IMG/VR virus record: IMGVR_UViG_3300042569_003487 | Span: 62,001-126,000 of that record | Strand: one strand, 5' to 3' | Source of the DNA: a virus | DNA length: 64,000 nt | Made by a program: the position numbers and the translations under genes | In this document: positions 1 to 64,000 of the stretch, piece by piece | How the letters are laid out: every line of letters starts with the position of its first letter | How positions within the stretch are numbered: the stretch's first letter is position 1 | The notes under the pieces: model-generated | Databases searched by the model: none | Told to the model about the DNA's origin: nothing | The model's input: only the letters and a program-made list of their open reading frames with translations

Positions 1-1152
1 TCCAAACTTAGCTGAATTCATTCTGTAAATTTGTTTAATTTCGCTTTCACTAAGCGCTCTATTGTAAACTTGGGTCATAAGGATTTTTCCTCTATATAGC
101 TCAGATGTTACTGTATTTGCACCTATTCTAAACGGAGTACTTCCATCTCCAACCGTTGCGGTAGCCGACCCAGTTTTTTTAAGCTCACCGTTAATATAAA
201 ATGCAGTTGATTCACCAAGCCGACTTGCCGAAATCATAACTGGGCTAGTAGTAAATTCTGGCAGGGTTGTATTCCATGGAGAAGATCCTAAGTATGTACT
301 AGAATTTCCAAGATGCATGCCAATATAGTTTGTTCCAAAAAATATTTGAAGATTACTCGATGGATAACTACCAAACGTTGTTCCTCCAGAGTTACTAGAA
401 TTAGACTGTAATATTTGAACCACGGTAAAATCCCCAGCTCCTTGAATAACACCGCTTCCAACTCCTAAATAGTCGTCAGACCCATCAAATGTCATTTGGG
501 CACTTTCGTCAAAAGATACAGTTGATAGATTTGGACTAACCTGTCCCACTATATCCTTTAGTCCTTGGGTAGAGGTTCTGGTTCCATTTGTATATGGTGT
601 GACATGACTCTTTTCTTCGGCTTGCGCAAGCACAAAATACATTGGCCTATTTTGAGAAATATTTTCTGCTGCCCAATATGGATATAAACTATCAGTTTGA
701 GAAGTTAATGTATAACTTATACGTTGCCAATTTCCAGTTAATGTTACAAATTGGCCTGGATTATATGTAATTGGCCCGTATCCACCCTGGTTATATTGAC
801 CAAGTGTTCCTAATCCTTTTACGTATGCTGAAATTGTATAGGTTCGGCCGTTACTAAATTTTCCACCATTTCCTTGATGAAAGTGAGCATACGATGTATC
901 AGAAGTTGTTCTTACCACCTTAAGCGCTGAAACTGGTACCCCAAACGGTCCAATAATAGTTTCAGTTGCGTAAGAATATCTGCCGCTGTCCCATGAACCA
1001 AAAATCCAATTCGCAGTACCTGAACTAAAATCAGAATTTGAAAAAAGGTTTACCGTAGGCTCTCCAATATAAGAATTTACCTGATCTTGCAAATCAAATG
1101 CAAAAACCATTCCGCTTTCTGAAAAAATATTTGGTCCTGCGTGAGTTGGCAT
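1..1152 (-). CDS. LamG/concanavalin-like tail lectin (3' end cut by window edge)
   Basis: The frame opens with an ATG at 1152 (MPTHAGPNIFSESG) and stays open for 384 codons to base 1. It probably lacks only a residue or two, because the last codons read NSAKFG, matching the RFGL/RFNL endings of its paralogues. The first ~190 residues look like a carbohydrate-binding jelly roll. A linker (TRTSTQGLKD) and FDGSDD lead into a LamG-like half ending in VYNRALSESEI, a signature of phage lectin-type adhesins. It starts 2 bases after the stop of the next paralogue. Likely role: receptor or glycan binding at the tail tip (inference). It belongs to a family of five in this window. Confidence 0.75.
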   Translation of the reverse strand, partial: MPTHAGPNIFSESGMVFAFDLQDQVNSYIGEPTVNLFSNSDFSSGTANWIFGSWDSGRYSYATETIIGPFGVPVSALKVVRTTSDTSYAHFHQGNGGKFSNGRTYTISAYVKGLGTLGQYNQGGYGPITYNPGQFVTLTGNWQRISYTLTSQTDSLYPYWAAENISQNRPMYFVLAQAEEKSHVTPYTNGTRTSTQGLKDIVGQVSPNLSTVSFDESAQMTFDGSDDYLGVGSGVIQGAGDFTVVQILQSNSSNSGGTTFGSYPSSNLQIFFGTNYIGMHLGNSSTYLGSSPWNTTLPEFTTSPVMISASRLGESTAFYINGELKKTGSATATVGDGSTPFRIGANTVTSELYRGKILMTQVYNRALSESEIKQIYRMNSAKFG

Positions 1153-1154
1153 AA

Positions 1155-1865
1155 TTATAATCCAAATCTATTTTTATGTGCATTAAAATTTTGGAGGGCT
1201 TCCTCTGGCGTTAAATACTTTTTATACATTCTGGCCATGGCAATGCTACCATAAAACAAATATCCAACATTATTTGGATTATTTCCAATTTGCATAGACA
1301 TATTACTCCAAATAGTAGAACCGGACCACGCGCCTCCGCCATCTCCGGTTGTTTTTTGAACTCCATCTATATAGGTTGAAAATGTTGAACTATCTCTAGT
1401 GCATATAATATGATGCCAATTATCATCAAATAGATTTGTGCCATATACTACAGTATTATGTAAGTATGTGCCAGGATATCCATTGTCTGTATTGTAGATA
1501 TAGTAAACAAGTTCTCCGCCTGGTGCAATATAACTAATAATTCCATAGTCTGGGCAAAATAGGCCTCCGATAGATTGACCTGCACCTAGACCTGGAGATT
1601 TTATCCACAGTTCAAATGCATGAGTTGAAATACCACCGAATGAATTAACAGATGGAGTAAAAGCTATATCATCTGTTCCATCGAATCTAAATATTCCTAA
1701 ATTACTTGAGCTAAAGGTTGGAGAATTTGCAAGAGATGCATTTAGGCTTGGATTTGCCAGATTAGTCCACTCTGAGCCGGAACCAGTATATGAATTAGTG
1801 TCACCTGCGTCTAACGCAAGAACCAATTCATTTGTAATAATTTTAGGTGAGTGATGTAGAGCCAT
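1155..1865 (-). CDS. LamG-like lectin domain protein (short paralogue)
   Basis: A 236-residue protein that is essentially a single LamG/concanavalin-like jelly roll. It has FDGTDD near residue 63, a central GNLFDDNWHHIICTRD stretch typical of LamG strands, a YIDGVQKT hairpin, and an ending with the family tail (MYKKYLTPEEA, NRFGL). It lacks the extra N-terminal domain found in three of the paralogues. No enzymatic residues are evident. The ATG at 1865 is preceded five bases upstream by an AAATAAATATC late-type motif. Probably a minor tail adhesin that recognises surface glycans (inference from the domain type and neighbours). Confidence 0.75.
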   Translation of the reverse strand: MALHHSPKIITNELVLALDAGDTNSYTGSGSEWTNLANPSLNASLANSPTFSSSNLGIFRFDGTDDIAFTPSVNSFGGISTHAFELWIKSPGLGAGQSIGGLFCPDYGIISYIAPGGELVYYIYNTDNGYPGTYLHNTVVYGTNLFDDNWHHIICTRDSSTFSTYIDGVQKTTGDGGGAWSGSTIWSNMSMQIGNNPNNVGYLFYGSIAMARMYKKYLTPEEALQNFNAHKNRFGL

Positions 1866-1869
1866 ATAA

Positions 1870-1880
1870 GATATTTATTT
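1870..1880 (-). promoter_or_regulatory. Late-type promoter motif before 236-aa lectin gene
   Basis: The minus strand reads AAATAAATATC, close to the T4 late -10 consensus TATAAATA and to the other motifs in this window. It lies only about 5 bases before the ATG, so a transcript started from it would be nearly leaderless. Confidence 0.45.
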
Positions 1881-1891
1881 GGCTCTTTACT

Positions 1892-2239
1892 TTAATCGGG
1901 TCGTCCTTCAGTAAATGGCTCTGTCCACTCTTCAGTTGAAAGAATTTCTAAGATTTCTTCGTGAGTATATTCAGTCATGCCCTCTTGCCAAATTGCAGGT
2001 CGACCGTATACTCCGGCTAGTGTGGTATGAGTTGTCTCTTCGCCAGTTTCTGCATTAATGTATTGAGACACAAGGTCCTCTTCTACAATCGTAATATCGT
2101 ATTTAATAAATGTTTTAGTACCATCAATTGAATAACGAAGAGTTTCAGCTGAGGTTTGGTGAACCTGACCAAAATCAATAGATTCTACATCAGTCGATGG
2201 AATAATTAACCATCTGCGGTTTGGAAATTGTGTGCTCAT
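1892..2239 (-). CDS. Small hypothetical protein between lectin genes
   Basis: A 115-residue acidic protein, not recognised. Visible features are an N-terminal NRRWLIIPSTD stretch, a central predicted beta-hairpin (TKTFIKYDITIVEED), and an acidic C-terminus ending in EGRPD. It has no signal peptide, membrane helix or cysteine. It lies in the lectin array with a late-type motif 4 bases before its ATG, and 26 bases separate it from the next gene. The position suggests a small tail accessory or fibre-assembly protein, but nothing in the sequence proves this. Confidence 0.65.
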   Translation of the reverse strand: MSTQFPNRRWLIIPSTDVESIDFGQVHQTSAETLRYSIDGTKTFIKYDITIVEEDLVSQYINAETGEETTHTTLAGVYGRPAIWQEGMTEYTHEEILEILSTEEWTEPFTEGRPD

Positions 2240-2243
2240 ATAA

Positions 2244-2255
2244 GTTATTTATTAA
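2244..2255 (-). promoter_or_regulatory. Late-type promoter motif before 115-aa gene
   Basis: The minus strand reads TTAATAAATAAC, matching the core seen before several other virion genes (AATAAATAAC). It ends about 4 bases before the ATG at 2239. Confidence 0.5.
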
Positions 2256-2258
2256 TTT

Positions 2259-3554
2259 TTACAAATTGAATCTGGTTTTATAGTGACGATAATTTTGCTC
2301 AATTTCAGAAGCAGTTAGTGCTCGGCTGTATATTTTAGCAATTGGCACTAAGCAAGGTAAGTGGGAATAGACTTGAGTTCCTCCGCCGTCTACCTGAGCT
2401 TTATTAATTCCAATATTACCAGCAGTTGGAGTTAATCCTGGATTATACTCTTGAGTGGCAGTACCTGCTGATCCATTTAAGGACCCATTTGCATAAAGTT
2501 TTATGGATCCGCTTGATGCGTCATTTACTAATACTAGATGGTGGTACCTGCCTGGAGTTAAGTCAAATGCGCCAGCTGTTCTATACGCGTCAGCTCCTCT
2601 AATATATGCATAAATTGTACATGCTGTTCCATCACTATTTCCATACCAATATAAAGCTGTTCCACTATAGTATGTAGCACCTACCAATACTCCAGCTTTA
2701 GTGGTGCTACCGTATCCATTAGGCGGAGCTGCTGCTGGGTATGCGTCAATCTTAACTGTACATTCTATAGTAAAATTTGAAAGAGCTGATAAAGTTGTTA
2801 ACGGGATCCCAGTATCAAGAGTATCGTCAGTTCCATCAAAAGTCATTTGACCAGTTGAATTAAATGATACAGTGGATAAATTCACTGTCCTATTTCCAGT
2901 TAAATCTAATAATCCCTGAGTTACACTTCGAGTTGTACCAAATGGGATAAATTGCCTAGGTCTCAAAACTTCTGGACCCTGAGTAAACATTACACCAGCA
3001 ATATCAATTGTATTATATGTTGCATACTCATACATATAAAAATAAAAATACATTGTAGTTGTTCCAGGCTGAGTTGTTAGATTTCCCCATGCATGATACC
3101 AACCATCTCCGAGGTGAGTGCGATTTCCATCATTGTGTAAACCGCCTTCTGTAATATAACCAGATGCACCATATTCATATCTGTACATAAAATTTGGATG
3201 AGTATAACCAGAAGAGCTTCTATAAATTATTGAATATGCATATTGAGTACTGCCAGAAACGCTGGATCCACCTAAACTCCAAGCCTGCTGACAGCAAACT
3301 CCAGAACCTCCTCCATAATCATTATATGTTTCGATTGTTTCAACTGTTCGTACGCCTAGGGTTGGAACAAAAACATCTCTTGAATAATATTGAGTTTTAA
3401 AAACTGAACTAGATTGATTACCATAAGTTCTACCATAAGAACTTAATAAATTGGTTTTTGGCGCACCCTTAAATGAGTTATCCATATCTCCGGTATCGTA
3501 ACTAAAAATTAGGTTATTAGTGGTTGTTTTTCCAAAGCCTTGTGCAATTGCCAT
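2259..3554 (-). CDS. Two-domain LamG-type tail lectin
   Basis: A 431-residue paralogue of the other array members. Residues ~10-30 carry the family start (NNLIFSYDTGDM, then KTNLL). Residues ~35-205 form an aromatic- and glycine-rich beta domain resembling carbohydrate-binding modules. TTRSVTQGLLDLTGNRT links to FDGTDDT near residue 240. The C-terminal LamG half ends in IYSRALTASEIEQNY and TRFNL. Adjacent to its 396-residue paralogue with a 1-base gap, so probably co-translated. Likely a receptor-binding or baseplate-peripheral adhesin; the function is inferred from the fold only. Confidence 0.75.
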   Translation of the reverse strand: MAIAQGFGKTTTNNLIFSYDTGDMDNSFKGAPKTNLLSSYGRTYGNQSSSVFKTQYYSRDVFVPTLGVRTVETIETYNDYGGGSGVCCQQAWSLGGSSVSGSTQYAYSIIYRSSSGYTHPNFMYRYEYGASGYITEGGLHNDGNRTHLGDGWYHAWGNLTTQPGTTTMYFYFYMYEYATYNTIDIAGVMFTQGPEVLRPRQFIPFGTTRSVTQGLLDLTGNRTVNLSTVSFNSTGQMTFDGTDDTLDTGIPLTTLSALSNFTIECTVKIDAYPAAAPPNGYGSTTKAGVLVGATYYSGTALYWYGNSDGTACTIYAYIRGADAYRTAGAFDLTPGRYHHLVLVNDASSGSIKLYANGSLNGSAGTATQEYNPGLTPTAGNIGINKAQVDGGGTQVYSHLPCLVPIAKIYSRALTASEIEQNYRHYKTRFNL

Positions 3555-3555
3555 A

Positions 3556-4746
3556 TTACATATTAAATCTTGTTTTATATCCTAAGAAATTATTATAAAT
3601 TTCAGAAGGCAATAGCGGTCTATTATAAACTTTAGTAACTGGTATTTTTCCGTTTACTAATCTAGGATTTGCATTATTACCCTTTCCAACATATCTAATT
3701 TTAAGACCGGCATAATCACGATTCCATACTTGTGAAACATGATCACCGCCTTCCGCGATACCATTTAGATAAAATTGATATTTAGTTCCATCATTTGAGC
3801 AAGTTATTGTAACATGGTACCATCTATTAGGCTGTAGTGTAGTTGAGCCATATCTCCAATAGCCAGGTGAAACATTCCATAGAGCTAGTCTATTGTCCAA
3901 AACTGACCAATACCAACTATTATAGTCAATTCCCTCTGATCCGATAAAGTTTGCCGGAGAAGTTGTATTGTTATAACCACCTGCTACGCTATTATAGTAG
4001 ACAACTGATTCGACTGTCCACCCTCCAGTTGTTTTAAACGTAATATCTGAACCAAGTGAAAGAAAATCATCTGTGCCATCAAATACAATCTCTTGTGAAG
4101 AGTTAATAGTAACATTGGCTAAGTTAATTTGGTTAGCCCCTGTTAAATCCAGTAAGCCCTGGGTACTTGATCTAGAACTAGCGGTAAATCGGGTTGCATG
4201 GTCTTTCTTTTCTAATTGCGGATTGTACATATAAAGTACAAAATCAACATCCTGTGGATCTCCGCCGCCTCTGGCAAACCAATAAAAATAGAATGGAACT
4301 GAACTTGAAGTATTTGTTACACTTGCTTCAAGCTTTTGCCATGTACCAACTCGGCTAAGATCATAGTAAGCATTTTCTCCGCCTGATCCTCCGTGAGTTG
4401 CATTAACATTTGGAGTCCATGCAAATTTACCATTGGGTTCAATATAGAGTTCGCAAGATCTGGTAAAAATATCACCAACTGCACCAACTGCAGAAATTCC
4501 AGAATAGGCTCCAGTCCAGTTAGGATTATTGCCTGGGCTAAAAACATGGCATCGCAAACACGTGCGTCCTTGGAACTCGACGACTGATGTCGTAACCCAA
4601 CTCCAACCATATCCAGAAAAAGTTACTGGATTACTTGTTTCTAAATTGGTAGTAGGTTCGCCGATATACGAATTTATAATATCCCCGGTATCGTATCCAA
4701 AGATAAGACCAGATTCTGATTTATTTGGCCCTGTACTATTTGCCAT
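3556..4746 (-). CDS. Two-domain LamG-type tail lectin
   Basis: A 396-residue protein with the same architecture as its 431-residue neighbour: start motif SESGLIFGYDTGDI with IGEPTTNLE, a CBM-like beta domain (~30-190), linker SRSSTQGLLDLTG, FDGTDDFLSLG, a LamG half containing RWYHVTITCSNDG and YLNGIAEGG, and the tail VYNRPLLPSEI with KTRFNM. The start IGEPTTNLE is nearly the same as in the edge-truncated paralogue (IGEPTVNLF), which suggests recent duplication. Its first 11 bases overlap the end of the upstream 45-codon gene, so translation is probably coupled. Confidence 0.75.
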   Translation of the reverse strand: MANSTGPNKSESGLIFGYDTGDIINSYIGEPTTNLETSNPVTFSGYGWSWVTTSVVEFQGRTCLRCHVFSPGNNPNWTGAYSGISAVGAVGDIFTRSCELYIEPNGKFAWTPNVNATHGGSGGENAYYDLSRVGTWQKLEASVTNTSSSVPFYFYWFARGGGDPQDVDFVLYMYNPQLEKKDHATRFTASSRSSTQGLLDLTGANQINLANVTINSSQEIVFDGTDDFLSLGSDITFKTTGGWTVESVVYYNSVAGGYNNTTSPANFIGSEGIDYNSWYWSVLDNRLALWNVSPGYWRYGSTTLQPNRWYHVTITCSNDGTKYQFYLNGIAEGGDHVSQVWNRDYAGLKIRYVGKGNNANPRLVNGKIPVTKVYNRPLLPSEIYNNFLGYKTRFNM

Positions 4747-4873
4747 TTTCTTCGATCCATTTTTCGCAGTCTTCTTGACTTAGAAAACACGCAAGCGGAG
4801 TTAGGTCAATTGCATCTTTAAATATGCAAAACTGACTTGGTAAATCTTTATACTTAATTTCTTTAATTACCAT
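4736..4873 (-). CDS. Small 45-residue hypothetical protein
   Basis: A short frame reading MVIKEIKYKDLPSQFC through to KWIEENGK. The same frame can be extended upstream to 5023, but that stretch is the shadow of the lectin gene. The ATG at 4873 follows the lectin stop by one base (TAATATGG), the spacing used at several other junctions here, so I chose it. The end overlaps the next lectin start by 11 bases. Contains two cysteines and an acidic C-terminal helix; no family recognised. The tight coupling to lectin genes on both sides argues that it is translated. Confidence 0.55.
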   Translation of the reverse strand: MVIKEIKYKDLPSQFCIFKDAIDLTPLACFLSQEDCEKWIEENGK

Positions 4874-4874
4874 A

Positions 4875-5570
4875 TTATGATAAGCCATCATTTTGTAAGC
4901 CAGTTCGACTTGAAAGAGCCTGATAATTTTTAAGAATTTCAGAGTTTGAGAGAGGCCGATTATAAATCTTAACATTTTTGATTTTACCATTAAGATTAAA
5001 ATATCCACCTGCATAGGTTTCACGACCGATCATTGTATTACCGGCATCGCTTGTAAGAGGGCGATCATTTTGGCTACCAGTATAATCACCGCCGGTTTGA
5101 ACCCCATTAACAAAGAAATTGTTAACGCCCCTAGACCTTCTCCAAGTTACATAATACCATATACCAGTATTAAAGGTATAGGGCACAGATATGTATGGCC
5201 GCCTCATTTCAATAGAAGCATTATTTTGATTTATCGCAAATGCCCAATGTTCAACATTCCAGTTACCAGACGAAACTAGAGTTCCATGATAATTATCATG
5301 ATTGCCTCTTACTGAAAAAAGAACTTCCATTGTAAGATCATCTAAATCAGTAAAATTTCGTTCAACATTAATATAAGAGCCATAATCTGGCTCAAAATTG
5401 AAAACCTTACCATTCAGATAAGATTCACTCATATTAGAAGATAACGTATAACCATTTAGGGAAAGATCGTAAACGGTTTGGCCAGATCCTGGATAACAGC
5501 TAGGATCCGCTGCTTCGACATAAAGTTGAAGTCCGCTTAATTCAATTCTTGGATTATAGTGTAGTGCCAT
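4875..5570 (-). CDS. LamG-like lectin protein (compact)
   Basis: A 231-residue single-domain LamG/concanavalin-like protein. Family marks are the start MALHYNPRIELSGLQLYVEA, a DPSCYPGSGQTVYDLS stretch parallel to the GSGSEWTNLAN of the 236-residue paralogue, GIWYYVTWRRSRG with FFVNGVQTGG, and the tail IYNRPLSNSEILKNY. The last residues diverge from the RFGL ending of its relatives. Its ATG overlaps the stop of the upstream 84-residue gene by one base. Probable glycan-binding tail component. Confidence 0.75.
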   Translation of the reverse strand: MALHYNPRIELSGLQLYVEAADPSCYPGSGQTVYDLSLNGYTLSSNMSESYLNGKVFNFEPDYGSYINVERNFTDLDDLTMEVLFSVRGNHDNYHGTLVSSGNWNVEHWAFAINQNNASIEMRRPYISVPYTFNTGIWYYVTWRRSRGVNNFFVNGVQTGGDYTGSQNDRPLTSDAGNTMIGRETYAGGYFNLNGKIKNVKIYNRPLSNSEILKNYQALSSRTGLQNDGLS

Positions 5571-5824
5571 TATGCTTGAGTTGCTGCTGCATTTTTTGCC
5601 TTATTATGAAATATTTGAGCATAGAACGCAAAATTATGGGTGATAAGACCAAATTCAGGCGAGCCTATATGAATAGCCCCTTCTTCGCGTTCACAAATAA
5701 AGAATATAGTTGAATTTACATCAATAATTCCTACAACTTTCATTCTTGAATTTGCTCCAATATTATAATAAGTGTCTAACTCATAGACAGCTTCTTCGAT
5801 TTGATATGATTGTAAATTTTGCAT
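5570..5824 (-). CDS. Small hypothetical protein after the Hint-domain tail gene
   Basis: An 84-residue protein, not recognised. It looks like a small beta-rich fold (MKVVGIIDVNSTIFFICERE) with an alanine-rich C-terminal helix (AFYAQIFHNKAKNAAATQA). It starts 1 base after the Hint-domain gene and shares one base (TAATG) with the following lectin gene, so it is embedded in the same transcription unit. Possibly a chaperone or small tail accessory protein; the sequence does not decide. Confidence 0.6.
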   Translation of the reverse strand: MQNLQSYQIEEAVYELDTYYNIGANSRMKVVGIIDVNSTIFFICEREEGAIHIGSPEFGLITHNFAFYAQIFHNKAKNAAATQA

Positions 5825-5825
5825 A

Positions 5826-7145
5826 TTATACGATTCCTTCTTTTCTATTATGTGATACTACATCTTCAATTACATAAGTATGTGCTTGATCAACTTCAAT
5901 TTGAATAACCGGTAATTCTCCAAGTTCCTCAATTGATTCAATTTCCGCAATACCATCTATAGTTTGTACTTTTGCACCAACCCATAGTTCTGATAAGGCT
6001 ACAAATCCCATACTTTCAGTTAAAAATTTGTGATTACTTGATACCTTTAAAGTTTTTCCACCAATTACAGTTTGACTTACAATATTGGTTGCAGGGTTTG
6101 CTAGGGTCACCTGGTATGATCCCCATTCACCAGTATGCTCGTGTTTAGTGTAAACATAATCTCCAACTTTAAGATCTCCTGCCATCACCCAAGTGTTAGG
6201 GGCAATTAGGATTGGCATATCTGGGGTTGGACAGACTCCAGATCCACACACCTCGTTAAGGTTACCATATCCACCATATGCGATTTCAAATCCACAGAAA
6301 AGATATTCTCCCCAGCAACAAGCCCAACCTTCAACTCGGTTATTATTACAATCAGTACCTTGCCACCAACCGCTTCCATCTGAATAAAAGCTATAACAGT
6401 CTTCGGCTGGAGGAACATATCCGCATGATGCAGAATTACTCTCAATTAAAGTCGAATAGGTTCCATTACAGCCATCTGAATAAGTATAATAAAGATTGTA
6501 ACCTGAACAATATTGACTTAGGTATGTTCCGTATGATGGAGAACAACAACAGCCTCCGCATGCAGTGGTACAACCTTGGTTTGTATCGTAAGTTCCGCAG
6601 CTACCGTTTGCATATCGATAATAAAGAATACAGCCTGAACAGTATTGACTTAAGTAAGTTCCATAGGCTGGACAGCCGGCTCCAGTAGTTATACTAAGTT
6701 GATTTGAATATCCAGAATAACCATTAGTTGAAGTACAAGTTATACGTACTCTTATTAAATATGTTGTACTTGCAGAAAGTCCGCTAATTGTTTTGGTTCC
6801 TTCGCAGCCTCCAGTATTGTTACTCCAGCTGCTACCTCCATTTGAGCTATATTCAACGTGCATTGCTGTACAATTTGAATAACTTACATTAATTGTAATT
6901 GAACTTGATGTACTTGAATTACTTGAAATACTTGGTGCATTACAACAGGCAAATGTATGGTTATAACCTCGCCACTCAGACATTGCCGCAGAATTGGCTG
7001 AACTAGGTCTACTTGGCGAGCAACTGTTAATTGCAACATATCCGCCATCCTCAGCTGATCCTAAACTAATTGGCGCTGCTGCGTTTCTTCCTAACTCAGA
7101 ATTAATCTGACTCATTCGGATTGCACCGCTGCTCGGTAATGCCAT
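5826..7145 (-). CDS. Cysteine-rich tail protein with FN3 and C-terminal Hint domain
   Basis: A 439-residue modular protein. Residues 1-60 carry a motif typical of phage tail proteins (SGAIRMSQINSELG, then MSEWRGYNH). Residues ~68-155 look like a fibronectin type III domain. Two cysteine-rich repeats follow (~158-188 and ~201-232), each with YGTYLSQYCSG. Residues ~305-433 form a Hint fold: nucleophile Cys305 in GVCPTPDMPIL, block-B-like SSNHKFLT with His372, and an end AHTYVIEDVVSHN with His432-Asn433. Only six residues (RKEGIV) follow the Asn and the +1 residue is Arg, so splicing is unlikely. Autocleavage or crosslinking, as in bacterial intein-like domains, is more plausible. It lies between the S74 fibres and the lectin array. 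Confidence 0.8.
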   Translation of the reverse strand: MALPSSGAIRMSQINSELGRNAAAPISLGSAEDGGYVAINSCSPSRPSSANSAAMSEWRGYNHTFACCNAPSISSNSSTSSSITINVSYSNCTAMHVEYSSNGGSSWSNNTGGCEGTKTISGLSASTTYLIRVRITCTSTNGYSGYSNQLSITTGAGCPAYGTYLSQYCSGCILYYRYANGSCGTYDTNQGCTTACGGCCCSPSYGTYLSQYCSGYNLYYTYSDGCNGTYSTLIESNSASCGYVPPAEDCYSFYSDGSGWWQGTDCNNNRVEGWACCWGEYLFCGFEIAYGGYGNLNEVCGSGVCPTPDMPILIAPNTWVMAGDLKVGDYVYTKHEHTGEWGSYQVTLANPATNIVSQTVIGGKTLKVSSNHKFLTESMGFVALSELWVGAKVQTIDGIAEIESIEELGELPVIQIEVDQAHTYVIEDVVSHNRKEGIV

Positions 7146-7146
7146 A

Positions 7147-10100
7147 TTATGCTCCTCTTAATTTTTTAACTTCTGCTTTAAGCTCTTCAATTTGTACTTG
7201 TTGAGCTTTAATAGATTCAATAAGTAGGGAGACTGTGTTTCCGTAAGAAACTGAAAGCTCACCATTTGCATTTTCAGATACGGCTTCAGGCAGGGCTTCT
7301 CGCATTTCCTGTGCAATAACTCCAGTATATCTTTTAGTAGGATCGGCTAAGTCTGTACGTGTAAATGTTACACCTCTAACTTTGCTAAGTCTTTCCAATG
7401 GATTATCAATTACCTCTATATTTGCTTTTACCCTAGCATCCGAATACGCAATAATATCGCCAATACACCAAATTGTATCTGAAATTGCAGTCCAAGTTCT
7501 ACCTACATTTTGTACTAACATACCATGGTTAGTTAAGTTGGCAGCTTCTCCGCCAGCATTTGGGTGGGACCATGCTATACCGTAATGATTGGCACAACTT
7601 GTACCGTCAGCCGCTAGCTTATAGGCATCGCCCATCGCAAATACACCTTGGAATCTCGTTGAAGTATAAACTCCAACTACAGTATTACCATAGTTATCAT
7701 CGATATAAAAGTTACCATTTGCTCGGGTTGCTCGAGCTGCAGTAATTGACCAAGAACCCGATGCAACTCCACGAATAATATCGGCTGCAACCGTTGTTGT
7801 TGCAGATCTATGATAGCTATCACCATTTTTAATTACAAATCGAGTTATTCCACTTTCATCATTATCAGTTGTGTTAATATATTGGAATCTTCCATAACCG
7901 CCGGCTGGATAAATTTCAGCCGTACCTGATGAAGAGTATACGCTATTTCCGCTATGCCATAGAATTGGGTACCATGAGCCTGAACCATTTCCTGAGTTAA
8001 CGGTTACAGTTGATGCAATTGTTGCAGAACTCGCTGAACTTGCAGAACTTGCTGAACCAGCTGAGTCTGCATATGCAACCTGAACTCCACTTGGGTGGTT
8101 TGATGTTAATTGCCAGTAAGATCCTGTCCAGTTAGCTCTAACATAATAGTCAGTAGGGTGAGATTCTGCCCATAATTTAAGAGCACCGTCTGCTCGGCTA
8201 ACCGTTTGCGATCCAATATTACCTGAGTGAATCATTTCGACCCAACTTCTAGGCGTATCCCAAGCACTTCTCCAAAACCATCTGTTATTTGCCTCTTGTG
8301 AACAAACCATTTGCCAACCATGGAATCTAGAACCATCCGAATTGTTATAATGGAATGCTTGCATTCCAACATAATGAGAAGAGGCACCAGGACCATTAGC
8401 GGGTGTTGACCAGGTATCAAAAAACCCAGACCCCCAATAAGAACCTATAGTATTAAGATCATATTGACCCCAACCCATTGCTCCTGTTTGATAAAGAGCT
8501 CCTTGTGCTGCTCTAGTACTCCATGGAGAATTGCTCTGTTTAGAGTTTAAACTATGTCTGTTTAGAGTAGCATCACCAAATCTATAAAGATTAGATGTAC
8601 CATTAGGATCTAAATAATAACCAGTATCATCTGAATCGTAGAATATTGGAGATCGCATTGAACCTGCTGCTTCCATATAAACGTCTGAATAAACTCGACC
8701 GTCTTCGATTAAAAGTCTACGGTTACCGCCTCTCATAATACTTACGTTATGGCCAGTATAACTACCAATATAAACCTGATCTGGCGTATGCACATAAATT
8801 CCAGCTTGAATACCTGGAGTCCTCGCCTCTACTACAAATCGGGTATGCGGTGCATTACTAAACCATACTTGGGTACCCCATCCCCCTGGATCTGACCAGT
8901 TACTTCCAGAATCTCCAACATAAAGATTTCGGATTCGGGATGATCCGGCTGGATCTAGGTAAAATGCACTATTGTCATTATCATAAAATGCTGCAGCATA
9001 CATGCCGGCACCAGTTATCCAGTTTCCACTATCATCACACCAACTACCCCAACTACCACTTTGATTTAAGAATCCAATTCGGTTAGAGTTACAATGAATT
9101 TCGCGAGTTCCTTCATCTGAATCGTGCATAAAGATTGATGAAGCACCTACTCCCTGCCCAACCGTAAGATTTCCATAAAGAGTAGTACTTCTGGCACTGT
9201 CTGTTAACAGCGACCAGTTTCCAGCATTATTCAAGAATCCAATATTATTAGAAGTATCAGCATAAACATATCCGCGAATAGTGCTTTGGTGATTACTTCT
9301 AAACACAAGTTCAACTACTCCGCCACTACCGGTAACTGTCCATCCAGATCCATTGCTTGAATAGAAATGAGTTCCGGTTGCCTGGTTGTATACACCTTCA
9401 TTTGTATTATAATTTCTAAACCATCCATAATTGTATACATTGGTAAAGGTAACTGCGTCTGATGTTCTAACATATTGATTCATATTGGAAGGATACGGAT
9501 CGGCTGATGTATTTAACGCTCTAAACCAGCCAGACCAGTCGTCAGCGCCTCTCCTAAAATATAAGTTGTCATAGGCGTATGGAATATAAATTTGAGCGCC
9601 TCTAGTTCTATTACCAATACCCCAAAGACTTGCATTATATGCAGCATCAGGGCCACCGTAACCGTTTATTGGGCCATATCCATCTAAGTTAACGGTGTAT
9701 TGTCCATCTAGGTCATTTAAGTTACCAACATTAACTTGATAACCAAGATTTCTTGTATATCGGCCATCTGCTGTTGCTTGTGACATACCTCCGCTTGGAA
9801 TAGTTACAGAGTTACCGCCGCTAATCGTAAGCGTAGATCCGTTGATACTTAAGGTTTGTCCATCGCTATTAGTATCTGTATCAATATCATTAAATGCTGC
9901 AGTTAAAGTTGAGCCATCACCTAAAGTTAAGGTTAAAGTTTTGGTTGAACTTCCACTAAATGCAACTCCAGTTGGGCGTTTATTATATGCAGTATTCCAG
10001 TTTGAAGCTGAGCTAATATATGAATCGCTAATTGCAGTACCATTCCAAACTGCGTTAGATAAAGTAGCGCCGCCCCAGCTCATATTTCCAATAATAGAAA

Positions 10101-11901
10101 ATGCACTACCATTCCACATGATTCTTCCTTGATAATCAGTTGCGCTATTTACAAAATCAATATAGGCGCCGGCCGTTCCGTATAATTGCAATTGAGCATA
10201 ACCATCTGCTAAATTGAATCCCATACCAGGATTAGTTAAGTTATATCTAGATGAAGAGGTGCTTCTGTCACCTACATAAAATGGAAATTTAGCATCAACT
10301 GAATCGCTATTAATTGCTATTTTACTATCTGAAATTGTTATTGAATTTGCACCATATTTACCAATTTTAACTGTGCTATTTGCTAGCACTTCAATAATAG
10401 GTAAACCTGCAATAGTATTAACACTATAAATGGTGTCTAACACTGAATCAGTTACGGTAAATAATCGACCATTAACCCCGTCTACTGCTAGGACATCGGC
10501 TCCATCGGTTGAACCCTTTACATATACAGTCGCGGAAGGCAATGAATATGCATAATTGGCAACCCCAACTGCTAATCTATTTTCAAGATTTAAGTAACTA
10601 GTTATAGCAGATGTACCTGAATGCCATCTACCTAATCGATATACGCTAGCTCCTCCAGCAGATGCGGTAAATGTGATACCTCTAACATTAGAACCTCCAC
10701 TTTGCATAGTATTAATTAATAAATCATGGTGGCCGCTTACTGCACTAGTATACCATTGAGTATTACCGGCTCCAATCCAAAAATCCTGATGTCCTTGAAA
10801 ATGGACATTTGTAATTGTACCGTTTTGACCGTTTAGGGAACCACTATCCCAACCTGAACTTGCTCCAAAATAAGAATATCTTCCATTTACATAAATTTCA
10901 CCAAATGTTGGGTTTGCTCCAGTTTGAACGCTTTGGTTTAACCAACTAGAAAGCCAAGTACTTCTAGTTCCTAAATATAAATCGCCGCTTGCTCCAAAAT
11001 TACCGTTTGTCCATAATCCAGAGTTTGCTTGGTATAAGTAATATGATGTTTGACCCGATGGATAAATTCCGCCTGTCATTATTAAATTTCCGCCGTTATC
11101 TACATCAAGAATATTTGTTCCGTCTGATCTTCTAAAAAAGAAGTTTCCCCCGCCTCTATTTTGAAAATATAGATGGCTTGAGTGCCACTGTATTTTATTT
11201 TGTTCACCTGTCCAAGCTCCATGCGTTCCAACATATGCAGCACCTGCATCTAATGTAAGGCTACCTGACATTGAGTCTCCTGATGCATTTACAAATCTTG
11301 AATCAGATTCAGATTCAGTATAATATCTGTCATCATGACTATGGCTAATTGCAGCAAATCTTGAATCAGATTCCGATTCAGTATAGTATCGGTCATCGTG
11401 ATTATGTGAAGGAAGAGCTGTTAAGTAGCTTTGAGAAGTTACCCAGCTGCGAAGAGCTAGCGGTTCATTATCTACTGCAAATAGACCATCTGCTCGAACT
11501 CCAAATCGTTGAACGTGTCGATTTCCCCAATGAAATGTAATTGCAGGGGCATAGTTCCAATCACTTTGGTTAGATCCAACATATCCTTGTTCACGGATTT
11601 GAATCGCACCTTCATATACTCCAGTTCCAATAGAAGGTATGTAGAGTTGGCCAGTCATTGTACCACCAGATAGGGACAGTTTTCCAGCTAGAGAGTTTGT
11701 TAGTGTACTAGCAAAACTTGCATCATCTCCTAATGCAGCAGCCAATTCATCAAGGGTATTTAAAGCACCAGGTGCACCTGCAATTAAGTTATTAATTTGC
11801 GTAGTAACATAAGAGGTTGTTGCAATTGAGTGGTCTGCCATGTTACCGGCATGAATTGCAATATGTCCATTGATTGTGGTTCCGTGTATTAATTGTGCCA
11901 T
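7147..11901 (-). CDS. Giant tail fibre with C-terminal S74 intramolecular chaperone
   Basis: A 1584-residue fibre. The N-terminus is like other long tail fibres (ATTSYVTTQINNLI, then GALNTLDELAAALGDDASFA). The middle is repetitive beta-rich shaft, with two HDDRYYTESESDSRF repeats near residue 170-200 and aromatic/glycine-rich modules. The last 98 residues match the peptidase S74/endosialidase chaperone: Ser1487 in YSDARVKANIE, YTGVIAQEMREALPEAV, and a C-terminal coiled coil (IKAQQVQIEELKAEVKKL). In this family the chaperone drives trimerisation and cuts itself off at the Ser, so the mature fibre would be ~1486 residues. It shares modules with the next, larger fibre. Confidence 0.88.
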   Translation of the reverse strand: MAQLIHGTTINGHIAIHAGNMADHSIATTSYVTTQINNLIAGAPGALNTLDELAAALGDDASFASTLTNSLAGKLSLSGGTMTGQLYIPSIGTGVYEGAIQIREQGYVGSNQSDWNYAPAITFHWGNRHVQRFGVRADGLFAVDNEPLALRSWVTSQSYLTALPSHNHDDRYYTESESDSRFAAISHSHDDRYYTESESDSRFVNASGDSMSGSLTLDAGAAYVGTHGAWTGEQNKIQWHSSHLYFQNRGGGNFFFRRSDGTNILDVDNGGNLIMTGGIYPSGQTSYYLYQANSGLWTNGNFGASGDLYLGTRSTWLSSWLNQSVQTGANPTFGEIYVNGRYSYFGASSGWDSGSLNGQNGTITNVHFQGHQDFWIGAGNTQWYTSAVSGHHDLLINTMQSGGSNVRGITFTASAGGASVYRLGRWHSGTSAITSYLNLENRLAVGVANYAYSLPSATVYVKGSTDGADVLAVDGVNGRLFTVTDSVLDTIYSVNTIAGLPIIEVLANSTVKIGKYGANSITISDSKIAINSDSVDAKFPFYVGDRSTSSSRYNLTNPGMGFNLADGYAQLQLYGTAGAYIDFVNSATDYQGRIMWNGSAFSIIGNMSWGGATLSNAVWNGTAISDSYISSASNWNTAYNKRPTGVAFSGSSTKTLTLTLGDGSTLTAAFNDIDTDTNSDGQTLSINGSTLTISGGNSVTIPSGGMSQATADGRYTRNLGYQVNVGNLNDLDGQYTVNLDGYGPINGYGGPDAAYNASLWGIGNRTRGAQIYIPYAYDNLYFRRGADDWSGWFRALNTSADPYPSNMNQYVRTSDAVTFTNVYNYGWFRNYNTNEGVYNQATGTHFYSSNGSGWTVTGSGGVVELVFRSNHQSTIRGYVYADTSNNIGFLNNAGNWSLLTDSARSTTLYGNLTVGQGVGASSIFMHDSDEGTREIHCNSNRIGFLNQSGSWGSWCDDSGNWITGAGMYAAAFYDNDNSAFYLDPAGSSRIRNLYVGDSGSNWSDPGGWGTQVWFSNAPHTRFVVEARTPGIQAGIYVHTPDQVYIGSYTGHNVSIMRGGNRRLLIEDGRVYSDVYMEAAGSMRSPIFYDSDDTGYYLDPNGTSNLYRFGDATLNRHSLNSKQSNSPWSTRAAQGALYQTGAMGWGQYDLNTIGSYWGSGFFDTWSTPANGPGASSHYVGMQAFHYNNSDGSRFHGWQMVCSQEANNRWFWRSAWDTPRSWVEMIHSGNIGSQTVSRADGALKLWAESHPTDYYVRANWTGSYWQLTSNHPSGVQVAYADSAGSASSASSASSATIASTVTVNSGNGSGSWYPILWHSGNSVYSSSGTAEIYPAGGYGRFQYINTTDNDESGITRFVIKNGDSYHRSATTTVAADIIRGVASGSWSITAARATRANGNFYIDDNYGNTVVGVYTSTRFQGVFAMGDAYKLAADGTSCANHYGIAWSHPNAGGEAANLTNHGMLVQNVGRTWTAISDTIWCIGDIIAYSDARVKANIEVIDNPLERLSKVRGVTFTRTDLADPTKRYTGVIAQEMREALPEAVSENANGELSVSYGNTVSLLIESIKAQQVQIEELKAEVKKLRGA

Positions 11902-11906
11902 ATTAG

Positions 11907-14900
11907 TTATCTATTTTCAAGATCGTCAATTCTCTTGGTTAAATTTTTTATAAGTTCTTGTTGTTCTTGAATAGTTTTAATCAAGATTGGTGCAATACGC
12001 GTATAGTTAATACCATCGACTTGACCAGCATCATCATATTTAATTAATTCAGGGTAGATTTCAGCAACCTCTTCTGCAATTAAACCAATTTCAGTTGAGC
12101 CAGTTCCACCAATTTTGGTATAGTAAACAGGTCTTAGTTGTAATACTTTGTCTAGTGCTGGAGTTAAGGACTCAACATTAGTTTTATATCTAATAGATGA
12201 TAATTCTACCAATCTATTTGAAAGAGTTAAGGTACCTCCAGTATCAAATGTCATTCTAACATTATTGTCTGGAACGTATACAAACTGTAAATTTCCAGTC
12301 TGGTTTGAATTATCATTTGGCGAATCACAAATAAACCAACTTTCCCATTGAATTCCTTCTCCAAATCCAGAATCTGACATTGTAATATGTCCAACTCCAT
12401 CTAAGTTATTATTGGAAAAATTAACTGTTCCAGTAATAGTTCCACCGCTTAGTGGTAGATAATAACCATCAATTACTTGACTTCTAAAGTGGGCTGGTGT
12501 AGATTTTCTTAGGTAGTTATCACTTGTATTTTGTGTCCAAATCTGACCAATCGTTGGGTTTTCTGAGTTACCATTAGATGCATTAAAATAGGTTCCTAAG
12601 ACATAGTTTGAATAGATATTTCCACTACTGTCTCTTCGTACAATTGTATTTACATTGGCAACAGTATCTGCATTATATCCATCCAATAAGTCAGCATCTA
12701 ATCCAGAACCTGCTCCATCATTTCCAGCGTGCCATATAGTATTGCCATTATATGTAAATCCAGTAAGATTTTCAAAATAAAGTGCTCTTGAGTTGTTAAT
12801 GTATATTCGACGAGCAATATCAGCATCAGCTGAACTCCTAGTATAAACTGCATAATCTGTATAGTATGCATTAGCTGTACTATATCCATCAAAACCGATT
12901 CGACCAACAATAGTTCCATCGGGCTTAGTTTGTTCAATCCATGAATTATCATCATTTGTTAATAATCTAAGGTTATTATAACTACCTGTGTTTCTGATCA
13001 CTAGATCACCTGTCATAGTGTCTCCACTTGTATTAACCCATACATCAGATACTCCAGTAATATAACCTTGAGAAGTTACCCATGATTGAGTTGCAAGTAA
13101 GTTACCTCCACCATACGGCACATTTCTAAAATATGCAACATTGGCAGATGTTATTTCAAGTGCAACTGAAGTAGGTTCATAAATATCACCGTACCCTAAT
13201 TTAAAGCTATCTGTGTTATTATTATTGGTCATTCCCATTGACCACATAGGCATTCCAGTATAATCCCATGCAACACCTTGTGAAACATTCATTCCAGTGG
13301 TAAACATTAAGGTTGCCTGATTTCCACTAGCCTCTCGATTAATGAATACTCTTGAAGTTCCAGTAGATGCGCTAACATATAATTCTGGGTTGGTTCCGAC
13401 CAATTGGATTTGTGCTGGATTGCTTGATGGATAAACATACAAGTTGCCACTCATTGAGTCTCCTGTTACATTAACATAGAGAGAATCGGCTGTTCCTTGT
13501 GAAATACCTCCAGTTGGAAGCGTAATTGAGTTACCTCCACTAATTGAAAGAGTACTTCCATTTAAAGTTAGGGTTTGAGCATCAGTATTTGTATCAGTAT
13601 CGATATCTGTCCAGCTTGCAGTCACAGTACCTCCATCTCTTTGAGTAAGAGTTAAGGTTTTAGTTGAGGTTCCGCTTACTGAGGCAGAAGTTATAGTATC
13701 ATTATATGCAGAGTACCAATTTGCAGATGTACCATGACTTGGAGTTGAAATACCACTTGCATTAATTGTAATTGGTGCAGAGAAAGGTCCTAATTTAACT
13801 GTATTATTTGCAAAGGCTTCTATTACTGGAAGACCTGCAATTGTATTTACAGAAAATAGGGAATTTGAAAGATCATCGGTAACCGTAAATAGTCGACCGT
13901 TAACTCCATTTACTGCAAATAATTCTTGTCCACTTGTTACTCCGCTAATTACTAAAGGTCCAGTCATTGAATCTCCAGTAATATTTACGTATAGAGGATC
14001 AGCTGCAGCTTGAGTTAACCAGCCACCATAATTTCCAAGCGAGCTTCTTACATGAGCAAGGGTAGATTTTCTTAACCAACCATCTCCATTTGATGTAAAG
14101 AAAGAATTAATACTTGGATTTTCGGTTTCACTAACATTAGTATTAATATAATTAGCATAAATATAACCGTTACCATCTCTAATAACTACAGTGTTTGCTC
14201 CAACTGAACCCGATGCATGATAACCATCTAATAAGTCTGCATCTAAGCCAGAACCTGATCCGTCATTTCCTGGATGCCATGGAGTATAACCTAGAGCAGT
14301 AGTAACATTTGCTGAAGTAATTCCAGTAATATAACCGGAACCATTTGTAAGCTGGTTATTATTTGTAATAGTATTTGTAATTGTAACCTGTTGGTTTGAA
14401 GTACTAACCGAAATACCTGCTCCGGCTACTGCGCTTAATAAACCAGTATTATTAATAGTAACCTGTTGATTTGATGTACTAACAGTAATACCTGTACCAG
14501 CGGCTGCACTTAATAAACCAGTATTATTAATAGTAAGGTTTTGGTTTGAAGTACTTACTGTGATACCTGTGCCTGCCGTTGCACTAAGTAGAGCAGTTGT
14601 ATTAATAGTAAGGTTTTGGTTTGATGTGCTTACTGTGATACCGGTTCCAGCCGTTGCCGATAGTAAGGCAGTTGTATTGATCGTAAGATTTTGATTGGAT
14701 GTACTTACGGTAATACCTGTTCCAGCGGTCGCAGACAATAATCCAGTATTTGTAACAGTAACTGCGCCGGTAGTCGAGTTTACTGAGATTCCGGTTCCGG
14801 CCGATACCGAAGAAACGCCAGCCGTAATTGTCCAAGATCGGTTTGCCGATAAGTCATAGGTTGTACCATTAATTGTAAGGGTACGGGAAGTAGGAACATA

Positions 14901-17900
14901 TCCAGATAAAGCAGCTGAAGTAATATAACCTGGACCATTTGTTAATTGATTTAAGTTAGTTAGGTTACCACTATGCCAAATTAGGTGTCTAACTGCTCCG
15001 AGTGACCATCCGCCCCATACTAAGTCATTTTCTACACCGCCTAATCCAAAATAACCGGCGTAATCCCCTTCAATGTGAAATGTAATATATGCATCTCTGC
15101 CTGCAGAGTCTTGTAATATCGTTAATCCTCTATCGCCAGCCGCAACCACGTCAACCGTTGTGCCTGAGGTTTGATAAAATCTTGTAGTTCTAGCCGTAGT
15201 ATCACCACGAGAAATTACACTATCAAGAGTATCGGTCTCAGTATAACCAGTAATATAACCTGGACCGTTTGTTAATTGGTTAAGGTTAGTTATTGTATTT
15301 GTAACCGTAACGTCTCCTGTAGTCGAGTTTACTGAGATTCCAGCGCCGGCCGATACTGAAGAAACTCCAGCTGTAATTGTCCAGCTTCTATTTGCTGATA
15401 AGTCGTAGGTTGTACCATTAATAGTAAGAGTACGAGAGGTTGGAACATATCCGGAAAGTGAGGCAGACGTAATATAACCTGGGCCATTTGTTAATTGATT
15501 TAAGTTAGTTAGGTTACCGGCATGCCATATAACATTATTGCCATATGTTAAATCACCTGGACCAGTTCTACCTAGCGCAGTATTGTCAGCTTCACCAAAT
15601 ACAATGTATGCTTCATTTGGGTCTTGTGCACCCTGAATTCTAAATGTATTAGCTAAGTTAATGTCTCCTATCCAAGCATCATCACCTATTCGAAAGTTTG
15701 TACCATTACCATTATTTGTTGTTATAACTGAATCGACAGTTATTTGAGCGGTTGAGGTTGCGCCTCTTCCAACTACACTTGCAAGGGTATCAGATTCCGC
15801 TGTTAAATATACGTTTGAATCTAGTGTCCACGTATTTGTTCCTGTTCTTTTTAAGAAACCAGTTGCGGTCAATCCAGCAATTGCAGTTAGGTCTCCGTCT
15901 AATGGTTGATATGTAGTAGAGGCAGTTCCAGTAGTTAAATAGGTATTTGAATCAACTGAACCATCTGCTTTTAAAAATTGACTTGATGTTCCTCCAACCT
16001 TAATAAAGGATCTGCCTGTAATATCGTTTGCAGCAAGATCTGCAAGTGCAAATGAAGCATGTGAAGTATCAATAAATGGAGAAGCATCTGGTTCTGGCGT
16101 ATATCCCTTAAAGAATTTCCAAGTATTATCAGTTGCATCTCTAAATAATCCGGCATGGGCATAAGAACCATCATTGTAACCAGCAGCAAATCCTAAATCT
16201 GGATTAGCATTTGATTTAGCTCTTGCAGTACCACCTGAACTATAGGATCCAGTTGCACTATTTGCAATTGTAAATGAGTTTGTTGAAACTCCAGTAATTA
16301 TTTGATTTGATAAGTTGTATGCAGTTGGACTTACACCAGTAATAGTAACTGACATTCCAATAACATAGTTATGGGTCTCTTGCGTTGTATAAACTACGCT
16401 TGAACCATTTCCTACTGCATTTGTAATTGTAGTAGCAATTCCATTGTTCAGATAAATCATGTTATCTGATACTGCTAGGTTTTGCGCATAAACTGTAGTC
16501 GTAGTACCTCCAATTATTAAGTTTCCTACTACATTAAGATCTCCACCAACATATAGATTCTTTGCAATACCTACACCGCCTGCTGTAACGATTGTTCCAG
16601 TTGAGGTTGATGTTGCTTGCGTTGTACCCGAAAAAGTTTTAATTCCTGCAATAGATTCATTACCTGTGGTATGGACAACATTTGCATCATTGGCTGGTGT
16701 AAATCCTAACCAGCCTGCAATTGTTTTATTAACCCATAAGGTTCCATCGTATCCTAAAATATGTCCATTAACTGGAACAGTTGTAATTAGGTCAACATCA
16801 TGAATTTCCTTTAGTTCAAATCCATTTTGAACTTTAACAAAGATCTCACCAGTATTTGCATTTTTTCTGGTAACAATACCGATAAAAACAAGATGTCTAG
16901 GCGCATATGGCTTATTAGGTAAACCATAAATTAAGTTTCCATTATCGCCTAACCAAACTGGATCACCTTCAGTTCCAGCTAGAGACGTATCTAATCCGGC
17001 TAAAAGACCCTCTGTTACAACATTGGCCATTCCATTGATTGCAACGGTTGCATCTAAGAGACCCATTGTTTTTGATGAAGTTGCTTCACTTCCATTTGAT
17101 GCAAGATCTACAATCATATTGGTTCCATCTGCACTTGTTACATAAACAGCTTGACCTTTATTAATTGCAACGGCTGCTTTTACACCATGTTGAACTCTTG
17201 ATACATAGCTAACCGTATCAATTGTCCAAGCCCTGTTTGCGCTTAGGTCATATGAAGTTCCATTAATAGAAAGGGTTCTAGAAGTTGGTACATAGTTTGG
17301 AGTCCAATTAACCCATTGAGATCCATTAAATTGTAATAATTGTCCAGTTGCGGCTAATGAAATTGTAACATCAGTTAGGCTATCTAAATTAGTAGGAATT
17401 GAAATATTTGTTGCAGATACTGCAGTAACCAAACCTTTGCCGTTAACTGTAATCACAGGAACTGCTGTTGCTGAACCAAATGTTCCAACGTTTGAGTTAA
17501 CTGTTGCTAAGGCTAGGCCAATATTTCCGTTTGAAGTTAAAGGAGAGTTTGCAATTACAAAATCAGAACCAGTAATTCCAACTGAAGTTAAGGGTGGAGT
17601 TACTGTATTGTAACCAATCGTCCACCAATAAGTTGTACCATCATAATAAACACCTAGAACATCTGTTGCATTTGCAGCAGAGCTTGCTGTATATGAACCT
17701 CCACCAACGATTGAACTTCCTCCAGGTAGAGTTAAGGTACGACCGCCGGCTGCATCTTGTTTAACTAAGATTAAACCAGTATCGCCGGCTTCCATATTGG
17801 CAATAACTAGAGTTCTTGCTCCAGCAATGGTTACCTTTGCATTAGCACCAGAATTAAAGTCCCAAGTAATAGCGGCGCCATCAGTTAGGGTCTGTTGAGC

Positions 17901-18077
17901 CATCGTAACTTTACCATTAACCTTAAGATTTCCACCAATTGTGAATTTTTTGGCAGACTGTAGGGTTAGGGTAAGATTACCGGCATTATCATGTTGTAGG
18001 ACTGGCTTATTAGCAACGTTATCGCCAATAAATTCTAGTAAGCCTGTTGCTGGGGTTATCTTGACCGTTTGCGCCAC
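11907..18077 (-). CDS. Giant tail fibre with S74 chaperone and tandem repeats
   Basis: A 2056-residue fibre. The N-terminal region (TPATGLLEFIGDNVANK, then GGNLKVNGKVTM) resembles T4-type fibre starts. The shaft contains many beta-repeats, including five copies of a 25-residue unit (LLSATAGTGITVSTSNQ core) around residue 1110-1235 and two long copies of a module with SRTLTINGTTYDLSANRSW. The last ~97 residues are an S74 chaperone: Ser1960 in SSIRYKTNVE, IGLIAEEVAEIYPELI, and a closing coiled coil (IQEQQELIKNLTKRIDDL). Autocleavage at the Ser would release the chaperone after trimer folding. Followed closely by the second S74 fibre. Probable long side-tail fibre; which receptor it binds cannot be read from sequence. 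Confidence 0.88.
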   Translation of the reverse strand: MAQTVKITPATGLLEFIGDNVANKPVLQHDNAGNLTLTLQSAKKFTIGGNLKVNGKVTMAQQTLTDGAAITWDFNSGANAKVTIAGARTLVIANMEAGDTGLILVKQDAAGGRTLTLPGGSSIVGGGSYTASSAANATDVLGVYYDGTTYWWTIGYNTVTPPLTSVGITGSDFVIANSPLTSNGNIGLALATVNSNVGTFGSATAVPVITVNGKGLVTAVSATNISIPTNLDSLTDVTISLAATGQLLQFNGSQWVNWTPNYVPTSRTLSINGTSYDLSANRAWTIDTVSYVSRVQHGVKAAVAINKGQAVYVTSADGTNMIVDLASNGSEATSSKTMGLLDATVAINGMANVVTEGLLAGLDTSLAGTEGDPVWLGDNGNLIYGLPNKPYAPRHLVFIGIVTRKNANTGEIFVKVQNGFELKEIHDVDLITTVPVNGHILGYDGTLWVNKTIAGWLGFTPANDANVVHTTGNESIAGIKTFSGTTQATSTSTGTIVTAGGVGIAKNLYVGGDLNVVGNLIIGGTTTTVYAQNLAVSDNMIYLNNGIATTITNAVGNGSSVVYTTQETHNYVIGMSVTITGVSPTAYNLSNQIITGVSTNSFTIANSATGSYSSGGTARAKSNANPDLGFAAGYNDGSYAHAGLFRDATDNTWKFFKGYTPEPDASPFIDTSHASFALADLAANDITGRSFIKVGGTSSQFLKADGSVDSNTYLTTGTASTTYQPLDGDLTAIAGLTATGFLKRTGTNTWTLDSNVYLTAESDTLASVVGRGATSTAQITVDSVITTNNGNGTNFRIGDDAWIGDINLANTFRIQGAQDPNEAYIVFGEADNTALGRTGPGDLTYGNNVIWHAGNLTNLNQLTNGPGYITSASLSGYVPTSRTLTINGTTYDLSANRSWTITAGVSSVSAGAGISVNSTTGDVTVTNTITNLNQLTNGPGYITGYTETDTLDSVISRGDTTARTTRFYQTSGTTVDVVAAGDRGLTILQDSAGRDAYITFHIEGDYAGYFGLGGVENDLVWGGWSLGAVRHLIWHSGNLTNLNQLTNGPGYITSAALSGYVPTSRTLTINGTTYDLSANRSWTITAGVSSVSAGTGISVNSTTGAVTVTNTGLLSATAGTGITVSTSNQNLTINTTALLSATAGTGITVSTSNQNLTINTTALLSATAGTGITVSTSNQNLTINNTGLLSAAAGTGITVSTSNQQVTINNTGLLSAVAGAGISVSTSNQQVTITNTITNNNQLTNGSGYITGITSANVTTALGYTPWHPGNDGSGSGLDADLLDGYHASGSVGANTVVIRDGNGYIYANYINTNVSETENPSINSFFTSNGDGWLRKSTLAHVRSSLGNYGGWLTQAAADPLYVNITGDSMTGPLVISGVTSGQELFAVNGVNGRLFTVTDDLSNSLFSVNTIAGLPVIEAFANNTVKLGPFSAPITINASGISTPSHGTSANWYSAYNDTITSASVSGTSTKTLTLTQRDGGTVTASWTDIDTDTNTDAQTLTLNGSTLSISGGNSITLPTGGISQGTADSLYVNVTGDSMSGNLYVYPSSNPAQIQLVGTNPELYVSASTGTSRVFINREASGNQATLMFTTGMNVSQGVAWDYTGMPMWSMGMTNNNNTDSFKLGYGDIYEPTSVALEITSANVAYFRNVPYGGGNLLATQSWVTSQGYITGVSDVWVNTSGDTMTGDLVIRNTGSYNNLRLLTNDDNSWIEQTKPDGTIVGRIGFDGYSTANAYYTDYAVYTRSSADADIARRIYINNSRALYFENLTGFTYNGNTIWHAGNDGAGSGLDADLLDGYNADTVANVNTIVRRDSSGNIYSNYVLGTYFNASNGNSENPTIGQIWTQNTSDNYLRKSTPAHFRSQVIDGYYLPLSGGTITGTVNFSNNNLDGVGHITMSDSGFGEGIQWESWFICDSPNDNSNQTGNLQFVYVPDNNVRMTFDTGGTLTLSNRLVELSSIRYKTNVESLTPALDKVLQLRPVYYTKIGGTGSTEIGLIAEEVAEIYPELIKYDDAGQVDGINYTRIAPILIKTIQEQQELIKNLTKRIDDLENR
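14369..14743 (-). repeat. Five tandem ~75-bp repeats inside the 2056-aa fibre gene
   Basis: Five consecutive in-frame units of 75 bases encode 25-residue repeats with the core SAxAGTGITVSTSNQ. The last unit has drifted (AVAGAGISVSTSNQQ). The period keeps frame, so gain or loss of units would lengthen or shorten the fibre shaft without breaking the gene. Boundaries are approximate. Confidence 0.8.
14751..15524 (-). repeat. Two long imperfect module repeats in the fibre gene
   Basis: The stretches about 14,751-14,970 and 15,290-15,524 encode nearly the same ~75-residue module: NQLTNGPGYITSA, GYVPTSRTLTINGTTYDLSANRSW and SSVSAGxGISVNSTTG in order. A weaker relative of the middle part lies near 17,220-17,300. 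Third-position changes show the copies are old enough to have diverged at the DNA level while the protein stayed similar. Confidence 0.7.
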
Positions 18078-18097
18078 GTATGTAATAGACTATTTGA

Positions 18098-18108
18098 ATT
18101 ATTTATTC
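18098..18108 (-). promoter_or_regulatory. Late-type promoter motif before the 2056-aa fibre
   Basis: The minus strand reads GAATAAATAAT about 20 bases upstream of the ATG at 18,077. It overlaps the end of the preceding gene. It lies between ATAGAC (18,085-18,090) and its inverted copy GTCTAT (18,111-18,116). Confidence 0.45.
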
Positions 18109-18527
18109 ATGTCTATCTCAATTTGCAATGGTTTAACATCTTTACGTTCAGCCTGAACTAAATAAAAGAATTGTGGTTTATGAGAGCCTGCTACTTCAAA
18201 ATAAGTATCAGTAATTGCCTTAATCCAAAGCGATTGAGATTTACCGAATGGTGTAATTGTAACTGTTATTGAGTCCTTATTTGCTAGGCTTGCCCAATAT
18301 TCTGGAAAAAAGATACGTTTTTCTTCACTTTTACCTCTAACATAGATTCCATGTTCAGGTCCCTCTAAGTTACCGTGAGCAAGCTTAAATCCTGGCTTAG
18401 TTGGATGATCGATTAAGAACTGCTTAGTTACAGCTGAAAAATTTCCATTATGATTAATATCTCCGGAAGATTCATTGTACGTCATGTGCGCACTAATATT
18501 AACTTGCTTTAATTTAACTTGAGCCAT
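18099..18527 (-). CDS. Hypothetical virion-associated protein
   Basis: A 142-residue protein, probably a small beta-sandwich. Visible stretches are FKLAHGNLEGPEHGIYVRGKSEEKR, FPEYWASLANKDSITVTITP and FGKSQSLWIKAITDTYFEV followed by YLVQAERKDV. From memory, phrases of this type (SITV-TPxG-xQ...YxVxAERKD) recur at the C-termini of fibres of T4-like marine phages, so it may be a stand-alone fibre-tip or capping domain; this is not verified. Preceded by a well-formed late promoter and by a terminator closing the upstream gene, so it probably starts the transcript that reads into the giant fibre genes. Confidence 0.65.
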   Translation of the reverse strand: MAQVKLKQVNISAHMTYNESSGDINHNGNFSAVTKQFLIDHPTKPGFKLAHGNLEGPEHGIYVRGKSEEKRIFFPEYWASLANKDSITVTITPFGKSQSLWIKAITDTYFEVAGSHKPQFFYLVQAERKDVKPLQIEIDMNK

Positions 18528-18551
18528 TTATGAATTTGTATCTTTTCTATA

Positions 18552-18561
18552 GATATTTATA
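18552..18561 (-). promoter_or_regulatory. T4-like late promoter (TATAAATATC)
   Basis: The minus strand carries an exact TATAAATA followed by TC, identical to the T4 late -10 consensus. It is 25 bases upstream of the ATG at 18,527 and just downstream of a terminator. A near-palindrome CCTAGTTTGG (18,564-18,573) sits two bases upstream of it on the minus strand, as at three other late motifs here. This is the best promoter in the window. Confidence 0.7.
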
Positions 18562-18584
18562 CTCCTAGTTTGGACTTTGGATAA

Positions 18585-18609
18585 TAAAAAAGCCTCCATA
18601 AAGGAGGCT
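18585..18609 (-). terminator. Rho-independent terminator after the 491-aa fibre-like gene
   Basis: On the minus strand a perfect 7-bp stem (AGCCTCC / GGAGGCT, bases 18,591-18,609) with a 5-base loop is followed directly by a T-rich tract (TTTTTTATTAT). It begins about 25 bases after the stop of the gene ending at 18,635. Confidence 0.88.
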
Positions 18610-18634
18610 CTTATTTAAATAGTTAAAATATTAA

Positions 18635-20110
18635 TTATGCTTGTCTGTATGTAATTTCAATTTCGTCAGTTGTTTCAATTGCATACGGTATACTATATAG
18701 CGCAAGCTCATTACCTGCATCTAATTCCCATTGACTTACGAATTTTAAAGCAACTCCATTTATAGTAACTGAGAAAACTTCTGCCACTTGATTTGTTGTA
18801 GTAAGGTTTATTGTAGCATTAGCGGCAGCAGTTAATCCAGTAAATACCTGAAAATGTATAGGATTATTACTAACAGTTAGGGTAAGTGTATTGGTTGTAC
18901 CTGGAGCAGCAGACCCGGTTGCAGCAAAGGTTAAACCCGCACCGGTTGCAAAGTTTAGAGTATCTGTATCTAAATCAAAACTAGTTGCAGTAGCACCTTC
19001 AGCACTTATATTTAATTGACTTGCAGCACCGATTAATGTTTTAAGATTTGCAAATGTAATTTTTTGGTTAACTGCTCCAGATGAACTGATTGCAATAAAG
19101 TCTGCATCTGCGATTGTCGTAACTGTTGTTAATTCAGAAAGATCTAAGTTAATAGTTAAGGTTCCAGAGCTATATGCAGTATCAATTCCATTTGTTCCAC
19201 CCGCGATAGTTAGAGTTGAACCCAATGCAACTGTACCTGTTCCAGTATCTCCAGCAAATGTGTGCGTGCTATTTACAAGCATCGCATTAGTTACTCCGCC
19301 ATTTTTAATGTATAACGCGTCATTGATATCAATTCCAATTGAAGAGTTATCGAAGTTTACATTAAACTTGGTACCGACTCTAGTTAATCCAACTCCCGCT
19401 TCAGCGACTCCCGCTGCTGAGAACTGTGTAAATTGAATTTGAGCGTTTCCTGTAGGGTTTTCATCAAAGTGCCATAAACCAGAAGTTCCAGTCGCTGGAA
19501 TTGAACCATTTGGAAAACTTAGAACCCATCCGGTATCTCCATAAACTGTTCCTTGTTCAACAAAGGTAAACATACCACCTGAAACTTCTCCAGTTTCGAC
19601 TTGGTTATCTGAATCGGTTGCTCTAACTAGACGCTGAGCCTCAAATACATAAATACCATTTATTTTTTGTCTTCCAGCCTCTTCTGCTGCAATTAATACT
19701 CGATCTCCATCTGCAAGTGTAACACCATCTAACATAAGAGTTGCGATTGGAGTTCCATTATTCATCGTAGTAAATAGGTCTTGGTCAATAAACGACGAAC
19801 CATTCAATTCATTTTGTACTGAAATTGCAGGAGTTCCGCCTGATGCTGCAGTAGATGGTCGATAAATCGCAACTACTGATTTTTTTACGTCTAATCCAGT
19901 CGCAACTGAATCAACATAGGCTTTGTTTACAGCGTGGTTATCTGCACCCGGAGTTCCATTGATTTGGATATTTCCAACTGTTGCTGAAATTAAACCATTT
20001 AATATATTAAGAGTTCCTGTTGCAACACCGCTGCCACCAGTAGTTCCTCCGAATAATTTAGTTAGGTTAACTGAGTTGTTTTCCAGCTGTTTACCTTTAA
20101 TTAGTGCCAT
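18635..20110 (-). CDS. Tail fibre-like structural protein
   Basis: A 491-residue glycine/threonine-rich protein. GADNHAVNKAYVDSVATGL (residues ~55-73) is the hallmark 'NHAVNKxYVD' repeat of phage tail fibres. A central domain (MLDGVTLADGDRVLI, NGIYVFEAQRLVRATDSD) is a pattern common in phage tail proteins. The C-terminus (TINGVALKFVSQWELDAGN) is beta-rich. No chaperone domain. A strong terminator follows it. Possibly a short tail fibre or baseplate-attached fibre; the assignment rests on motif and context. Confidence 0.75.
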   Translation of the reverse strand: MALIKGKQLENNSVNLTKLFGGTTGGSGVATGTLNILNGLISATVGNIQINGTPGADNHAVNKAYVDSVATGLDVKKSVVAIYRPSTAASGGTPAISVQNELNGSSFIDQDLFTTMNNGTPIATLMLDGVTLADGDRVLIAAEEAGRQKINGIYVFEAQRLVRATDSDNQVETGEVSGGMFTFVEQGTVYGDTGWVLSFPNGSIPATGTSGLWHFDENPTGNAQIQFTQFSAAGVAEAGVGLTRVGTKFNVNFDNSSIGIDINDALYIKNGGVTNAMLVNSTHTFAGDTGTGTVALGSTLTIAGGTNGIDTAYSSGTLTINLDLSELTTVTTIADADFIAISSSGAVNQKITFANLKTLIGAASQLNISAEGATATSFDLDTDTLNFATGAGLTFAATGSAAPGTTNTLTLTVSNNPIHFQVFTGLTAAANATINLTTTNQVAEVFSVTINGVALKFVSQWELDAGNELALYSIPYAIETTDEIEITYRQA

Positions 20111-20134
20111 TGTTTATGGAGTCTTTTTATTTAA

Positions 20135-20145
20135 GTTATTTATTT
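20135..20145 (-). promoter_or_regulatory. Late-type promoter motif before the 491-aa gene
   Basis: The minus strand reads AAATAAATAAC 25 bases upstream of the ATG at 20,110. A second A-rich element, CTTAAATAAAAAG (20,122-20,134), follows immediately downstream; either could be the -10. Confidence 0.5.
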
Positions 20146-20150
20146 GTTAG

Positions 20151-21440
20151 TTAGGGCGTAAATGTAAATCCCCAAGTTGAACCTATGACAACCTGTCCAG
20201 CTGTTAAAGTTTGTGGATCTGGTGTAACATAGACATCTGTCCATGCAAAACCTGGATTGGTTGGAGTAGTTGTGACAGTCCACGTCCCATAGTTAACAGT
20301 TGGATTATTTTTATCAAATCCTGTAATAGTTGTCCCAACTGGTAGGCTAGTTAATGTTGAGAGTATTGATGTTTGTGGATTTCCATTTACATCATCTGGA
20401 ATATTGTTTAATCCAAAGTAATGGGTTCCAAATGGTGCATTATATCCTCTAACAAACTCCCCTGGATTTGAACTACTGCCACCAGTCCAATAGTATGTAG
20501 CAGACGGCGCTGGCTGTGCCAGAGTAACAGTTCCTCCACTAAAATATTCAAGCAAAATAAGATCAGTTGTTTCTAATCCATGTTCTAAATATGCTGGGCG
20601 AACATATAGTGAATCGCCTGCTTCTACTTGAGCTAATAATAATTGATTACCTCCGCCAGTTCTGCTAAAGAAGAAAGGCGATGTATTGGAATCAGTTAGG
20701 AGTCGTCTTACTCCGTTTACGCTAATACAAACAGTTGAATCTACGTGAATAGACTTAGTAATTGGCGAGTTTGCAGCAAGAGAATAACTTCCAGTATTTG
20801 AAGTATATGCAACAAAATTTGCGTTTCCTTGTTCAGCACTAGGTGTAATTGGTGCAATCAGACTTGGAATAACTCGGATATGTCCTTTCATTACAGTCTG
20901 ATTAGCTGTACATACATAGAAAAGATCGTCTGGCGCATCAAATGGAACGGTCCATAAGATATAACCGCCGGTATTTTGAGTATTAGATCCAGTACCACTA
21001 GTTGGCATTCCAACCGAATACGAAGTTCCATCTGCACTTCGGATTTGAAGTGTGTGTCCTATACTTGCAGCAACTTTAAATTTGTAAATGTTTCCTCTAA
21101 AAACATAAATTGTAGGATTAGCATTATTACCACTATTAAAATCAGATGCCTCATTTACTAACCATGAAGTATTTTGAGGATGTGCAACAAAGGTTAAGAG
21201 ATTTGCATTAGTTGGTGAAAATTCAATAAGATCTGCATCTAGAACTCCATCTTTAAACCAATACATTTTATTATCGTCATTATCGACGATTCTAACCATC
21301 ATTGTAGGGAATCTAATAGCCTGTGGAATATTAGATAGCGCTTCAGTTGTAGTTGAATATGGACCAGAATAACCGTCCACTGGAACTGGATTAACTGGTG
21401 TAATACCATAAGGTAATTGAAGTCCTGGTGTAAAACTCAT
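20151..21440 (-). CDS. Tail structural protein with cupredoxin-like insert
   Basis: A 429-residue protein. Residues ~1-75 have a pattern common in phage tail proteins (RFPTMMVRIVDNDDNKMYWFKDG). Residues ~95-185 look like a small cupredoxin-like beta barrel: GNIYKFKVAASIGHTLQIRS and VPFDAPDDLFYVCTANQTVMKG. The latter recalls the 'YYCxxHxxM' phrase of structural proteins in T4-like cyanophages, but here the His is Gln, so a copper site is unlikely. The C-terminal part is beta-rich (ISVNGVRRLLTDSN, GAPFGTHYFGLNN). Its stop is followed 2 bases before the next module's promoter zone. Probable tail/fibre component. Confidence 0.65.
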   Translation of the reverse strand: MSFTPGLQLPYGITPVNPVPVDGYSGPYSTTTEALSNIPQAIRFPTMMVRIVDNDDNKMYWFKDGVLDADLIEFSPTNANLLTFVAHPQNTSWLVNEASDFNSGNNANPTIYVFRGNIYKFKVAASIGHTLQIRSADGTSYSVGMPTSGTGSNTQNTGGYILWTVPFDAPDDLFYVCTANQTVMKGHIRVIPSLIAPITPSAEQGNANFVAYTSNTGSYSLAANSPITKSIHVDSTVCISVNGVRRLLTDSNTSPFFFSRTGGGNQLLLAQVEAGDSLYVRPAYLEHGLETTDLILLEYFSGGTVTLAQPAPSATYYWTGGSSSNPGEFVRGYNAPFGTHYFGLNNIPDDVNGNPQTSILSTLTSLPVGTTITGFDKNNPTVNYGTWTVTTTPTNPGFAWTDVYVTPDPQTLTAGQVVIGSTWGFTFTP

Positions 21441-21442
21441 GG

Positions 21443-23674
21443 TTATGCGATAGTTATTTGGTGACGGTGATCAGCACTATAAGGAATAGCATTGGTCAAC
21501 GTGTATATTTTATATGCAACTGGAGTTCCTCCACCATCATTAACATTAAAGGTTGAAAGTACATAGTTTGCTGTGATATTTGCGTTTAGTGCATCTAAGT
21601 CTAATACTTCAGTTAGTGACATGGTTGCTGGTACTGCCACTGTAAATATAGTTTGAGCAGCTCCAGTATTTAAGATAAAGGTATTTCCAGCATCGGTAAA
21701 TCTCCTATTGGCTAGTGCTCTAACTCCAGCTGAATTTGTTGGTGCGCTTGCACTAGGTCCATAGAATACCACGTATTTGTAAGTTATGTTATATGACGCA
21801 GTTGCGGTTGTATAAGAATCTGTAACTGAAACTCGATAGGTTGCACTGGTTGCAGACGAAGTAATTGAAGTATCTGTAAAATTCGTAAAACTTCCTCCAG
21901 CATCAGCTAAGGTTCCAGCTGTTCCAATATTTGCATAGGCTCCACCATTAAATGAAACCGCATATTGATAACCGCTAATTGGGACATTAACTCTATTTCT
22001 AGAAGTTGATCCTTGTAAAACAGATGAAGTATTTCCACGCTCTCTAACCTGATTGCTTTCAATATTAAGAGCTAGGGTTGAAGCTGGTGCGCTAAATGAA
22101 ATGCTTGGAGATTGATATGATTGTGGTGTAATTGTCCAAGTGGCAGTCGCAGTTGCGCTAGCACTATCGGTTACAATATATTGATAGTTGAACGGTTGCG
22201 TATTAAATGCAGTATCAGTTAGGGAATGGGTATAGGTTGAAGCATTAACATCTGACATTAATGTTGTCCAAGCACCTGAGTTATTGCGCCTCCACTGTAA
22301 AACTGCAGTTGCCACATTTGCACCAAGCGTATTAATTGTTTTGGAAAAATTTAGGACATTTACAATTGGGAGTTGATTAAATAAGATACTTGTAGGGGAA
22401 CTTAGAGACACCGTAGGCGCAATTGGTTCTTGCGCAATAAGGTTAAACACCTCTTCAGCAGTTTTACCCGCAGCGGGAATCGTTTCGCCACTATTATATC
22501 GACCTACCGATTTACCAAATGGTAAACTTACAACAATATCTGCATCAAATGTAGGAGGAGCGATTGGTCTTACAAAAACTGTTACCTTATCACTAGATGG
22601 ATCGGCTACTGCTAAAATTGATGAACTTAGGTTAGATGGACCCTCTTTAAAATCGAGTTGTTCCATTTTAGTTAAGTTTGTAGCAGGATCAGTTGATGCA
22701 ATATCGGTTCCATCATTACTTACAGTAAATGCAGAAACTGAATTAAGCGCTTCGGAATCAATTGAGATTGAAATCTGCTTGGTCGCTGGATTAAAATTAA
22801 TATTAACTCCATCTTCTCCAGCAATTCTAACCGTATCATTAATTGAGGCAGCTTCAAATTGGATAGATCCGCTTGCACTTGCAATTTTAGAAAATCCTGG
22901 AGTTTGAACTGGCGAATTAATTGTTACCTTATTGGTTGCGTTATTAAATGAAACTGTAGTATCTCCAGTACCTTCAATTCTAAAAATACTTTCTGGACCG
23001 GCTGCTGTTAGTTGAACGTTACCTAGAGCATTTGCAATTTGACTAAATGAATTAGTATTAGCATTTGCTGAACTAATTATGACTCTCTTATTTACTGAGT
23101 CTAAAGTTACGGTAGTACCGCCCTGTCCTTCAAATCCTAAAGTATCAGTTGCATTACTTGCTCCAAATATTACGGTACCTTGCGCATTGGCAATTCCAGT
23201 AAATGCTGTTCCAACTGGACCAGATGCAGCTTGACCGCTGGAGAGCTTAACCCAACCGTTATCTTCAGTATAACCATAGAAACCTTCTCCGGCTGGAGCC
23301 GTATCGTTTGCATAAATTACATCTCCAATAATACCAGCCGCTGCAAGCTTTCCAGTATTATCTTGAAGTCTAAGTAAAGGTGTTTGAAATAGATTAGCAA
23401 GGGCAGATTGGGTTGTTAAAACACCATCTGCATCAACCTGCATTTTAATTGAACCATTCTGAACAACTCGTATCGTTGAATTTGCAACAATTGAAGTTGC
23501 ATTGATTTGATTTACCGAAATATTATTATTGGTTTCGTCAAATGAAATCGCCGATAAAAATGCCTGGATGGCTGCCTGTAAATTATCAAAATTCTGGTTA
23601 GACGTCGATATACTCGAGCTTAAGCTTGAATCAGATAAATCCGTAATGTTTGTTAAGTTAGAATAGACTCCCAT
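21443..23674 (-). CDS. Large tail/fibre structural protein
   Basis: A 743-residue protein. The N-terminal ~60 residues are Ser/Asn-rich and helical (SSISTSNQNFDNLQAAIQAFLSA), followed by repeated beta modules with IANAQGTVIFGASNATDT-type phrases recurring three times (~160-300) and Ig-like segments around 420-640 (TAVLQWRRNNSGAWTTL, FNYQYIVTDSASATATATW). No catalytic signature. Closest in style to phage fibre/baseplate decoration proteins. The ATG at 23,674 is preceded by an isolated late promoter, so this gene probably heads a transcript that includes the 429-residue gene two bases downstream. Confidence 0.7.
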   Translation of the reverse strand: MGVYSNLTNITDLSDSSLSSSISTSNQNFDNLQAAIQAFLSAISFDETNNNISVNQINATSIVANSTIRVVQNGSIKMQVDADGVLTTQSALANLFQTPLLRLQDNTGKLAAAGIIGDVIYANDTAPAGEGFYGYTEDNGWVKLSSGQAASGPVGTAFTGIANAQGTVIFGASNATDTLGFEGQGGTTVTLDSVNKRVIISSANANTNSFSQIANALGNVQLTAAGPESIFRIEGTGDTTVSFNNATNKVTINSPVQTPGFSKIASASGSIQFEAASINDTVRIAGEDGVNINFNPATKQISISIDSEALNSVSAFTVSNDGTDIASTDPATNLTKMEQLDFKEGPSNLSSSILAVADPSSDKVTVFVRPIAPPTFDADIVVSLPFGKSVGRYNSGETIPAAGKTAEEVFNLIAQEPIAPTVSLSSPTSILFNQLPIVNVLNFSKTINTLGANVATAVLQWRRNNSGAWTTLMSDVNASTYTHSLTDTAFNTQPFNYQYIVTDSASATATATWTITPQSYQSPSISFSAPASTLALNIESNQVRERGNTSSVLQGSTSRNRVNVPISGYQYAVSFNGGAYANIGTAGTLADAGGSFTNFTDTSITSSATSATYRVSVTDSYTTATASYNITYKYVVFYGPSASAPTNSAGVRALANRRFTDAGNTFILNTGAAQTIFTVAVPATMSLTEVLDLDALNANITANYVLSTFNVNDGGGTPVAYKIYTLTNAIPYSADHRHQITIA

Positions 23675-23693
23675 CTATGCCCAGTTTGTTTTT

Positions 23694-23704
23694 GTTATTT
23701 ATTA
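23694..23704 (-). promoter_or_regulatory. Late-type promoter motif before the 743-aa gene
   Basis: The minus strand reads TAATAAATAAC followed by AAAAAC, 20 bases upstream of the ATG at 23,674. The palindrome CCAGAACTGG (23,706-23,715) lies one base upstream of it. CCAGTT (23,681-23,686) and AACTGG (23,710-23,715) form inverted arms around the motif. Confidence 0.6.
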
Positions 23705-23721
23705 ACCAGAACTGGCTTTGC

Positions 23722-25032
23722 TTAAAGAGCAATCTCAGTCTTAGAATCTTTAGTTGCATGGTATGCAAGAGGCGACCCTACGACTAGGCATTCAGTTAAA
23801 TTTGCAGAAACTTGCATGTCTGGACGACCCTTAATTGTTGATTGTTGAATCGTATTAACTCCAGATTGATTAAAATTACAATTAGAGAGATTTGAATATC
23901 TAATATCATTTTTATCAAAAATTGTACACTCTAATAATCTAGAGCTTCTAACTTTACAGTTAAGAATTGTACATTCAGAAAGTTCGGCTTGAATAGACGA
24001 GTTAATAAAAACAATATTTGAAAGATTAAATCCATTTTTAATTCGACCCTCTAAAACTTCAATTTGATTAGTTTCAGAATTATAGTTGACATTTCCTCTA
24101 ACAAGACCGCCGTATGTTACCAAATCAAAAAGTTTTTCTCTAACAAGATTAAATTTAGCTGATAAAATTTCTGGTCTAGGATCTAAATCCATTGTTAATT
24201 TTATCAGTGGATATTTAGTTTCAAATGTAGAATAGCTTTTTAGTCCGCTTAGGTGGGTTTTTTGTTCAGTTAAAATTTCTTTAATTTTTGCACGATCTGT
24301 ATCTGAATAAACTGAATTTGATTTTAGTGTTGAAAATAAGGATTCTATTACTAGATTTAAAAGTTCAACGGCTTGGGTTGATCTCTTTTCATAGTTCTTT
24401 CCGCCAATATACTTAACTGTCACAAAACCTTCGCTTATTCGGTCAAAGTTAACACCAAATTGTTTTGATCTTGGAAAGCTAAATTCCATTTGTGAAGAGT
24501 AACTTCCAGCCGGAACGGTTGCTTCAGCAATAAATTTATTTTTTGGGTATATTAGATTTATAGAATGCTTGAAAATTTTACTAGAGCGAATTTCTTGGGG
24601 CCACAACTCAAATGCTTTAGCTTCATTAAAATTAAGTAAAAATTTAAATTTATTTAGTTGAGGAATTCTTGCTCCCTCATTCATTTTTGAAAAGCCTAAA
24701 TCAATCTTAACTTTACATAATTCATTAGTATAACCATTTTCTTCAATAAACTTAAATGATTTAAGTAAAGCATTAACCCCTTCATAGTAATAAACTGGGC
24801 CAATTGTCATGCGCTTCATTTTAAAACCATTATTATAGAGATTAGTTAACCTTGCTCCATTTTCTTTTACTGGTTGCCAAGCATCCTTTGTTGCGCCAAC
24901 TTCTACTTCTCTATGTAAAGAAGACTGGGCCTTTTCTGCAAGCTGTTGAATTGATTTATTTGAAAAGAAATCCACAGTAAGTACAAACTGTGCAGATTCA
25001 ACCTGTTCTCTATTTTTAATGTCTAAAATCAT
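23722..25032 (-). CDS. Hypothetical structural-module protein with pentapeptide-like tail
   Basis: A 436-residue protein, not firmly recognised. The first ~300 residues are a mixed alpha/beta fold with ENGYTNELCKVKIDLGFS, RIPQLNKFKFLLNFNEAKAF and YPLIKLTMDLDPR. The layout faintly recalls the amidoligase-like proteins of T4-like phages, but the usual GxHV motif is absent, so that is only a hint. Residues ~340-410 resemble a pentapeptide-repeat coil (NLSNIVFINSSIQ, ECTILNCKVRSSRLLECTIF, NLSNCNF). It lies within the virion cluster between two structural genes. An enzyme-derived structural protein is possible. Confidence 0.5.
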   Translation of the reverse strand: MILDIKNREQVESAQFVLTVDFFSNKSIQQLAEKAQSSLHREVEVGATKDAWQPVKENGARLTNLYNNGFKMKRMTIGPVYYYEGVNALLKSFKFIEENGYTNELCKVKIDLGFSKMNEGARIPQLNKFKFLLNFNEAKAFELWPQEIRSSKIFKHSINLIYPKNKFIAEATVPAGSYSSQMEFSFPRSKQFGVNFDRISEGFVTVKYIGGKNYEKRSTQAVELLNLVIESLFSTLKSNSVYSDTDRAKIKEILTEQKTHLSGLKSYSTFETKYPLIKLTMDLDPRPEILSAKFNLVREKLFDLVTYGGLVRGNVNYNSETNQIEVLEGRIKNGFNLSNIVFINSSIQAELSECTILNCKVRSSRLLECTIFDKNDIRYSNLSNCNFNQSGVNTIQQSTIKGRPDMQVSANLTECLVVGSPLAYHATKDSKTEIAL

Positions 25033-25034
25033 AA

Positions 25035-25045
25035 AATATTTATTA
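25035..25045 (-). promoter_or_regulatory. Late-type promoter motif before the 436-aa gene
   Basis: The minus strand reads TAATAAATATT two to three bases before the ATG at 25,032, overlapping the stop codon of the upstream gene. Its closeness to the ATG makes function less certain. Confidence 0.35.
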
Positions 25046-27106
25046 TCTGTTTATACCAATATAAGGAATATTTAATCTTGGACGGCAGTTATCGATTATT
25101 CTTAGGATCGATTCATCCTTAATGAATAATTGGCTGATTACAAAATCATGGTCTTCCTCTTGAACCATTGTATTAAAAATTCTAATATTTGCAATATCAA
25201 TCGGTGAAGAAACTAATCTAAAGTTTTCATTAATTGAAAAATTAAATGAACTTGCTCCAGTTAGGGTCTTTGCTGAATTATGTAATTGCGTAATTTCATT
25301 AAAGTTATTTGCATTAGCTGGATCTTGAGTAAATCCATAAATTGTTAATGCGGCTTGATTAAATTGACTTGAAATTGGAACAAATATTGCATACCATTTA
25401 TCAATCTCTAACCTAACTTGATTAAATTGAGTTAGAGTTGAATTTATTTCAAGTCTAACTGTTACATTTTTATCGGTTGAATTATTAATAGTACTAATAC
25501 TTCCATCCAGTTTTAATCCCTTTGAATTATTATTATCGTAAGTATCAATAAAACTAATTGAATCAGTTAGCGAGTTTATTTTAAATAGCGCAAAGAACGT
25601 CATATTAGACTTGTCTTCTCCGAGTTTTCCAACTTCATTATAGACTACTCCATAATCTCTAGTTAAAATATGCACATGTCCATTTACATCTTCTTCAAAT
25701 GCTAATTGTCCAGGCGTAAAAAAGTTTGAATCATTATATCTGTCGATTTTAATATATCGACCTAATAATGGATCGTTTGAATTATACGGTCCTCTAATTT
25801 TAATTGGAGCACCATTACTTAAATCATAGGTTGTTAATTTATAACCCGCCCATAGAGCAAACAGCTCAGATTCTTCGTATGCGATTAGAGTGTATTTAGT
25901 AGCTGGATCTTCATATTTAACCGAGTATTTAGTAAAATTCGTTGAAACTGGATCCACTGTAATTGGTACGCTAGGTACGCTTTTACTTTCATAATAGTAT
26001 TGAATTAGCGGCGAATAATTATAGGTTAGGGCTAACTGTTTAATCTTAAGATCTGGATGAAGAGCCTTACGCGTTTCATCAAATCTAGTAGAAATTGTTT
26101 TAAATTGTTGAGGCATAGTTGCATCTTTAACCTCATCAATCATTTGATCTGCAAATAATTCGTCAGTACTTGTAATAATATTATCCAAGAACGTACGGTC
26201 CTCGGCCTTCATCATCATATCAATATTAGGTTGGAATTTAACTAATTGAATTTTCCAATAAACTGGTTCCTGCATAATTCCACGATATAAGTAGGTACCT
26301 TGAATTTCATACATACGATTAGTTAATGGAAAATAGAGGAAATCTTTTTTGCGAGGATGCGCCGCTGCACCAAAGATTGTTTGGAAATATTCGTGATCGA
26401 GATGGATTTCGAACGGCATTTCAAAATCAACACCAAATTCTGCGTATGTAGGCTTATTATCTGGAAATTTATTTCCGGGTACAAGGACCTTAATGCACTT
26501 TCGGCTAATAGTTTTGAATAGAGTCCACTCTTTGAAAACATAGTCTGCAGAGTCTCTATCTGGTTCTGTTTTAAAATAAACAACTTCATGTCCAAATAAT
26601 TTATTAGTATTAAAACTTAATTGTTTAAAAATATTTACTGCCTGGTCTGCCGCATAAGGATTAAACGACATTGTACCAGTTGAAATAAGAGCTGGACAAA
26701 CCTCATCACTGCAAGTAATACTTGGTGTAAATAGACTTGGCACAGAATCCGCTGCAACAATTTTAAACTTTATTTCATTTACAACAATTGGATTTGCAAG
26801 TTGGTCCCTAGTCGTATTATTATATTCATACTTTAATTCAACAAATAAATCCGAATTGTTAAAAGCAAGTGCTGTAATGTCCGCAATATCATACCAAAGT
26901 GACCAGTTTCCACGGTCTACTGAATATCTAAACTTTTTGCTTAAATAGTTTTGGTTATTACCGTTTAAGTCAACATCGTCAGTAAAACTTGTAATTGAAT
27001 ATGCTCCAGGCAAAGGATCCTTTGTTGAAAATAATCTATAGTTACTACTGAATGTCAGACTTGACTTAGAAGTCTCTGGAATAAGCTTTAGGGTAATTGT
27101 CTGCAT
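25043..27106 (-). CDS. Large baseplate/neck-type structural protein
   Basis: A 687-residue protein. Residues ~1-125 form beta repeats (KFRYSVDRGNWSLWYDIAD). The middle (~185-300) has VPGNKFPDNKPTYAEFGVD, FEIHLDHEYFQTIFGA and KKDFLYFPLTNRMYEIQGT followed by QEPVYWKIQLVKFQPN. This 'interface plus layout' phrase resembles virion neck/baseplate proteins of large T4-like phages, but I cannot name the orthologue. The C-terminal third looks LamG-like (ALFKINSLTDSISFIDT, EIDKWYAIFVPISS, ANIRIFNTMVQEED). It heads the leftward operon at a divergent promoter region. Confidence 0.6.
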   Translation of the reverse strand: MQTITLKLIPETSKSSLTFSSNYRLFSTKDPLPGAYSITSFTDDVDLNGNNQNYLSKKFRYSVDRGNWSLWYDIADITALAFNNSDLFVELKYEYNNTTRDQLANPIVVNEIKFKIVAADSVPSLFTPSITCSDEVCPALISTGTMSFNPYAADQAVNIFKQLSFNTNKLFGHEVVYFKTEPDRDSADYVFKEWTLFKTISRKCIKVLVPGNKFPDNKPTYAEFGVDFEMPFEIHLDHEYFQTIFGAAAHPRKKDFLYFPLTNRMYEIQGTYLYRGIMQEPVYWKIQLVKFQPNIDMMMKAEDRTFLDNIITSTDELFADQMIDEVKDATMPQQFKTISTRFDETRKALHPDLKIKQLALTYNYSPLIQYYYESKSVPSVPITVDPVSTNFTKYSVKYEDPATKYTLIAYEESELFALWAGYKLTTYDLSNGAPIKIRGPYNSNDPLLGRYIKIDRYNDSNFFTPGQLAFEEDVNGHVHILTRDYGVVYNEVGKLGEDKSNMTFFALFKINSLTDSISFIDTYDNNNSKGLKLDGSISTINNSTDKNVTVRLEINSTLTQFNQVRLEIDKWYAIFVPISSQFNQAALTIYGFTQDPANANNFNEITQLHNSAKTLTGASSFNFSINENFRLVSSPIDIANIRIFNTMVQEEDHDFVISQLFIKDESILRIIDNCRPRLNIPYIGINR

Positions 27107-27121
27107 TACAGATGGCGCTTT

Positions 27122-27133
27122 CTTTTTATTTAT
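27122..27133 (-). promoter_or_regulatory. Late-type promoter motif, leftward arm of divergent pair
   Basis: The minus strand reads ATAAATAAAAAG 16 bases upstream of the ATG at 27,106. It directly abuts the near-palindrome CCAAGTTTGG (27,134-27,143). Confidence 0.55.
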
Positions 27134-27156
27134 CCAAGTTTGGCCTGGCGGCTAAC

Positions 27157-27169
27157 TTAAATAAATATC
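27157..27169 (+). promoter_or_regulatory. Late-type promoter motif, rightward arm of divergent pair
   Basis: The plus strand reads TTAAATAAATATC 17 bases before the ATG at 27,187, followed by an A-rich leader. With the leftward motif it forms a divergent promoter region of about 80 bases. Confidence 0.55.
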
Positions 27170-27186
27170 AATAAAGATCCGGCACC

Positions 27187-27987
27187 ATGAAGTCTAACTT
27201 GAATGTGCCAGTCCTGGATCCACTATGGCTGGCAAACTCTAAATATGTGGATCTCGAATACTATAATTATGTTTTGCTTGATGCTAAACAAAAGTATCTC
27301 GCAGATCTTAAGTCGGGATCTTTTTCTAGATTCCATGAAATCCTATTTCATTATCTGAATTTAAACACTGTAATTGTCGATAAGGGAGTATACGATTCTT
27401 CCTATAACTTTAAAAAGGACGATCGGCACGTTATGGAAATTATTGCCTCATTAACCAGAAGTAGAGAAGAATTTGGTGGAGAAATCCTAAGAATGGGGTC
27501 TACAATTCTCTCAGAAACCCTTACTGAATATTTAGATATTATGCTAGATAAACTGGCATACACTAGACTCTATTTTAACTCAGCTAAGCTCCATAAGTTA
27601 GATTCAATTTATGTTGCTACTACGCAAAATCGGGCTAAACTAAATCATATTTGGAAGATTGCTAAAGATAAAGACGTACCATTTATGATTAGTCATGAAC
27701 ATCAACTAGAAATTAATGAGTTTTCTTGTGAAGATGGAGAATTTGATGAACTGCTAAGTCAAGTTAAGCCTGAAATTAAGGACTTTTCTGCTAAGAAGAA
27801 TGTTATGGTAATATCGTCAGTTAAGAAAATAAAGGACGATCGGCTGTTTGATCTAGCATTGGCTACGATCGTTGCCAATAAGCTTCTGAATCACTCCAGT
27901 GGATTTAATTCCAATATCTTATTGGATATTAAGTCTACATTTGAAAGAGGCCAGGTGATCCCCTATAAGCTCAGATCTTTAACTTAG
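27187..27987 (+). CDS. Lone rightward hypothetical gene inside the virion cluster
   Basis: A 266-residue, lysine- and leucine-rich, mostly alpha-helical protein. It is not recognised. Visible features are a hydrophilic N-terminus (VPVDPLWLANSKYVDL-like start, FSRFHEILFHYLNLN), a central helix (ILSETLTEYLDIMLDKLAYTR) and a C-terminal half with IEDxx-type acidic patches (EFSCEDGEFDELLSQVK). No membrane helix or catalytic motif. It is the only plus-strand gene between base 1 and 51.9 kb. It has its own late-type promoter and its stop directly abuts the stop of the convergent nucleotidyltransferase-like gene. This looks like an inserted accessory gene; its job is unknown. Confidence 0.7.
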   Translation: MKSNLNVPVLDPLWLANSKYVDLEYYNYVLLDAKQKYLADLKSGSFSRFHEILFHYLNLNTVIVDKGVYDSSYNFKKDDRHVMEIIASLTRSREEFGGEILRMGSTILSETLTEYLDIMLDKLAYTRLYFNSAKLHKLDSIYVATTQNRAKLNHIWKIAKDKDVPFMISHEHQLEINEFSCEDGEFDELLSQVKPEIKDFSAKKNVMVISSVKKIKDDRLFDLALATIVANKLLNHSSGFNSNILLDIKSTFERGQVIPYKLRSLT

Positions 27988-28599
27988 TTATCGATTAGTA
28001 TTAGCGAAAAAGTATCTATAATCTTGCTCCAAAACAATTGAGGCTGGAATAGATGCTTTTAAAGTTCGGTTTGGATATCTTATGATTCGGTCAATAATCT
28101 TAGAGTCAGTAGGATAGTCACGAGTTAATTCTACTAAGTATTCTCCTATTAGAGTTACGTCAGGTGAATTACGGCGGTCGACTAAAAACGAACCCTCAGA
28201 GGAGTCCTTTTTTAAAAATCCTATCTTTTTATGAGTAATCTGTGTTGGCTTAAAATCTAGCGAAGTTATTTCAGAAAATGAAATATCGTGAATTAACTGG
28301 CTTGACCATTGTACGTCAATTAAAATTGCACTAGTATTTAGGGCTAAGTCGTACATTAAATATAGATCTCTTTCGAGCTGAGCATTATCAACAGTATCTG
28401 ACAATAAAACCAGATCGACATCCCAAGTTGAATTAAAGTCATATAAAATTCCACCGGTTATATGCACAGAATATCGTTTAAGAATATCTGTATTGAATTG
28501 TAATTCCAATAAAAAGTTTTTAACACTTTCGTATGAGGGTCTATTCCACGGAATCGTCGTCGATACCTTACCAATTTGATAATAAAATGGGAGCCCCAT
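27988..28599 (-). CDS. Nucleotidyltransferase-fold protein
   Basis: A 203-residue protein starting MGLPFYYQIGKV. A longer in-frame extension to 28,683 exists, but that stretch overlaps the upstream gene; the ATG at 28,599 follows that gene's stop by one base (TAATATGG), so I prefer it. HITGGILYDFNSTWDVDLVL gives the minimal nucleotidyltransferase pattern: Gly49-Gly50, then Asp60-x-Asp62, with a third acid Asp95 in AILIDVQWSS. All three metal-binding acids are therefore present. The family includes nucleotidyl-, adenylyl- and tRNA-modifying enzymes; the substrate here is unknown. It follows the glycine-rich adhesin gene directly, which could mean it modifies a tail protein or a host factor. 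Confidence 0.6.
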   Translation of the reverse strand: MGLPFYYQIGKVSTTIPWNRPSYESVKNFLLELQFNTDILKRYSVHITGGILYDFNSTWDVDLVLLSDTVDNAQLERDLYLMYDLALNTSAILIDVQWSSQLIHDISFSEITSLDFKPTQITHKKIGFLKKDSSEGSFLVDRRNSPDVTLIGEYLVELTRDYPTDSKIIDRIIRYPNRTLKASIPASIVLEQDYRYFFANTNR

Positions 28600-28600
28600 A

Positions 28601-29638
28601 TTACTGGAAGCTTTGATAGAAACCTCCACCGCTTGACATTCCACCACCGCCAGAATAACCACCTGAATAGTAAGTTTCACCACCAGAATAAGTAAAGGTT
28701 GAACTTGTAATTGGTGCAGTATAACTAAATACTAGATCAATTTCGGTAATCGTTTGATTTGATAATGCAGGGGTTGGGTTTGTACCTGATCCAATTAGTT
28801 CTTGATTAAATGGTATGCTTGTACTTTGTGAGCCGGTCGTCGGAGACTTTAACTGCCAATAAGAGAAAGAATAACCAGAAGGAAGCGACGAAGAAACTGA
28901 TACGTTAACATTTTGATTACTACTAAATGATCTAATAATTTGATTAGAGTTTCCAGATTGAGGAATACCTGCAAAACCATTTGATGTAATTGTAATGTAT
29001 GAAGATAGAGTACTTGATGAAATTGATGCTCCAGTTGTTCTAATTAAATTTACTTTAAAAATACCTCCATAAAAAGTTGCAGCAGTCGCAGATGCACCAA
29101 CGGCAGGGGCATAATTTGCAGAAATAATTCTCCAAGTATAAGTTTGAGGAGTAGCTAATCCTCTAGATGTACGTTGACACTGAACGGTTACCGAGTTAAT
29201 TGGAAGGTTTGCAACAGTTGTAATAGCAGCACTAGTTAAAGGAAGAGCCGATAAATTTATTACAGTTGTATCAGTATTACCTGATGTAAACTTAACTTCG
29301 ATTGGCGAACTTTTTTGATTAACTAAAACATAGGTCCTGTGCAAAACTTCTGCAGTAGGCGACGGTAGAACCATGCTAGTAATTGCGCTAGTCGATCCAG
29401 CGTATACAGCATAGTGTCCATTATTTAGTTCTAATGCTCCACTCTTGTCACTTCCAAAATAGGCGACCGACGGCAAACTTAATGATCCATTAAGCATAAA
29501 GTGTGAAGTTGGATTAGAAAGAACTGCATCCATGGTTGCATCTTCATAATAATTAAACTTACCAGCTGCCATTCTACCATCACGAGTAACGGTAAATTTA
29601 ATAGCTTTTAGTACGTTAGATAGACTTAATGTTTTCAT
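28601..29638 (-). CDS. Tail protein with glycine-rich C-terminal adhesin-like tip
   Basis: A 345-residue beta-rich protein. Residues 1-180 are a fibre-like domain (NGSLSLPSVAYFGSDKSGALEL, NNGHYAVYAGS). Residues ~185-310 resemble an Ig-like/BIG fold with FSYWQLKSP. The last ~30 residues are strongly glycine/serine/tyrosine-rich (YYSGGYSGGGGMSSGGGFY). Glycine-rich tips occur in receptor-binding adhesins of T-even phages, so a host-contact role is plausible, though there is no sequence proof. It is 14 bases downstream of the collagen-like gene and followed by the nucleotidyltransferase-like gene. Confidence 0.6.
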   Translation of the reverse strand: MKTLSLSNVLKAIKFTVTRDGRMAAGKFNYYEDATMDAVLSNPTSHFMLNGSLSLPSVAYFGSDKSGALELNNGHYAVYAGSTSAITSMVLPSPTAEVLHRTYVLVNQKSSPIEVKFTSGNTDTTVINLSALPLTSAAITTVANLPINSVTVQCQRTSRGLATPQTYTWRIISANYAPAVGASATAATFYGGIFKVNLIRTTGASISSSTLSSYITITSNGFAGIPQSGNSNQIIRSFSSNQNVNVSVSSSLPSGYSFSYWQLKSPTTGSQSTSIPFNQELIGSGTNPTPALSNQTITEIDLVFSYTAPITSSTFTYSGGETYYSGGYSGGGGMSSGGGFYQSFQ

Positions 29639-29648
29639 TTGTTATGTG

Positions 29649-29657
29649 TATTTTATA
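29649..29657 (-). promoter_or_regulatory. Possible late-type motif before the glycine-rich tail gene
   Basis: The minus strand reads TATAAAATA about 11 bases upstream of the ATG at 29,638, at the end of the preceding gene. It has one extra A compared with TATAAATA, so confidence is low. Confidence 0.3.
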
Positions 29658-31290
29658 CTGACTCATTTAAATTTGTTGATGCTAAAGTTCCTACAAAGTC
29701 AACTAAAGCAGGATCGCTTGAATATGATAAGAAATGTAAACTACCATCTCTTGTTGTAATAAATGCAGATCCAGTTCCAATTGTTCCAGTTGGATTATCA
29801 TCGCGGTATGTAAAGTTCATATTACCATTATCATCAAAATAAGAATTAAATCCAACATAGCTTGCAAGTTGTGAGGCAATTGCAACATTAGCTGGAATAA
29901 GTTCGCCTTGACCGGTCAATAGAGTTTTGCGTGGCTTAAATAATTCAGTAAGACCAGAACCAGATGTAGGCAAACTGTTTTTTGTCATTGAACCAATATT
30001 AACTTGGTCAGCTAAATACCTAGTATCAGAAACACTATCAGTTGTACTCTTGGTTCCATATACAGTAACTGATGAATTTGGTGATCCACCAAAACCTACT
30101 GCAGTTGTTTTATCATTTAGGCCAAATCTTTTCGCAACAACCTTTTTAGTATCATTAAGTGTTGATCCAAATACTCCAATTGAAATATCACCAGATGCGC
30201 AAATATCAAATGCAGCCTTTGTAATAAGGTATGATATGTTTGAAGAATTTATACCTAGAGCTAATCTAGTCTTTGATGAAGCAGTTGCTCTTTCAATTAA
30301 TAATCCATTTAGATCAAATGTTGCATCATTATCAGCAAAGCTCTTAATTGCAGAAGAACCTCCAGTATAAAGAGTAACTCCATTATGTGCAGAACCATCC
30401 ATTTGAGATGCCCTAAACTTAAACGCTGAGGTTGCACCATTTACTGAATTTGTATATGAAGAATCTCCACCTGCATTAAATTCAGATAGGAAGTATGCAA
30501 CCGAAGGACTTGCTGTTGTGTTATTAATTAGAGCGTGCTTAATTCTAAGGTTATTTTCGGCAGCACTCATTTGATGTTGACCGTTTGGCAATTTATACAA
30601 AGATCCAAGTTGAATGTGGTATCTACTTGCAGATTCATCGGAAGTTGTTACAAAGTTAGAATAAATTGTAGTAATTGCTTTGCTAACATCTCCAATAAGA
30701 GCGTCGACACTGCTATTTGCAACAAAATTATTTTTGTAAACGTCTAAATCGAAGTTATTTAAAAATAAAGTTGAATTAGTATAAGTAGAAGAAGAACTTC
30801 CATAATTAATTCCGTCTGGGTTAACGTCGGCTAAGTCTGCACCAGCATTTTTAAGAAATCTAACAATTCCATAGTTCTTTTTCTTGGTGCTTGCAGTAAA
30901 GTTTGAGTCATTGTCACTAATTGTAAATAATTGCTTATTTAAGAAAAATTCAGTAGAGACTGCTAATAGGTCATTTATATTAAATATTTGTGACCAGGCA
31001 TTAGTAGTTTTTGTGTAGAATTTACCGCCAGTTGTAATAAAAATATCGTCGACTACCGCTGTAGTATTTGTGGTTTGATCGGCTCCACTAAATATTCTAG
31101 AACCCTTTACTCCCCTAGGTCCGATTGGGCCAGCTGGGCCAACTCCACCGGTTGCTCCGGCAGGACCGCTTGGACCGACTGCGCCTATTCCAAGCTCAAT
31201 TAACTTCGTAAAGTTAAAATTTAGTTTGTCTGCCAATACGGCTTGGTTATCTGTTGTAAAAACCTCTTTAAGATTTAATTGTACTGGCAT
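29653..31290 (-). CDS. Collagen-like structural protein
   Basis: A 545-residue protein. Residues ~1-35 are an N-terminal anchor (LADKLNFNFTKLIELGIG), a pattern I associate with collagen-like phage tail proteins. Residues 36-63 form about nine Gly-X-Y triplets (GPSGPAGATGGVGPAGP), enough for a short triple helix. The rest is Ser/Asn/Thr-rich beta structure (FLKNAGADLADVNPDGINY, SVTVYGTKSTTDSVSD). Presumably trimeric. It starts 3 bases after the end of the 2041-residue gene and belongs to the same unit. Role: tail or baseplate decoration (inference). Confidence 0.7.
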   Translation of the reverse strand: MPVQLNLKEVFTTDNQAVLADKLNFNFTKLIELGIGAVGPSGPAGATGGVGPAGPIGPRGVKGSRIFSGADQTTNTTAVVDDIFITTGGKFYTKTTNAWSQIFNINDLLAVSTEFFLNKQLFTISDNDSNFTASTKKKNYGIVRFLKNAGADLADVNPDGINYGSSSSTYTNSTLFLNNFDLDVYKNNFVANSSVDALIGDVSKAITTIYSNFVTTSDESASRYHIQLGSLYKLPNGQHQMSAAENNLRIKHALINNTTASPSVAYFLSEFNAGGDSSYTNSVNGATSAFKFRASQMDGSAHNGVTLYTGGSSAIKSFADNDATFDLNGLLIERATASSKTRLALGINSSNISYLITKAAFDICASGDISIGVFGSTLNDTKKVVAKRFGLNDKTTAVGFGGSPNSSVTVYGTKSTTDSVSDTRYLADQVNIGSMTKNSLPTSGSGLTELFKPRKTLLTGQGELIPANVAIASQLASYVGFNSYFDDNGNMNFTYRDDNPTGTIGTGSAFITTRDGSLHFLSYSSDPALVDFVGTLASTNLNESV

Positions 31291-31292
31291 TT

Positions 31293-34200
31293 TTAAATAA
31301 ATTTCATTTTTGGTTCAATAATTAAACTCAACTTACCGGTCGTTTTTAGAGGAACTCTTAACTGAACGGCTAGTCCGTTTTTAATATTTATTTGAACTCC
31401 TTCCAGCTTCTTATATCCTAACGCGTAGCGTTCGGCAGCAGTCTTAGTAACTATTTCTAGACCAGTAGGCTTGCCTTTATCTTCTACATACCAAATAGCT
31501 AATTGGTCTATTGCATAGGTTGGAAGAATATTTTCGATTGCATATTGTTTAACATATGAGGTAAAATCATAGGCACCTAATAATTCTGGGTTTCTAACAG
31601 TTGGGTCAATGTTAAAACTAGATAAAATTTTAGCTTCTAACCCAAGATCCATTACCTTTTTAGTAAAGACATTTGTTAAATTTATATCAAGTTGAGCATC
31701 CGTTGTATTTACTTTATACAAAACGTCAAAGTCTCTATTAATGTAATCAGTTGAAATTGAAGGAAACTCGGTAACTTCCTTTGAAGTAACTGTGTCTATC
31801 TCAATTGAAGTTGGTAATGAAGCAAGTTTTGCCATGAAATATGAGTCTTCTGCAATTCGTCTGGTACCAAATGCTGGAACAGATTCAGTTTTATTAATAT
31901 ATTCTAAATGGAATCCATAATCCCAGTTTGATGCCAATAAGTATAGATCTCCGCTTGAAATTGGGGTTTCCCCAATTAACTCAAACATTGGTTTATATTT
32001 GTCATTACCTTCAAGTTCCAAAATCTTCTTTTCTGAAACTTTAATATGTTCAAATCCTTTAACTTCAAAAAATCGGTTTGCAATTGGATTAAATTTACAA
32101 TTAGCGTCCTTAACCTCTTCTGAATTCAAGGTCGTATCTGGCATAAACGCGGTAATTTCTCTAAATATTGGAGAGTATGTCGATCCATGTCTTCTTAAAT
32201 ATATTGGATTTTGTAAATAGGACTCAGTTGCAGTATACCCAACTAAATTAGAAGCCTGTCTTTTACTTGTAGTATCAGCTTGTGTCAATTGAATATTAAC
32301 TGGAGAAACGGTTGGAATCTTTAATTTTTCAACAATAGTTGCTTCTTCTAACTCAATATAAAATTCATTTGTACTTACAGTTCCATTAGAATATGTAGTA
32401 TATGTAATGTTGGAACGGCTTCTTTCAATTGATCGCTTAAAGTCATTAAAACTTAGTCTTTTAAATAAGCCCTTATAATAAGAGTCGCCGCCTAATAAGA
32501 ACGCAAAATTAATTGATTCCCAATGGCTTGTATCTAAAGAAGGAATAGTAGACTCTCTCTTAATAATTTTATCAATGTTAAATGTAGTAGTTCCAGCTGA
32601 AGTTTTTGAAACAGGTAAGCCAGTAAATAGCATTTCCCCTATTCCAGCATTAGATGACATAACTATTCCATTTGGTAAGATTTCAGAAATGCCCGAGTAG
32701 TTATCTAGCCTATAGATAACTTGATCAATTATTCTAAGTAATCTTTTATTAGTATCTCCGGCATAAGGCAAAATATTAAATGTTGAATTTGTTTCGGATG
32801 CCAATAGCTGAGCGTTTGGATAAGTATATCCAGTTGCACCAGTTGAAGTATTCTTCAATTCTAAGATATCGATAACGTTTATTAGAGAAGAACTTGCAGA
32901 GGCTACTCTATTTTGAGTTGCAATCGCATGTTTAATTTCAGCTTGATAAAAATCTGCTGATGCAGCCGCTGCCTTTTGGAAAAATTTAATACCTACTGGA
33001 GAAGATGTTACTGTTGCATTAGCGGAAAGAGTTATCTTTGGCCTGGTTTGGCCGTTTGTATCAAGAACAGTATTATCAACTGCAACGATGTACGCCCCAG
33101 CTGGAATACCTGTACCTGTTACATAAACCTTATTGGATGCGTTGTAGTTTTGACCAGATGGATCTCCATATGAGGTCACATCTAAATTTATTCCGTCTAA
33201 TAAGTAAATATCTGGGCTACCCGAAGTTAATTCAGCAACTTGATTTTGCTTAGCAATATTGGATAAAATTGGTTTACTTATTGTTAAGGTAGTTCCACTA
33301 ATTGCAGTAACGGTTGTACCAAATTGAGTCCATCCGGTAATTCCAACCTCTGCTCCAATTAAAATTGGAGTTGCTGGAGTTGCGCTTAGTATAATGGTAG
33401 AAGAACCTGCTTCAACACTTGCTGTAAGAGGAGTTGGTGTAACGGCGCTTCCGGTTATAGCGATTTGATTAACAAACGAATACTTAATACTATTAGAAGT
33501 AACTAAACGATCTTTAATAAATGGATATAAACTTAAACCTGATGCCAAGTAGGAATTATTCTCAGTGGTGGTAATACCTTGGCTAGTTCCACCTGGGAGA
33601 GTAACTATATTAATTGCTTGACCCTGTCCGTTTGATCCTAATCCATTTGCGTCAATAGGGAATTCAATTGTATAATAATCAAATGCGGCTGTACCAAACA
33701 CTTTAGTTGAAGTGTTATCTTTAAATGATAACATACTGTTTTCATTAACTCGACTAATTTCATCTACGATTTGAATATCTGTGCCCTTATCGATTGAAAA
33801 TATAAATGGAAGACCTCTATCTCCATAATTAGTAGGTAATGATAGGTCAAAACTATTTACTAGATTTATACTACTAAAGCTGGCCGGTAAAGTATTATAC
33901 TTTTTGTTTTTAGCATAATACATAAATGCAAGGGTAATATCAGAAATTGGTTTATTTCCAGCTGGAGTAGGTGCTGAATTTATATTAATTTTGTAATCAG
34001 CAAAAGAGTTGTTTATATTATTAAATACATGGTCTTCGGTTGGAGCAAGTCCGCCCGTTTTAGTTACAATTAGGCTTTTAGGAGAATCGACTAAGCTAGA
34101 AACTTTTTTGTTTAATCTTAATTCAATTACCAATGTAATAAATTTAAAATCTCTAGATTCAATAAATTTAAATTGAATTGGGTTTTCTCCAGAATATGGA

Positions 34201-37200
34201 GTATCTTCAATTACCTTTAATATTGAAGTAAATCTATAGTCATTAAATCTATTTGATTCCCGAACATATTTAAGTGCACCAGACAGTTCCTTTTCTGTAG
34301 TATTTGGAACAACTTCTTTAAAAACAAATTTAATTCCTTTAAAAATAGTTTTAGCAAGTCCAGTCAATTTATCCTTTTTAACTTGAGAAAAACGATATTG
34401 TGTTCTGGCACAAGGAGTTAATACTGAATTATTTAAATAACTTGGAGTAAAAATAAAATAATCTTCAAAATATCCTTCTTGTGTTACTGCTAATGTTGGA
34501 TCAAATGGCGTATCAAAATATAATTTATTTTGAGAGGCGGCTGTTATGTCATGAACATAGTCATATAGTGATTCAATATAAAACCACTCATGTGTCATTA
34601 AACTTGAATCTGGTTCAGCCTTATTTGGTTCAGGCGAAAAATTATTTACACCAAATACTGTGTCAGCATTAAGTCGATATGGATTTGATCTAGAATCAAG
34701 TGAACCGTCTGCACCCCATTTACAAATGTATTTAACTAGACGGTTTTTTCCAGCGTTTTCCAATAAGAATCTTTCATAGTTGGAATCGTATTCAGATGAG
34801 ATTTTTCCACTAGTAAATCTATCTCGATAAATATATGCGTTTGTCTTAGTTGGACTCAATTCAGCATAATCAGATGTGATTGTAAAAAATCCTTTAAAAT
34901 CTAGAATATCTGGATTTTCCTCAGCCAACTCTACGTCATAGGTTGGAGTTAATGTAGATAAAGCTGGAATAACAAATGGATCGCCAGTTATTTTCGAAAA
35001 ACTAACAATGGTTGAAGTAGAGGTTTTTTCAATTAGATCACCGTCTTCATATACAGTTGATCCAATTTTAATAGTTCCATTTAGAACTCTATACGCAGAC
35101 TTTCCTAGATTAATCATATTTACACCCTCTGGTATAAATGCAGATTTCCAAACATCGCTTAATTGAACTGATGCATATTGACTATCAATGTGATCAAAGT
35201 CAAAGTCTTTAATTGGTATAATTGATAGAGCACTTACGTTAGGTTTAAACTTCTTTTTAAATTGGACTAATCCAAACTTTAATAAGGCTTCTGTGCCGGC
35301 TTCCGTTAAAATGTTTATATTATTGTCGTAATAATTAACTGCAAATATTTTATCAACCTCAGTGGTAAATGTATTTTCACTAACATAGTCGATGCTTTTT
35401 ACAATATTTTCTATTTCAACCCAACCTGATGGAGATTGAACTAAGATATCGGCTTTGTTTGCATGTAATTTTTCAAAATATTGTCCATCTACTGAAATAT
35501 GAGAAGATAAAGCTGAACCTGGCTCAAAATTTACAACCGGACAACCAATAACAATAGTTTGATCTAAATTACCGATGCCAAACGTTAATGTTTTAACTCC
35601 AGCGTCAGCGATTAAAGAACCTAACACATAATTAGTTTGGTTAACACTTGGCTGAGCTTCACCATAAACAATATAATCGCTTGCAGTTAGGTCGATTGTT
35701 GTACTATTATTTGTTCCTAATAACTCGGCAGCAGTTTTTCTAAATTCTGGAGAATCTGATATTAAAATCTTTGGCTCATCCGTTGATGGAATATATTGAG
35801 CAGCATATTCTAGAGAAACATTACCTTCAGTATTTACAACAATAAAAACTCTATTGTCTTGTGAGTATGCCTTAAATCCACTGTTTTGGATAGCATTAAT
35901 TGCTAAAGTTAAAGATTCTGCAATTTGATGTAAATTAGTTTCTAAATCCTCTTGTGAAACTACGTCAACACTATAGAAAAATTGATCTGGACCAAACTCG
36001 TTATAGACTGCAAGTGCATCTAAAACTGGAGAACCTCCATAAGAGAATCCTGAAACCGCACTAAGCGTTTCATATCTTTTAGAATTTTGGTTTGTTGATT
36101 TTCCATTAGGATAATATATTCTAATTTGATCTAGATGGTTTGGTATATCGTTAATAGTAATTTCAATAAATGAACGAATTCCGCCCTTAGTGTAGTCGGC
36201 CGAATCTTCCATAAAAGTCTCAGTCGGTCCATGTAATAGAGATAAGTCAATAGATTTACTTGAAATCTTTAATTTAGAATTTGCAATATCTACTTGTGAA
36301 ATTTTATGTAAATTTCCAGACTTATCTTCAATTGAAAGAATACCGGCTCCGCCTAATTCAGTTAATGCAGCAGAAACTGATTGTGGAATAGAATGAAATT
36401 TTAGGTCTAACCCAGCAGAGTTAGTTTGAATAAATTGAAGTTGAGCATATTCATAAGCATTTGGATTAGTTATACCTGGAGTATTTAATCCCAATGCCGC
36501 ATGATCACTTAAATCAAAGTCTAATTCAGCTAAATCGACAGTATTACAATACATTCCAAAATATCTGTTAAATTCAAAGTCATCTGAAGAATCTTCAAAT
36601 AAAAACTCTAAATTTAAAATATATGGATAAATTATTGAATTCCTTTCATATCCAAGAGTTACGTATTCTTCAAAATCAGTAAGGGTTTTTCCTCCAATAA
36701 TTAATTCTTGTAAATTCTCAAACTTTTCAGTATAACATCCAACTTTATATGCTATACCTGAATAAGAAGACAATAATCCTCGGTTAAATGGAAAATTTAA
36801 AGTATTTTCTGGAAAAAGCTGATTACTCTGCATTTTTTTAATATACTTTCCTATGTTAGAATCTACTCCAAGATCAAAGGTTTTAATAATCTGCGCTGTA
36901 TTTAATAAACTTGCAAGGTGCGTAGTTTTATTATATGGATAGCTATCTTTTGTTTCGGAGATTGGCAAATTACTTGCACCAGGTATTTTAAATATTACAA
37001 ATTTTTCTGGAATTTCTTTATTTAGATAAATTGGTGCAAAGTATTTAAATTTCTCAGAATAATTTTTAGAAATGCAATATCTTGCACCAGAAAAATATTC
37101 AGAAAAATCGTATTGGTCTGCAAAATTAGCAGATGTTGCATTTAATGAAACATTGGTTTTTACATCAAACACAATAGACTCTGGTGTATTACCATTACTA

Positions 37201-37418
37201 AAAAATCTATATAAGTTCGAATCATGATGAGAAGTTGGGTCAATTGGATAAGCTTTATACTTATCTTTAGCCAATTCCGTATTTGCATCAATTGATTCAA
37301 AAAATAAATTTTGACCAGAATCTATTACTAACTTAACATTTCCGGTAAGTTTAGGGTTTGTTCTGACCAATCCAAATGATGTGTCAAAGGGTGTAATCTT
37401 TTTATAAGATAATGCCAC
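31293..37418 (-). CDS. Giant (2041-aa) baseplate/tail structural protein
   Basis: The largest gene product in the 28-50 kb block. It uses a GTG start at 37,418 (MALSYKKITPF); an in-frame stop lies just upstream, so no ATG alternative exists. Visible stretches are TPFDTSFGLVRTNPKLTGNVKL, DQYDFSEYFSGARYCISKNY and YFAPIYLNKEIPEKFVIFKI near the N-terminus, many Ser/Thr-rich beta segments in the middle, and a mixed C-terminus (LEGVQINIKNGLAVQLRVPL). No enzymatic or membrane signature. It has the size and position of a wedge/peripheral baseplate protein in a large myovirus; I cannot name the orthologue. Confidence 0.65.
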   Translation of the reverse strand: MALSYKKITPFDTSFGLVRTNPKLTGNVKLVIDSGQNLFFESIDANTELAKDKYKAYPIDPTSHHDSNLYRFFSNGNTPESIVFDVKTNVSLNATSANFADQYDFSEYFSGARYCISKNYSEKFKYFAPIYLNKEIPEKFVIFKIPGASNLPISETKDSYPYNKTTHLASLLNTAQIIKTFDLGVDSNIGKYIKKMQSNQLFPENTLNFPFNRGLLSSYSGIAYKVGCYTEKFENLQELIIGGKTLTDFEEYVTLGYERNSIIYPYILNLEFLFEDSSDDFEFNRYFGMYCNTVDLAELDFDLSDHAALGLNTPGITNPNAYEYAQLQFIQTNSAGLDLKFHSIPQSVSAALTELGGAGILSIEDKSGNLHKISQVDIANSKLKISSKSIDLSLLHGPTETFMEDSADYTKGGIRSFIEITINDIPNHLDQIRIYYPNGKSTNQNSKRYETLSAVSGFSYGGSPVLDALAVYNEFGPDQFFYSVDVVSQEDLETNLHQIAESLTLAINAIQNSGFKAYSQDNRVFIVVNTEGNVSLEYAAQYIPSTDEPKILISDSPEFRKTAAELLGTNNSTTIDLTASDYIVYGEAQPSVNQTNYVLGSLIADAGVKTLTFGIGNLDQTIVIGCPVVNFEPGSALSSHISVDGQYFEKLHANKADILVQSPSGWVEIENIVKSIDYVSENTFTTEVDKIFAVNYYDNNINILTEAGTEALLKFGLVQFKKKFKPNVSALSIIPIKDFDFDHIDSQYASVQLSDVWKSAFIPEGVNMINLGKSAYRVLNGTIKIGSTVYEDGDLIEKTSTSTIVSFSKITGDPFVIPALSTLTPTYDVELAEENPDILDFKGFFTITSDYAELSPTKTNAYIYRDRFTSGKISSEYDSNYERFLLENAGKNRLVKYICKWGADGSLDSRSNPYRLNADTVFGVNNFSPEPNKAEPDSSLMTHEWFYIESLYDYVHDITAASQNKLYFDTPFDPTLAVTQEGYFEDYFIFTPSYLNNSVLTPCARTQYRFSQVKKDKLTGLAKTIFKGIKFVFKEVVPNTTEKELSGALKYVRESNRFNDYRFTSILKVIEDTPYSGENPIQFKFIESRDFKFITLVIELRLNKKVSSLVDSPKSLIVTKTGGLAPTEDHVFNNINNSFADYKININSAPTPAGNKPISDITLAFMYYAKNKKYNTLPASFSSINLVNSFDLSLPTNYGDRGLPFIFSIDKGTDIQIVDEISRVNENSMLSFKDNTSTKVFGTAAFDYYTIEFPIDANGLGSNGQGQAINIVTLPGGTSQGITTTENNSYLASGLSLYPFIKDRLVTSNSIKYSFVNQIAITGSAVTPTPLTASVEAGSSTIILSATPATPILIGAEVGITGWTQFGTTVTAISGTTLTISKPILSNIAKQNQVAELTSGSPDIYLLDGINLDVTSYGDPSGQNYNASNKVYVTGTGIPAGAYIVAVDNTVLDTNGQTRPKITLSANATVTSSPVGIKFFQKAAAASADFYQAEIKHAIATQNRVASASSSLINVIDILELKNTSTGATGYTYPNAQLLASETNSTFNILPYAGDTNKRLLRIIDQVIYRLDNYSGISEILPNGIVMSSNAGIGEMLFTGLPVSKTSAGTTTFNIDKIIKRESTIPSLDTSHWESINFAFLLGGDSYYKGLFKRLSFNDFKRSIERSRSNITYTTYSNGTVSTNEFYIELEEATIVEKLKIPTVSPVNIQLTQADTTSKRQASNLVGYTATESYLQNPIYLRRHGSTYSPIFREITAFMPDTTLNSEEVKDANCKFNPIANRFFEVKGFEHIKVSEKKILELEGNDKYKPMFELIGETPISSGDLYLLASNWDYGFHLEYINKTESVPAFGTRRIAEDSYFMAKLASLPTSIEIDTVTSKEVTEFPSISTDYINRDFDVLYKVNTTDAQLDINLTNVFTKKVMDLGLEAKILSSFNIDPTVRNPELLGAYDFTSYVKQYAIENILPTYAIDQLAIWYVEDKGKPTGLEIVTKTAAERYALGYKKLEGVQINIKNGLAVQLRVPLKTTGKLSLIIEPKMKFI

Positions 37419-37440
37419 GTGATTCTACTTAATTTTTATA

Positions 37441-40400
37441 TTACATAAAATTAGTGATAGAAGAATTCATGGATAAATCAAATGCTGAGTTTTTAAGAAT
37501 ATCAGTTAAATCTGATATGTAAACTCCGCCACCGCCTCCGCCACCAGATGAAACTGGCGTAAATATAGTTGGCGATGTAATAATTGTATCACGCTGATGC
37601 TTACCACTAACTTGAATATCAAATTCAAACAATCCACTTTTTGTGTAAATGTCCAATCCGATAATTTTTGTATATGTAATGTTGGTTAATTTTTGACCGG
37701 TTGACCAGCCTCCAATTTCACCGATTTTATCAGTTGTTCTAAATTGAAAAACTACTGGCACTGTTATTGAAGCAGCCGATCCAGCCATAACTGTACGTTT
37801 AGATGATCTAGCGTTTGAACCATCTACTGAAATTGATGCATAAGATTGTGGCATCATAAACAAATATGCACCACAGGTCTTTTTACCAATTAAGTAATCA
37901 TCGCCAGTACCAAATCCCAACTTAATTGGAAAAGTATTTAGGGCAGTATATAGCGCTCCGCCATATGCAGATGGCGAAACTGGTGTAACTCTTTCCGCTT
38001 GAGCATAATATGGTACGCCAAATTCGTTTGTTCCAGCTTCGACGCTTGTATTAAAGTGAATAGCTTGAGAAAACGGTAAATACTTTTGAGCAGTACTTGT
38101 TATAGTATTATTAGAAAATTCGTAAATAGAATTTGTAGTTAATCCTAAGAAAATATTGTTAATTGTTGCAGTAGACGGAGATGCAACTGTACCTAATACA
38201 GAAAAATACGGGTGGTCTTTATGAATACAAAACTCAGTATAGGTTCCATTTCCTTGACCTACACCATTTGTTACGGAACCGTTCCAAACTTCAATTGCAG
38301 ATCCTCCAGATGGAATTGATGGTAAGTAGTGTCCTCCCATATAATTAGGCTTTCCAGAAACTGCGTTTGCTGATTGACTAAACGCATAGTTTTGGTTTGT
38401 AAAATATGAAGAAGGATTGGTGTTAGATCCAAATGCTGATGTATCTAATAGGTCACCATAATACAATCTCTTTCCATTATCTGAGTTATAATATCTAGCA
38501 TAGACGTATTGGCTTTTTACTTGAGCAGATTGATATCCTGTTCTTTGAGTAAATGCCGCAAATCCTGCGCTAGCAACTCCATTTAAGTTTAATGGAATCT
38601 TATCATATCTTAGATATGCATTGTATTGAGTATCTGTGTTTGCTCCTGGGAAAGAAGTTGGTGCAGCAACTCCAATACCTCCACCTAGAGTTGAAACTAG
38701 TTCAAGTGGAGTTTGTGAAGCATTTCTAATCTTTACTTGATATTCCTTTGATACAATTTTTCCCTTATCTAATGCGCCATCTGCTAATTTAGCAGAGTCT
38801 ACATAATATCCGGCGAATAGATCAACCATTTGACCATTTGTAACCTGAACTTCACTTCCTTCTGGTGTAACAATACTAACAATAAGTTCAGCAGTTGCAG
38901 TTGAAAGAGATGATTGAATTGCAGAAAGAGAATCAGCAATTTCCTTTAATTTATCATATAAAGAAATTGCAGTACCGTCTGCTAAGAAAAATCCAGATGC
39001 AATTGCATCAGTTGTATGTGAATAGTATTTGTCTTTACTACTAAACGCGGTTGATAGGTGAAGGTCTAACCCTCTAGCATTAAGTTCTTCTTGTAAAGCA
39101 ATTCGACTTTCATCTGCCATTGCCTGTTGAGCAATCAAAGTATTTTCTTCAGACGATTGAATATTTGCTGGAAAATCTATAGTAATAGATTCTGACCAAT
39201 CCGATTCAACTGGATTATCAGGAAAACCTGCTTCAGATAAAGATTTAATTTTAATTTCTACAGATTCCCCTTTTCTAATTGCAATTTCTAATTGGTTAAT
39301 GTTAACCGAATTTGGATCAGCTACATTTTCCTCTGTCCATTCATATAGGCCAGTTGTTGAATTATAAACCTTTTGTTTAGATTTAGTTAAAACTTCTGTC
39401 CATGGAGAAAAATATCCAGTACGTTGAGTTCCAGTAGAATCAGTAAATGTAATAGGATCAGCTGCGGATGCATCTTTATTTGAACTTAAATATCGGTAAG
39501 CAATCTTAAACTGCACAGTTTTCTGTAAGCCATATGGCGAATTAATATCTGCTGGAATTTCCCAAAAACCTCTAACTCTATATTTAGGTGAAATGCTAAA
39601 CTCAGGAGAAGTTTTTACATTTAATGAAAGTTCTTTAACTACAGTTGATAGCTGAGAAAAGGCTTGTGCTCTAGCTGAAGTTTTATTGTTTAAATCAGAC
39701 TGAGCTTTTAAACGAATTGCATCGTTTTGGTTACCCGAAGAATTAATAGTTTTCTTAAGAGTATCAATCGATTTATCAAGCTCTCTTAGATTAGAGTTAA
39801 TTGACTCTTTTTGCGAAACTAGATTTTTAACAGTTGATGCAGAATCAGTATTTGTTACATGAGAATCAATTTGTAAAACTTTAAAATTTTCAGCATTTAA
39901 TGCTGGGGCATTCGGTTGAAATCCTAATGAGTTAGGAAGTTTCTTTTCTTTAGCAAATGATAAAAATAGTAAACCAAAATCTGCTACAAAGTTATTATAG
40001 TATTCGTTTAGGGTTAAGTTTTGACCAGTTTGTAGAGTAATTTGAAGTTCATTTGTATAAATTCCAAAACCACTAGAAATAAAATCTACAGTTAAGTCCA
40101 TTTTTGAACTAATTGGTTTGATGAAAATTACTTCTCTTTCATTATAACCAATATTTACTGCAAGAATAGGTGAACGGTATATTTCCGGTTTAATTCTTAG
40201 GTTTTCAAATAAAACAATACCATCTGAACCAAATACGCGTTTTAAAATAACTGACTTGTCTTTAGTATCAACTGATTCAACTAAATATTCTGAATTTTCT
40301 TCAGTAATTAATCTTGAGCCAACTGATAATTCTCGGCGCTGTGCCGCTGGAGTAGATCCAGTAACATCAGTATAGTCTAATCTATCTAAAACATACTTTA

Positions 40401-41136
40401 TTTTGCTATAACTTAGGATTTCTCCGTTAATTGTTTCAGGAACGGTGATTTCCGATATAGTTTGGACTTTAAAGGTTCCTCTATATCTGTTAATTGCACC
40501 AGGTAAATCAACGATATTAGTATCTTCAAAATAAGAGATTCCATTATTTACTAAATCATTTAGTAAAGTAGTATAGTTGATTGTATTTTTTCCATTATAA
40601 TTATTATTAAAATACGTAATTAAGTCAGTATCTTCTCCAACATTAACAATTACTCGACGAACTTCAAACTTAGAAATATCATCAGCCATATAATTGGTTA
40701 CATCGATTGGAACATATAATAGTGGGCTAAGGAAACTTTCAAAAAACCAGTTGTTTTTGGTTTTAAATCTAGTCGGTAGGCTAAGCGACGCATCCCCAAT
40801 TTTCTCTAAATCAGAGATAGTTTGAGTAATATCATTAAGCTCGAATCTTTTAACATTTCCTTGATCGTCTTTAATTCCAATGGTATTTCCATTTGCATTT
40901 ATTAAAGTCTTAAATTTAGCATCAATTTCCTCAATGCGACCATTCATATAACCAATTGAAGGAATTGGAATAGTCGTACTTGTAGTAGGATCGTCTGTGT
41001 TAATTTGAGTAACTTCAACTTGGCTAGAATTTGTAGTCAGAGCTTGATTCATTTTTGAAATAAGCTCTTGTGCGTTTGCTGACTGTACGCCAAGTGAACC
41101 TAGGATCTCTGATAAAGAGTTTGTTTCTTCAGCCAT
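37441..41136 (-). CDS. Large (1231-aa) baseplate/tail structural protein with coiled coil
   Basis: An N-terminal region (~1-100) with NSLSEILGSLGVQSANAQEL and a conserved-looking GNTIGIKDDQGNVKRFEL. At ~430-500 there is a coiled coil (VSQKESINSNLRELDKSID, then LKKTINSSGNQNDAIRLKAQ). A fibronectin-like part follows (FWEIPADINSPYGLQKTVQF). The C-terminus is beta-rich and ends after a Gly run (SSGGGGGGGVYISDLTDIL). Its start overlaps the stop of the upstream 709-residue gene by one base, so translation is coupled. Best read as a trimeric tail component with a fibre-like tip. No catalytic signature. Confidence 0.65.
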   Translation of the reverse strand: MAEETNSLSEILGSLGVQSANAQELISKMNQALTTNSSQVEVTQINTDDPTTSTTIPIPSIGYMNGRIEEIDAKFKTLINANGNTIGIKDDQGNVKRFELNDITQTISDLEKIGDASLSLPTRFKTKNNWFFESFLSPLLYVPIDVTNYMADDISKFEVRRVIVNVGEDTDLITYFNNNYNGKNTINYTTLLNDLVNNGISYFEDTNIVDLPGAINRYRGTFKVQTISEITVPETINGEILSYSKIKYVLDRLDYTDVTGSTPAAQRRELSVGSRLITEENSEYLVESVDTKDKSVILKRVFGSDGIVLFENLRIKPEIYRSPILAVNIGYNEREVIFIKPISSKMDLTVDFISSGFGIYTNELQITLQTGQNLTLNEYYNNFVADFGLLFLSFAKEKKLPNSLGFQPNAPALNAENFKVLQIDSHVTNTDSASTVKNLVSQKESINSNLRELDKSIDTLKKTINSSGNQNDAIRLKAQSDLNNKTSARAQAFSQLSTVVKELSLNVKTSPEFSISPKYRVRGFWEIPADINSPYGLQKTVQFKIAYRYLSSNKDASAADPITFTDSTGTQRTGYFSPWTEVLTKSKQKVYNSTTGLYEWTEENVADPNSVNINQLEIAIRKGESVEIKIKSLSEAGFPDNPVESDWSESITIDFPANIQSSEENTLIAQQAMADESRIALQEELNARGLDLHLSTAFSSKDKYYSHTTDAIASGFFLADGTAISLYDKLKEIADSLSAIQSSLSTATAELIVSIVTPEGSEVQVTNGQMVDLFAGYYVDSAKLADGALDKGKIVSKEYQVKIRNASQTPLELVSTLGGGIGVAAPTSFPGANTDTQYNAYLRYDKIPLNLNGVASAGFAAFTQRTGYQSAQVKSQYVYARYYNSDNGKRLYYGDLLDTSAFGSNTNPSSYFTNQNYAFSQSANAVSGKPNYMGGHYLPSIPSGGSAIEVWNGSVTNGVGQGNGTYTEFCIHKDHPYFSVLGTVASPSTATINNIFLGLTTNSIYEFSNNTITSTAQKYLPFSQAIHFNTSVEAGTNEFGVPYYAQAERVTPVSPSAYGGALYTALNTFPIKLGFGTGDDYLIGKKTCGAYLFMMPQSYASISVDGSNARSSKRTVMAGSAASITVPVVFQFRTTDKIGEIGGWSTGQKLTNITYTKIIGLDIYTKSGLFEFDIQVSGKHQRDTIITSPTIFTPVSSGGGGGGGVYISDLTDILKNSAFDLSMNSSITNFM

Positions 41137-43265
41137 TATCGTATTCTATCTATTTTAAAGTCCAAGTTTAAAGAATCTGTACAGATTATTTCAAAAATAG
41201 GGCGATTATCGCTGGACCAGCCGTAATCTGTTAAAACTCCTATTCTTGTATTATATGCTTGAGTAACATTAGAAAAATCTAAATTTGTTGATCTTGCAAG
41301 AGCATCTGTTGAAAGTGTGATAGTATAACCATTTAGGATAACTGGATCGGCAAACACTAAACGTAGAACTTGACCCTTTTTCCATTGGGTTAGGGTATCA
41401 TTAACTTTAAGTGTAATGTTTCCAGTAAGAGTGTGCGAATTTCCAGATTTTTCGTGTCTATAGTAATTAGTAAACGGTACTAACGCAATTGACTGCGCAA
41501 GCGAAATATCAAATATTGGAGTAATTTCAAAGTTATAATCTGGGGTTTCATTATTAATACTTACCTGATTATTAACTGAGCGACTAACCCCGATTCCGGT
41601 TCCACTCTTTACTACATCGGTATTATATGCAACCTCTAATGAAGTTTTACCCTGTACAAAATTAGAAAGTTGACCTTCTACATTTGTAATTTTTTCAATA
41701 ACGTTTTTAGTATTTAAGAATAGTGCGCTATTTGCTAGAAGAGCCTTTTCTAAGCTAGATAATCTAGCCTCAATATCAGAAGTTTTACTAGTAGTCAATA
41801 GACTGGCTTTGGCTTTTTCCCAATCTGTTTGTAGAGCTGCATATTTTGCAAGCCTATCCTCTTGATTAACCGCAATTGTTTGAAATCTATTCATTAAGTC
41901 AACAAATAAATCTAAGCTAAATCCAGCGTTTGCATTAATGTTTTTAACTGGCTCAATTGCAACATCTTCAATTGAAGTATCAAATTTAACATTTAATTTA
42001 AATGCATATGAGTTTCCATTAATTTTGCTTAATGGATCTGGTTTGTATTTAGTTAATCTTGGAATTTCAAATTCAAGACCATTTGATTGAATCTTATTTA
42101 GGAACAAGACTCCATATAGATTTTTTGCTTTTAATACTTTTGTTACTGGATCAATCACGTCATAATAAACTAAAACTGTGTTAAAGTCAAAGTTTTTATT
42201 TTGTACGTTAATATCGTTTAGCGCAGAAAATGATGTTACTGCATTTTGGGTTGCAACTAAATAGTCAGAAAGTTTAAAATCAATACAAACTCCATCTAGT
42301 GTAGATCTGGTGTAACTTATTGTAGTTGATACGCCACTAGTAACCTTAGTCTTTTTAATCTTTTTATTTACAGCAGTATTATATTTCCAAGCAGTAAGCT
42401 GTGTATTATAAGTACCATCTGTATAGTATGAATTATTAAGGGTTCCTTGAAACCAGTTTTGCGTAGTATATGTGCTACCGCCATATGCGGCTTGTTCTAA
42501 TGTGACGGTCGAATCATCTAAATCATAGAATGCATTTAGACTTAATCCTTGCGGGTGAACGTCTGTATAGTGACGACCAACAATTGTTTCTCTATCTTCC
42601 GGTAACTCTGGCGTATGAGTAATCGTCATATTTGGTCTATAATTAGCATCCTCAACCGAGTTAAACAATATGTATGGAGTTGATCCAGCATTGTTTGGAA
42701 CATGCAAGTATAATTCGCTATATGAGTTTTCTTTACCTTTATATGAATTTACAATATCAATTTCTCCAATATATTGGACAACTTTGGAATATGAAGAGCC
42801 TACTGTCATATTTTCTTCTGCAAATATTCCAGTTTGAGATGTTTCTAGTGTATTTGCATCTCTCCAGCGAATTGCACCAGATTCCTTTAACCATTTCCAA
42901 AAAACTCTCTCTGATACATTGAGAGGAAGGTCTCTACTATATGAAGTTTGAGAAATTAAAAGAGCTTCTAAATTTAACGCGTAGTTTTGAAAGCTTTGTG
43001 CTAAATTGTAATTTTGGTTGCTTTGATTATAAAGACCTGGGTCGGTCATTAAAGTTTCACCTTGAGCTTTAAAAAATAGCTTGTTATCTGAAGGAGTTCC
43101 GTCTGGAGTTCCAACATTAGGTAAATTTAAAAGCACAAAGTTAGAAAACTTAAATTGATTACCACTATTGTTAAATGATAGAGTTAAGTCTTCTAACGAA
43201 CTTTGAAAGGTGTAAAATATACCCTTTCTAGTTGTAATAGGTTTTATAATAGGAGCAACTGCCAT
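41136..43265 (-). CDS. Tail/baseplate structural protein (709 aa)
   Basis: A 709-residue protein. N-terminus: ITTRKGIFYTFQSSLEDLTLSF. It contains ERVFWKWLKESGAIRWRDA (~125), repeated beta segments, a predicted coiled coil around 470-530 (EDRLAKYAALQTDWEKAKAS, IEARLSSLEKALLANSALFL), and a C-terminal beta domain (YRHEKSGNSHTLTGNITLKV). The KWLKESGAIRW phrase suggests an attachment-type domain. No recognised family name. One-base overlap (TAATG) with the next gene. Baseplate wedge or fibre-connector roles are possible. Confidence 0.6.
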   Translation of the reverse strand: MAVAPIIKPITTRKGIFYTFQSSLEDLTLSFNNSGNQFKFSNFVLLNLPNVGTPDGTPSDNKLFFKAQGETLMTDPGLYNQSNQNYNLAQSFQNYALNLEALLISQTSYSRDLPLNVSERVFWKWLKESGAIRWRDANTLETSQTGIFAEENMTVGSSYSKVVQYIGEIDIVNSYKGKENSYSELYLHVPNNAGSTPYILFNSVEDANYRPNMTITHTPELPEDRETIVGRHYTDVHPQGLSLNAFYDLDDSTVTLEQAAYGGSTYTTQNWFQGTLNNSYYTDGTYNTQLTAWKYNTAVNKKIKKTKVTSGVSTTISYTRSTLDGVCIDFKLSDYLVATQNAVTSFSALNDINVQNKNFDFNTVLVYYDVIDPVTKVLKAKNLYGVLFLNKIQSNGLEFEIPRLTKYKPDPLSKINGNSYAFKLNVKFDTSIEDVAIEPVKNINANAGFSLDLFVDLMNRFQTIAVNQEDRLAKYAALQTDWEKAKASLLTTSKTSDIEARLSSLEKALLANSALFLNTKNVIEKITNVEGQLSNFVQGKTSLEVAYNTDVVKSGTGIGVSRSVNNQVSINNETPDYNFEITPIFDISLAQSIALVPFTNYYRHEKSGNSHTLTGNITLKVNDTLTQWKKGQVLRLVFADPVILNGYTITLSTDALARSTNLDFSNVTQAYNTRIGVLTDYGWSSDNRPIFEIICTDSLNLDFKIDRIR

Positions 43266-43286
43266 TTTGCGCTCTGGGTTTTATTT

Positions 43287-44309
43287 TTAGATGTTATAAA
43301 CTGCGTTTGAATCTCCAGTTACAACAAGTCTTGCTTGGTTAGTTCCCCAAGTTGAAGGTAAGTTTGCACTGTTTTTAACAGTACCTACATTCATTAGAGT
43401 AACAGATGAATTAAATAGATTTGTGCTTAATCCAACTGCCCATTGTGAAGCAAGCGTAGTATGAGTCGAATCTAGTCCTACTGCATCTTGATCCATTATT
43501 GCAAAATCTTGTCCTATAATTCTAATTTTATGCGTAGCTGAGTTTGCCGCAGCAAAAGTTTCATAAGTTCCGCTTACGTGAGTTGTGGTACCACCAGTAG
43601 TATAGGTAATTGCTCGTACCATAATTTTAAATTCTTGACCTGGTCTTATTGGAGAGTTTGTATCGTTTATTAGAACAATATCAATACCATCTGTAATGGT
43701 GCTCTGGAAAGCACTTCCACTATAAAATGAGCTAGCGTCTAGAGTTAATATAATTAAGGATTTGCTTGTTGCAGTTAGAGTAACTTCGGCTTTTGCACGG
43801 TTTGCACCAGATACCGCGACTAGATTTTTTGTAACGTCTTCCTTACTATTAGAGAAGCTTCCAGTAATATTAACTGAACCAGCTAAGTTAGATTGACCGT
43901 TTGCTGTAATTGCTCCGGTAAAAGTTGATGTACCAGAGATAGCAAGGCCAGCTGAAGTAATTGAAGAGTTAGCGACTAAGGTTCCGGTTGTAATTTTACC
44001 TACAAGAGCACTGTTAACAGTTTCAGTTTCAAATTTAATTAAATCTGCAGTACCATTTACATTTTTAAAATATAACTGTCCGTTTTGAATAGTTAATACC
44101 CTTGTTTTTAACTCAGTTAGTGGAGTTAGGGTAGAATCTGGGTCAACTCCGATCTTTTTATCAGAAAGATCAATTTTTAAGTTGTTAATTAGATCTTCTA
44201 GTTTACTCTTAAGCAATCCAACATTGCTATTTGAGATAATACGCATATCTGAAACATACGTGGTTTCTAGAATTTCTTGTGTTGATAGTGATAGTGCAAC
44301 AAAAGCCAT
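43287..44309 (-). CDS. Fibre-like structural protein (340 aa)
   Basis: A 340-residue protein. A helical N-terminus (~1-65: LSTQEILETTYVSDMRIISN, LLKSKLEDLINNLKIDLSD) is followed by shaft-like beta repeats (LVANSSITSAGLAISGTSTF, GAITANGQSNLAGSVNITGS) and a C-terminal beta domain (LVVTGDSNAVYNI). This is the organisation of a short fibre or connector. It is preceded by an isolated late-type promoter and a 93-base intergenic spacer, so it probably heads the transcript through the 709-, 1231- and 2041-residue genes. Confidence 0.65.
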   Translation of the reverse strand: MAFVALSLSTQEILETTYVSDMRIISNSNVGLLKSKLEDLINNLKIDLSDKKIGVDPDSTLTPLTELKTRVLTIQNGQLYFKNVNGTADLIKFETETVNSALVGKITTGTLVANSSITSAGLAISGTSTFTGAITANGQSNLAGSVNITGSFSNSKEDVTKNLVAVSGANRAKAEVTLTATSKSLIILTLDASSFYSGSAFQSTITDGIDIVLINDTNSPIRPGQEFKIMVRAITYTTGGTTTHVSGTYETFAAANSATHKIRIIGQDFAIMDQDAVGLDSTHTTLASQWAVGLSTNLFNSSVTLMNVGTVKNSANLPSTWGTNQARLVVTGDSNAVYNI

Positions 44310-44315
44310 TTGTTT

Positions 44316-44397
44316 TTTCTATTTTTTGTTATTTATTAGTAGAGTGTCGCCTCACAAATAATGGACGACTAGCCTTCTTGTACTCAAAAAATAGAAA
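44316..44397. repeat. 13-bp inverted repeat spanning the intergenic spacer
   Basis: TTTCTATTTTTTG (44,316-44,328) and its exact inverted copy CAAAAAATAGAAA (44,385-44,397) frame almost the whole 93-base spacer between two virion genes. The late-type motif lies inside, next to the left arm. No terminator-like T-run adjoins a compact stem, so this is either a long-range RNA structure or protein-binding arms. Confidence 0.7.
44328..44338 (-). promoter_or_regulatory. Late-type promoter motif before the 340-aa gene
   Basis: The minus strand reads TAATAAATAAC followed by AAAAAAT, 19 bases upstream of the ATG at 44,309, in real intergenic DNA. Confidence 0.6.
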
Positions 44398-44402
44398 CTG
44401 GC

Positions 44403-45227
44403 TTACGGATTACTTAAATTTATTGTAGAGCCGTCATTTCGATTAATTATCGTACCATCTGATAGGATTTCATAATCGTTGAAGTTAATATCTATCATCT
44501 GAGAATCGGCATTTAGTGTATTTTTTGCTAAACTTGAAGTAATTTCTCTTGAATTTAAACTGTTTTCGATATAATCTATGTAGGCTTCTTTAGATAGAAC
44601 CTTTACGAATTGACTAGATGGCAGCGGGTGTTCATTGCCCCAAAGATCAATTACTGTACCAGATATTTCATATTCGCCAATTTTATCGAATCTCCAAATA
44701 AAGGTCCAGCCTGCTTCAACCTCAATTATGGTTTTTGGAGCAGACCCTGCAGTTATATCAGTTAATTTCCAAAAAACTTTAGCTTTTCCCATAACCTCCC
44801 TGGCTGAGATAAACACAGGAAGATGTGTTGGAACAGTCAATCGATCAGTCGCAATTTTTAATTCTGATACGTCTAAGGAATTTTTGGTAAAAAATGATGG
44901 AATAAATCCAACCTGTTTTCCATCTTTATATGAAATAAAACCTCGGTTTTTCCAGTATTCTGGCTCAGAAACTTTTCTAGTTACCTCGACTCCATTTTCA
45001 ATAAATTTTCTTCCATATATTTGATCGTTAAGTGGTGCATATACCATAAGATTCTCAACATCAAACTCTGGAATAACTCCATATAATTTTAGTTGTTCAA
45101 GGTTTCCCATTTGTTCCTTTGAATAAGTATCAACTGGTTCATAATAAGAGTACTTATTTGCAGAAGTAAATGTAACATTTGCACTAGGTAATCCAATTGT
45201 CGATATATTAATATAAGTTATTGGCAT
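44403..45227 (-). CDS. Structural protein with PKD-like domain (274 aa)
   Basis: A 274-residue protein. N-terminal part: TYINISTIGLPSANVTFTSA followed by SYYEPVDTYSKEQMGNLEQL. Residues ~130-205 look like a PKD/Ig-like fold (KAKVFWKLTDIT, WRFDKIGEYEISGTVIDLWG, where GEYxISGTVxD is the typical PKD strand). The C-terminus is acidic and Asn-rich (INFNDYEILSDGTIINRNDG). Shares a one-base overlap with the upstream 921-residue gene. Probable baseplate or fibre accessory protein; name unknown. Confidence 0.6.
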   Translation of the reverse strand: MPITYINISTIGLPSANVTFTSANKYSYYEPVDTYSKEQMGNLEQLKLYGVIPEFDVENLMVYAPLNDQIYGRKFIENGVEVTRKVSEPEYWKNRGFISYKDGKQVGFIPSFFTKNSLDVSELKIATDRLTVPTHLPVFISAREVMGKAKVFWKLTDITAGSAPKTIIEVEAGWTFIWRFDKIGEYEISGTVIDLWGNEHPLPSSQFVKVLSKEAYIDYIENSLNSREITSSLAKNTLNADSQMIDINFNDYEILSDGTIINRNDGSTINLSNP

Positions 45228-47992
45228 TAATTGTGATCAATTTTTAATTTAGCAGATCTTACTCCAATACTAGACGGTTGAACTCTAATCTTAACGCTGT
45301 ACGTATTTCCAGGAGTAATTGTAATATTATTAATAATTGCAACAACGTTTTCAGTTTGACCTGATCCAAGAACTAATTTAAATTCATCTCCATCCTGATC
45401 TATTGATATTGAGGCAATTTCAAGATTTGTACCAGTTGAGGTATTTGTAATTGGAACAGTTAAATCTCTATCGGCACCGACCTCTGTTGAATTAAATACA
45501 ATTGTTTCGTTTGCGGTTCCAACATTAAAACTTGGGGCACTAACTAGAGTTGAGACATTAATTGTATTAGATACTACGGCATTTGGGCCTTTTACTCTAA
45601 TTGCGAAAAGATCAGTTCCTGTATAATTTGAAGTTGGAATATATCTAATTCCGTAATTTAGGATAGACAAAGTTCCTTGACTAGGCTGTGTAACTATTTC
45701 AAACCCATTAAATGAGGATCCATTTAGATTAACATACGGTAAGGTATTAATATCAACATAAGTATTTCTTGATACTATTTGTTGTGGAATTTGTGCTAAT
45801 ATTGGAGAAGGCGGTTGAACGGTTAGGGTAGCTGTAACCGTTGAGGTTTGTGCAGTTGGCATATTATCATTAACCGCAGTCGCTGTAATCGTATAGGTAC
45901 CAGTCGGTACAGTTGTATATGTGACTGGGCTATCTGGCGAGCCTGTTCCTAATGAAGAACTGATTGTATAGGTTTTAGCATATTGAGTAGATACATTGAT
46001 TGTTACATTACTACCGCTTGTTACTGGCGATGAAAATATTCCAGGATTACTAAAAGAAACCGTTGGAAATGGTGCAAGTACCTCTACTTGAAATTGTTTA
46101 GAAAAACTATTTGATAGCGATGTGTTTTTAAATGGTGACGTATAATTAATAGTTAGAGTGGGGGTAATACTCTCATATGCTGGATTTACTCCCCAAAGAG
46201 CAGTAAACGATCTGGTTGAGTTATTTACGTTAATCAATGGAATAACAGTCGATCCAGTTTGAGTTACGGTAATACCATACAAAGAATCTTCAGAAAATTC
46301 TGGAATCCACTCTGGATAAGTTGAGGTGGCTCCAACTTGGATTGTTCCTGAAATACCCTGTCTTAATAGTTGATTTGCGATATAAGTATCACTAATCGGT
46401 TCGCCTACTACAACTTCTTCGTATACTTGAAATCCAACTGAATTCTCAAATGCGCCCTTAAGACCAAACCTATAATAACCAGGTACTCTTGGTCTAAAAG
46501 ATACTGAGATTAATCCCTGTCCATATTGATAATATGAAAATCCTGGAATTTCTGGTAAAGAATTTAAGTCGGTATTTGTAGTTACCTCTGCAACATTTTG
46601 CCAATCAGTTTCACCTGGGCTGGTTTTTTGTTGAATTGTCCAAAAAAGAGTTGCAGCGTTTACTTGTTGTAAATTTGCAGAAATCTTATAGACTCCTGGA
46701 ATAGGATCATCTGGCGACTGTTCAATAATAGAAACGTAAGTTCTATCTTGGTTTGCAGCTGATGCTGTAATATATGAATAAGATTGAGATGTTCCAACAC
46801 TACCGGAGATGGCCTCGGCTGCAATACTAAGAGACGCTAGGTTTTGACCCTGTGGAACACTACTAGTTGTAAAAGTTACAAAGCTTGAATATAAGTAAGA
46901 GCCGTCTGATCCCTGAAGATAGGCTTTTAAATAGTATGGACGATTTGCAGTTAACCCTGAAAGTTGGGTAACTAAATTAGATGGACTGACTCCTGAATTA
47001 AATGGGCCAGACTCAAATCTAACTACGCCAGGCTGTCCTATTTCTAAGTTTGTAGAATTATCTAGTTTGTAAATAACACCATACCTAACGTAAGCATCGC
47101 CTCCACTATTAGTAAAAGTTGAAGTACTGATTGCACTAGTTTGTGTAATAGCACTTATGGTTGGGGTAGTAATTGTACTTGCTCCAACCGTACTAAAACT
47201 TCCAGTAGGTGATGTCCCTACTCCAGTTGAGTTTGTTGCAGCTGCAGTTAATGTATACGCAGATCCGGCAATCAATCCATTAAATTGAACAGATATTCCA
47301 AGAGAAAAATCAGTAAGGGTTTGGGTTCCAACTTGCGTACCATTTTTAAACAATTTAAATTGAACACTAGTTACAGTACTACCGCCGTTATTTGAAATTG
47401 TGGTTGTTGCAATTACTGAGGTTGCTGTAATTGAACTAAAAGTCGGTGTTGTTAGCGTTGCAACCGTACCGGTTTGAGGTGGAGTACATGCTTGATATCG
47501 AACAGTTTCTCCTATACACTCTCCGCCATTTGAGGCTGGGGTAACAACGTATCTGGTTTGTTGCTCTTGATAAGATCCATTAATTAATCGGCATGGGCCC
47601 CAAGCTCCAACTACAAATGACTCTTGAGTTTCTCCATAACCCCAATCGCTTAATACACAATTGACTGGGCTTCCTCCAACTACACATTCGTTATGATCAA
47701 AACATGAAGTAAATCCTCCAGAAACTGTTATGTCATATTGACCAGGATCAAACACATAGTCGCCGTATACCCTAATTAAAGGTTGTGAGGTTGAACATAC
47801 TGCTAAAGTTACAATTGACCCATTTTGACTTTGAAACCAGTTTGAAGCTTGTACAATAGTCGACTGGTTACTAGAAAAATCAGTATATTGAAACTCAACT
47901 GCATTAATTGGAGTTTGATTAGTATCAATGTCAATTTGATAACAAAATGGACTTCCATTTACTTCTTCCGGTTGGTCTATGAATGCTGGCAT
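45227..47992 (-). CDS. Multi-domain adhesin-like tail protein (TSP1-like, FN3, cadherin-like)
   Basis: A 921-residue protein built from domains better known from cell-surface adhesins. Residues ~112-170 contain a thrombospondin type 1-like segment (VVGAWGPC, EQQTRYVVTPASNGGEC, VRYQAC). Fibronectin III-like domains follow (~176-270 and ~272-375). Ig-like modules lie at ~520-730. A cadherin-like stretch (~735-810) contains LPYVNLNGSSFNGFEIVTQP and RYIPTSNYTGTDLFAIRV. The C-terminus resembles ASH/choice-of-anchor domains (VPITNTSTGTNLEIASISID). Cysteines cluster in the first 170 residues. Follows a 1-base gap after the next structural gene. Likely binds host surface polysaccharide or protein; inferred from domains. 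Confidence 0.7.
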   Translation of the reverse strand: MPAFIDQPEEVNGSPFCYQIDIDTNQTPINAVEFQYTDFSSNQSTIVQASNWFQSQNGSIVTLAVCSTSQPLIRVYGDYVFDPGQYDITVSGGFTSCFDHNECVVGGSPVNCVLSDWGYGETQESFVVGAWGPCRLINGSYQEQQTRYVVTPASNGGECIGETVRYQACTPPQTGTVATLTTPTFSSITATSVIATTTISNNGGSTVTSVQFKLFKNGTQVGTQTLTDFSLGISVQFNGLIAGSAYTLTAAATNSTGVGTSPTGSFSTVGASTITTPTISAITQTSAISTSTFTNSGGDAYVRYGVIYKLDNSTNLEIGQPGVVRFESGPFNSGVSPSNLVTQLSGLTANRPYYLKAYLQGSDGSYLYSSFVTFTTSSVPQGQNLASLSIAAEAISGSVGTSQSYSYITASAANQDRTYVSIIEQSPDDPIPGVYKISANLQQVNAATLFWTIQQKTSPGETDWQNVAEVTTNTDLNSLPEIPGFSYYQYGQGLISVSFRPRVPGYYRFGLKGAFENSVGFQVYEEVVVGEPISDTYIANQLLRQGISGTIQVGATSTYPEWIPEFSEDSLYGITVTQTGSTVIPLINVNNSTRSFTALWGVNPAYESITPTLTINYTSPFKNTSLSNSFSKQFQVEVLAPFPTVSFSNPGIFSSPVTSGSNVTINVSTQYAKTYTISSSLGTGSPDSPVTYTTVPTGTYTITATAVNDNMPTAQTSTVTATLTVQPPSPILAQIPQQIVSRNTYVDINTLPYVNLNGSSFNGFEIVTQPSQGTLSILNYGIRYIPTSNYTGTDLFAIRVKGPNAVVSNTINVSTLVSAPSFNVGTANETIVFNSTEVGADRDLTVPITNTSTGTNLEIASISIDQDGDEFKLVLGSGQTENVVAIINNITITPGNTYSVKIRVQPSSIGVRSAKLKIDHN

Positions 47993-47993
47993 A

Positions 47994-50558
47994 TTAGTTT
48001 TGAGTTACTTTTACTGTAAAATTATTTGTATTTGAACTTTCTTTAGCAGTAGCATATACTTTATTATTTACAACTTTATATCTAAATTTAGAAATAGCAC
48101 TATGTGTTGACGCATTTAATTGAGTAACTAAATTATCGATATTTGAATAGGTTGGAACTGTGTATGGATCGTGTAAACCTAATCTTATTTTATGACCGAC
48201 GGTTGGTGCATCAATTGAAAATCCTTGTAAGAAATCTGATTGATACGATAATTGATAGAATTTAGTATGGAAGAGATCTCCAATTTTTGCATTAGAAATA
48301 TCACTCACTCTAGGCTTAACCGAATTGTCTCCAAGTCCCCAAGAATACGCATAATCTGAAACTAGGGTTGGATCGCTAACGACCTTAAATTCACCAGTTA
48401 GCTTGTCTTTTATTTTTGCTTGAGTCGGTGCTGTATTATTACTAAAGTTATTTGCGTAATATGACCAATCGAATAGTTCTTTTTCTAAATCAATTGATCC
48501 TATTTTTTGGGTGAATGAAGGAATTGTTACATTTGGGTTAAACATGTAACTTCCTCCCATATCTCCGACTGTAACATTAGTTAAGTCTTTAAACTGATAT
48601 GAAAACTTATCTGATGTTCTGGTAAAACCAACTGTAGTTGAAATAGTTGGATTTACTTTAAATTTAATAAAATCTACAGATATTCCAGCAAATTGATCGT
48701 ATACTCTTGCTTCAATTAAATATTCTCCAATATATGGTAAAACATGTGCAATCTTATTGAAATCATAAATGTTTCCTCTATAACTCCACTTATATGCGTT
48801 TGGTGAGTTTGGTTCCGGATTCTTTGTAATTATCCATTCAATATCAACTAAATTTAGATATACTGCAATATCTCTTAGTCTTACTCCTTCAGTTTCTAAA
48901 TCGCTAAATGTTATTCCATCATAGTCTAACATTTGATACAGTGGAAGATTTGCTTTTAAAATAATAGGGCAGCCTATTTGTGATTGTTCATTAACTTCGC
49001 CATTCGACCAATAGTAAGATCTTCCGTGCTTTCTCCATTCTTCAATTGAAACCTGTTCATAAAATGTGGTTATTGCTAATATTAGAGCTTTTTGTTGAGC
49101 TGCTGAATAGGTTTGACCTCCGTCATATGGATTTACAATTGCAGAAAAGACTGGGGTCATATCAATCTGCGGTTGAAGTAGCCCTGGTAAAATATTAGGT
49201 ACACCCTTTCCGGTATTAAATGAATATTTAGGAAACCCTTCTAAAATTTTAGTTGGATTACCTATTTCAGCCTTGTCTGAATAGAATAATGGTCTAATAT
49301 CTCTAATGTATGGAACGGCAATTTCAGATGAAGGTGAATGGACGCTTGCTTTGATTTTAGTGTTAATATTAACACTTTTAATCTCTGTGTCATCTGTCCA
49401 ATATCTAAGATTAAATTTTTCAAAAAATATAAATTCACCAATAATATCCCTAACTACAACGTTTATAGGTAGAATTTCGCGCTTTAACTTTTTAGCAAGA
49501 CCGTCTAATTTATAAAAAATCTCGGCTGGAGTAAAATCCGTAGTTTCAACTACTTCAGGTAAACCGTCATCGTCGTAATTATCAGTTGCTTTGGTAAATT
49601 GATAGCACAGTGCTAAAAATGAAGTTTTCTTAAATTGAGCAGAATCTGTTAAGGCTCCACCAGTAGAAACACTAACCATATTATCAATTTTGCCATCATC
49701 TAACATATCTGTAATGTTAACTAGTGCAAATGTATTTAAATATTGAGAGGTTGAGTTTGAGTTTTTCCAAAATTCTTTAGCTTCAAGAACATCTTTATAT
49801 CCAAACAGATTGATAAAATTAACTAAACCTTTATAGGTACCGACATATGGAAAAACCTGATCGCGATTTACTAAAATTTCCTTTCTTGCCTGGTTAATCT
49901 GTTCCCAATCTGGTAAACCTTCTTTAATGTTATAATCTTTTAATAGTTGAGCATCTTCAATGTGAAACGATATTCCAAAATTTTCCATCCAATTACGATA
50001 TCTAGAATCCTCGTCTACACCTTCTCCATAATAGTCTATTTCAAGTATTTTGGTTGAAGTAATATTTCCATTTGATACAATTTCGTGATATGCAAGTAGC
50101 TTTCTGGTATAAATTTTTTCTTCAGTTGGAGAAAAGGCAATATTTACCTGCATTGGATATTTAATGTAAAGTTGCGAAGAAGACCCGTTTGAAAAATCTG
50201 AATGATTTAACGTGATTGAATCGGCTTTTTCAATAAAGGGTAAGTCTGTATCACTATTACCACTTATATCCTGTTTTATATTATAGAAAAAGAAGCTATT
50301 TGTAGGGTCAGATGTTTCCCATTTAAAAACAATTCTCTCGTTTTGGTTAAGTGTTGGAAAAAGATACTCTGGGTTAGAGTATTCCAAGATAAAGATTTGT
50401 CGACTATCAAATAAGCCTAATGATACTGGTTTAATATACTCTCGACCATACTGCCAGGCAATAGAGTCACTTTTACTAGTTTCAGCATTATACTTAGTAA
50501 ACTGGAAGTTATAGTTTTCACCAAACTTATCAAAAAATATGAGGTTAGACAGTTGCAT
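47994..50558 (-). CDS. Large baseplate structural protein with PKD-like domain
   Basis: The frame can start at a TTG at 50,561, but the next codon is ATG (50,558), which I take as the start, giving 854 residues beginning MQLSNLIFFDKFGENY. Residues ~195-270 contain DQVFPYVGTYKGLVNFINLF followed by GYKDVLEAKEFW, resembling the phage tail protein I/wedge-type phrase 'G-x-K-xLxxFIxxFGY'. Residues ~560-655 are PKD-like (HVLPYIGEYLIEARVYDQF). The C-terminal domain is beta-rich (HKIRLGLHDPYTVPTYSNI). It is the first gene of the large leftward virion transcript and has an isolated late promoter upstream. Probably a baseplate wedge protein; medium certainty. Confidence 0.65.
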   Translation of the reverse strand: MQLSNLIFFDKFGENYNFQFTKYNAETSKSDSIAWQYGREYIKPVSLGLFDSRQIFILEYSNPEYLFPTLNQNERIVFKWETSDPTNSFFFYNIKQDISGNSDTDLPFIEKADSITLNHSDFSNGSSSQLYIKYPMQVNIAFSPTEEKIYTRKLLAYHEIVSNGNITSTKILEIDYYGEGVDEDSRYRNWMENFGISFHIEDAQLLKDYNIKEGLPDWEQINQARKEILVNRDQVFPYVGTYKGLVNFINLFGYKDVLEAKEFWKNSNSTSQYLNTFALVNITDMLDDGKIDNMVSVSTGGALTDSAQFKKTSFLALCYQFTKATDNYDDDGLPEVVETTDFTPAEIFYKLDGLAKKLKREILPINVVVRDIIGEFIFFEKFNLRYWTDDTEIKSVNINTKIKASVHSPSSEIAVPYIRDIRPLFYSDKAEIGNPTKILEGFPKYSFNTGKGVPNILPGLLQPQIDMTPVFSAIVNPYDGGQTYSAAQQKALILAITTFYEQVSIEEWRKHGRSYYWSNGEVNEQSQIGCPIILKANLPLYQMLDYDGITFSDLETEGVRLRDIAVYLNLVDIEWIITKNPEPNSPNAYKWSYRGNIYDFNKIAHVLPYIGEYLIEARVYDQFAGISVDFIKFKVNPTISTTVGFTRTSDKFSYQFKDLTNVTVGDMGGSYMFNPNVTIPSFTQKIGSIDLEKELFDWSYYANNFSNNTAPTQAKIKDKLTGEFKVVSDPTLVSDYAYSWGLGDNSVKPRVSDISNAKIGDLFHTKFYQLSYQSDFLQGFSIDAPTVGHKIRLGLHDPYTVPTYSNIDNLVTQLNASTHSAISKFRYKVVNNKVYATAKESSNTNNFTVKVTQN

Positions 50559-50572
50559 CAACTTGGCTTTTT

Positions 50573-50583
50573 GTTATTTATTA
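50573..50583 (-). promoter_or_regulatory. Late-type promoter motif heading the virion operon
   Basis: The minus strand reads TAATAAATAAC followed by AAAAAG, 14 bases upstream of the ATG at 50,558. CCAGGAATTGG (50,585-50,595) lies one base upstream as a near-palindrome. CTTGGC (50,562-50,567) and GCCAGG (50,584-50,589) form imperfect inverted arms around the motif. Confidence 0.65.
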
Positions 50584-50599
50584 GCCAGGAATTGGCAAG

Positions 50600-51019
50600 T
50601 TAGATAGTGTAGATTTCGCTCTCGCCAGAATGACTTAGTGAGATAGTTACGATCTTTTCACCCTTTCCTATATGTTTATAGATCTTCTTGTATTCCTTGG
50701 CATATCCATTTTTTGCAATTTGGGTAAAATACGCAAATGCATTATTGGATTTTTCTTCATTAAAGTTCCTCCAATATCGTAAAAGATCTAAAAGAGCTGA
50801 TTGAATACAGTCTTCCCTGTCTAGTGGATTTTGGAATTTTAATTTTTGAATAGCACGATTTGCTAAAAGGATAAAATAGTCGATTGCTTTTGGGGAAAGT
50901 TCGCCTTTTGTATGCTGATAACCAGTTTCTTCATTTAAGAGACCGTGTTTACAACGGATAATTTCATTTGTGAAGTCTCTATTATTAATATAATACTTCG
51001 GGTCTTTAATTCTTGCCAT
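50600..51019 (-). CDS. 55: T4 gp55-like late sigma factor
   Basis: A 139-residue protein resembling T4 gp55, the phage sigma factor that directs host RNA polymerase to late promoters. The shared layout is an N-terminal KYYINNRDFTNEII (gp55: KYNYVNNKELLQAII), a central DREDCIQSALLDLLRYWRNF helix parallel to the gp55 region-2 helix, and the diagnostic NFNEEKSNNAFAYFTQIAKN (gp55: NFDETKYKNPHAYITQA) at ~86-104, followed by a basic helix (KEYKKIYK). It is shorter than the ~185 residues of T4 gp55; the acidic C-terminal clamp-binding tail is reduced to SHSGESEIYTI. It overlaps the RuvC-like gene by one base. No late motif lies before this pair, which fits expression before the late genes it would activate. 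Confidence 0.82.
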   Translation of the reverse strand: MARIKDPKYYINNRDFTNEIIRCKHGLLNEETGYQHTKGELSPKAIDYFILLANRAIQKLKFQNPLDREDCIQSALLDLLRYWRNFNEEKSNNAFAYFTQIAKNGYAKEYKKIYKHIGKGEKIVTISLSHSGESEIYTI

Positions 51020-51681
51020 TAGTTTAGGGCCTGGTAAATTTTTAATACACTTAAATAAGAATCGACTAGGTCTGGAAATGGTGATTTAATTTCAGAAGCT
51101 GTGACTAGTTCTGTACTATATTTATTTAAGCATTGAGCTAGGGCAGAGTTTCGTGCTGCCTCTATTTTAGGGTCTTCTATAAATTGATTAAAGACATCAA
51201 ACTTATTAGCGTTACCCTTTGCTCCTATTGCATTTTTTAATTCTGATGGAGAAAATATGAATAACCCAGCTAAGTTATTATCAAGTAATCTATCAGTAAT
51301 AGTTTTTTTAAGAATTCCTGTAGTTTGGACAATATCAACTAGTGAATTACCCTTTGCTCCATAAGCAAAGCCTTCAATTCCAACAATAATAGGTTTTTGT
51401 GAAACTTTAGTTAAGACAGTATCAATTAAAGTATTAACTAAAAGTAATTGATTTTGCAGTTTCTTTCTTTCAGTATCGGAATAACTTAAGCCTTTATTAT
51501 TCTTTTCACCTAAATTAACAATATGAATATCTGGAAACTCTAAATTGATTCCTTCTAAGAAGTGAAGGTAAGACTTACTTAATTTAGTATTGGTGACAGC
51601 AACCCATTTAAAGGTCTTGAAATCATGACTGATACAAGCCGCTGGGAAGTTAATAGAGAAGTCAAATCCTATAATAGTCAC
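51019..51681 (-). CDS. RuvC-like Holliday junction resolvase/nuclease
   Basis: A 220-residue RNase H-fold protein with a GTG start at 51,681 (MTIIGFDFSINF); the upstream ATG is out of frame. Active-site acids in the RuvC arrangement: Asp7 in IGFDFS, Glu103 in IVGIEGFAYGAKG, and Asp204/Asp207 in PFPDLVDSYL. SPSELKNAIGAKGNANK (~144-160) is the typical substrate-side segment. It would resolve recombination or replication branches before packaging, replacing T4 endonuclease VII (gp49). It is cotranscribed with the gp55-like gene (one-base overlap), linking late transcription and DNA processing. Confidence 0.82.
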   Translation of the reverse strand: MTIIGFDFSINFPAACISHDFKTFKWVAVTNTKLSKSYLHFLEGINLEFPDIHIVNLGEKNNKGLSYSDTERKKLQNQLLLVNTLIDTVLTKVSQKPIIVGIEGFAYGAKGNSLVDIVQTTGILKKTITDRLLDNNLAGLFIFSPSELKNAIGAKGNANKFDVFNQFIEDPKIEAARNSALAQCLNKYSTELVTASEIKSPFPDLVDSYLSVLKIYQALN

Positions 51682-51910
51682 GCATAGTTAAGTAATTTGT
51701 AATACTTTACTGAAAAATTTATAAAAGGTTTCTAAAACCTTCTTCAAAAGCACTATAAAATAAGGGAAAGGTTTGGGAGGGTGTCAGACTGATAATCAGA
51801 CTGATACTTATCGACTCTATTCTCTTTATTTTTTTAAAAATAAAGAATTAGAGACTCAGTCTGACCAAAACTTAAGACTCTTTAGTATATTGTTTCTAAA
51901 TTATTAGGCA
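51682..51910. promoter_or_regulatory. Divergent intergenic region with nested inverted repeats
   Basis: These 229 bases separate the leftward gp55/RuvC pair from the rightward exonuclease/GroEL genes. They contain: stem AAGGTTT/AAACCTT (51,724-51,740); an 11-base direct repeat TCAGACTGATA at 51,784-51,794 and 51,796-51,806; an exact 10-bp inverted repeat GTCAGACTGA (51,783-51,792) / TCAGTCTGAC (51,856-51,865); and an AT-rich stem CTTTATTTTT/AAAAATAAAG (51,824-51,845) at its centre. No coding frame and no late motif. Likely holds early/middle promoters or a regulatory hairpin; an origin is possible. Confidence 0.6.
51783..51865. repeat. Long hairpin: 10-bp outer arms around AT-rich inner stem
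   Basis: Outer arms GTCAGACTGA and TCAGTCTGAC are perfect inverted copies. The inner CTC-rich and T-run arms (from 51,815 to 51,853) also pair with few mismatches, ending in the perfect 10-bp stem with a TT loop. A one-arm direct repeat (TCAGACTGATA twice, 12-base period) makes two alternative pairings with the right arm possible. Confidence 0.7.
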
Positions 51911-52660
51911 ATGTTTACACCACAACAAATTTCTAAGATGGTCTTTTTTGATATTGAGACCTCTACTACTACACAGGATGCTGGTTCCTTGAGCCCCGCA
52001 CTACAGAATCAATGGCACAAACGTGCTGAATACCTTCGTGATACTCTTTCACAAAAATATCCAGATAATAAGACCCTAAGTGATGAAGACCTTTTTACCC
52101 AAAAGGCTGCACTTCAAGCAGAGTTCGGCAGAATAGTCTGTATTAGTTTTGGTCGTATTGTTTATAAAGACGGCGAACCTACATTTACAGTTGCTGCTAT
52201 TTCAGGAGAAAACGAAGAAGAACTCTTAACTAAAGCCCAAAAATCTATTTCTAAAATATTTGCAACTGGAGGAACCCTAGTTGGTCATAATATTAAAAGA
52301 TTTGATATTCCTTATCTATGTAAGAGATTATTAATTAATGGTTTGGCTATTCCAGACGAACTCCATTTTCATAACAAGAAACCTTGGGAAATTCCAATGC
52401 AAGATACAATGGACGTTTGGTCATTTGGAGCTTGGCAAGAAGGCTTTGCTTCACTAGATCTTATTTGTGGAGTTCTTGATATTCCATCACCTAAAGGAGC
52501 AATGCGAGGTGAAGAAGTTCCGGCTGCGTTTTGGGAAGGTCGTCTTCAAGAAATTGCTCAATATAATATGGAAGATGTCATTGCACTCGGGCGTATTATA
52601 TTAAAGGTCTCAGGACTAAACTTGTTTGAAGAAGAGAGTATAACAAGAAATACGCTATAA
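51911..52660 (+). CDS. PolB-type 3'-5' exonuclease (DEDDy)
   Basis: A 249-residue stand-alone proofreading-type exonuclease of the family related to the PolB exonuclease domain. Exo I: Asp14 and Glu16 in VFFDIETS. Exo II: VGHNIKRFDIPYLCKRL with Asp132. Exo III: QYNMEDVIAL with Tyr218 and Asp222, giving the DEDDy set. Between motifs lie FGRIVCISFGRI and DTMDVWSF, also typical. It would trim 3' ends during replication, recombination or repair; the substrate is not shown by sequence. No polymerase domain is attached. Starts at an ATG in the divergent region and is followed 18 bases later by groEL. Confidence 0.85.
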   Translation: MFTPQQISKMVFFDIETSTTTQDAGSLSPALQNQWHKRAEYLRDTLSQKYPDNKTLSDEDLFTQKAALQAEFGRIVCISFGRIVYKDGEPTFTVAAISGENEEELLTKAQKSISKIFATGGTLVGHNIKRFDIPYLCKRLLINGLAIPDELHFHNKKPWEIPMQDTMDVWSFGAWQEGFASLDLICGVLDIPSPKGAMRGEEVPAAFWEGRLQEIAQYNMEDVIALGRIILKVSGLNLFEEESITRNTL

Positions 52661-52678
52661 AAATATTTAAAAAGATAA

Positions 52679-54271
52679 ATGTCAAAGACTATAATTTTTG
52701 ATGCTGATGCAAGAAACCGACTTAAAGTTGGTGTTGATACATTAGCAAATTCAGTAAAAGTAACAATGGGTCCAGGTGGACGTAATGTTGTTATTGCAAG
52801 AGACGGTGGATTAGCTGTCACAAAAGATGGAGTTTCTGTTGCTAGAGAAGTTGAACTGTCAGATAATATTGCTGATGTTGGTGCACAAATGGTAAAACAA
52901 GTTGCGCATAAAGTAGCACAATTAGCTGGTGACGGAACTACAACTGCAACTGTATTAACTCAAGAAATTTTTAATCGTGGACTTAAAGCAGTTGCGACTG
53001 GTGCAAATCCAATTGAATTAAAAAGAGGAATGGATGCAGCTTTATCTGAAGTAGTTGAGGCATTATCGAATTCTTCAATTCCAGTTAAAGATCTTACGCA
53101 CATTCACCAAGTTGCAACAATTTCTGCCAATAACGATGAGTCAATGGGTGCCCTAATTACCCAATGTATGGAGGCAGTTGGTTTTGATGGAATTATTACA
53201 GTTGAACAAAGTAAGTCTGCTGAAACTTATGTTGATATTGTAGAAGGAATGCAATTTAAGTCTGGTTACCTATCACCATATTTTATTAATTCTAATGAGA
53301 AACCTCAAGTTGAATTTGAAAACGCTTTAGTTCTACTTGTTGATGGTAAAGTATCAGTCTTAAATGATATTGTTCAATTTTTAGAATATTCAAATCAAAA
53401 AGGTCGACCACTTTTAGTTATTTCTGAAAGTGTAGATGGAGATGCTCTAAATACAATGGTACTTAATAAATTAAGAGGCACAATTAAAGCAGCGGCTGTA
53501 CGTGCACCAGGTTTTGGTGAATTACGTAAAGAAAATCTTGATGATATTGCAATTTTAACAGGGGCAAAAACTGTTTCTGAACGTGAAGGTTATACGCTAA
53601 GCGAAACGGTTGCATCTGAAGTATTAGGTTCAGCTAATAAAGTTATTATTACTGCAGAATCTACTACAATAATTGGAGGAGACGGCGAGGCTGAATCAAT
53701 TAAAGAAAGAATTACTGATATTAATGCTCAAATTGAAAATAGTACCAGTGAATCTGCTTCGTTAATACTTAAAGAGCGTCTTGCTAGATTAGATGGAGGA
53801 GTTGCAATTATTAAAGTTGGAGCCCACTCTGAAATTGAAATGCGCGAAAAAATAGATCGTATTGATGATGCAATTGGAGCCACTAGAGCCGCTGTTGAAG
53901 AAGGTATTGTTGTAGGCGGTGGAGTTGCTCTTTGTAAAATTGCAGAATCACTTAAACCAACTATTGATACTACGCCAAACTTTGAACATAGACTCGGTCG
54001 TACAATCTTATTGGAATCATGTTTAGCGCCATTTCAAGTAATTTTAAATAATGCTGGAGAATCACCAGATGCAGTTCTTGCACAAATGAAAAATCTTGGT
54101 AAAGAATATAACGTTAAGGCTAGAGAATACTGTGACTTTATTGAATCTGGTATCATTGATCCTGTGAAAGTTACTAGGGTTGCACTAGAAAATGCAGTTT
54201 CAATTGCTTCTATGATGCTAACCACCGAGTGCCTAATGGTTCAGGATAAAACTACAGAAACTAAGGCTTAA
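52679..54271 (+). CDS. groEL: Phage-encoded GroEL chaperonin
   Basis: A 530-residue, full-length group I chaperonin. ATP-binding phrases TMGPGGRNVVI (~29-39), GDGTTTATVL (~84-93) and the C-terminal ATRAAVEEGIVVGGGVAL are intact; the apical domain (~180-365) contains VEGMQFKSGYLSPYF and APGFGELRKENLDDIAIL. It differs from bacterial GroEL in lacking the Gly-Gly-Met repeat tail (it ends DKTTETKA). No GroES-like gene is in the window, so it would use a host GroES or a co-chaperonin encoded elsewhere. Phage GroEL is known in some jumbo phages; here it sits among enzyme and virion genes and may fold the very large tail proteins. Confidence 0.95.
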   Translation: MSKTIIFDADARNRLKVGVDTLANSVKVTMGPGGRNVVIARDGGLAVTKDGVSVAREVELSDNIADVGAQMVKQVAHKVAQLAGDGTTTATVLTQEIFNRGLKAVATGANPIELKRGMDAALSEVVEALSNSSIPVKDLTHIHQVATISANNDESMGALITQCMEAVGFDGIITVEQSKSAETYVDIVEGMQFKSGYLSPYFINSNEKPQVEFENALVLLVDGKVSVLNDIVQFLEYSNQKGRPLLVISESVDGDALNTMVLNKLRGTIKAAAVRAPGFGELRKENLDDIAILTGAKTVSEREGYTLSETVASEVLGSANKVIITAESTTIIGGDGEAESIKERITDINAQIENSTSESASLILKERLARLDGGVAIIKVGAHSEIEMREKIDRIDDAIGATRAAVEEGIVVGGGVALCKIAESLKPTIDTTPNFEHRLGRTILLESCLAPFQVILNNAGESPDAVLAQMKNLGKEYNVKAREYCDFIESGIIDPVKVTRVALENAVSIASMMLTTECLMVQDKTTETKA

Positions 54272-54284
54272 TTATATTTTGCCT

Positions 54285-54315
54285 AAGTCTTCGTTAAATA
54301 AAAAAAAGAAGACTT
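54285..54315. repeat. 8-bp inverted repeat around a late-type motif
   Basis: AAGTCTTC (54,285-54,292) and GAAGACTT (54,308-54,315) are exact inverted copies, separated by 15 bases containing TTAAATAAAAAA. It lies between groEL and the 1413-residue gene. As RNA it could form a weak terminator for groEL; as DNA it frames the probable promoter of the next gene. Confidence 0.6.
54294..54305 (+). promoter_or_regulatory. Possible late-type promoter before the 1413-aa gene
   Basis: TTAAATAAAAAA is 14 bases upstream of the TTG start codon. It resembles the CTTAAATAAAAAG element at 20,122 more than the AATAAATAAC core, so confidence is moderate to low. Confidence 0.35.
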
Positions 54316-54318
54316 GCT

Positions 54319-57300
54319 TTGTCAGAAATCGACAGTCTTATTGAACAAATTAAATGCGAGCTAAGAGAAAACCCCTTCTTTTCTGAAGGGGATCTTGCTG
54401 CTTTAGATGCATGTTTACCTAGCTCAGATGAATTAGAAAATGCTCAAATTGAAGCTATTGAAGAAATAGTTGCGGAAAATCCCTGTGCTAAAAAATCAAT
54501 TGATGCAATAAATTCAGAGCTAGAAAAAAACGATGCAAAATTAAAGGCTGCAGTCAAAGCAAAATACGTAATATCTAGATTACAAGAACTTAGAGACCTT
54601 CTTTACCCAGCTGAATATTTTTATAAAACCAGATCAGAATTTTTTAATAAGATTATCAAAGACCTAGATAATAGGTTTACTGTAGCTGGTGCAAACTACA
54701 ATACAGAATTTACTAATATTTTAAATAAGTATGAACTAAATTCATATAAATTTAATGCAGTTGCAACAACAACAACAATATCAGCAATTGATCAATTAAA
54801 CAAAGATATTAAGTCTCAAATTGAAGATTATTTTAGTAAAAGAACCTTTGCTGTTACTAATACTGATCCAATTAAATATTCATATAATTCAGATAATCCA
54901 ACATTTTCTATAAGTCTTCCTGGAAAGGATGGATTTTCTATTAAGTCTTCTGAAAATCAAAAAACAGGAAAGGTTGATTCTTTTGGTAATTCTGAAACCA
55001 AGCAAGTTGAAGTTAATGTTAAAATTTTACCAGAAGATTCAATTTATGAAACTAAAGATAAAGTTTTTCAAAAACGTACCCTTAATTTAGTTAACATCTC
55101 TTCACAAAGGTATACAGATAAATCTGCAACTGATTCACTATATCCATTTTCTGGACATCTTGCAAATTTCTATAAGAAAATTGAAGACCCTCTTACTCTT
55201 TTCACACTAGAAGAAAAAGGATTAACCACTGATTCTGTAAAAACTGATAAAAATCTTACCAAAGAAAAATTAGATGGAATTGTTAAAGAGCAAAGAGCAG
55301 ATGGAAGAGAAGAACAATTTTATATTGAAAATACAGAAACCTATCAAAAATTTTATGAAAATCTTGAACCTAAGATTGAGGAAAGAATTGAGGCTGAACG
55401 TACTAAATTTAGAAAAGGTCTAATTGAAACAGGTAAGCTAATAAAATTATCAAATCTTGCTAAAAAACAGGTATTTGATTTAGTTAACAATAGTCAGTTA
55501 ATATCTACTCCAACTGAAAAGCTTATCGTTAATGGTAAAGAGATTAAACCTAGCGAATACGGCCAACAGATTAGAGATAAAATTCAAAAGAGCGCCGACG
55601 AAATTTCTAAATTAGTTAAAGACATTGAAGCTCGTATTGCCGCTATTAAAAAAGCAAACACGCCAAATCCAGATGATTTAGCAAGCGCTCTTTCTGCAAC
55701 CGGATGTCTTCCCCCAACTGAACCTCCATGTAAATCTTTACCTAAAGCTGGATCTGACCCATTGGGTTATAAATCAATGACTATTCCAGCAACAATGGCT
55801 CAACCAGATTATACTTGTAATTGTTATTGGAAAGAAGTTACTAAACACCTAAATAAATTAAATCTACTTCCAATTCCAGATATAATGCGATTGCCGGCAC
55901 TTAGATATTGGCCAGTAGGAATCTTAATTCCTTTGCCTGTTCCAATTAGAATTCCGCTTCCTCAAATTTGGAAACATATTATAACATTAAATTTACCATT
56001 TGGTACACTTGTTGTTTGGTATATTCAATGCGGAATAGTACCATCTCCAATTGTTATGTACATCGGGCCAGATGGAAAAAAGATTATTCTATTAGGATTT
56101 AGAGCGCTTCAAGGTCAATTTGATCCAGTTGGCTATACAATTAACGAAAGCCCTAAACAACCAGCTCCGCTTGGAGTTACCCTTAGTGAAATTGGAAAAC
56201 CTACTGGAACTTCAATTAAAACTCTAACGTTTGGCACGATTTTACCAGATTCAGTCATGGAAAAAACTGCGAAAGTTATAGCTAAGGCTCAAGTAATTAC
56301 AGAACTTGTTACTGAAGGTAGACTAATGCCAAATGGCTTTAATATTCCATTTAAGCTTGGCGAAAAACCTAATTTTAATACCGGTGACGCTGACCTACTT
56401 AGTCAAGTTGCAGATGGAGTTGAGGATTTTCAGTTATTTGTTGAAAATCTTAGTCGACGTATTTGTAGGAAAATTGATGAAATTGGAGATATCGATTTAC
56501 CTAATTTTACTCTAGCTCTAGTTGATGCTGAACAAGCTGCTAAAGATAGAGCTCAAATATTAAGCGGCCTACCATATAATTTTGATTCAGCTTGGTTAAA
56601 TTGTGATCCAGCTAACCTATCAAATAATATACCAGCTGATGTTATTACAAGTGCAAATACTGATGCTGGCACGCAATGTAAAGAAGTTATTCTATCACTT
56701 TCATTAGATTTAGATAGTTTTTTAGATAAACTCAAACTAGGAACATATAAATTTCCAAAAAAGAAAGGAAAACAAATTAAACCACAAGCATTTTTAGATG
56801 AAATTGTTGATAATTTAATTGAATACTTATCTGATACAAACTTTGGAAAAAGCAGAAATATTAATTTAAATAAAAGATTTAGAAAAGCTATGCAAGATCT
56901 AGACTTGGATGCAGAAATTGATGCAATCCAAGCTAGCGTTGATCTTAGTAAAAATGAAGACTTAATTGCATTTAAGAAAACCCTAAAGAAATACGTAGAT
57001 GAAATTTGTGATGTAATGTCTGGTAAAAATATAAAGGTTGATAAAACTAAGCCAGCCTTTAAGCGAAGAGTCAATAATGAAAGAAAGCGCAGAATCCGAT
57101 TTAATTTAATAAATGGAATCAATATTAAAGATATGGTTGGGTCTACTCCAAATAAAGACGATAAAGATTTGTTAATAGACATGTTTAAACAACAAATTGC
57201 AAAATCGAACATTGATCCAACTGCTATTACTGACTCGGAATTATTTAATATTATAGAAACTTCTCCAAAGATTAATGATGATTATAAGAAAAGCCATGTT

Positions 57301-58560
57301 AAACAGGAGCAAATTACTAGAGACTACACGAAAAAAGCTCTAAAGCGAAAGGGCGGATCCTTTGATAAATTATCATTCGATAGCGAGGCAGATTACATGG
57401 ATAGTAAAATGACAATAAAGGAAAATAAAGTAAGTCAATTTATCTATGATGCGGAAGTGCGTAAACGTGAAAGAATTTCCGAGATATTAGGTCAAACTAT
57501 ATTGGGATTAACCAAAGATATTCAAAAAAATTTAGGACAAATTACCCAAATTGTTAAGCCTAAATGCTGCCCAGATCAATTAGAACTGCCTCAATTTATA
57601 GACCCATTAGTGTTAGCGTTAGTTATGTCATTTAAGCAACTTGCTCATACTGCAATTGATGCATTAACTACTGAAATATTAGGTCAAATTTTTGGTCAAG
57701 TTTTTCAATTAACAAAAGATACAGTTAAAGCAGTTGTTGATCTAGTAGCAAAAAACATTCCGGATATAGATCTACCACTAAATGGTGCAGCCTTTATTAA
57801 ATTAATCATAAACGCTCTTAAACCGTTTTTACCGTTACTTAGAATTCCATTAGGGCCTCTTCCTAGAACGCTTGGAGTTCCTCAGCTAACCCTTAACCTA
57901 GATTCGATTGTTAAACCTCTACTCAAAAGTGCAATCCAAATTTTATTAGACAAGCTACTAAGCTATTTTCCATTTAAGGTTTGTGATTTGCCGTTTACCA
58001 CAATTTCATCAAACATACTTAACGCAATTGTTAGAGGAATAAAGTCTGCCCTTAAACGAGCTATTATGGAATTAATTTCAGTAATATTAGATCCACTTCA
58101 ATCAATATTTAAACTTTTAAATTTAATAAAAAGTGTTAAAGGTGCATTTACTTCACTATTTGATATGACCAATCCATTTCTTAAAATTTATAAAATGATT
58201 AAAGAAATGTTAGAAAGAGAACTGCCAACCGCCGCGTTTATTAAATCAATAAACTCTCTATTACTATTAGCACAATTAGAAGCACTTAAAGTTTTAGATA
58301 AAGCTTCTAAAAATTTACCAGATATTGCTGTGTATCTTCCAATTGCAGCGGGGTCTTCATTGGGGCTTGGCCCAATCCTAAGGTCAGCAGTCCACCCCAT
58401 TCTAAATCAAGATGACCTTCCTACTTGGGATAGACTTAGTCTAAAGAATCCATTATACGTAATGTTTTTAGATGATTTAGCACATAAAGCAAAAGCCTCA
58501 ACTGGTTCAATTCTGGGACAAGATTTTCTTGGTACACCAGTCTATATTCCGACACCTTAA
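54319..58560 (+). CDS. Large protein of unknown function (1413 aa) with hydrophobic C-terminal half
   Basis: Not recognised. It uses a TTG start (SEIDSLIEQIKCELREN follows); no ATG precedes in frame after the groEL stop. Residues 1-140 are helical and acidic. Around 250-470 it is lysine/glutamate-rich and helical. At ~475-520 there is a cysteine cluster (TGCLPPTEPPC, YTCNCYWKEV). At ~535-600 come proline-spaced hydrophobic stretches (PVGILIPLPVPIRIPLPQIW, LPFGTLVVWYIQ). From ~1100 on there are long amphipathic/hydrophobic helices (LVLALVMSFKQLAHTAIDAL). It resembles a tape-measure or DNA-injection/virion protein in composition, but tape-measure proteins are usually all-helical and this one has the Cys and Pro blocks. 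Unusual enough to flag. Confidence 0.6.
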   Translation: MSEIDSLIEQIKCELRENPFFSEGDLAALDACLPSSDELENAQIEAIEEIVAENPCAKKSIDAINSELEKNDAKLKAAVKAKYVISRLQELRDLLYPAEYFYKTRSEFFNKIIKDLDNRFTVAGANYNTEFTNILNKYELNSYKFNAVATTTTISAIDQLNKDIKSQIEDYFSKRTFAVTNTDPIKYSYNSDNPTFSISLPGKDGFSIKSSENQKTGKVDSFGNSETKQVEVNVKILPEDSIYETKDKVFQKRTLNLVNISSQRYTDKSATDSLYPFSGHLANFYKKIEDPLTLFTLEEKGLTTDSVKTDKNLTKEKLDGIVKEQRADGREEQFYIENTETYQKFYENLEPKIEERIEAERTKFRKGLIETGKLIKLSNLAKKQVFDLVNNSQLISTPTEKLIVNGKEIKPSEYGQQIRDKIQKSADEISKLVKDIEARIAAIKKANTPNPDDLASALSATGCLPPTEPPCKSLPKAGSDPLGYKSMTIPATMAQPDYTCNCYWKEVTKHLNKLNLLPIPDIMRLPALRYWPVGILIPLPVPIRIPLPQIWKHIITLNLPFGTLVVWYIQCGIVPSPIVMYIGPDGKKIILLGFRALQGQFDPVGYTINESPKQPAPLGVTLSEIGKPTGTSIKTLTFGTILPDSVMEKTAKVIAKAQVITELVTEGRLMPNGFNIPFKLGEKPNFNTGDADLLSQVADGVEDFQLFVENLSRRICRKIDEIGDIDLPNFTLALVDAEQAAKDRAQILSGLPYNFDSAWLNCDPANLSNNIPADVITSANTDAGTQCKEVILSLSLDLDSFLDKLKLGTYKFPKKKGKQIKPQAFLDEIVDNLIEYLSDTNFGKSRNINLNKRFRKAMQDLDLDAEIDAIQASVDLSKNEDLIAFKKTLKKYVDEICDVMSGKNIKVDKTKPAFKRRVNNERKRRIRFNLINGINIKDMVGSTPNKDDKDLLIDMFKQQIAKSNIDPTAITDSELFNIIETSPKINDDYKKSHVKQEQITRDYTKKALKRKGGSFDKLSFDSEADYMDSKMTIKENKVSQFIYDAEVRKRERISEILGQTILGLTKDIQKNLGQITQIVKPKCCPDQLELPQFIDPLVLALVMSFKQLAHTAIDALTTEILGQIFGQVFQLTKDTVKAVVDLVAKNIPDIDLPLNGAAFIKLIINALKPFLPLLRIPLGPLPRTLGVPQLTLNLDSIVKPLLKSAIQILLDKLLSYFPFKVCDLPFTTISSNILNAIVRGIKSALKRAIMELISVILDPLQSIFKLLNLIKSVKGAFTSLFDMTNPFLKIYKMIKEMLERELPTAAFIKSINSLLLLAQLEALKVLDKASKNLPDIAVYLPIAAGSSLGLGPILRSAVHPILNQDDLPTWDRLSLKNPLYVMFLDDLAHKAKASTGSILGQDFLGTPVYIPTP

Positions 58561-58616
58561 TTAAAACTACTAGTACTTTATCGGTATAATATTTTAGATT
58601 ATTCAAATTTAAAAAT

Positions 58617-59795
58617 ATGACTTATACCAACGAAGAACTTGAATTTATTTTTGCACAAGGAAACGCGAAAGTAAACAAAGCTGTTAAATTGACTGCTGCT
58701 GATAAAAAAGCCGGTGTTAAAATTTTCTGTAAAGAACCGTACGCTCAAGAGATGTACGATCGTTATTTTAGCTCTGAAGCAGGCCATCCAATGCCAGCTG
58801 GAAATAAAGATATTCCAGTAGGAGAAATTAGAACTGTTAGCATTAAGAAAATTGACTTTGCAATGTCAATGGTAGAAATGGAAGATGCGTCGACTATGAC
58901 TAGTATCTTTGTTCCATTTAGAGAATTTTCACAAGAACCTTCTTTAAGTCTTTTAAATGAAGATAAAGATCGTAAATACAAAGTTATGATCTATAAATCA
59001 AATATGAGCGAGATTCTAGGTTCAGAAAAACGTTGTGCTGCTCTTACTCTTAGAGAAGACGTTGAATACTTTGCTAAAAATAATAAGTGGTTCTACGTTA
59101 AAGTGGTTGAACTTATTAAAGGCGGTTACCTTGCAATCTATAAAAACCAAATCAAATGTTTCCTTCCAGGATCTCATGCTGCAGCAAACGTAATTAGAGA
59201 CTTCTCTGAATACTTGCACAAAGAAATTCCAGTTATGGTTGAAAACTTTGATTCAGTTAATAACTTATTCATTGTTTCATACAAGAAATACATTAAGGAA
59301 ACTCTTCCTCAAAAAGTATCTGATCTTTCATTTGGTCAGAAATATACAGGGACTCTTACCAATAATCCATACGATTTTGGAGTCTTTGTTGAATTCCAAA
59401 ACTACTATACAGGACTTATACACAAGTCAGATTTTGAAAATGACGCTGCCTTTAGAGAATTTAGTAAAGGCTTACGTTCAGGCGATCAAATTGACTTCTG
59501 GGTTAAAGACGTTGTACAGAAGAAAGGAGATTATCGAATTATACTTACAGTAAATCCGGAATCAATCGATCCAGTTAAGAAAAGCTGGCAAAGCCTTAAA
59601 GATGGCATCGAGGGTCAAACATTAGATTACTCTTATGAAAAGGGTTCTATGAAAATGACTCTACCAGATGAACAAACCATCTCTGTTTCAGTTTCATCTC
59701 AAGTAATGCAAGGTCGTTCAGCAGAAGGCCAGGTATTAATTCAAAAAGTTGATGTTTTGAAGCAAAATTTAGGGTTCGAGATACTAGGTAATTAA
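58617..59795 (+). CDS. Ribosomal protein S1-like RNA-binding protein
   Basis: A 392-residue protein containing at least one clear S1 (OB-fold) repeat. GQKYTGTLTNNPYDFGVFVE followed by YTGLIHKSDF (~240-272) is the classic S1 beginning, ending in QIDFWVKDVV. Two more S1-like units precede it: ~68-130 (VGEIRTVSIKKIDFAMSMVE) and ~157-225 (KWFYVKVVELIKGGYLAIYK, with IKCFLPGSHA). S1 domains bind single-stranded RNA; ribosomal S1 helps start translation of mRNAs lacking Shine-Dalgarno sites. This gene has an A/T-rich leader and no Shine-Dalgarno. A role in favouring phage mRNAs is inference. The gap before it holds no other gene. Confidence 0.82.
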   Translation: MTYTNEELEFIFAQGNAKVNKAVKLTAADKKAGVKIFCKEPYAQEMYDRYFSSEAGHPMPAGNKDIPVGEIRTVSIKKIDFAMSMVEMEDASTMTSIFVPFREFSQEPSLSLLNEDKDRKYKVMIYKSNMSEILGSEKRCAALTLREDVEYFAKNNKWFYVKVVELIKGGYLAIYKNQIKCFLPGSHAAANVIRDFSEYLHKEIPVMVENFDSVNNLFIVSYKKYIKETLPQKVSDLSFGQKYTGTLTNNPYDFGVFVEFQNYYTGLIHKSDFENDAAFREFSKGLRSGDQIDFWVKDVVQKKGDYRIILTVNPESIDPVKKSWQSLKDGIEGQTLDYSYEKGSMKMTLPDEQTISVSVSSQVMQGRSAEGQVLIQKVDVLKQNLGFEILGN

Positions 59796-59804
59796 GTATA
59801 TTAA

Positions 59805-59814
59805 GATAAATATC
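59805..59814 (+). promoter_or_regulatory. Late-type promoter motif before the 46-aa gene
   Basis: GATAAATATC, close to the TATAAATATC of the best late promoter, lies 6 bases before the ATG at 59,820. It is centred in the small inverted repeat AAGATA/TATCTT. Confidence 0.5.
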
Positions 59815-59819
59815 TTTAT

Positions 59820-59960
59820 ATGACACACGGCAAAATTACACCAGATGTTACGTTGAAAGCACGTCAAATTACAGAGAACAGCGCAGCTTATCACAAATCA
59901 ACATCCATTTTTAAAGCCCAACCGAGTCAAACTTTATTCACCTTTAAAAAATTAAATTAA
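59820..59960 (+). CDS. Small basic 46-residue protein
   Basis: A short frame MTHGKITPDVTLKARQITEN through to FTFKKLN, filling the space between the S1-like and nrdB genes. It is basic, hydrophilic and without cysteines; no family recognised. Support comes from the late-type motif immediately upstream and from its length fitting the intergenic gap exactly (the nrdB start is 6 bases after its stop). It could be a small virion or regulatory protein. Being preceded by a late motif and followed by the nucleotide-metabolism genes, it may be transcribed separately from them. Confidence 0.55.
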   Translation: MTHGKITPDVTLKARQITENSAAYHKSTSIFKAQPSQTLFTFKKLN

Positions 59961-59966
59961 AAAAAA

Positions 59967-60929
59967 ATGGAACCGATTCTAACTGAGAATCCGAACAGGT
60001 TTGTCATCTTCCCTATCCAGCACCATGACCTTTGGGACTTCTACAAAAAGTCTGAAGCGTCTTTCTGGACAGCAGAGGAAATTGACTTAGCCGCGGATCT
60101 AACTGACTGGAGAACTAAACTTAACGACGAAGAGCGTTATTTTATTAAAAATGTTTTAGCTTTCTTTGCCGCATCTGACGGTATTGTAAATGAGAACCTA
60201 GCTGAGAATTTTGTGAGAGAGGTACAATACCCTGAAGCTAAATTTTTCTATGGCTTTCAAATTATGATGGAGAATATCCATTCTGAAACATATTCTCTTC
60301 TTATTGATACTTATATTAATGACGAAGAAGAAAAAGCAAAATTATTTAACGCAATTGATACAATCGATGCCGTTAAGAAAAAAGCGCAATGGGCGCTAAA
60401 ATGGATTAAGAGCGATTCTTTTGCAGAGCGCCTAATTGCATTTGCCGCAGTTGAAGGTATTTTCTTTTCTGGTTCTTTTTGTTCAATCTTTTGGTTAAAG
60501 AAACGTGGTCTTATGCCAGGTCTAAGCTTCTCAAACGAGCTTATTTCAAGAGACGAAGGTATGCATACAGACTTTGCCGTACACTTACATAATAATCATA
60601 TTGTAAATAAAGTTTCTGAAGCAAAAATTAAAGAAATTATTCTTTCTGCTTTGGAAATCGAAAAAGAATTCATTACTGAGTCTCTTCCAGTTAGACTCAT
60701 CGGTATGAATGCTGATCTAATGAAGCAGTATCTAGAATTTGTTACTGATAGATTGCTTCTTGACTTAGGTTGCAGTAAAGAGTTTAATGTTCAAAATCCA
60801 TTTGACTTTATGACTAACATTGCACTTAAAGGAAAAACTAACTTCTTTGAAAAAAGAGTTGGTGAATACCAAAAGGCCGGCGTAAAATCTGCGATTGTGC
60901 AAGATTTTTCTACCGATGAAGATTTTTAA
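59967..60929 (+). CDS. nrdB: Class Ia ribonucleotide reductase small subunit
   Basis: A 320-residue R2 protein that makes the tyrosyl radical needed to reduce ribonucleotides. Di-iron ligands are Asp71 ([10 protein letters not shown]), Glu102 and His105 ([10 protein letters not shown]), Glu163 ([10 protein letters not shown]), and Glu197 and His200 (ISRDEGMH). The radical tyrosine is Tyr109. The C-terminus (STDEDF) matches the R1-binding tail. The wording of these blocks ([45 protein letters not shown]) is very close to eukaryotic R2, the eukaryote-like clade, rather than to E. coli NrdB. It is followed 21 bases later by nrdA. Confidence 0.96.
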
Positions 60930-60950
60930 AAAATAGAGACACAGAAAAAA

Positions 60951-63359
60951 ATGAAGGTTACAAAAAGAGATGGCTCATTAGAGACACTAAAACTAGATAA
61001 GATCACCAACCGTATTAAAAAACAAACATACGGTTTAAATTTAGATTTCGTAGATGCCCTAGAAGTTGCAACTAAAGTTGTAGCAGGTATCTATGATGGA
61101 ATTACTACAGTTGAACTGGATAATTTAGCAGCTGAAACATCAGCTTCTTTAAATCACGTACATCCAGATTATTCATATCTTGCAGCTAGAGTTGCAATTA
61201 CCAGATTGCACAAAACAGTTAGCAAGAAATTTTCAGAAGTAATTGAGGCTTTATATTCATATACTGATCCAAAAACTGGTCTTCCAGCTGGATTAATTAA
61301 TGATGATGTAATTAAAGCAGTTCGCAAACACGCCGATATTTTAAATGAATCTATCTTACATGATAGAGATTTTAATTTTGATTACTTTGGATTTAAGACT
61401 CTAGAAAAGAGTTACCTACTTAAGATCAATGGTCAGACAGCTGAAGCTCCTCAACATATGTACATGAGAGTTGCAGTTGGTATTTGGGGAGATGATATTC
61501 AAAATGTTCTAAAGACATACGAACTATTATCTACTCATAAAATGACCCATGCTACGCCTACTCTATTTAATGCTGGAACAAAAAGACCTCAATTATCTTC
61601 TTGTTTCTTATTAACTATGCAGGAAGATTCTATTCAAGGAATTTACAAAACCCTATCTGACGTTGCTGCAATTTCACAAAATGCAGGCGGTATTGGATTA
61701 GCTATTCATAATGTTAGAGCAACCGGTTCTTATATTAAAGGAACCAATGGTACTTCTAATGGAATTGTTCCAATGCTTAAAGTATTTAACGAAACTGCTA
61801 GATACGTTGATCAAGGCGGTGGAAAACGCAAAGGTTCATTTGCAATTTATCTTGAACCTTGGCACGCTGACGTTGAAGATTGGTTAGACCTTCGTAAAAA
61901 CCATGGTAAAGAAGAGCGCAGAGCTAGAGATCTTTTCTTAGCTCTATGGACTCCAGATTTATTTATGGAAAGAGTTGAAGCCGATGCAGATTGGACTCTA
62001 TTTTGTCCGGCCGAAATTGGTGTTGAACTTTGGGAAATGCATGGTCAAGAATTTAGAGATAATTACGAAAGACTTGAACGTGAAGGTAAAGGTCGCCGTA
62101 CAATAAAAGCAAGAGCTCTTTGGCAAAAAGTATTAGAATCTCAAATTGAAACCGGAACACCTTATATTCTTTATAAAGATGCGGCCAATGAGAAATCTAA
62201 CCAAAAAAATCTAGGTACAATTAAGTCTTCTAACTTATGTACTGAGATTATGGAATACACAAGCAAAGACGAACAGGCTGTTTGTAACTTAGCTTCAATT
62301 GCAGTTAATCAATTTATTAAGTTTCCAGAAAAGAGATCTTTAAAACAGCGTAGAGCCCATGCAGAATATGATCACCAAGCCCTATACGATGTTACATATC
62401 AAACTACCTTAAATCTTAATAAAGTAATTGATATTAATTTCTATCCAACTCCAGAGACTAAAGCTTCTAATATGAAGCATCGTCCAATTGGAATCGGTAT
62501 TCAGGGAATGGCAGATACTTTTGCAATTTTAGGTTTACCTTTTACATCAGATGAAGCTAAGAAATTAAATGAAGATATTTTTGAAACAATTTATTTTGCT
62601 TCAATGAAAGCTTCAGCTGATCTTTCTAAAAAACTTGGAGCGTACGAATCATTTGAAGGAAGCCCATTAAGTGAAGGTAAATTCCAATTTAATCTTTGGG
62701 GTTTCGAAGATTCTCAACTTTCAGGCAGATGGGATTGGTCAGCCCTTAGAAAACAAGTTATGAAAACTGGTGCTCGTAATTCTTTATTGTTAGCTCCAAT
62801 GCCGACTGCATCAACCGCTCAAATCATGGGTAATAATGAAGCGTTTGAAGCATTTACCTCAAACTTGTATACTAGAAGAACACTTTCTGGAGAATTTGTT
62901 ATTGTTAACAAACATCTAGTAAGAGACCTAGTTGAATTAGATTTATGGTCAGATAATTTAAAAAATAAAATTATTACTGAAAAGGGGTCAATTCAAAATA
63001 TTGCAGAAATCCCAGTTGAAATTAGAGAAATCTATAAAACTGTATGGGAATTAAAGCAAAGAGAAGTAATTGATATGTCAGCAGATCGTGGTAAATTTAT
63101 TTGTCAATCACAATCGCTTAACCTTTTTATTAAGGACGCAAATGCTGCAAAATTAACTTCTGCTCATTTCCATTCTTGGAGAAAGGGCCTTAAAACTGGA
63201 ATGTATTATTTAAGAACAGAATCTGCAGTTGATGCTATTGCTGGTCTTGGAGTAGACTCTGCTGCACTAAAGCAGTCAACTCTATCTGCTGAACAAATCC
63301 AAAGCGATCTAGTTTGTTCGCTTGATAATCCAGACGATTGTATTGCCTGTTCTTCTTAA
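60951..63359 (+). CDS. nrdA: Class Ia ribonucleotide reductase large subunit
   Basis: An 802-residue R1. Residues 1-90 form an ATP-cone (TKRDGSLETLKLDKITNRI) for allosteric control by ATP/dATP. Catalytic set: Cys218 in QLSSCFLLT, Asn428/Cys430/Glu432 in SSNLCTEIM, and Cys445 in AVCNLASIAV. The tyrosine pair for radical transfer is in GLKTGMYYLRT. The C-terminal redox pair is the CIAC just before the end. The numbering is one off from human R1, again pointing to the eukaryote-like clade. It would supply dNTPs for phage replication together with NrdB. No frameshift or missing catalytic residue is visible. Confidence 0.97.
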   Translation: MKVTKRDGSLETLKLDKITNRIKKQTYGLNLDFVDALEVATKVVAGIYDGITTVELDNLAAETSASLNHVHPDYSYLAARVAITRLHKTVSKKFSEVIEALYSYTDPKTGLPAGLINDDVIKAVRKHADILNESILHDRDFNFDYFGFKTLEKSYLLKINGQTAEAPQHMYMRVAVGIWGDDIQNVLKTYELLSTHKMTHATPTLFNAGTKRPQLSSCFLLTMQEDSIQGIYKTLSDVAAISQNAGGIGLAIHNVRATGSYIKGTNGTSNGIVPMLKVFNETARYVDQGGGKRKGSFAIYLEPWHADVEDWLDLRKNHGKEERRARDLFLALWTPDLFMERVEADADWTLFCPAEIGVELWEMHGQEFRDNYERLEREGKGRRTIKARALWQKVLESQIETGTPYILYKDAANEKSNQKNLGTIKSSNLCTEIMEYTSKDEQAVCNLASIAVNQFIKFPEKRSLKQRRAHAEYDHQALYDVTYQTTLNLNKVIDINFYPTPETKASNMKHRPIGIGIQGMADTFAILGLPFTSDEAKKLNEDIFETIYFASMKASADLSKKLGAYESFEGSPLSEGKFQFNLWGFEDSQLSGRWDWSALRKQVMKTGARNSLLLAPMPTASTAQIMGNNEAFEAFTSNLYTRRTLSGEFVIVNKHLVRDLVELDLWSDNLKNKIITEKGSIQNIAEIPVEIREIYKTVWELKQREVIDMSADRGKFICQSQSLNLFIKDANAAKLTSAHFHSWRKGLKTGMYYLRTESAVDAIAGLGVDSAALKQSTLSAEQIQSDLVCSLDNPDDCIACSS

Positions 63360-63366
63360 TAAATAG
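63356..63366 (+). promoter_or_regulatory. Late-type promoter motif before the 144-aa gene
   Basis: TTAATAAATAG, overlapping the nrdA stop codon, lies 17 bases before the ATG at 63,384. It suggests that the downstream gene is late although it follows the nucleotide-metabolism genes. Confidence 0.55.
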
Positions 63367-63383
63367 AATAAAGACCAATTATT

Positions 63384-63818
63384 ATGCTTAAGAACTTTAC
63401 TTCCTGGTTAACTGAACAAGCCGATCCAATGGCACCAGATGCAGCAATGCCTGTTCCAGGTGAAGCCGGAGCCCCAGCTGCAGCACCGGGTGAAAAGTCT
63501 CAAATTAGAGCAATTTTAATATCTAATCCAATTGGATCAGTCGATAAACCTGGCGACATGACAACTAAACAATATAATGAATATGTTTTAGACATGGACC
63601 GAGTTAAAGAATGGATTGAAAAGAATGCAAAAGATTCTTCTCAAGATATATTAGACTATTTAAATGGAAAGGACGTTGATATTAAAGATTCACATAAGAA
63701 ATTTACAGCAGCAGTTCAAGCAAATGAGTTTGGAAAGCCTCAAACTGTAATTGATGTAGATTTTACAAAAGATGGAGAACCAACAACAAAAGATATTAAT
63801 TTAATATTTTTAGCATAA
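63384..63818 (+). CDS. Hypothetical protein with possible capsid-targeting N-terminus
   Basis: A 144-residue protein. It begins MLKNFTSWLTEQ, an amphipathic start much like the capsid-targeting peptides of T4 internal proteins (MKTYQEFIAEA), with Leu-Thr-Glu11 where the T4 prohead protease cuts after (L/I)xE. An Ala/Pro/Gly-rich linker (~13-38) is followed by a small soluble domain (AILISNPIGSVDKPGDMTTK, VIDVDFTKDGEPTTKDINLI). A late-type promoter lies upstream. The stop overlaps the next ATG by one base. An internal-head or scaffold-associated role is inference; the domain itself is unrecognised. Confidence 0.6.
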   Translation: MLKNFTSWLTEQADPMAPDAAMPVPGEAGAPAAAPGEKSQIRAILISNPIGSVDKPGDMTTKQYNEYVLDMDRVKEWIEKNAKDSSQDILDYLNGKDVDIKDSHKKFTAAVQANEFGKPQTVIDVDFTKDGEPTTKDINLIFLA

Positions 63819-64000
63819 TGGAGCTTAGTGAAATTTCTCAAAATGTAACGGACGATATCCTTCGATTAATTCAGAAAAATTCTGGAAAGATCGGAAGATA
63901 TCGTTCTTTTACTTTAGAATATACGAAGCCTCTTTATTTTGAATTAACTGTAAATATTAAAGTTACCGAAACTCTATTTGGATCAAGAGATTTATATTTT
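63818..64000 (+). CDS. Start of an unidentified gene, cut by window edge
   Basis: An ATG at 63,818 overlaps the preceding stop (TAATG), and 61 codons stay open to the end of the window (MELSEISQNVTDDILRLIQK at the start). The visible part has a helical N-terminus and then a beta strand with FELTVNIKVTE. Too short to assign. The coupling to the 144-residue gene suggests a shared function. Confidence 0.6.
   Translation, partial: MELSEISQNVTDDILRLIQKNSGKIGRYRSFTLEYTKPLYFELTVNIKVTETLFGSRDLYF

Follow-up and report, generated by a model that had tools for sequence, protein, structure and literature searches.

A Hint domain with a lysine-marked C-terminus on a phage tail protein and on other phage proteins, with a possible role in self-excision

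The window analysed here is a 64,000-nucleotide stretch of viral DNA, corresponding to positions 62001–126000 of the IMG/VR virus record IMGVR_UViG_3300042569_003487, which is 141,925 bases long. It contains a gene for a tail protein that ends in a Hint domain (Table 1). The ATG start of this gene has a AAGAGGAG-like ribosome-binding site upstream, and the protein contains 25 cysteines, Cys305 included. An earlier sequence-only reading had placed a Hint domain at the end of this protein, with Cys305, His372, a His-Asn end at 432–433 and only RKEGIV after it, and this numbering is exact in the 439-aa translation. It had also described two adjacent fibres as self-cleaving, and Peptidase_S74 was indeed matched in both (7147–11901, E = 3e-12; 11907–18077, E = 3.7e-11). 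An 84-aa gene without any family match is immediately downstream of the Hint gene in every orthologous locus checked (L001, L004, and L005). Elsewhere in the window, a gene at 52679–54271 was judged from its sequence to encode a GroEL-like chaperonin.

Table 1. Coordinates of the Hint-bearing gene, its domains and key residues, and related genes in the window.
Feature	Positions	Strand	Basis
Whole gene, tail protein with C-terminal Hint	5826..7145	-	439 aa ORF and orthologs
N-extein, residues 1-304, Cys-rich	6234..7145	-	Region N-terminal to Cys305
FN3-like beta-sandwich in N-extein, about residues 72-157	6675..6932	-	Pfam fn3 and AF2
Hint domain, residues 305-433	5847..6233	-	Pfam, PDB, AF2, Foldseek, and profile matches
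Cys305, first Hint residue (putative thioester former)	6231..6233	-	Cys in 67/68 clusters
His335-Glu336, clade-specific pair	6138..6143	-	H in 68/68, E in 65/68 clusters
His372 (SSNH), block B histidine	6030..6032	-	H in 67/68 clusters
His432-Asn433, predicted C-terminal splice/cleavage site	5847..5852	-	HN in 68/68 clusters
C-terminal tail R434 K435 E436 G437 I438 V439 (RKEGIV)	5829..5846	-	Translation
Lys435 at +2, proposed acyl acceptor	5841..5843	-	Lys at +1/+2 in 66/68 clusters
84-aa gene abutting the Hint gene	5570..5824	-	60-79% identity in L001, L004, L005
Hint-less ortholog of the L012 Hint carrier	28601..29638	-	69% identity over 309 aa of the L012 N-extein
Hint-less homolog of the L069 Hint carrier	37441..41136	-	31% identity over about 1200 aa

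The N-extein matched Pfam fn3 weakly (E = 0.04), and the FN3-like domain is the only confident part of a full-length AF2 model, the rest of which is too poor for use. For the Hint domain, the single sequence matched Pfam PT-HINT (E = 9.7e-5; 23.1 bits, under the 27.7 cut-off of that family) and Intein_splicing (E = 0.0033, residues 304–433), while the best PDB sequence match was 2lwy, a bacterial intein-like (BIL) domain of Clostridium thermocellum (E = 5.9e-6). Taken from the single sequence, this evidence appears weak but real. An AF2 model of the Hint domain built with a family alignment reached a mean pLDDT of 92.3 and a pTM of 0.86, with the tail after Asn433 disordered. Foldseek matched this model to 2lwy (E = 1.7e-9, TM 0.82–0.85) and to BUBL1 BIL2 (6y75, 2.2e-9), followed by DnaB inteins, and to hedgehog at 2.5e-6. 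The family profile matched 6y75 at 1.3e-10 and 2lwy at 1.8e-10. Given the model confidence and the structure and profile matches obtained with the family alignment, the identity of the Hint domain is beyond doubt.

Five IMG/VR contigs hold three distinct orthologous proteins (68–77% identity) of identical architecture, which rules out an assembly artefact. Their tails read RKDEGIV, RKMGGFE, and VKQP. All the catalytic residues are kept in these orthologs and Lys435 is invariant, while Val304 at position −1 is replaced by Gln, Phe, or Met. The dN/dS values against the orthologs were about 0.15–0.17 for the Hint and 0.17–0.28 for the N-extein; the Hint is under purifying selection.

The same Hint clade can be found on more than 20 unrelated phage proteins in IMG/VR. 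Alignments place it at the C-terminus of unrelated proteins of related large phages, including collagen-like fibres and a structural-looking protein of 700–900 aa. Wider scans yielded 68 Hint clusters with less than 80% identity to each other, whose N-exteins sort into more than 20 groups without detectable mutual similarity. The carrier families include DUF4815/phrog_358, Phage_Tail_Tip, and a tail-tip J-like protein; the label of virion protein is firm for carriers with tail or baseplate matches, and the remaining carriers are probably virion proteins. The layout is often a poly-Gly linker, the Hint, and a tail of 2–46 aa. The Hint is C-terminal in 33 of the 68 clusters, with tails within that range, and lies between domains in the others. 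Glycine occupies position −1 in 22 of the 33 C-terminal clusters and in 29 of all 68. Tandem Hint pairs were observed in single proteins of L079, L080, and L107, the last with a spacer of only LVGKGS.

With a 1413-aa protein of the window as a query, no cultured relatives were detected among 50,697 phage records, and the Hint query returned mostly terminase inteins together with one unannotated faecal phage (MT835519). This human faecal phage record (L164) encodes an outlying member, a J-like tail-tip protein with a Gly-rich linker, a Hint, and the ending SHN-IKQQEQLQ. As to a bacterial origin, one pattern scan of genome contigs returned no match and another a single MAG contig, both scans reaching only fairly close relatives. 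In this Gemmatimonadetes contig (L163:5692–6573), a 293-aa protein has a leader-like LTDAELEAVAGG stretch followed by a clade Hint and the ending SHN-KAMF, and is possibly a secreted peptide precursor. A survey of PT-HINT in 200 genomes of the phylum of L163 found nothing, and a plasmid search gave no match. Among those Hints outside the clade that were read, the +1 residue is C, T, S, or A.

The Hint is an optional insert at linkers and protein ends, as indicated by its patchy presence in the DUF4815 family and by Hint-less orthologs. A 1,001-aa DUF4815 query spanning the Hint matched 1,496 phage records, none of which covers 80% of the query. In cyanophage S-SM2, only 17 aa separate the two flanking domains, against 270 aa, including the Hint, in L152. 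The window phage itself has one Hint only, yet three of the Hint-bearing proteins have orthologs or homologs in it that lack the domain (Table 1 lists two). The 1231-aa protein at 37441–41136 ends in GGGGGGG and a short tail, the layout expected after Hint removal. In L110 (849–8623) and L093 (843–8672), the Hint closes the gene for the N-terminal half of a DUF4815/phrog_358 protein, and the next gene encodes the C-terminal half; L101 and L111 have the Hint at a different site of this family. All four loci distribute the protein over two genes, but the break falls at different points, and the Hint is located at the break or close to it.

Lysine follows the invariant His-Asn at +1 (43 clusters) or +2 (25 clusters) in 66 of the 68 clusters, and at both positions in only two. 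From +3 to +12 it makes up just 15 of 608 residues (2.5%). Cys, Ser, or Thr is never found at +1; where Lys is at +2 only, the +1 residue is mostly I, V, or M, and also L, F, or R. This lysine is the strongest signal in the data; the sequence-only reading had overlooked Lys435, which follows a rule common to the whole family. Formulated on a first set (13/13, then 48/50 clusters), the rule held in all 18 clusters found afterwards. It also holds in the two distant cases of MT835519 and the Gemmatimonadetes MAG, and the shortest tail consists of Phe-Lys followed by a stop. The two clusters without it have tails beginning ISKF and LVGK, the latter preceding a tandem Hint. Parsimony implies 12 or more shifts of the lysine from one of these positions to the other, four or more of them on well-supported branches; the Hint tree is poorly resolved, and the 68 clusters are not mutually independent. 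Its codons are a mix of AAA and AAG similar to those inside the Hint, so the constraint falls on the amino acid. Programmed frameshifting at HN-Lys was rejected as a general cause, since the codons are mixed and the alternative frames at most loci run into a stop after no more than a few dozen codons; long open ones are present only in the window family, where the next gene abuts, and in L110.

A second shared mark is His335-Glu336, at which the aligned residues of 2lwy and 6y75 differ. Because the search patterns spanned the Hint start and the AHTY block, conservation at these columns partly reflects the search itself. His372, His-Asn, and the lysine were in no pattern, and His335 fell within a pattern in the first narrow scans only.

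BIL domains are known as a class without a nucleophilic +1 residue, most of which cleave and some of which splice (PMC5874633; PMC7664689; PMC7765530). The window Hint shows the features of the HINT superfamily, namely the fold, an N-terminal Cys, and the block B histidine. Like A-type BIL domains, it combines an HN end with a non-nucleophilic +1 residue, and its clade is found in variable regions of non-conserved proteins, here the linkers and C-termini of more than 20 unrelated phage proteins. It can thus be classed as an A-type-like BIL domain, with autocleavage or splicing activity predicted. Class 1 inteins differ in having Cys, Ser, or Thr at +1, where this protein has Arg, and a conserved insertion site, whereas this Hint is C-terminal and six residues from the stop. 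Class 3 inteins lack Cys or Ser at position 1 and carry a WCT motif, whereas Cys305 is present here. A hedgehog autoprocessing domain would be followed by a sterol-recognition region, but only RKEGIV follows the Hint. Likewise, there is only weak profile likeness to the polymorphic-toxin PT-HINT (PF07591), and six residues follow rather than a downstream toxin domain.

Among characterised systems, C. thermocellum BIL4 (2lwy, A-type) shares the fold, the HN end, a +1 residue other than Cys, Ser, or Thr, and a location in a variable protein region. The phage domains differ from it in being on phage virion proteins, in having Lys at +1 or +2 and an invariant H335-E336, and in often being C-terminal after poly-Gly. 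BUBL1 BIL2 of Tetrahymena (6y75, 6tmm), alike in fold and profile, forms an isopeptide bond with the epsilon-amine of a C-extein lysine and can also pass its N-extein to other substrates (PMC8616854). The lysine that such a BUBL-type reaction requires is present and conserved in the phage protein, where isopeptide chemistry is putative. Unlike the phage Hints, BIL2 belongs to a eukaryotic polyubiquitin-like locus, its acceptor lysine is in the next domain rather than at +1 or +2, and its solved, mutated construct reads H-A-M-Q where the phage Hints have HN and Lys. Known phage inteins (phiCbK TerL, PMC3556154; Corynebacterium phage Stickynote, L169) share the Hint fold and HN end, but these terminase and polymerase inteins sit in conserved enzymes with Ser, Thr, or Cys at +1. 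The S74 intramolecular chaperones are similarly C-terminal, self-removing modules on tail proteins, although of unrelated family and chemistry.

The sequences provide an intact fold with its catalytic residues, purifying selection, modular spread, and the Lys/His-Glu signature. The module most likely removes or rejoins itself by chemistry unlike that of canonical inteins. We put it at an even chance that the gene encodes a tail-protein precursor with a self-excising BIL-type Hint, in which a lysine accepts the N-terminal thioester as an isopeptide, or as a peptide through the alpha-amine. In the folded Hint, Cys305 would attack the Val304 carbonyl, which would leave the first 304 residues as a thioester. 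The acyl group would then pass to Lys435, giving an isopeptide, or to the freed +1 alpha-amine, giving a peptide bond, and cyclisation of Asn433 would release the Hint. The product would be the 304-residue tail protein rejoined to a short peptide and, with the Hint gone from the mature virion, would have the architecture of the Hint-less orthologs. The role of the Hint is likely that of a temporary C-terminal cap or timer in tail assembly, similar in logic to the adjacent S74 chaperones.

The signature is most simply read as that of a built-in lysine acceptor, for which BUBL1 BIL2, among the closest folds, offers a precedent. A point against it is the Val at −1, which is not an easy thioester site, and the lysine could instead orient the tail, accelerate Asn cyclisation, or do something else. 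The main rival is plain autocleavage, in which Asn433 cyclises and/or the thioester at 304 is hydrolysed without ligation and the lysine aids geometry or rate. BIL domains are reported to yield mainly cleaved products (PMC7664689; PMC7765530), the Hint-less orthologs show that the N-terminal part suffices, and a tail this short makes ligation seem pointless: as a product bearing a tail of 2–20 aa has no evident purpose, ligation may be a by-product and cleavage the function. We nevertheless consider this rival rather unlikely, as it leaves unexplained both the confinement of the lysine to +1 and +2 and the tail that stops at it, and Asn433 cyclisation alone would shed just six residues. The sequence-only reading had not expected normal splicing. 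Canonical class 1 splicing is indeed not expected with Arg at +1, but a missing +1 nucleophile does not exclude ligation, since some BIL domains splice and BIL2 ligates through a lysine epsilon-amine. Its proposal of a self-processing virion protein fits an intact, conserved, and probably active Hint, for which self-processing would probably be a maturation step, but is not peculiar to this protein, as the module is on many.

That reading had further suggested that host attack on the thioester could attach the tail to the cell surface. In HK97, isopeptide cross-links join virion subunits, and the thioester here could similarly be transferred to an amine of another virion subunit or of the host surface, leaving the tail protein covalently attached. 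The ability of BIL2 to conjugate ubl4 to other substrates (PMC8616854) and the frequent Gly at −1, accessible to external nucleophiles, are consistent with such cross-linking, which we nonetheless judge improbable. The candidate acceptor lysine is in the same chain, and its recurrence in 66 of 68 domains suggests that the acceptor belongs to the protein itself and is not a host nucleophile; the bulky Val at −1 of the window protein would not favour external attack, and Asn433 is invariant yet would be unnecessary for trans-transfer alone. Attachment to the host surface in particular is possible but unsupported. Least probable is a selfish or decaying mini-intein carried as a harmless passenger. 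The lack of a homing endonuclease and the patchy distribution across orthologs would suit it, but the Hint is under purifying selection and carries the new Lys and His-Glu marks common to its clade, none of the scanned carriers matches a DNA-metabolism family (those that matched are tail or structural), and the sites are variable linkers and C-termini instead of conserved active sites.

In the freely accessible literature, we found no phage virion BIL, and term look-ups in papers on CBB, MIJ3, and jumbo phages likewise turned up no virion protein with such a domain. Within this literature, phage BILs marked by Lys seem not to have been described before, and the phage setting, the modular spread, and the Lys and His-Glu marks were not encountered. 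More tentatively than for the single protein, we propose a phage-borne Hint class in which Lys at +1 or +2, with His-Glu, acts as the acceptor for self-excision through an isopeptide, serving many kinds of virion protein as a portable module for maturation or cross-linking. If true, this would be a new chemistry in the Hint superfamily, with Lys replacing Cys, Ser, or Thr, on virion proteins, for which the literature searched describes no autoprocessing Hints. It would also offer protein engineering a compact self-removing C-terminal tag, the shortest natural tail being two residues, and would provide a testable model of phage tail or baseplate maturation or covalent locking.

Follow-up and report, generated by a model that had tools for sequence, protein, structure and literature searches.

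Bacteroidota start translation without Shine-Dalgarno (SD) pairing, and bS1 is the suspected, as yet unproven, reader of their A-rich leaders; in F. johnsoniae, positions -14 to -11 of the leader come close to S1 on the ribosome, and As at these positions favour translation (PMC6847099). The F. johnsoniae bS1 doubles initiation in vitro on one SD-less mRNA (PMC9976891). The S1 of E. coli needs only its domains D1-D3 as the minimal part for 30S binding and most of the initiation work, tolerates deletion of D5-D6 (PMC3858243, Duval 2013), and stacks an N-terminal aromatic helix (Phe5, Phe9) on uS2 (PMC4288201). Phages, too, have been found to carry ribosomal proteins. Both S1 and S21 were described in huge phages, among which the carriers of a possible rpS1 rarely have SD sites, and a role in initiation was proposed; the authors add the reservation that such proteins are difficult to establish as genuine rpS1, and note as many as six S1 domains (Al-Shayeb 2020, PMC7162821); the idea connecting a phage S1, missing SD sites and the hijacking of translation has been in print since that report of 2020 (PMC7162821). 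Late substitution of the ribosome by phage bS21 was likewise proposed (Chen 2022, PMC9723584), a bS21 and a bL12 of viral origin were shown to be incorporated into the ribosomes of E. coli (Mizuno 2019, PMC6375957), and the Microcystis phage PhiMa05, a cyanophage, encodes bS1 (PMC13157829). The literature searches turned up no phage S1 protein that had been tested by experiment.

Here we describe an S1-like gene in a 64-kb window (the whole stretch of DNA that was analysed, bases 62001-126000 of an IMG/VR virus record of 141,925 bases). The open reading frame at 58617-59795 (Table 1) is a real gene, because its start and frame recur in IMG/VR relatives (87-100% identity) and its dN/dS of 0.04-0.13 in the pairs computed implies strong purifying selection. 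As judged from the sequence, S1 homology of the 392-aa product is far above chance: the Pfam S1 model matches with 2.6e-7, best over residues 253-304, and a single-sequence search of the PDB returns E. coli bS1 at 3.6e-14. A profile built from 42 family sequences puts bS1 first, its positions 60-300 running along residues 17-260 of the E. coli protein (E 1.1e-39), so that the S1-type assignment made by an earlier, sequence-only reading of this DNA is borne out and extends to co-linearity with bS1 D1-D3. When aligned by hhalign with Bacteroidota bS1 (26 rpsA sequences out of 61 genomes searched), the family profile reaches a probability of 99.6% (E 2e-24, columns 53-399 against 58-405), and the alignment spans the N-terminal helix to D4. 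A search of PHROGs returned no family for the protein, and its scores lie far below the curated rpsA/S1 cut-offs (54 against 577 bits for TIGR00717, 71.7 against 368 for NF005208 and 74.3 against 624 for NF000907), for which reason we class it as a member of a bS1-like phage family and not as bS1 itself.

Table 1. Features of the S1-like locus and of the other translation genes of the record (window coordinates unless marked otherwise)
Feature	Position	Strand	Basis or remark
S1-like gene	58617..59795	+	392 aa, ATG start
N-terminal extension, residues 1-66	58617..58814	+	conserved motif E-P-Y-A-Q-E-(L/M)-Y-x-x-Y
Predicted helix, residues 43-52, candidate ribosome anchor	58743-58772	+	AlphaFold model
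OB domain 1, residues 67-150, bS1 D1-like	58815..59066	+	profile, structure alignment, hhalign
OB domain 2, residues 155-231, bS1 D2-like, F-L-P-G-S motif	59079..59309	+	profile, structure alignment, hhalign
OB domain 3, residues 236-315, bS1 D3-like, RNA-binding aromatic/His residues kept	59322..59561	+	Pfam S1, conservation
Degenerate OB domain 4, residues 330-392	59604..59792	+	AlphaFold model, hhalign
GTATAAT element, promoter-like	58584..58590	+	33 bases upstream of the S1 start codon
GroEL, complete, 530 aa	52679..54271	+	NCBIfam GroEL 645 bits, above curated cut-off
1413-aa protein	54319..58560	+	upstream neighbour, conserved there in the window-type arrangement
NrdB	59967..60929	+	downstream neighbour
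NrdA	60951..63359	+	downstream neighbour
bS21 (L147:1468-1662)	about G000:C1:32788-32982	-	outside the window; PF01165 45.5 bits, above cut-off
tmRNA (L013:14455-14924)	G000:C1:56455-56924	+	outside the window; 97.4 bits, full model

The AlphaFold model of the protein (pLDDT 83.7, pTM 0.56) contains four OB folds, which span roughly residues 71-136, 158-221, 242-311 and 335-390. Three S1-like repeats, one of them unmistakable, had been counted from the sequence; the repeats stand, and the unmistakable one is the third, but the count was slightly low. The model aligns with ribosome-bound bS1 in 9gut_B (Z 13.4, rmsd 7.3, 168 aligned), 8peg_Z (Z 13.0, rmsd 3.9, 158 aligned) and 9gux_B (Z 11.6, rmsd 6.2, 246 aligned), in the last case with model residues 47-314 against bS1 2-261. 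The full six-domain set of Bacteroidota and E. coli bS1 is absent from the 392-aa protein with its four OB folds; a shorter form of S1 exists in Bacillota (the NF005208 model has 391 positions). Taken together, sequence and model indicate that the gene product is a minimal phage version of a bS1-type protein, with the first four OB folds in order and without D5-D6. Conservation is concentrated at telling positions: F182, P184 and G185 of the D2 signature core are identical in 42/42 sequences, F257 and H269 of D3 likewise, and F/Y254 is kept in 41 of the 42, the three D3 residues occupying what we take to be the canonical RNA-contacting positions of S1. In the N-terminal motif, Y42 and A43 occur in all 42 sequences, E40 in 39 and Y50 in 35, and a conserved helix with Y42, M46 and Y50 precedes D1. 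When the N-terminus alone was compared with the host anchor helix, 16 of 100 column shuffles scored as high, i.e. the similarity is not significant, and the helix is a candidate ribosome anchor whose role would be plausible by position only.

The gene was sought in other phages, as the sequence-only reading had suggested, and relatives turned up in at least 575 IMG/VR stretches (among at least 598 pattern matches, the query being aligned beforehand with homologues from Lak and further huge phages), from which search 79 loci were retained; complete family members are nearly all 365-403 aa long. Lak phages carry homologues, and so do LR756500-LR756502, records of 462-735 kb that, by their size, are presumably those of Al-Shayeb 2020. 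In a tree of 57 rows (25 phage, 1 Acinetobacter, 15 from a Bacillota set and 16 from a Bacteroidota set), all 25 phage proteins, comprising the window type, a second type, Lak and LR756500-LR756502, form one group with support 100/100, apart from cellular S1. A Bacteroidota origin of the phage gene was considered and set aside, as the tree places all phage S1 outside every sampled cellular S1; because the stems are long, the origin is unreadable from it. An independent test anchored on NrdA took 21 of 80 loci, once many short contigs and the records already met in searching for S1 had been set aside, and found S1 in 9 of the 21 (the misses may be fragments), including 6/6 of those of at least 180 kb. 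The S1-like gene is a core gene of this large-phage lineage. A scan of genome contigs returned two relatives only, one of them on a contig of 254 kb assigned to a Bacteroidetes MAG, which has an rpsA of its own. The other (L108:1256-2176), 27% identical, sits on a contig of 3.4 kb that belongs to a Clostridium MAG and may be a phage fragment. The host is likely a member of the Bacteroidota, in view of the Lak records that name Prevotella as host, the contig binned in the Bacteroidetes MAG, and leaders that are SD-less and A-rich; Bacteroidetes hosts were also predicted for the largest phages of Al-Shayeb 2020 (PMC7162821).

What would such a protein do in the infected cell? We give a probability of about one in two to the reading that the minimal S1 core docks on the host 30S subunit and favours phage mRNA. 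D1-D2, aided by the N-terminal helix, would seat the phage S1 on the Bacteroidota 30S at the exchangeable bS1 position, D3 would hold the A-rich, unstructured phage leaders, phage mRNAs would load without SD pairing and fare better in competition with host mRNAs, and the phage bS21 from the same record may act at the neighbouring platform site; the docking, the mRNA preference and the timing of its action are what we infer. The same retention of the docking domains, with D5-D6 missing, would also suit a competitor, that is, a truncated S1 that displaces full-length bS1 and shuts host translation down while promoting nothing of the phage's own. This is quite improbable, given that D1-D3 of the E. 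coli protein retain function and do not inhibit, and that loss of D5-D6 is viable (PMC3858243); an inhibitor, moreover, would have no need of the RNA-contacting residues kept in D3. Could the protein then work away from the ribosome altogether? S1 domains are generic RNA binders, and this speaks for an RNA chaperone or RNA-decay cofactor that would bind phage or host mRNA and partner a nuclease or a replication or recombination enzyme. Host S1 furnishes precedents with T4 RegB, Q-beta replicase and lambda beta (PMC13157829). Nevertheless, we consider such a role unlikely: every one of the top matches is a bS1, aligned in order over D1-D3, whereas PNPase, RNase R, Tex and GSP13 match the D3 stretch only, the remainder of the phage protein matching bS1; no catalytic or partner domains of the kind that accompany a single S1 domain in proteins of these types were seen; and the docking pair D1-D2, which simple RNA binding does not need, is kept.

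Docking on the 30S has also to be weighed against the company that the gene keeps. Its placement beside nucleotide-metabolism genes, already claimed from the sequence, holds for the window, where NrdB and NrdA lie downstream and an exonuclease gene is also found upstream; no tRNA was found within the 64 kb. Across 63 loci (the window, L107 and 61 of the 79, near-duplicates having been discarded on visual inspection) there are two gene orders. The window type reads GroEL - 1413-aa protein - S1 - NrdB - NrdA, its 1413-aa member matching nothing in PHROGs or Pfam; the second reads hub/lysozyme-like - large protein - S1 - 468-aa protein - head-tail adaptor - gp25-like - gp6-like. S1 stands among baseplate genes in most relatives, and a packaged or structural, baseplate-associated virion protein fits this arrangement too; the window-type neighbours GroEL and ribonucleotide reductase, the conserved RNA-binding residues and the promoter-like element that S1 has to itself all argue against a virion role, which we hold to be very improbable. 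The 468-aa protein (L067:6076-7479 (+) and equivalents) lies directly 3' of S1 in 41 of the 63 loci and has a weak Amidoligase_2 match (6e-4, under Pfam's cut-off), and peptide-ligase modification of S1 or of another protein by it could be imagined. The promoter-like element itself, GTATAAT, precedes the start by 14-50 bases in 7 of the record's 132 leaders, first in rank among 140 permutations, and TATAAT or TATATA occurs within 80 bases upstream of S1 in 54 of 57 relatives. The shorter TATAAT shows no excess upstream of the record's genes (10 against 11.6 in shuffles), so that only the longer GTATAAT stands out, possibly as a phage promoter class. That it also precedes a DNA-polymerase-exonuclease-like gene and a methyltransferase-like gene is a point in favour of the off-ribosome chaperone.

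The lack of SD sites at the starts inspected had been offered as a sign of what the protein does. The lack itself persists across the whole record: with a 4-base core, mononucleotide shuffles and the 5'-most ATG taken as start, GGAG, GAGG or AGGA occurs in 8.4% of 107 ATG leaders against 4.9+-2.0% in shuffles (8.3% against 5.1% in a 108-gene set), as compared with 47% against 19% in the T4 control. Window-type relatives (4.3% against 3.0%) and second-type relatives (2.5% against 2.9%) are equally poor; 18 host stretches of the Bacteroidota phylum have the core in 20% of leaders against 10%, and crAss001 in 26% against 11.5%. However, Cellulophaga phage phi14:2 lacks SD just as much (4.4% against 5.2%), and no S1 relative was found in it, in crAss001 or in T4, none of which is among the 38 phage-collection records with a match. 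Therefore, the lack of SD looks like a trait of the host group and does not serve as evidence on S1, the more so as Bacteroidia ribosomes ignore SD sites (PMC9976891). By the same token, caution is due with the published correlation between S1 and missing SD: in the host group, at least one phage without detected S1 is equally SD-poor. Leader composition tells much the same story: A makes up 0.53-0.56 of positions -14 to -11 in the record and its relatives, and the range is no wider than 0.53-0.57 when crAss001 and phi14:2 are included, so the leader pattern of S1-bearing relatives is that of phages without detected S1, with no phage-specific mRNA signal seen. The record's own A-tract lies further upstream (0.55 A at -20 to -15 against 0.43-0.45 in relatives, crAss001 and phi14:2). 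A special register tied to S1 was rejected, other S1 carriers not sharing this enrichment. The viral-S1 interpretation as a whole thus keeps the S1-type protein, its retained bS1 D1-D3 and the bS21 of the same record, and loses the SD argument.

That bS21 gene, adjoined by a Nudix hydrolase gene, encodes Tyr at position 54 (our own count along the sequence), a residue described as an anti-SD lock (PMC9723584). It is shared by few: bS21 was found in 4 of the 28 S1-bearing records searched (this one and three relatives) and not seen in the other 24. None of the four phage bS21 leaders pairs well with the anti-SD tail (-0.6 to -4.3 kcal/mol), whereas good pairing (-12.7 to -19.6 kcal/mol) is seen for 8 of the 14 host rpsU leaders that could be used, two of the eight being identical (16 of 30 loci were parsed, and L289 and L309 among them are evident miscalls). 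The record's tmRNA has a likely tag frame ending ...GADLAVAA (the ARAGORN tag differs and looks wrong), and of the 8 tmRNA loci looked at, 7 have a reading frame with LAVAA or LLAA at its end. Of the 28 S1-bearing IMG/VR records, 16 have a full-length tmRNA that clears the gathering score, among them 12 of the 14 of at least 200 kb (the other two have full-span matches of 41.4 and 38 bits), and so do 3 of 5 S1-bearing huge phages of GenBank. Such co-occurrence, together with the tag frames and with the influence of cellular S1 on trans-translation (a title cited within PMC13157829), would fit an S1 that partners the phage's own tmRNA and helps to load or protect it in ribosome rescue, but the co-occurrence is suggestive only, because the records are related and not independent. 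Also, tmRNA is present in huge phages generally (Al-Shayeb 2020, PMC7162821), and among phages without detected S1 it scores above the cut-off in phage G, 1 of 9 controls (2 if phi14:2 is counted), which leaves a tmRNA partner hardly probable. The match in phi14:2 (KC821624 4031-4502 (+)) is full-span at 46.0 bits, just below the gathering score of 47.

For docking on the 30S, then, count the co-linear D1-D3 match, the match to Bacteroidota bS1 as far as D4, the alignments of the model to ribosome-bound bS1, the D3 residues, the sufficiency of D1-D3 in E. coli, the effect of F. johnsoniae bS1 in vitro, the A-rich leaders, the bS21 of this record and three relatives, the low dN/dS and the six out of six NrdA-anchored records of at least 180 kb; against it count the rpsA score of 54 against 577 bits, the shuffle test of the helix, the leader pattern common to phages with and without a detected S1, the baseplate neighbours and the 24 records in which bS21 was not seen. 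The degenerate D4 counts against it as well, because D4 of E. coli S1 is placed near mRNA positions -12 to -15 (PMC6847099). A broader version, which we regard as rather doubtful, is that the phages carry a kit for respecifying ribosomes, in which the minimal bS1 would replace the host's mRNA-capture arm, bS21 (in some) and tmRNA would join it, and Bacteroidota 30S subunits would become phage-preferring. Phage bS21, lacking the autoregulatory SD leader of many host rpsU genes and keeping Tyr54, could be made on ordinary ribosomes, and phage tmRNA would recycle stalled ones.

How, finally, does this family relate to what has been described? With Bacteroidota bS1 (rpsA) it shares the order and fold of D1-D4, the F-L-P-G-S motif, the RNA residues of D3 and an N-terminal extension before D1; unlike it, the phage protein has no D5-D6 and a degenerate D4, scores below the rpsA cut-offs and forms a separate, long-stemmed clade. 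Phage bS21 (Chen 2022, PMC9723584) is similarly a phage-borne, exchangeable 30S protein of Bacteroidota phages, its Tyr54 being kept in the record's bS21, but it is a different protein, and 'bS1', 'ribosomal protein S1' and 'tmRNA' are absent from the main text of that paper. The bS1 of PhiMa05, also phage-encoded, comes with five other ribosomal proteins and groups with Vampirovibrio in the trees of its own paper (PMC13157829), beside which the present family is set by description only. The huge-phage proteins called 'possible rpS1' (Al-Shayeb 2020) equally consist of tandem S1 domains encoded in SD-poor phage genomes; with Lak and LR756500-LR756502 in the same 100/100 clade, these and the present proteins probably represent one family, which the present analysis delimits specifically by its four OB folds and its likeness to bS1 D1-D4. 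What is added is the definition of that clade, its standing as a core gene of the lineage and an SD argument weakened by phi14:2, which looks S1-less. A natural, stripped-down S1 under strong selection is, moreover, a ready tool for testing which part of S1 reads A-rich leaders.
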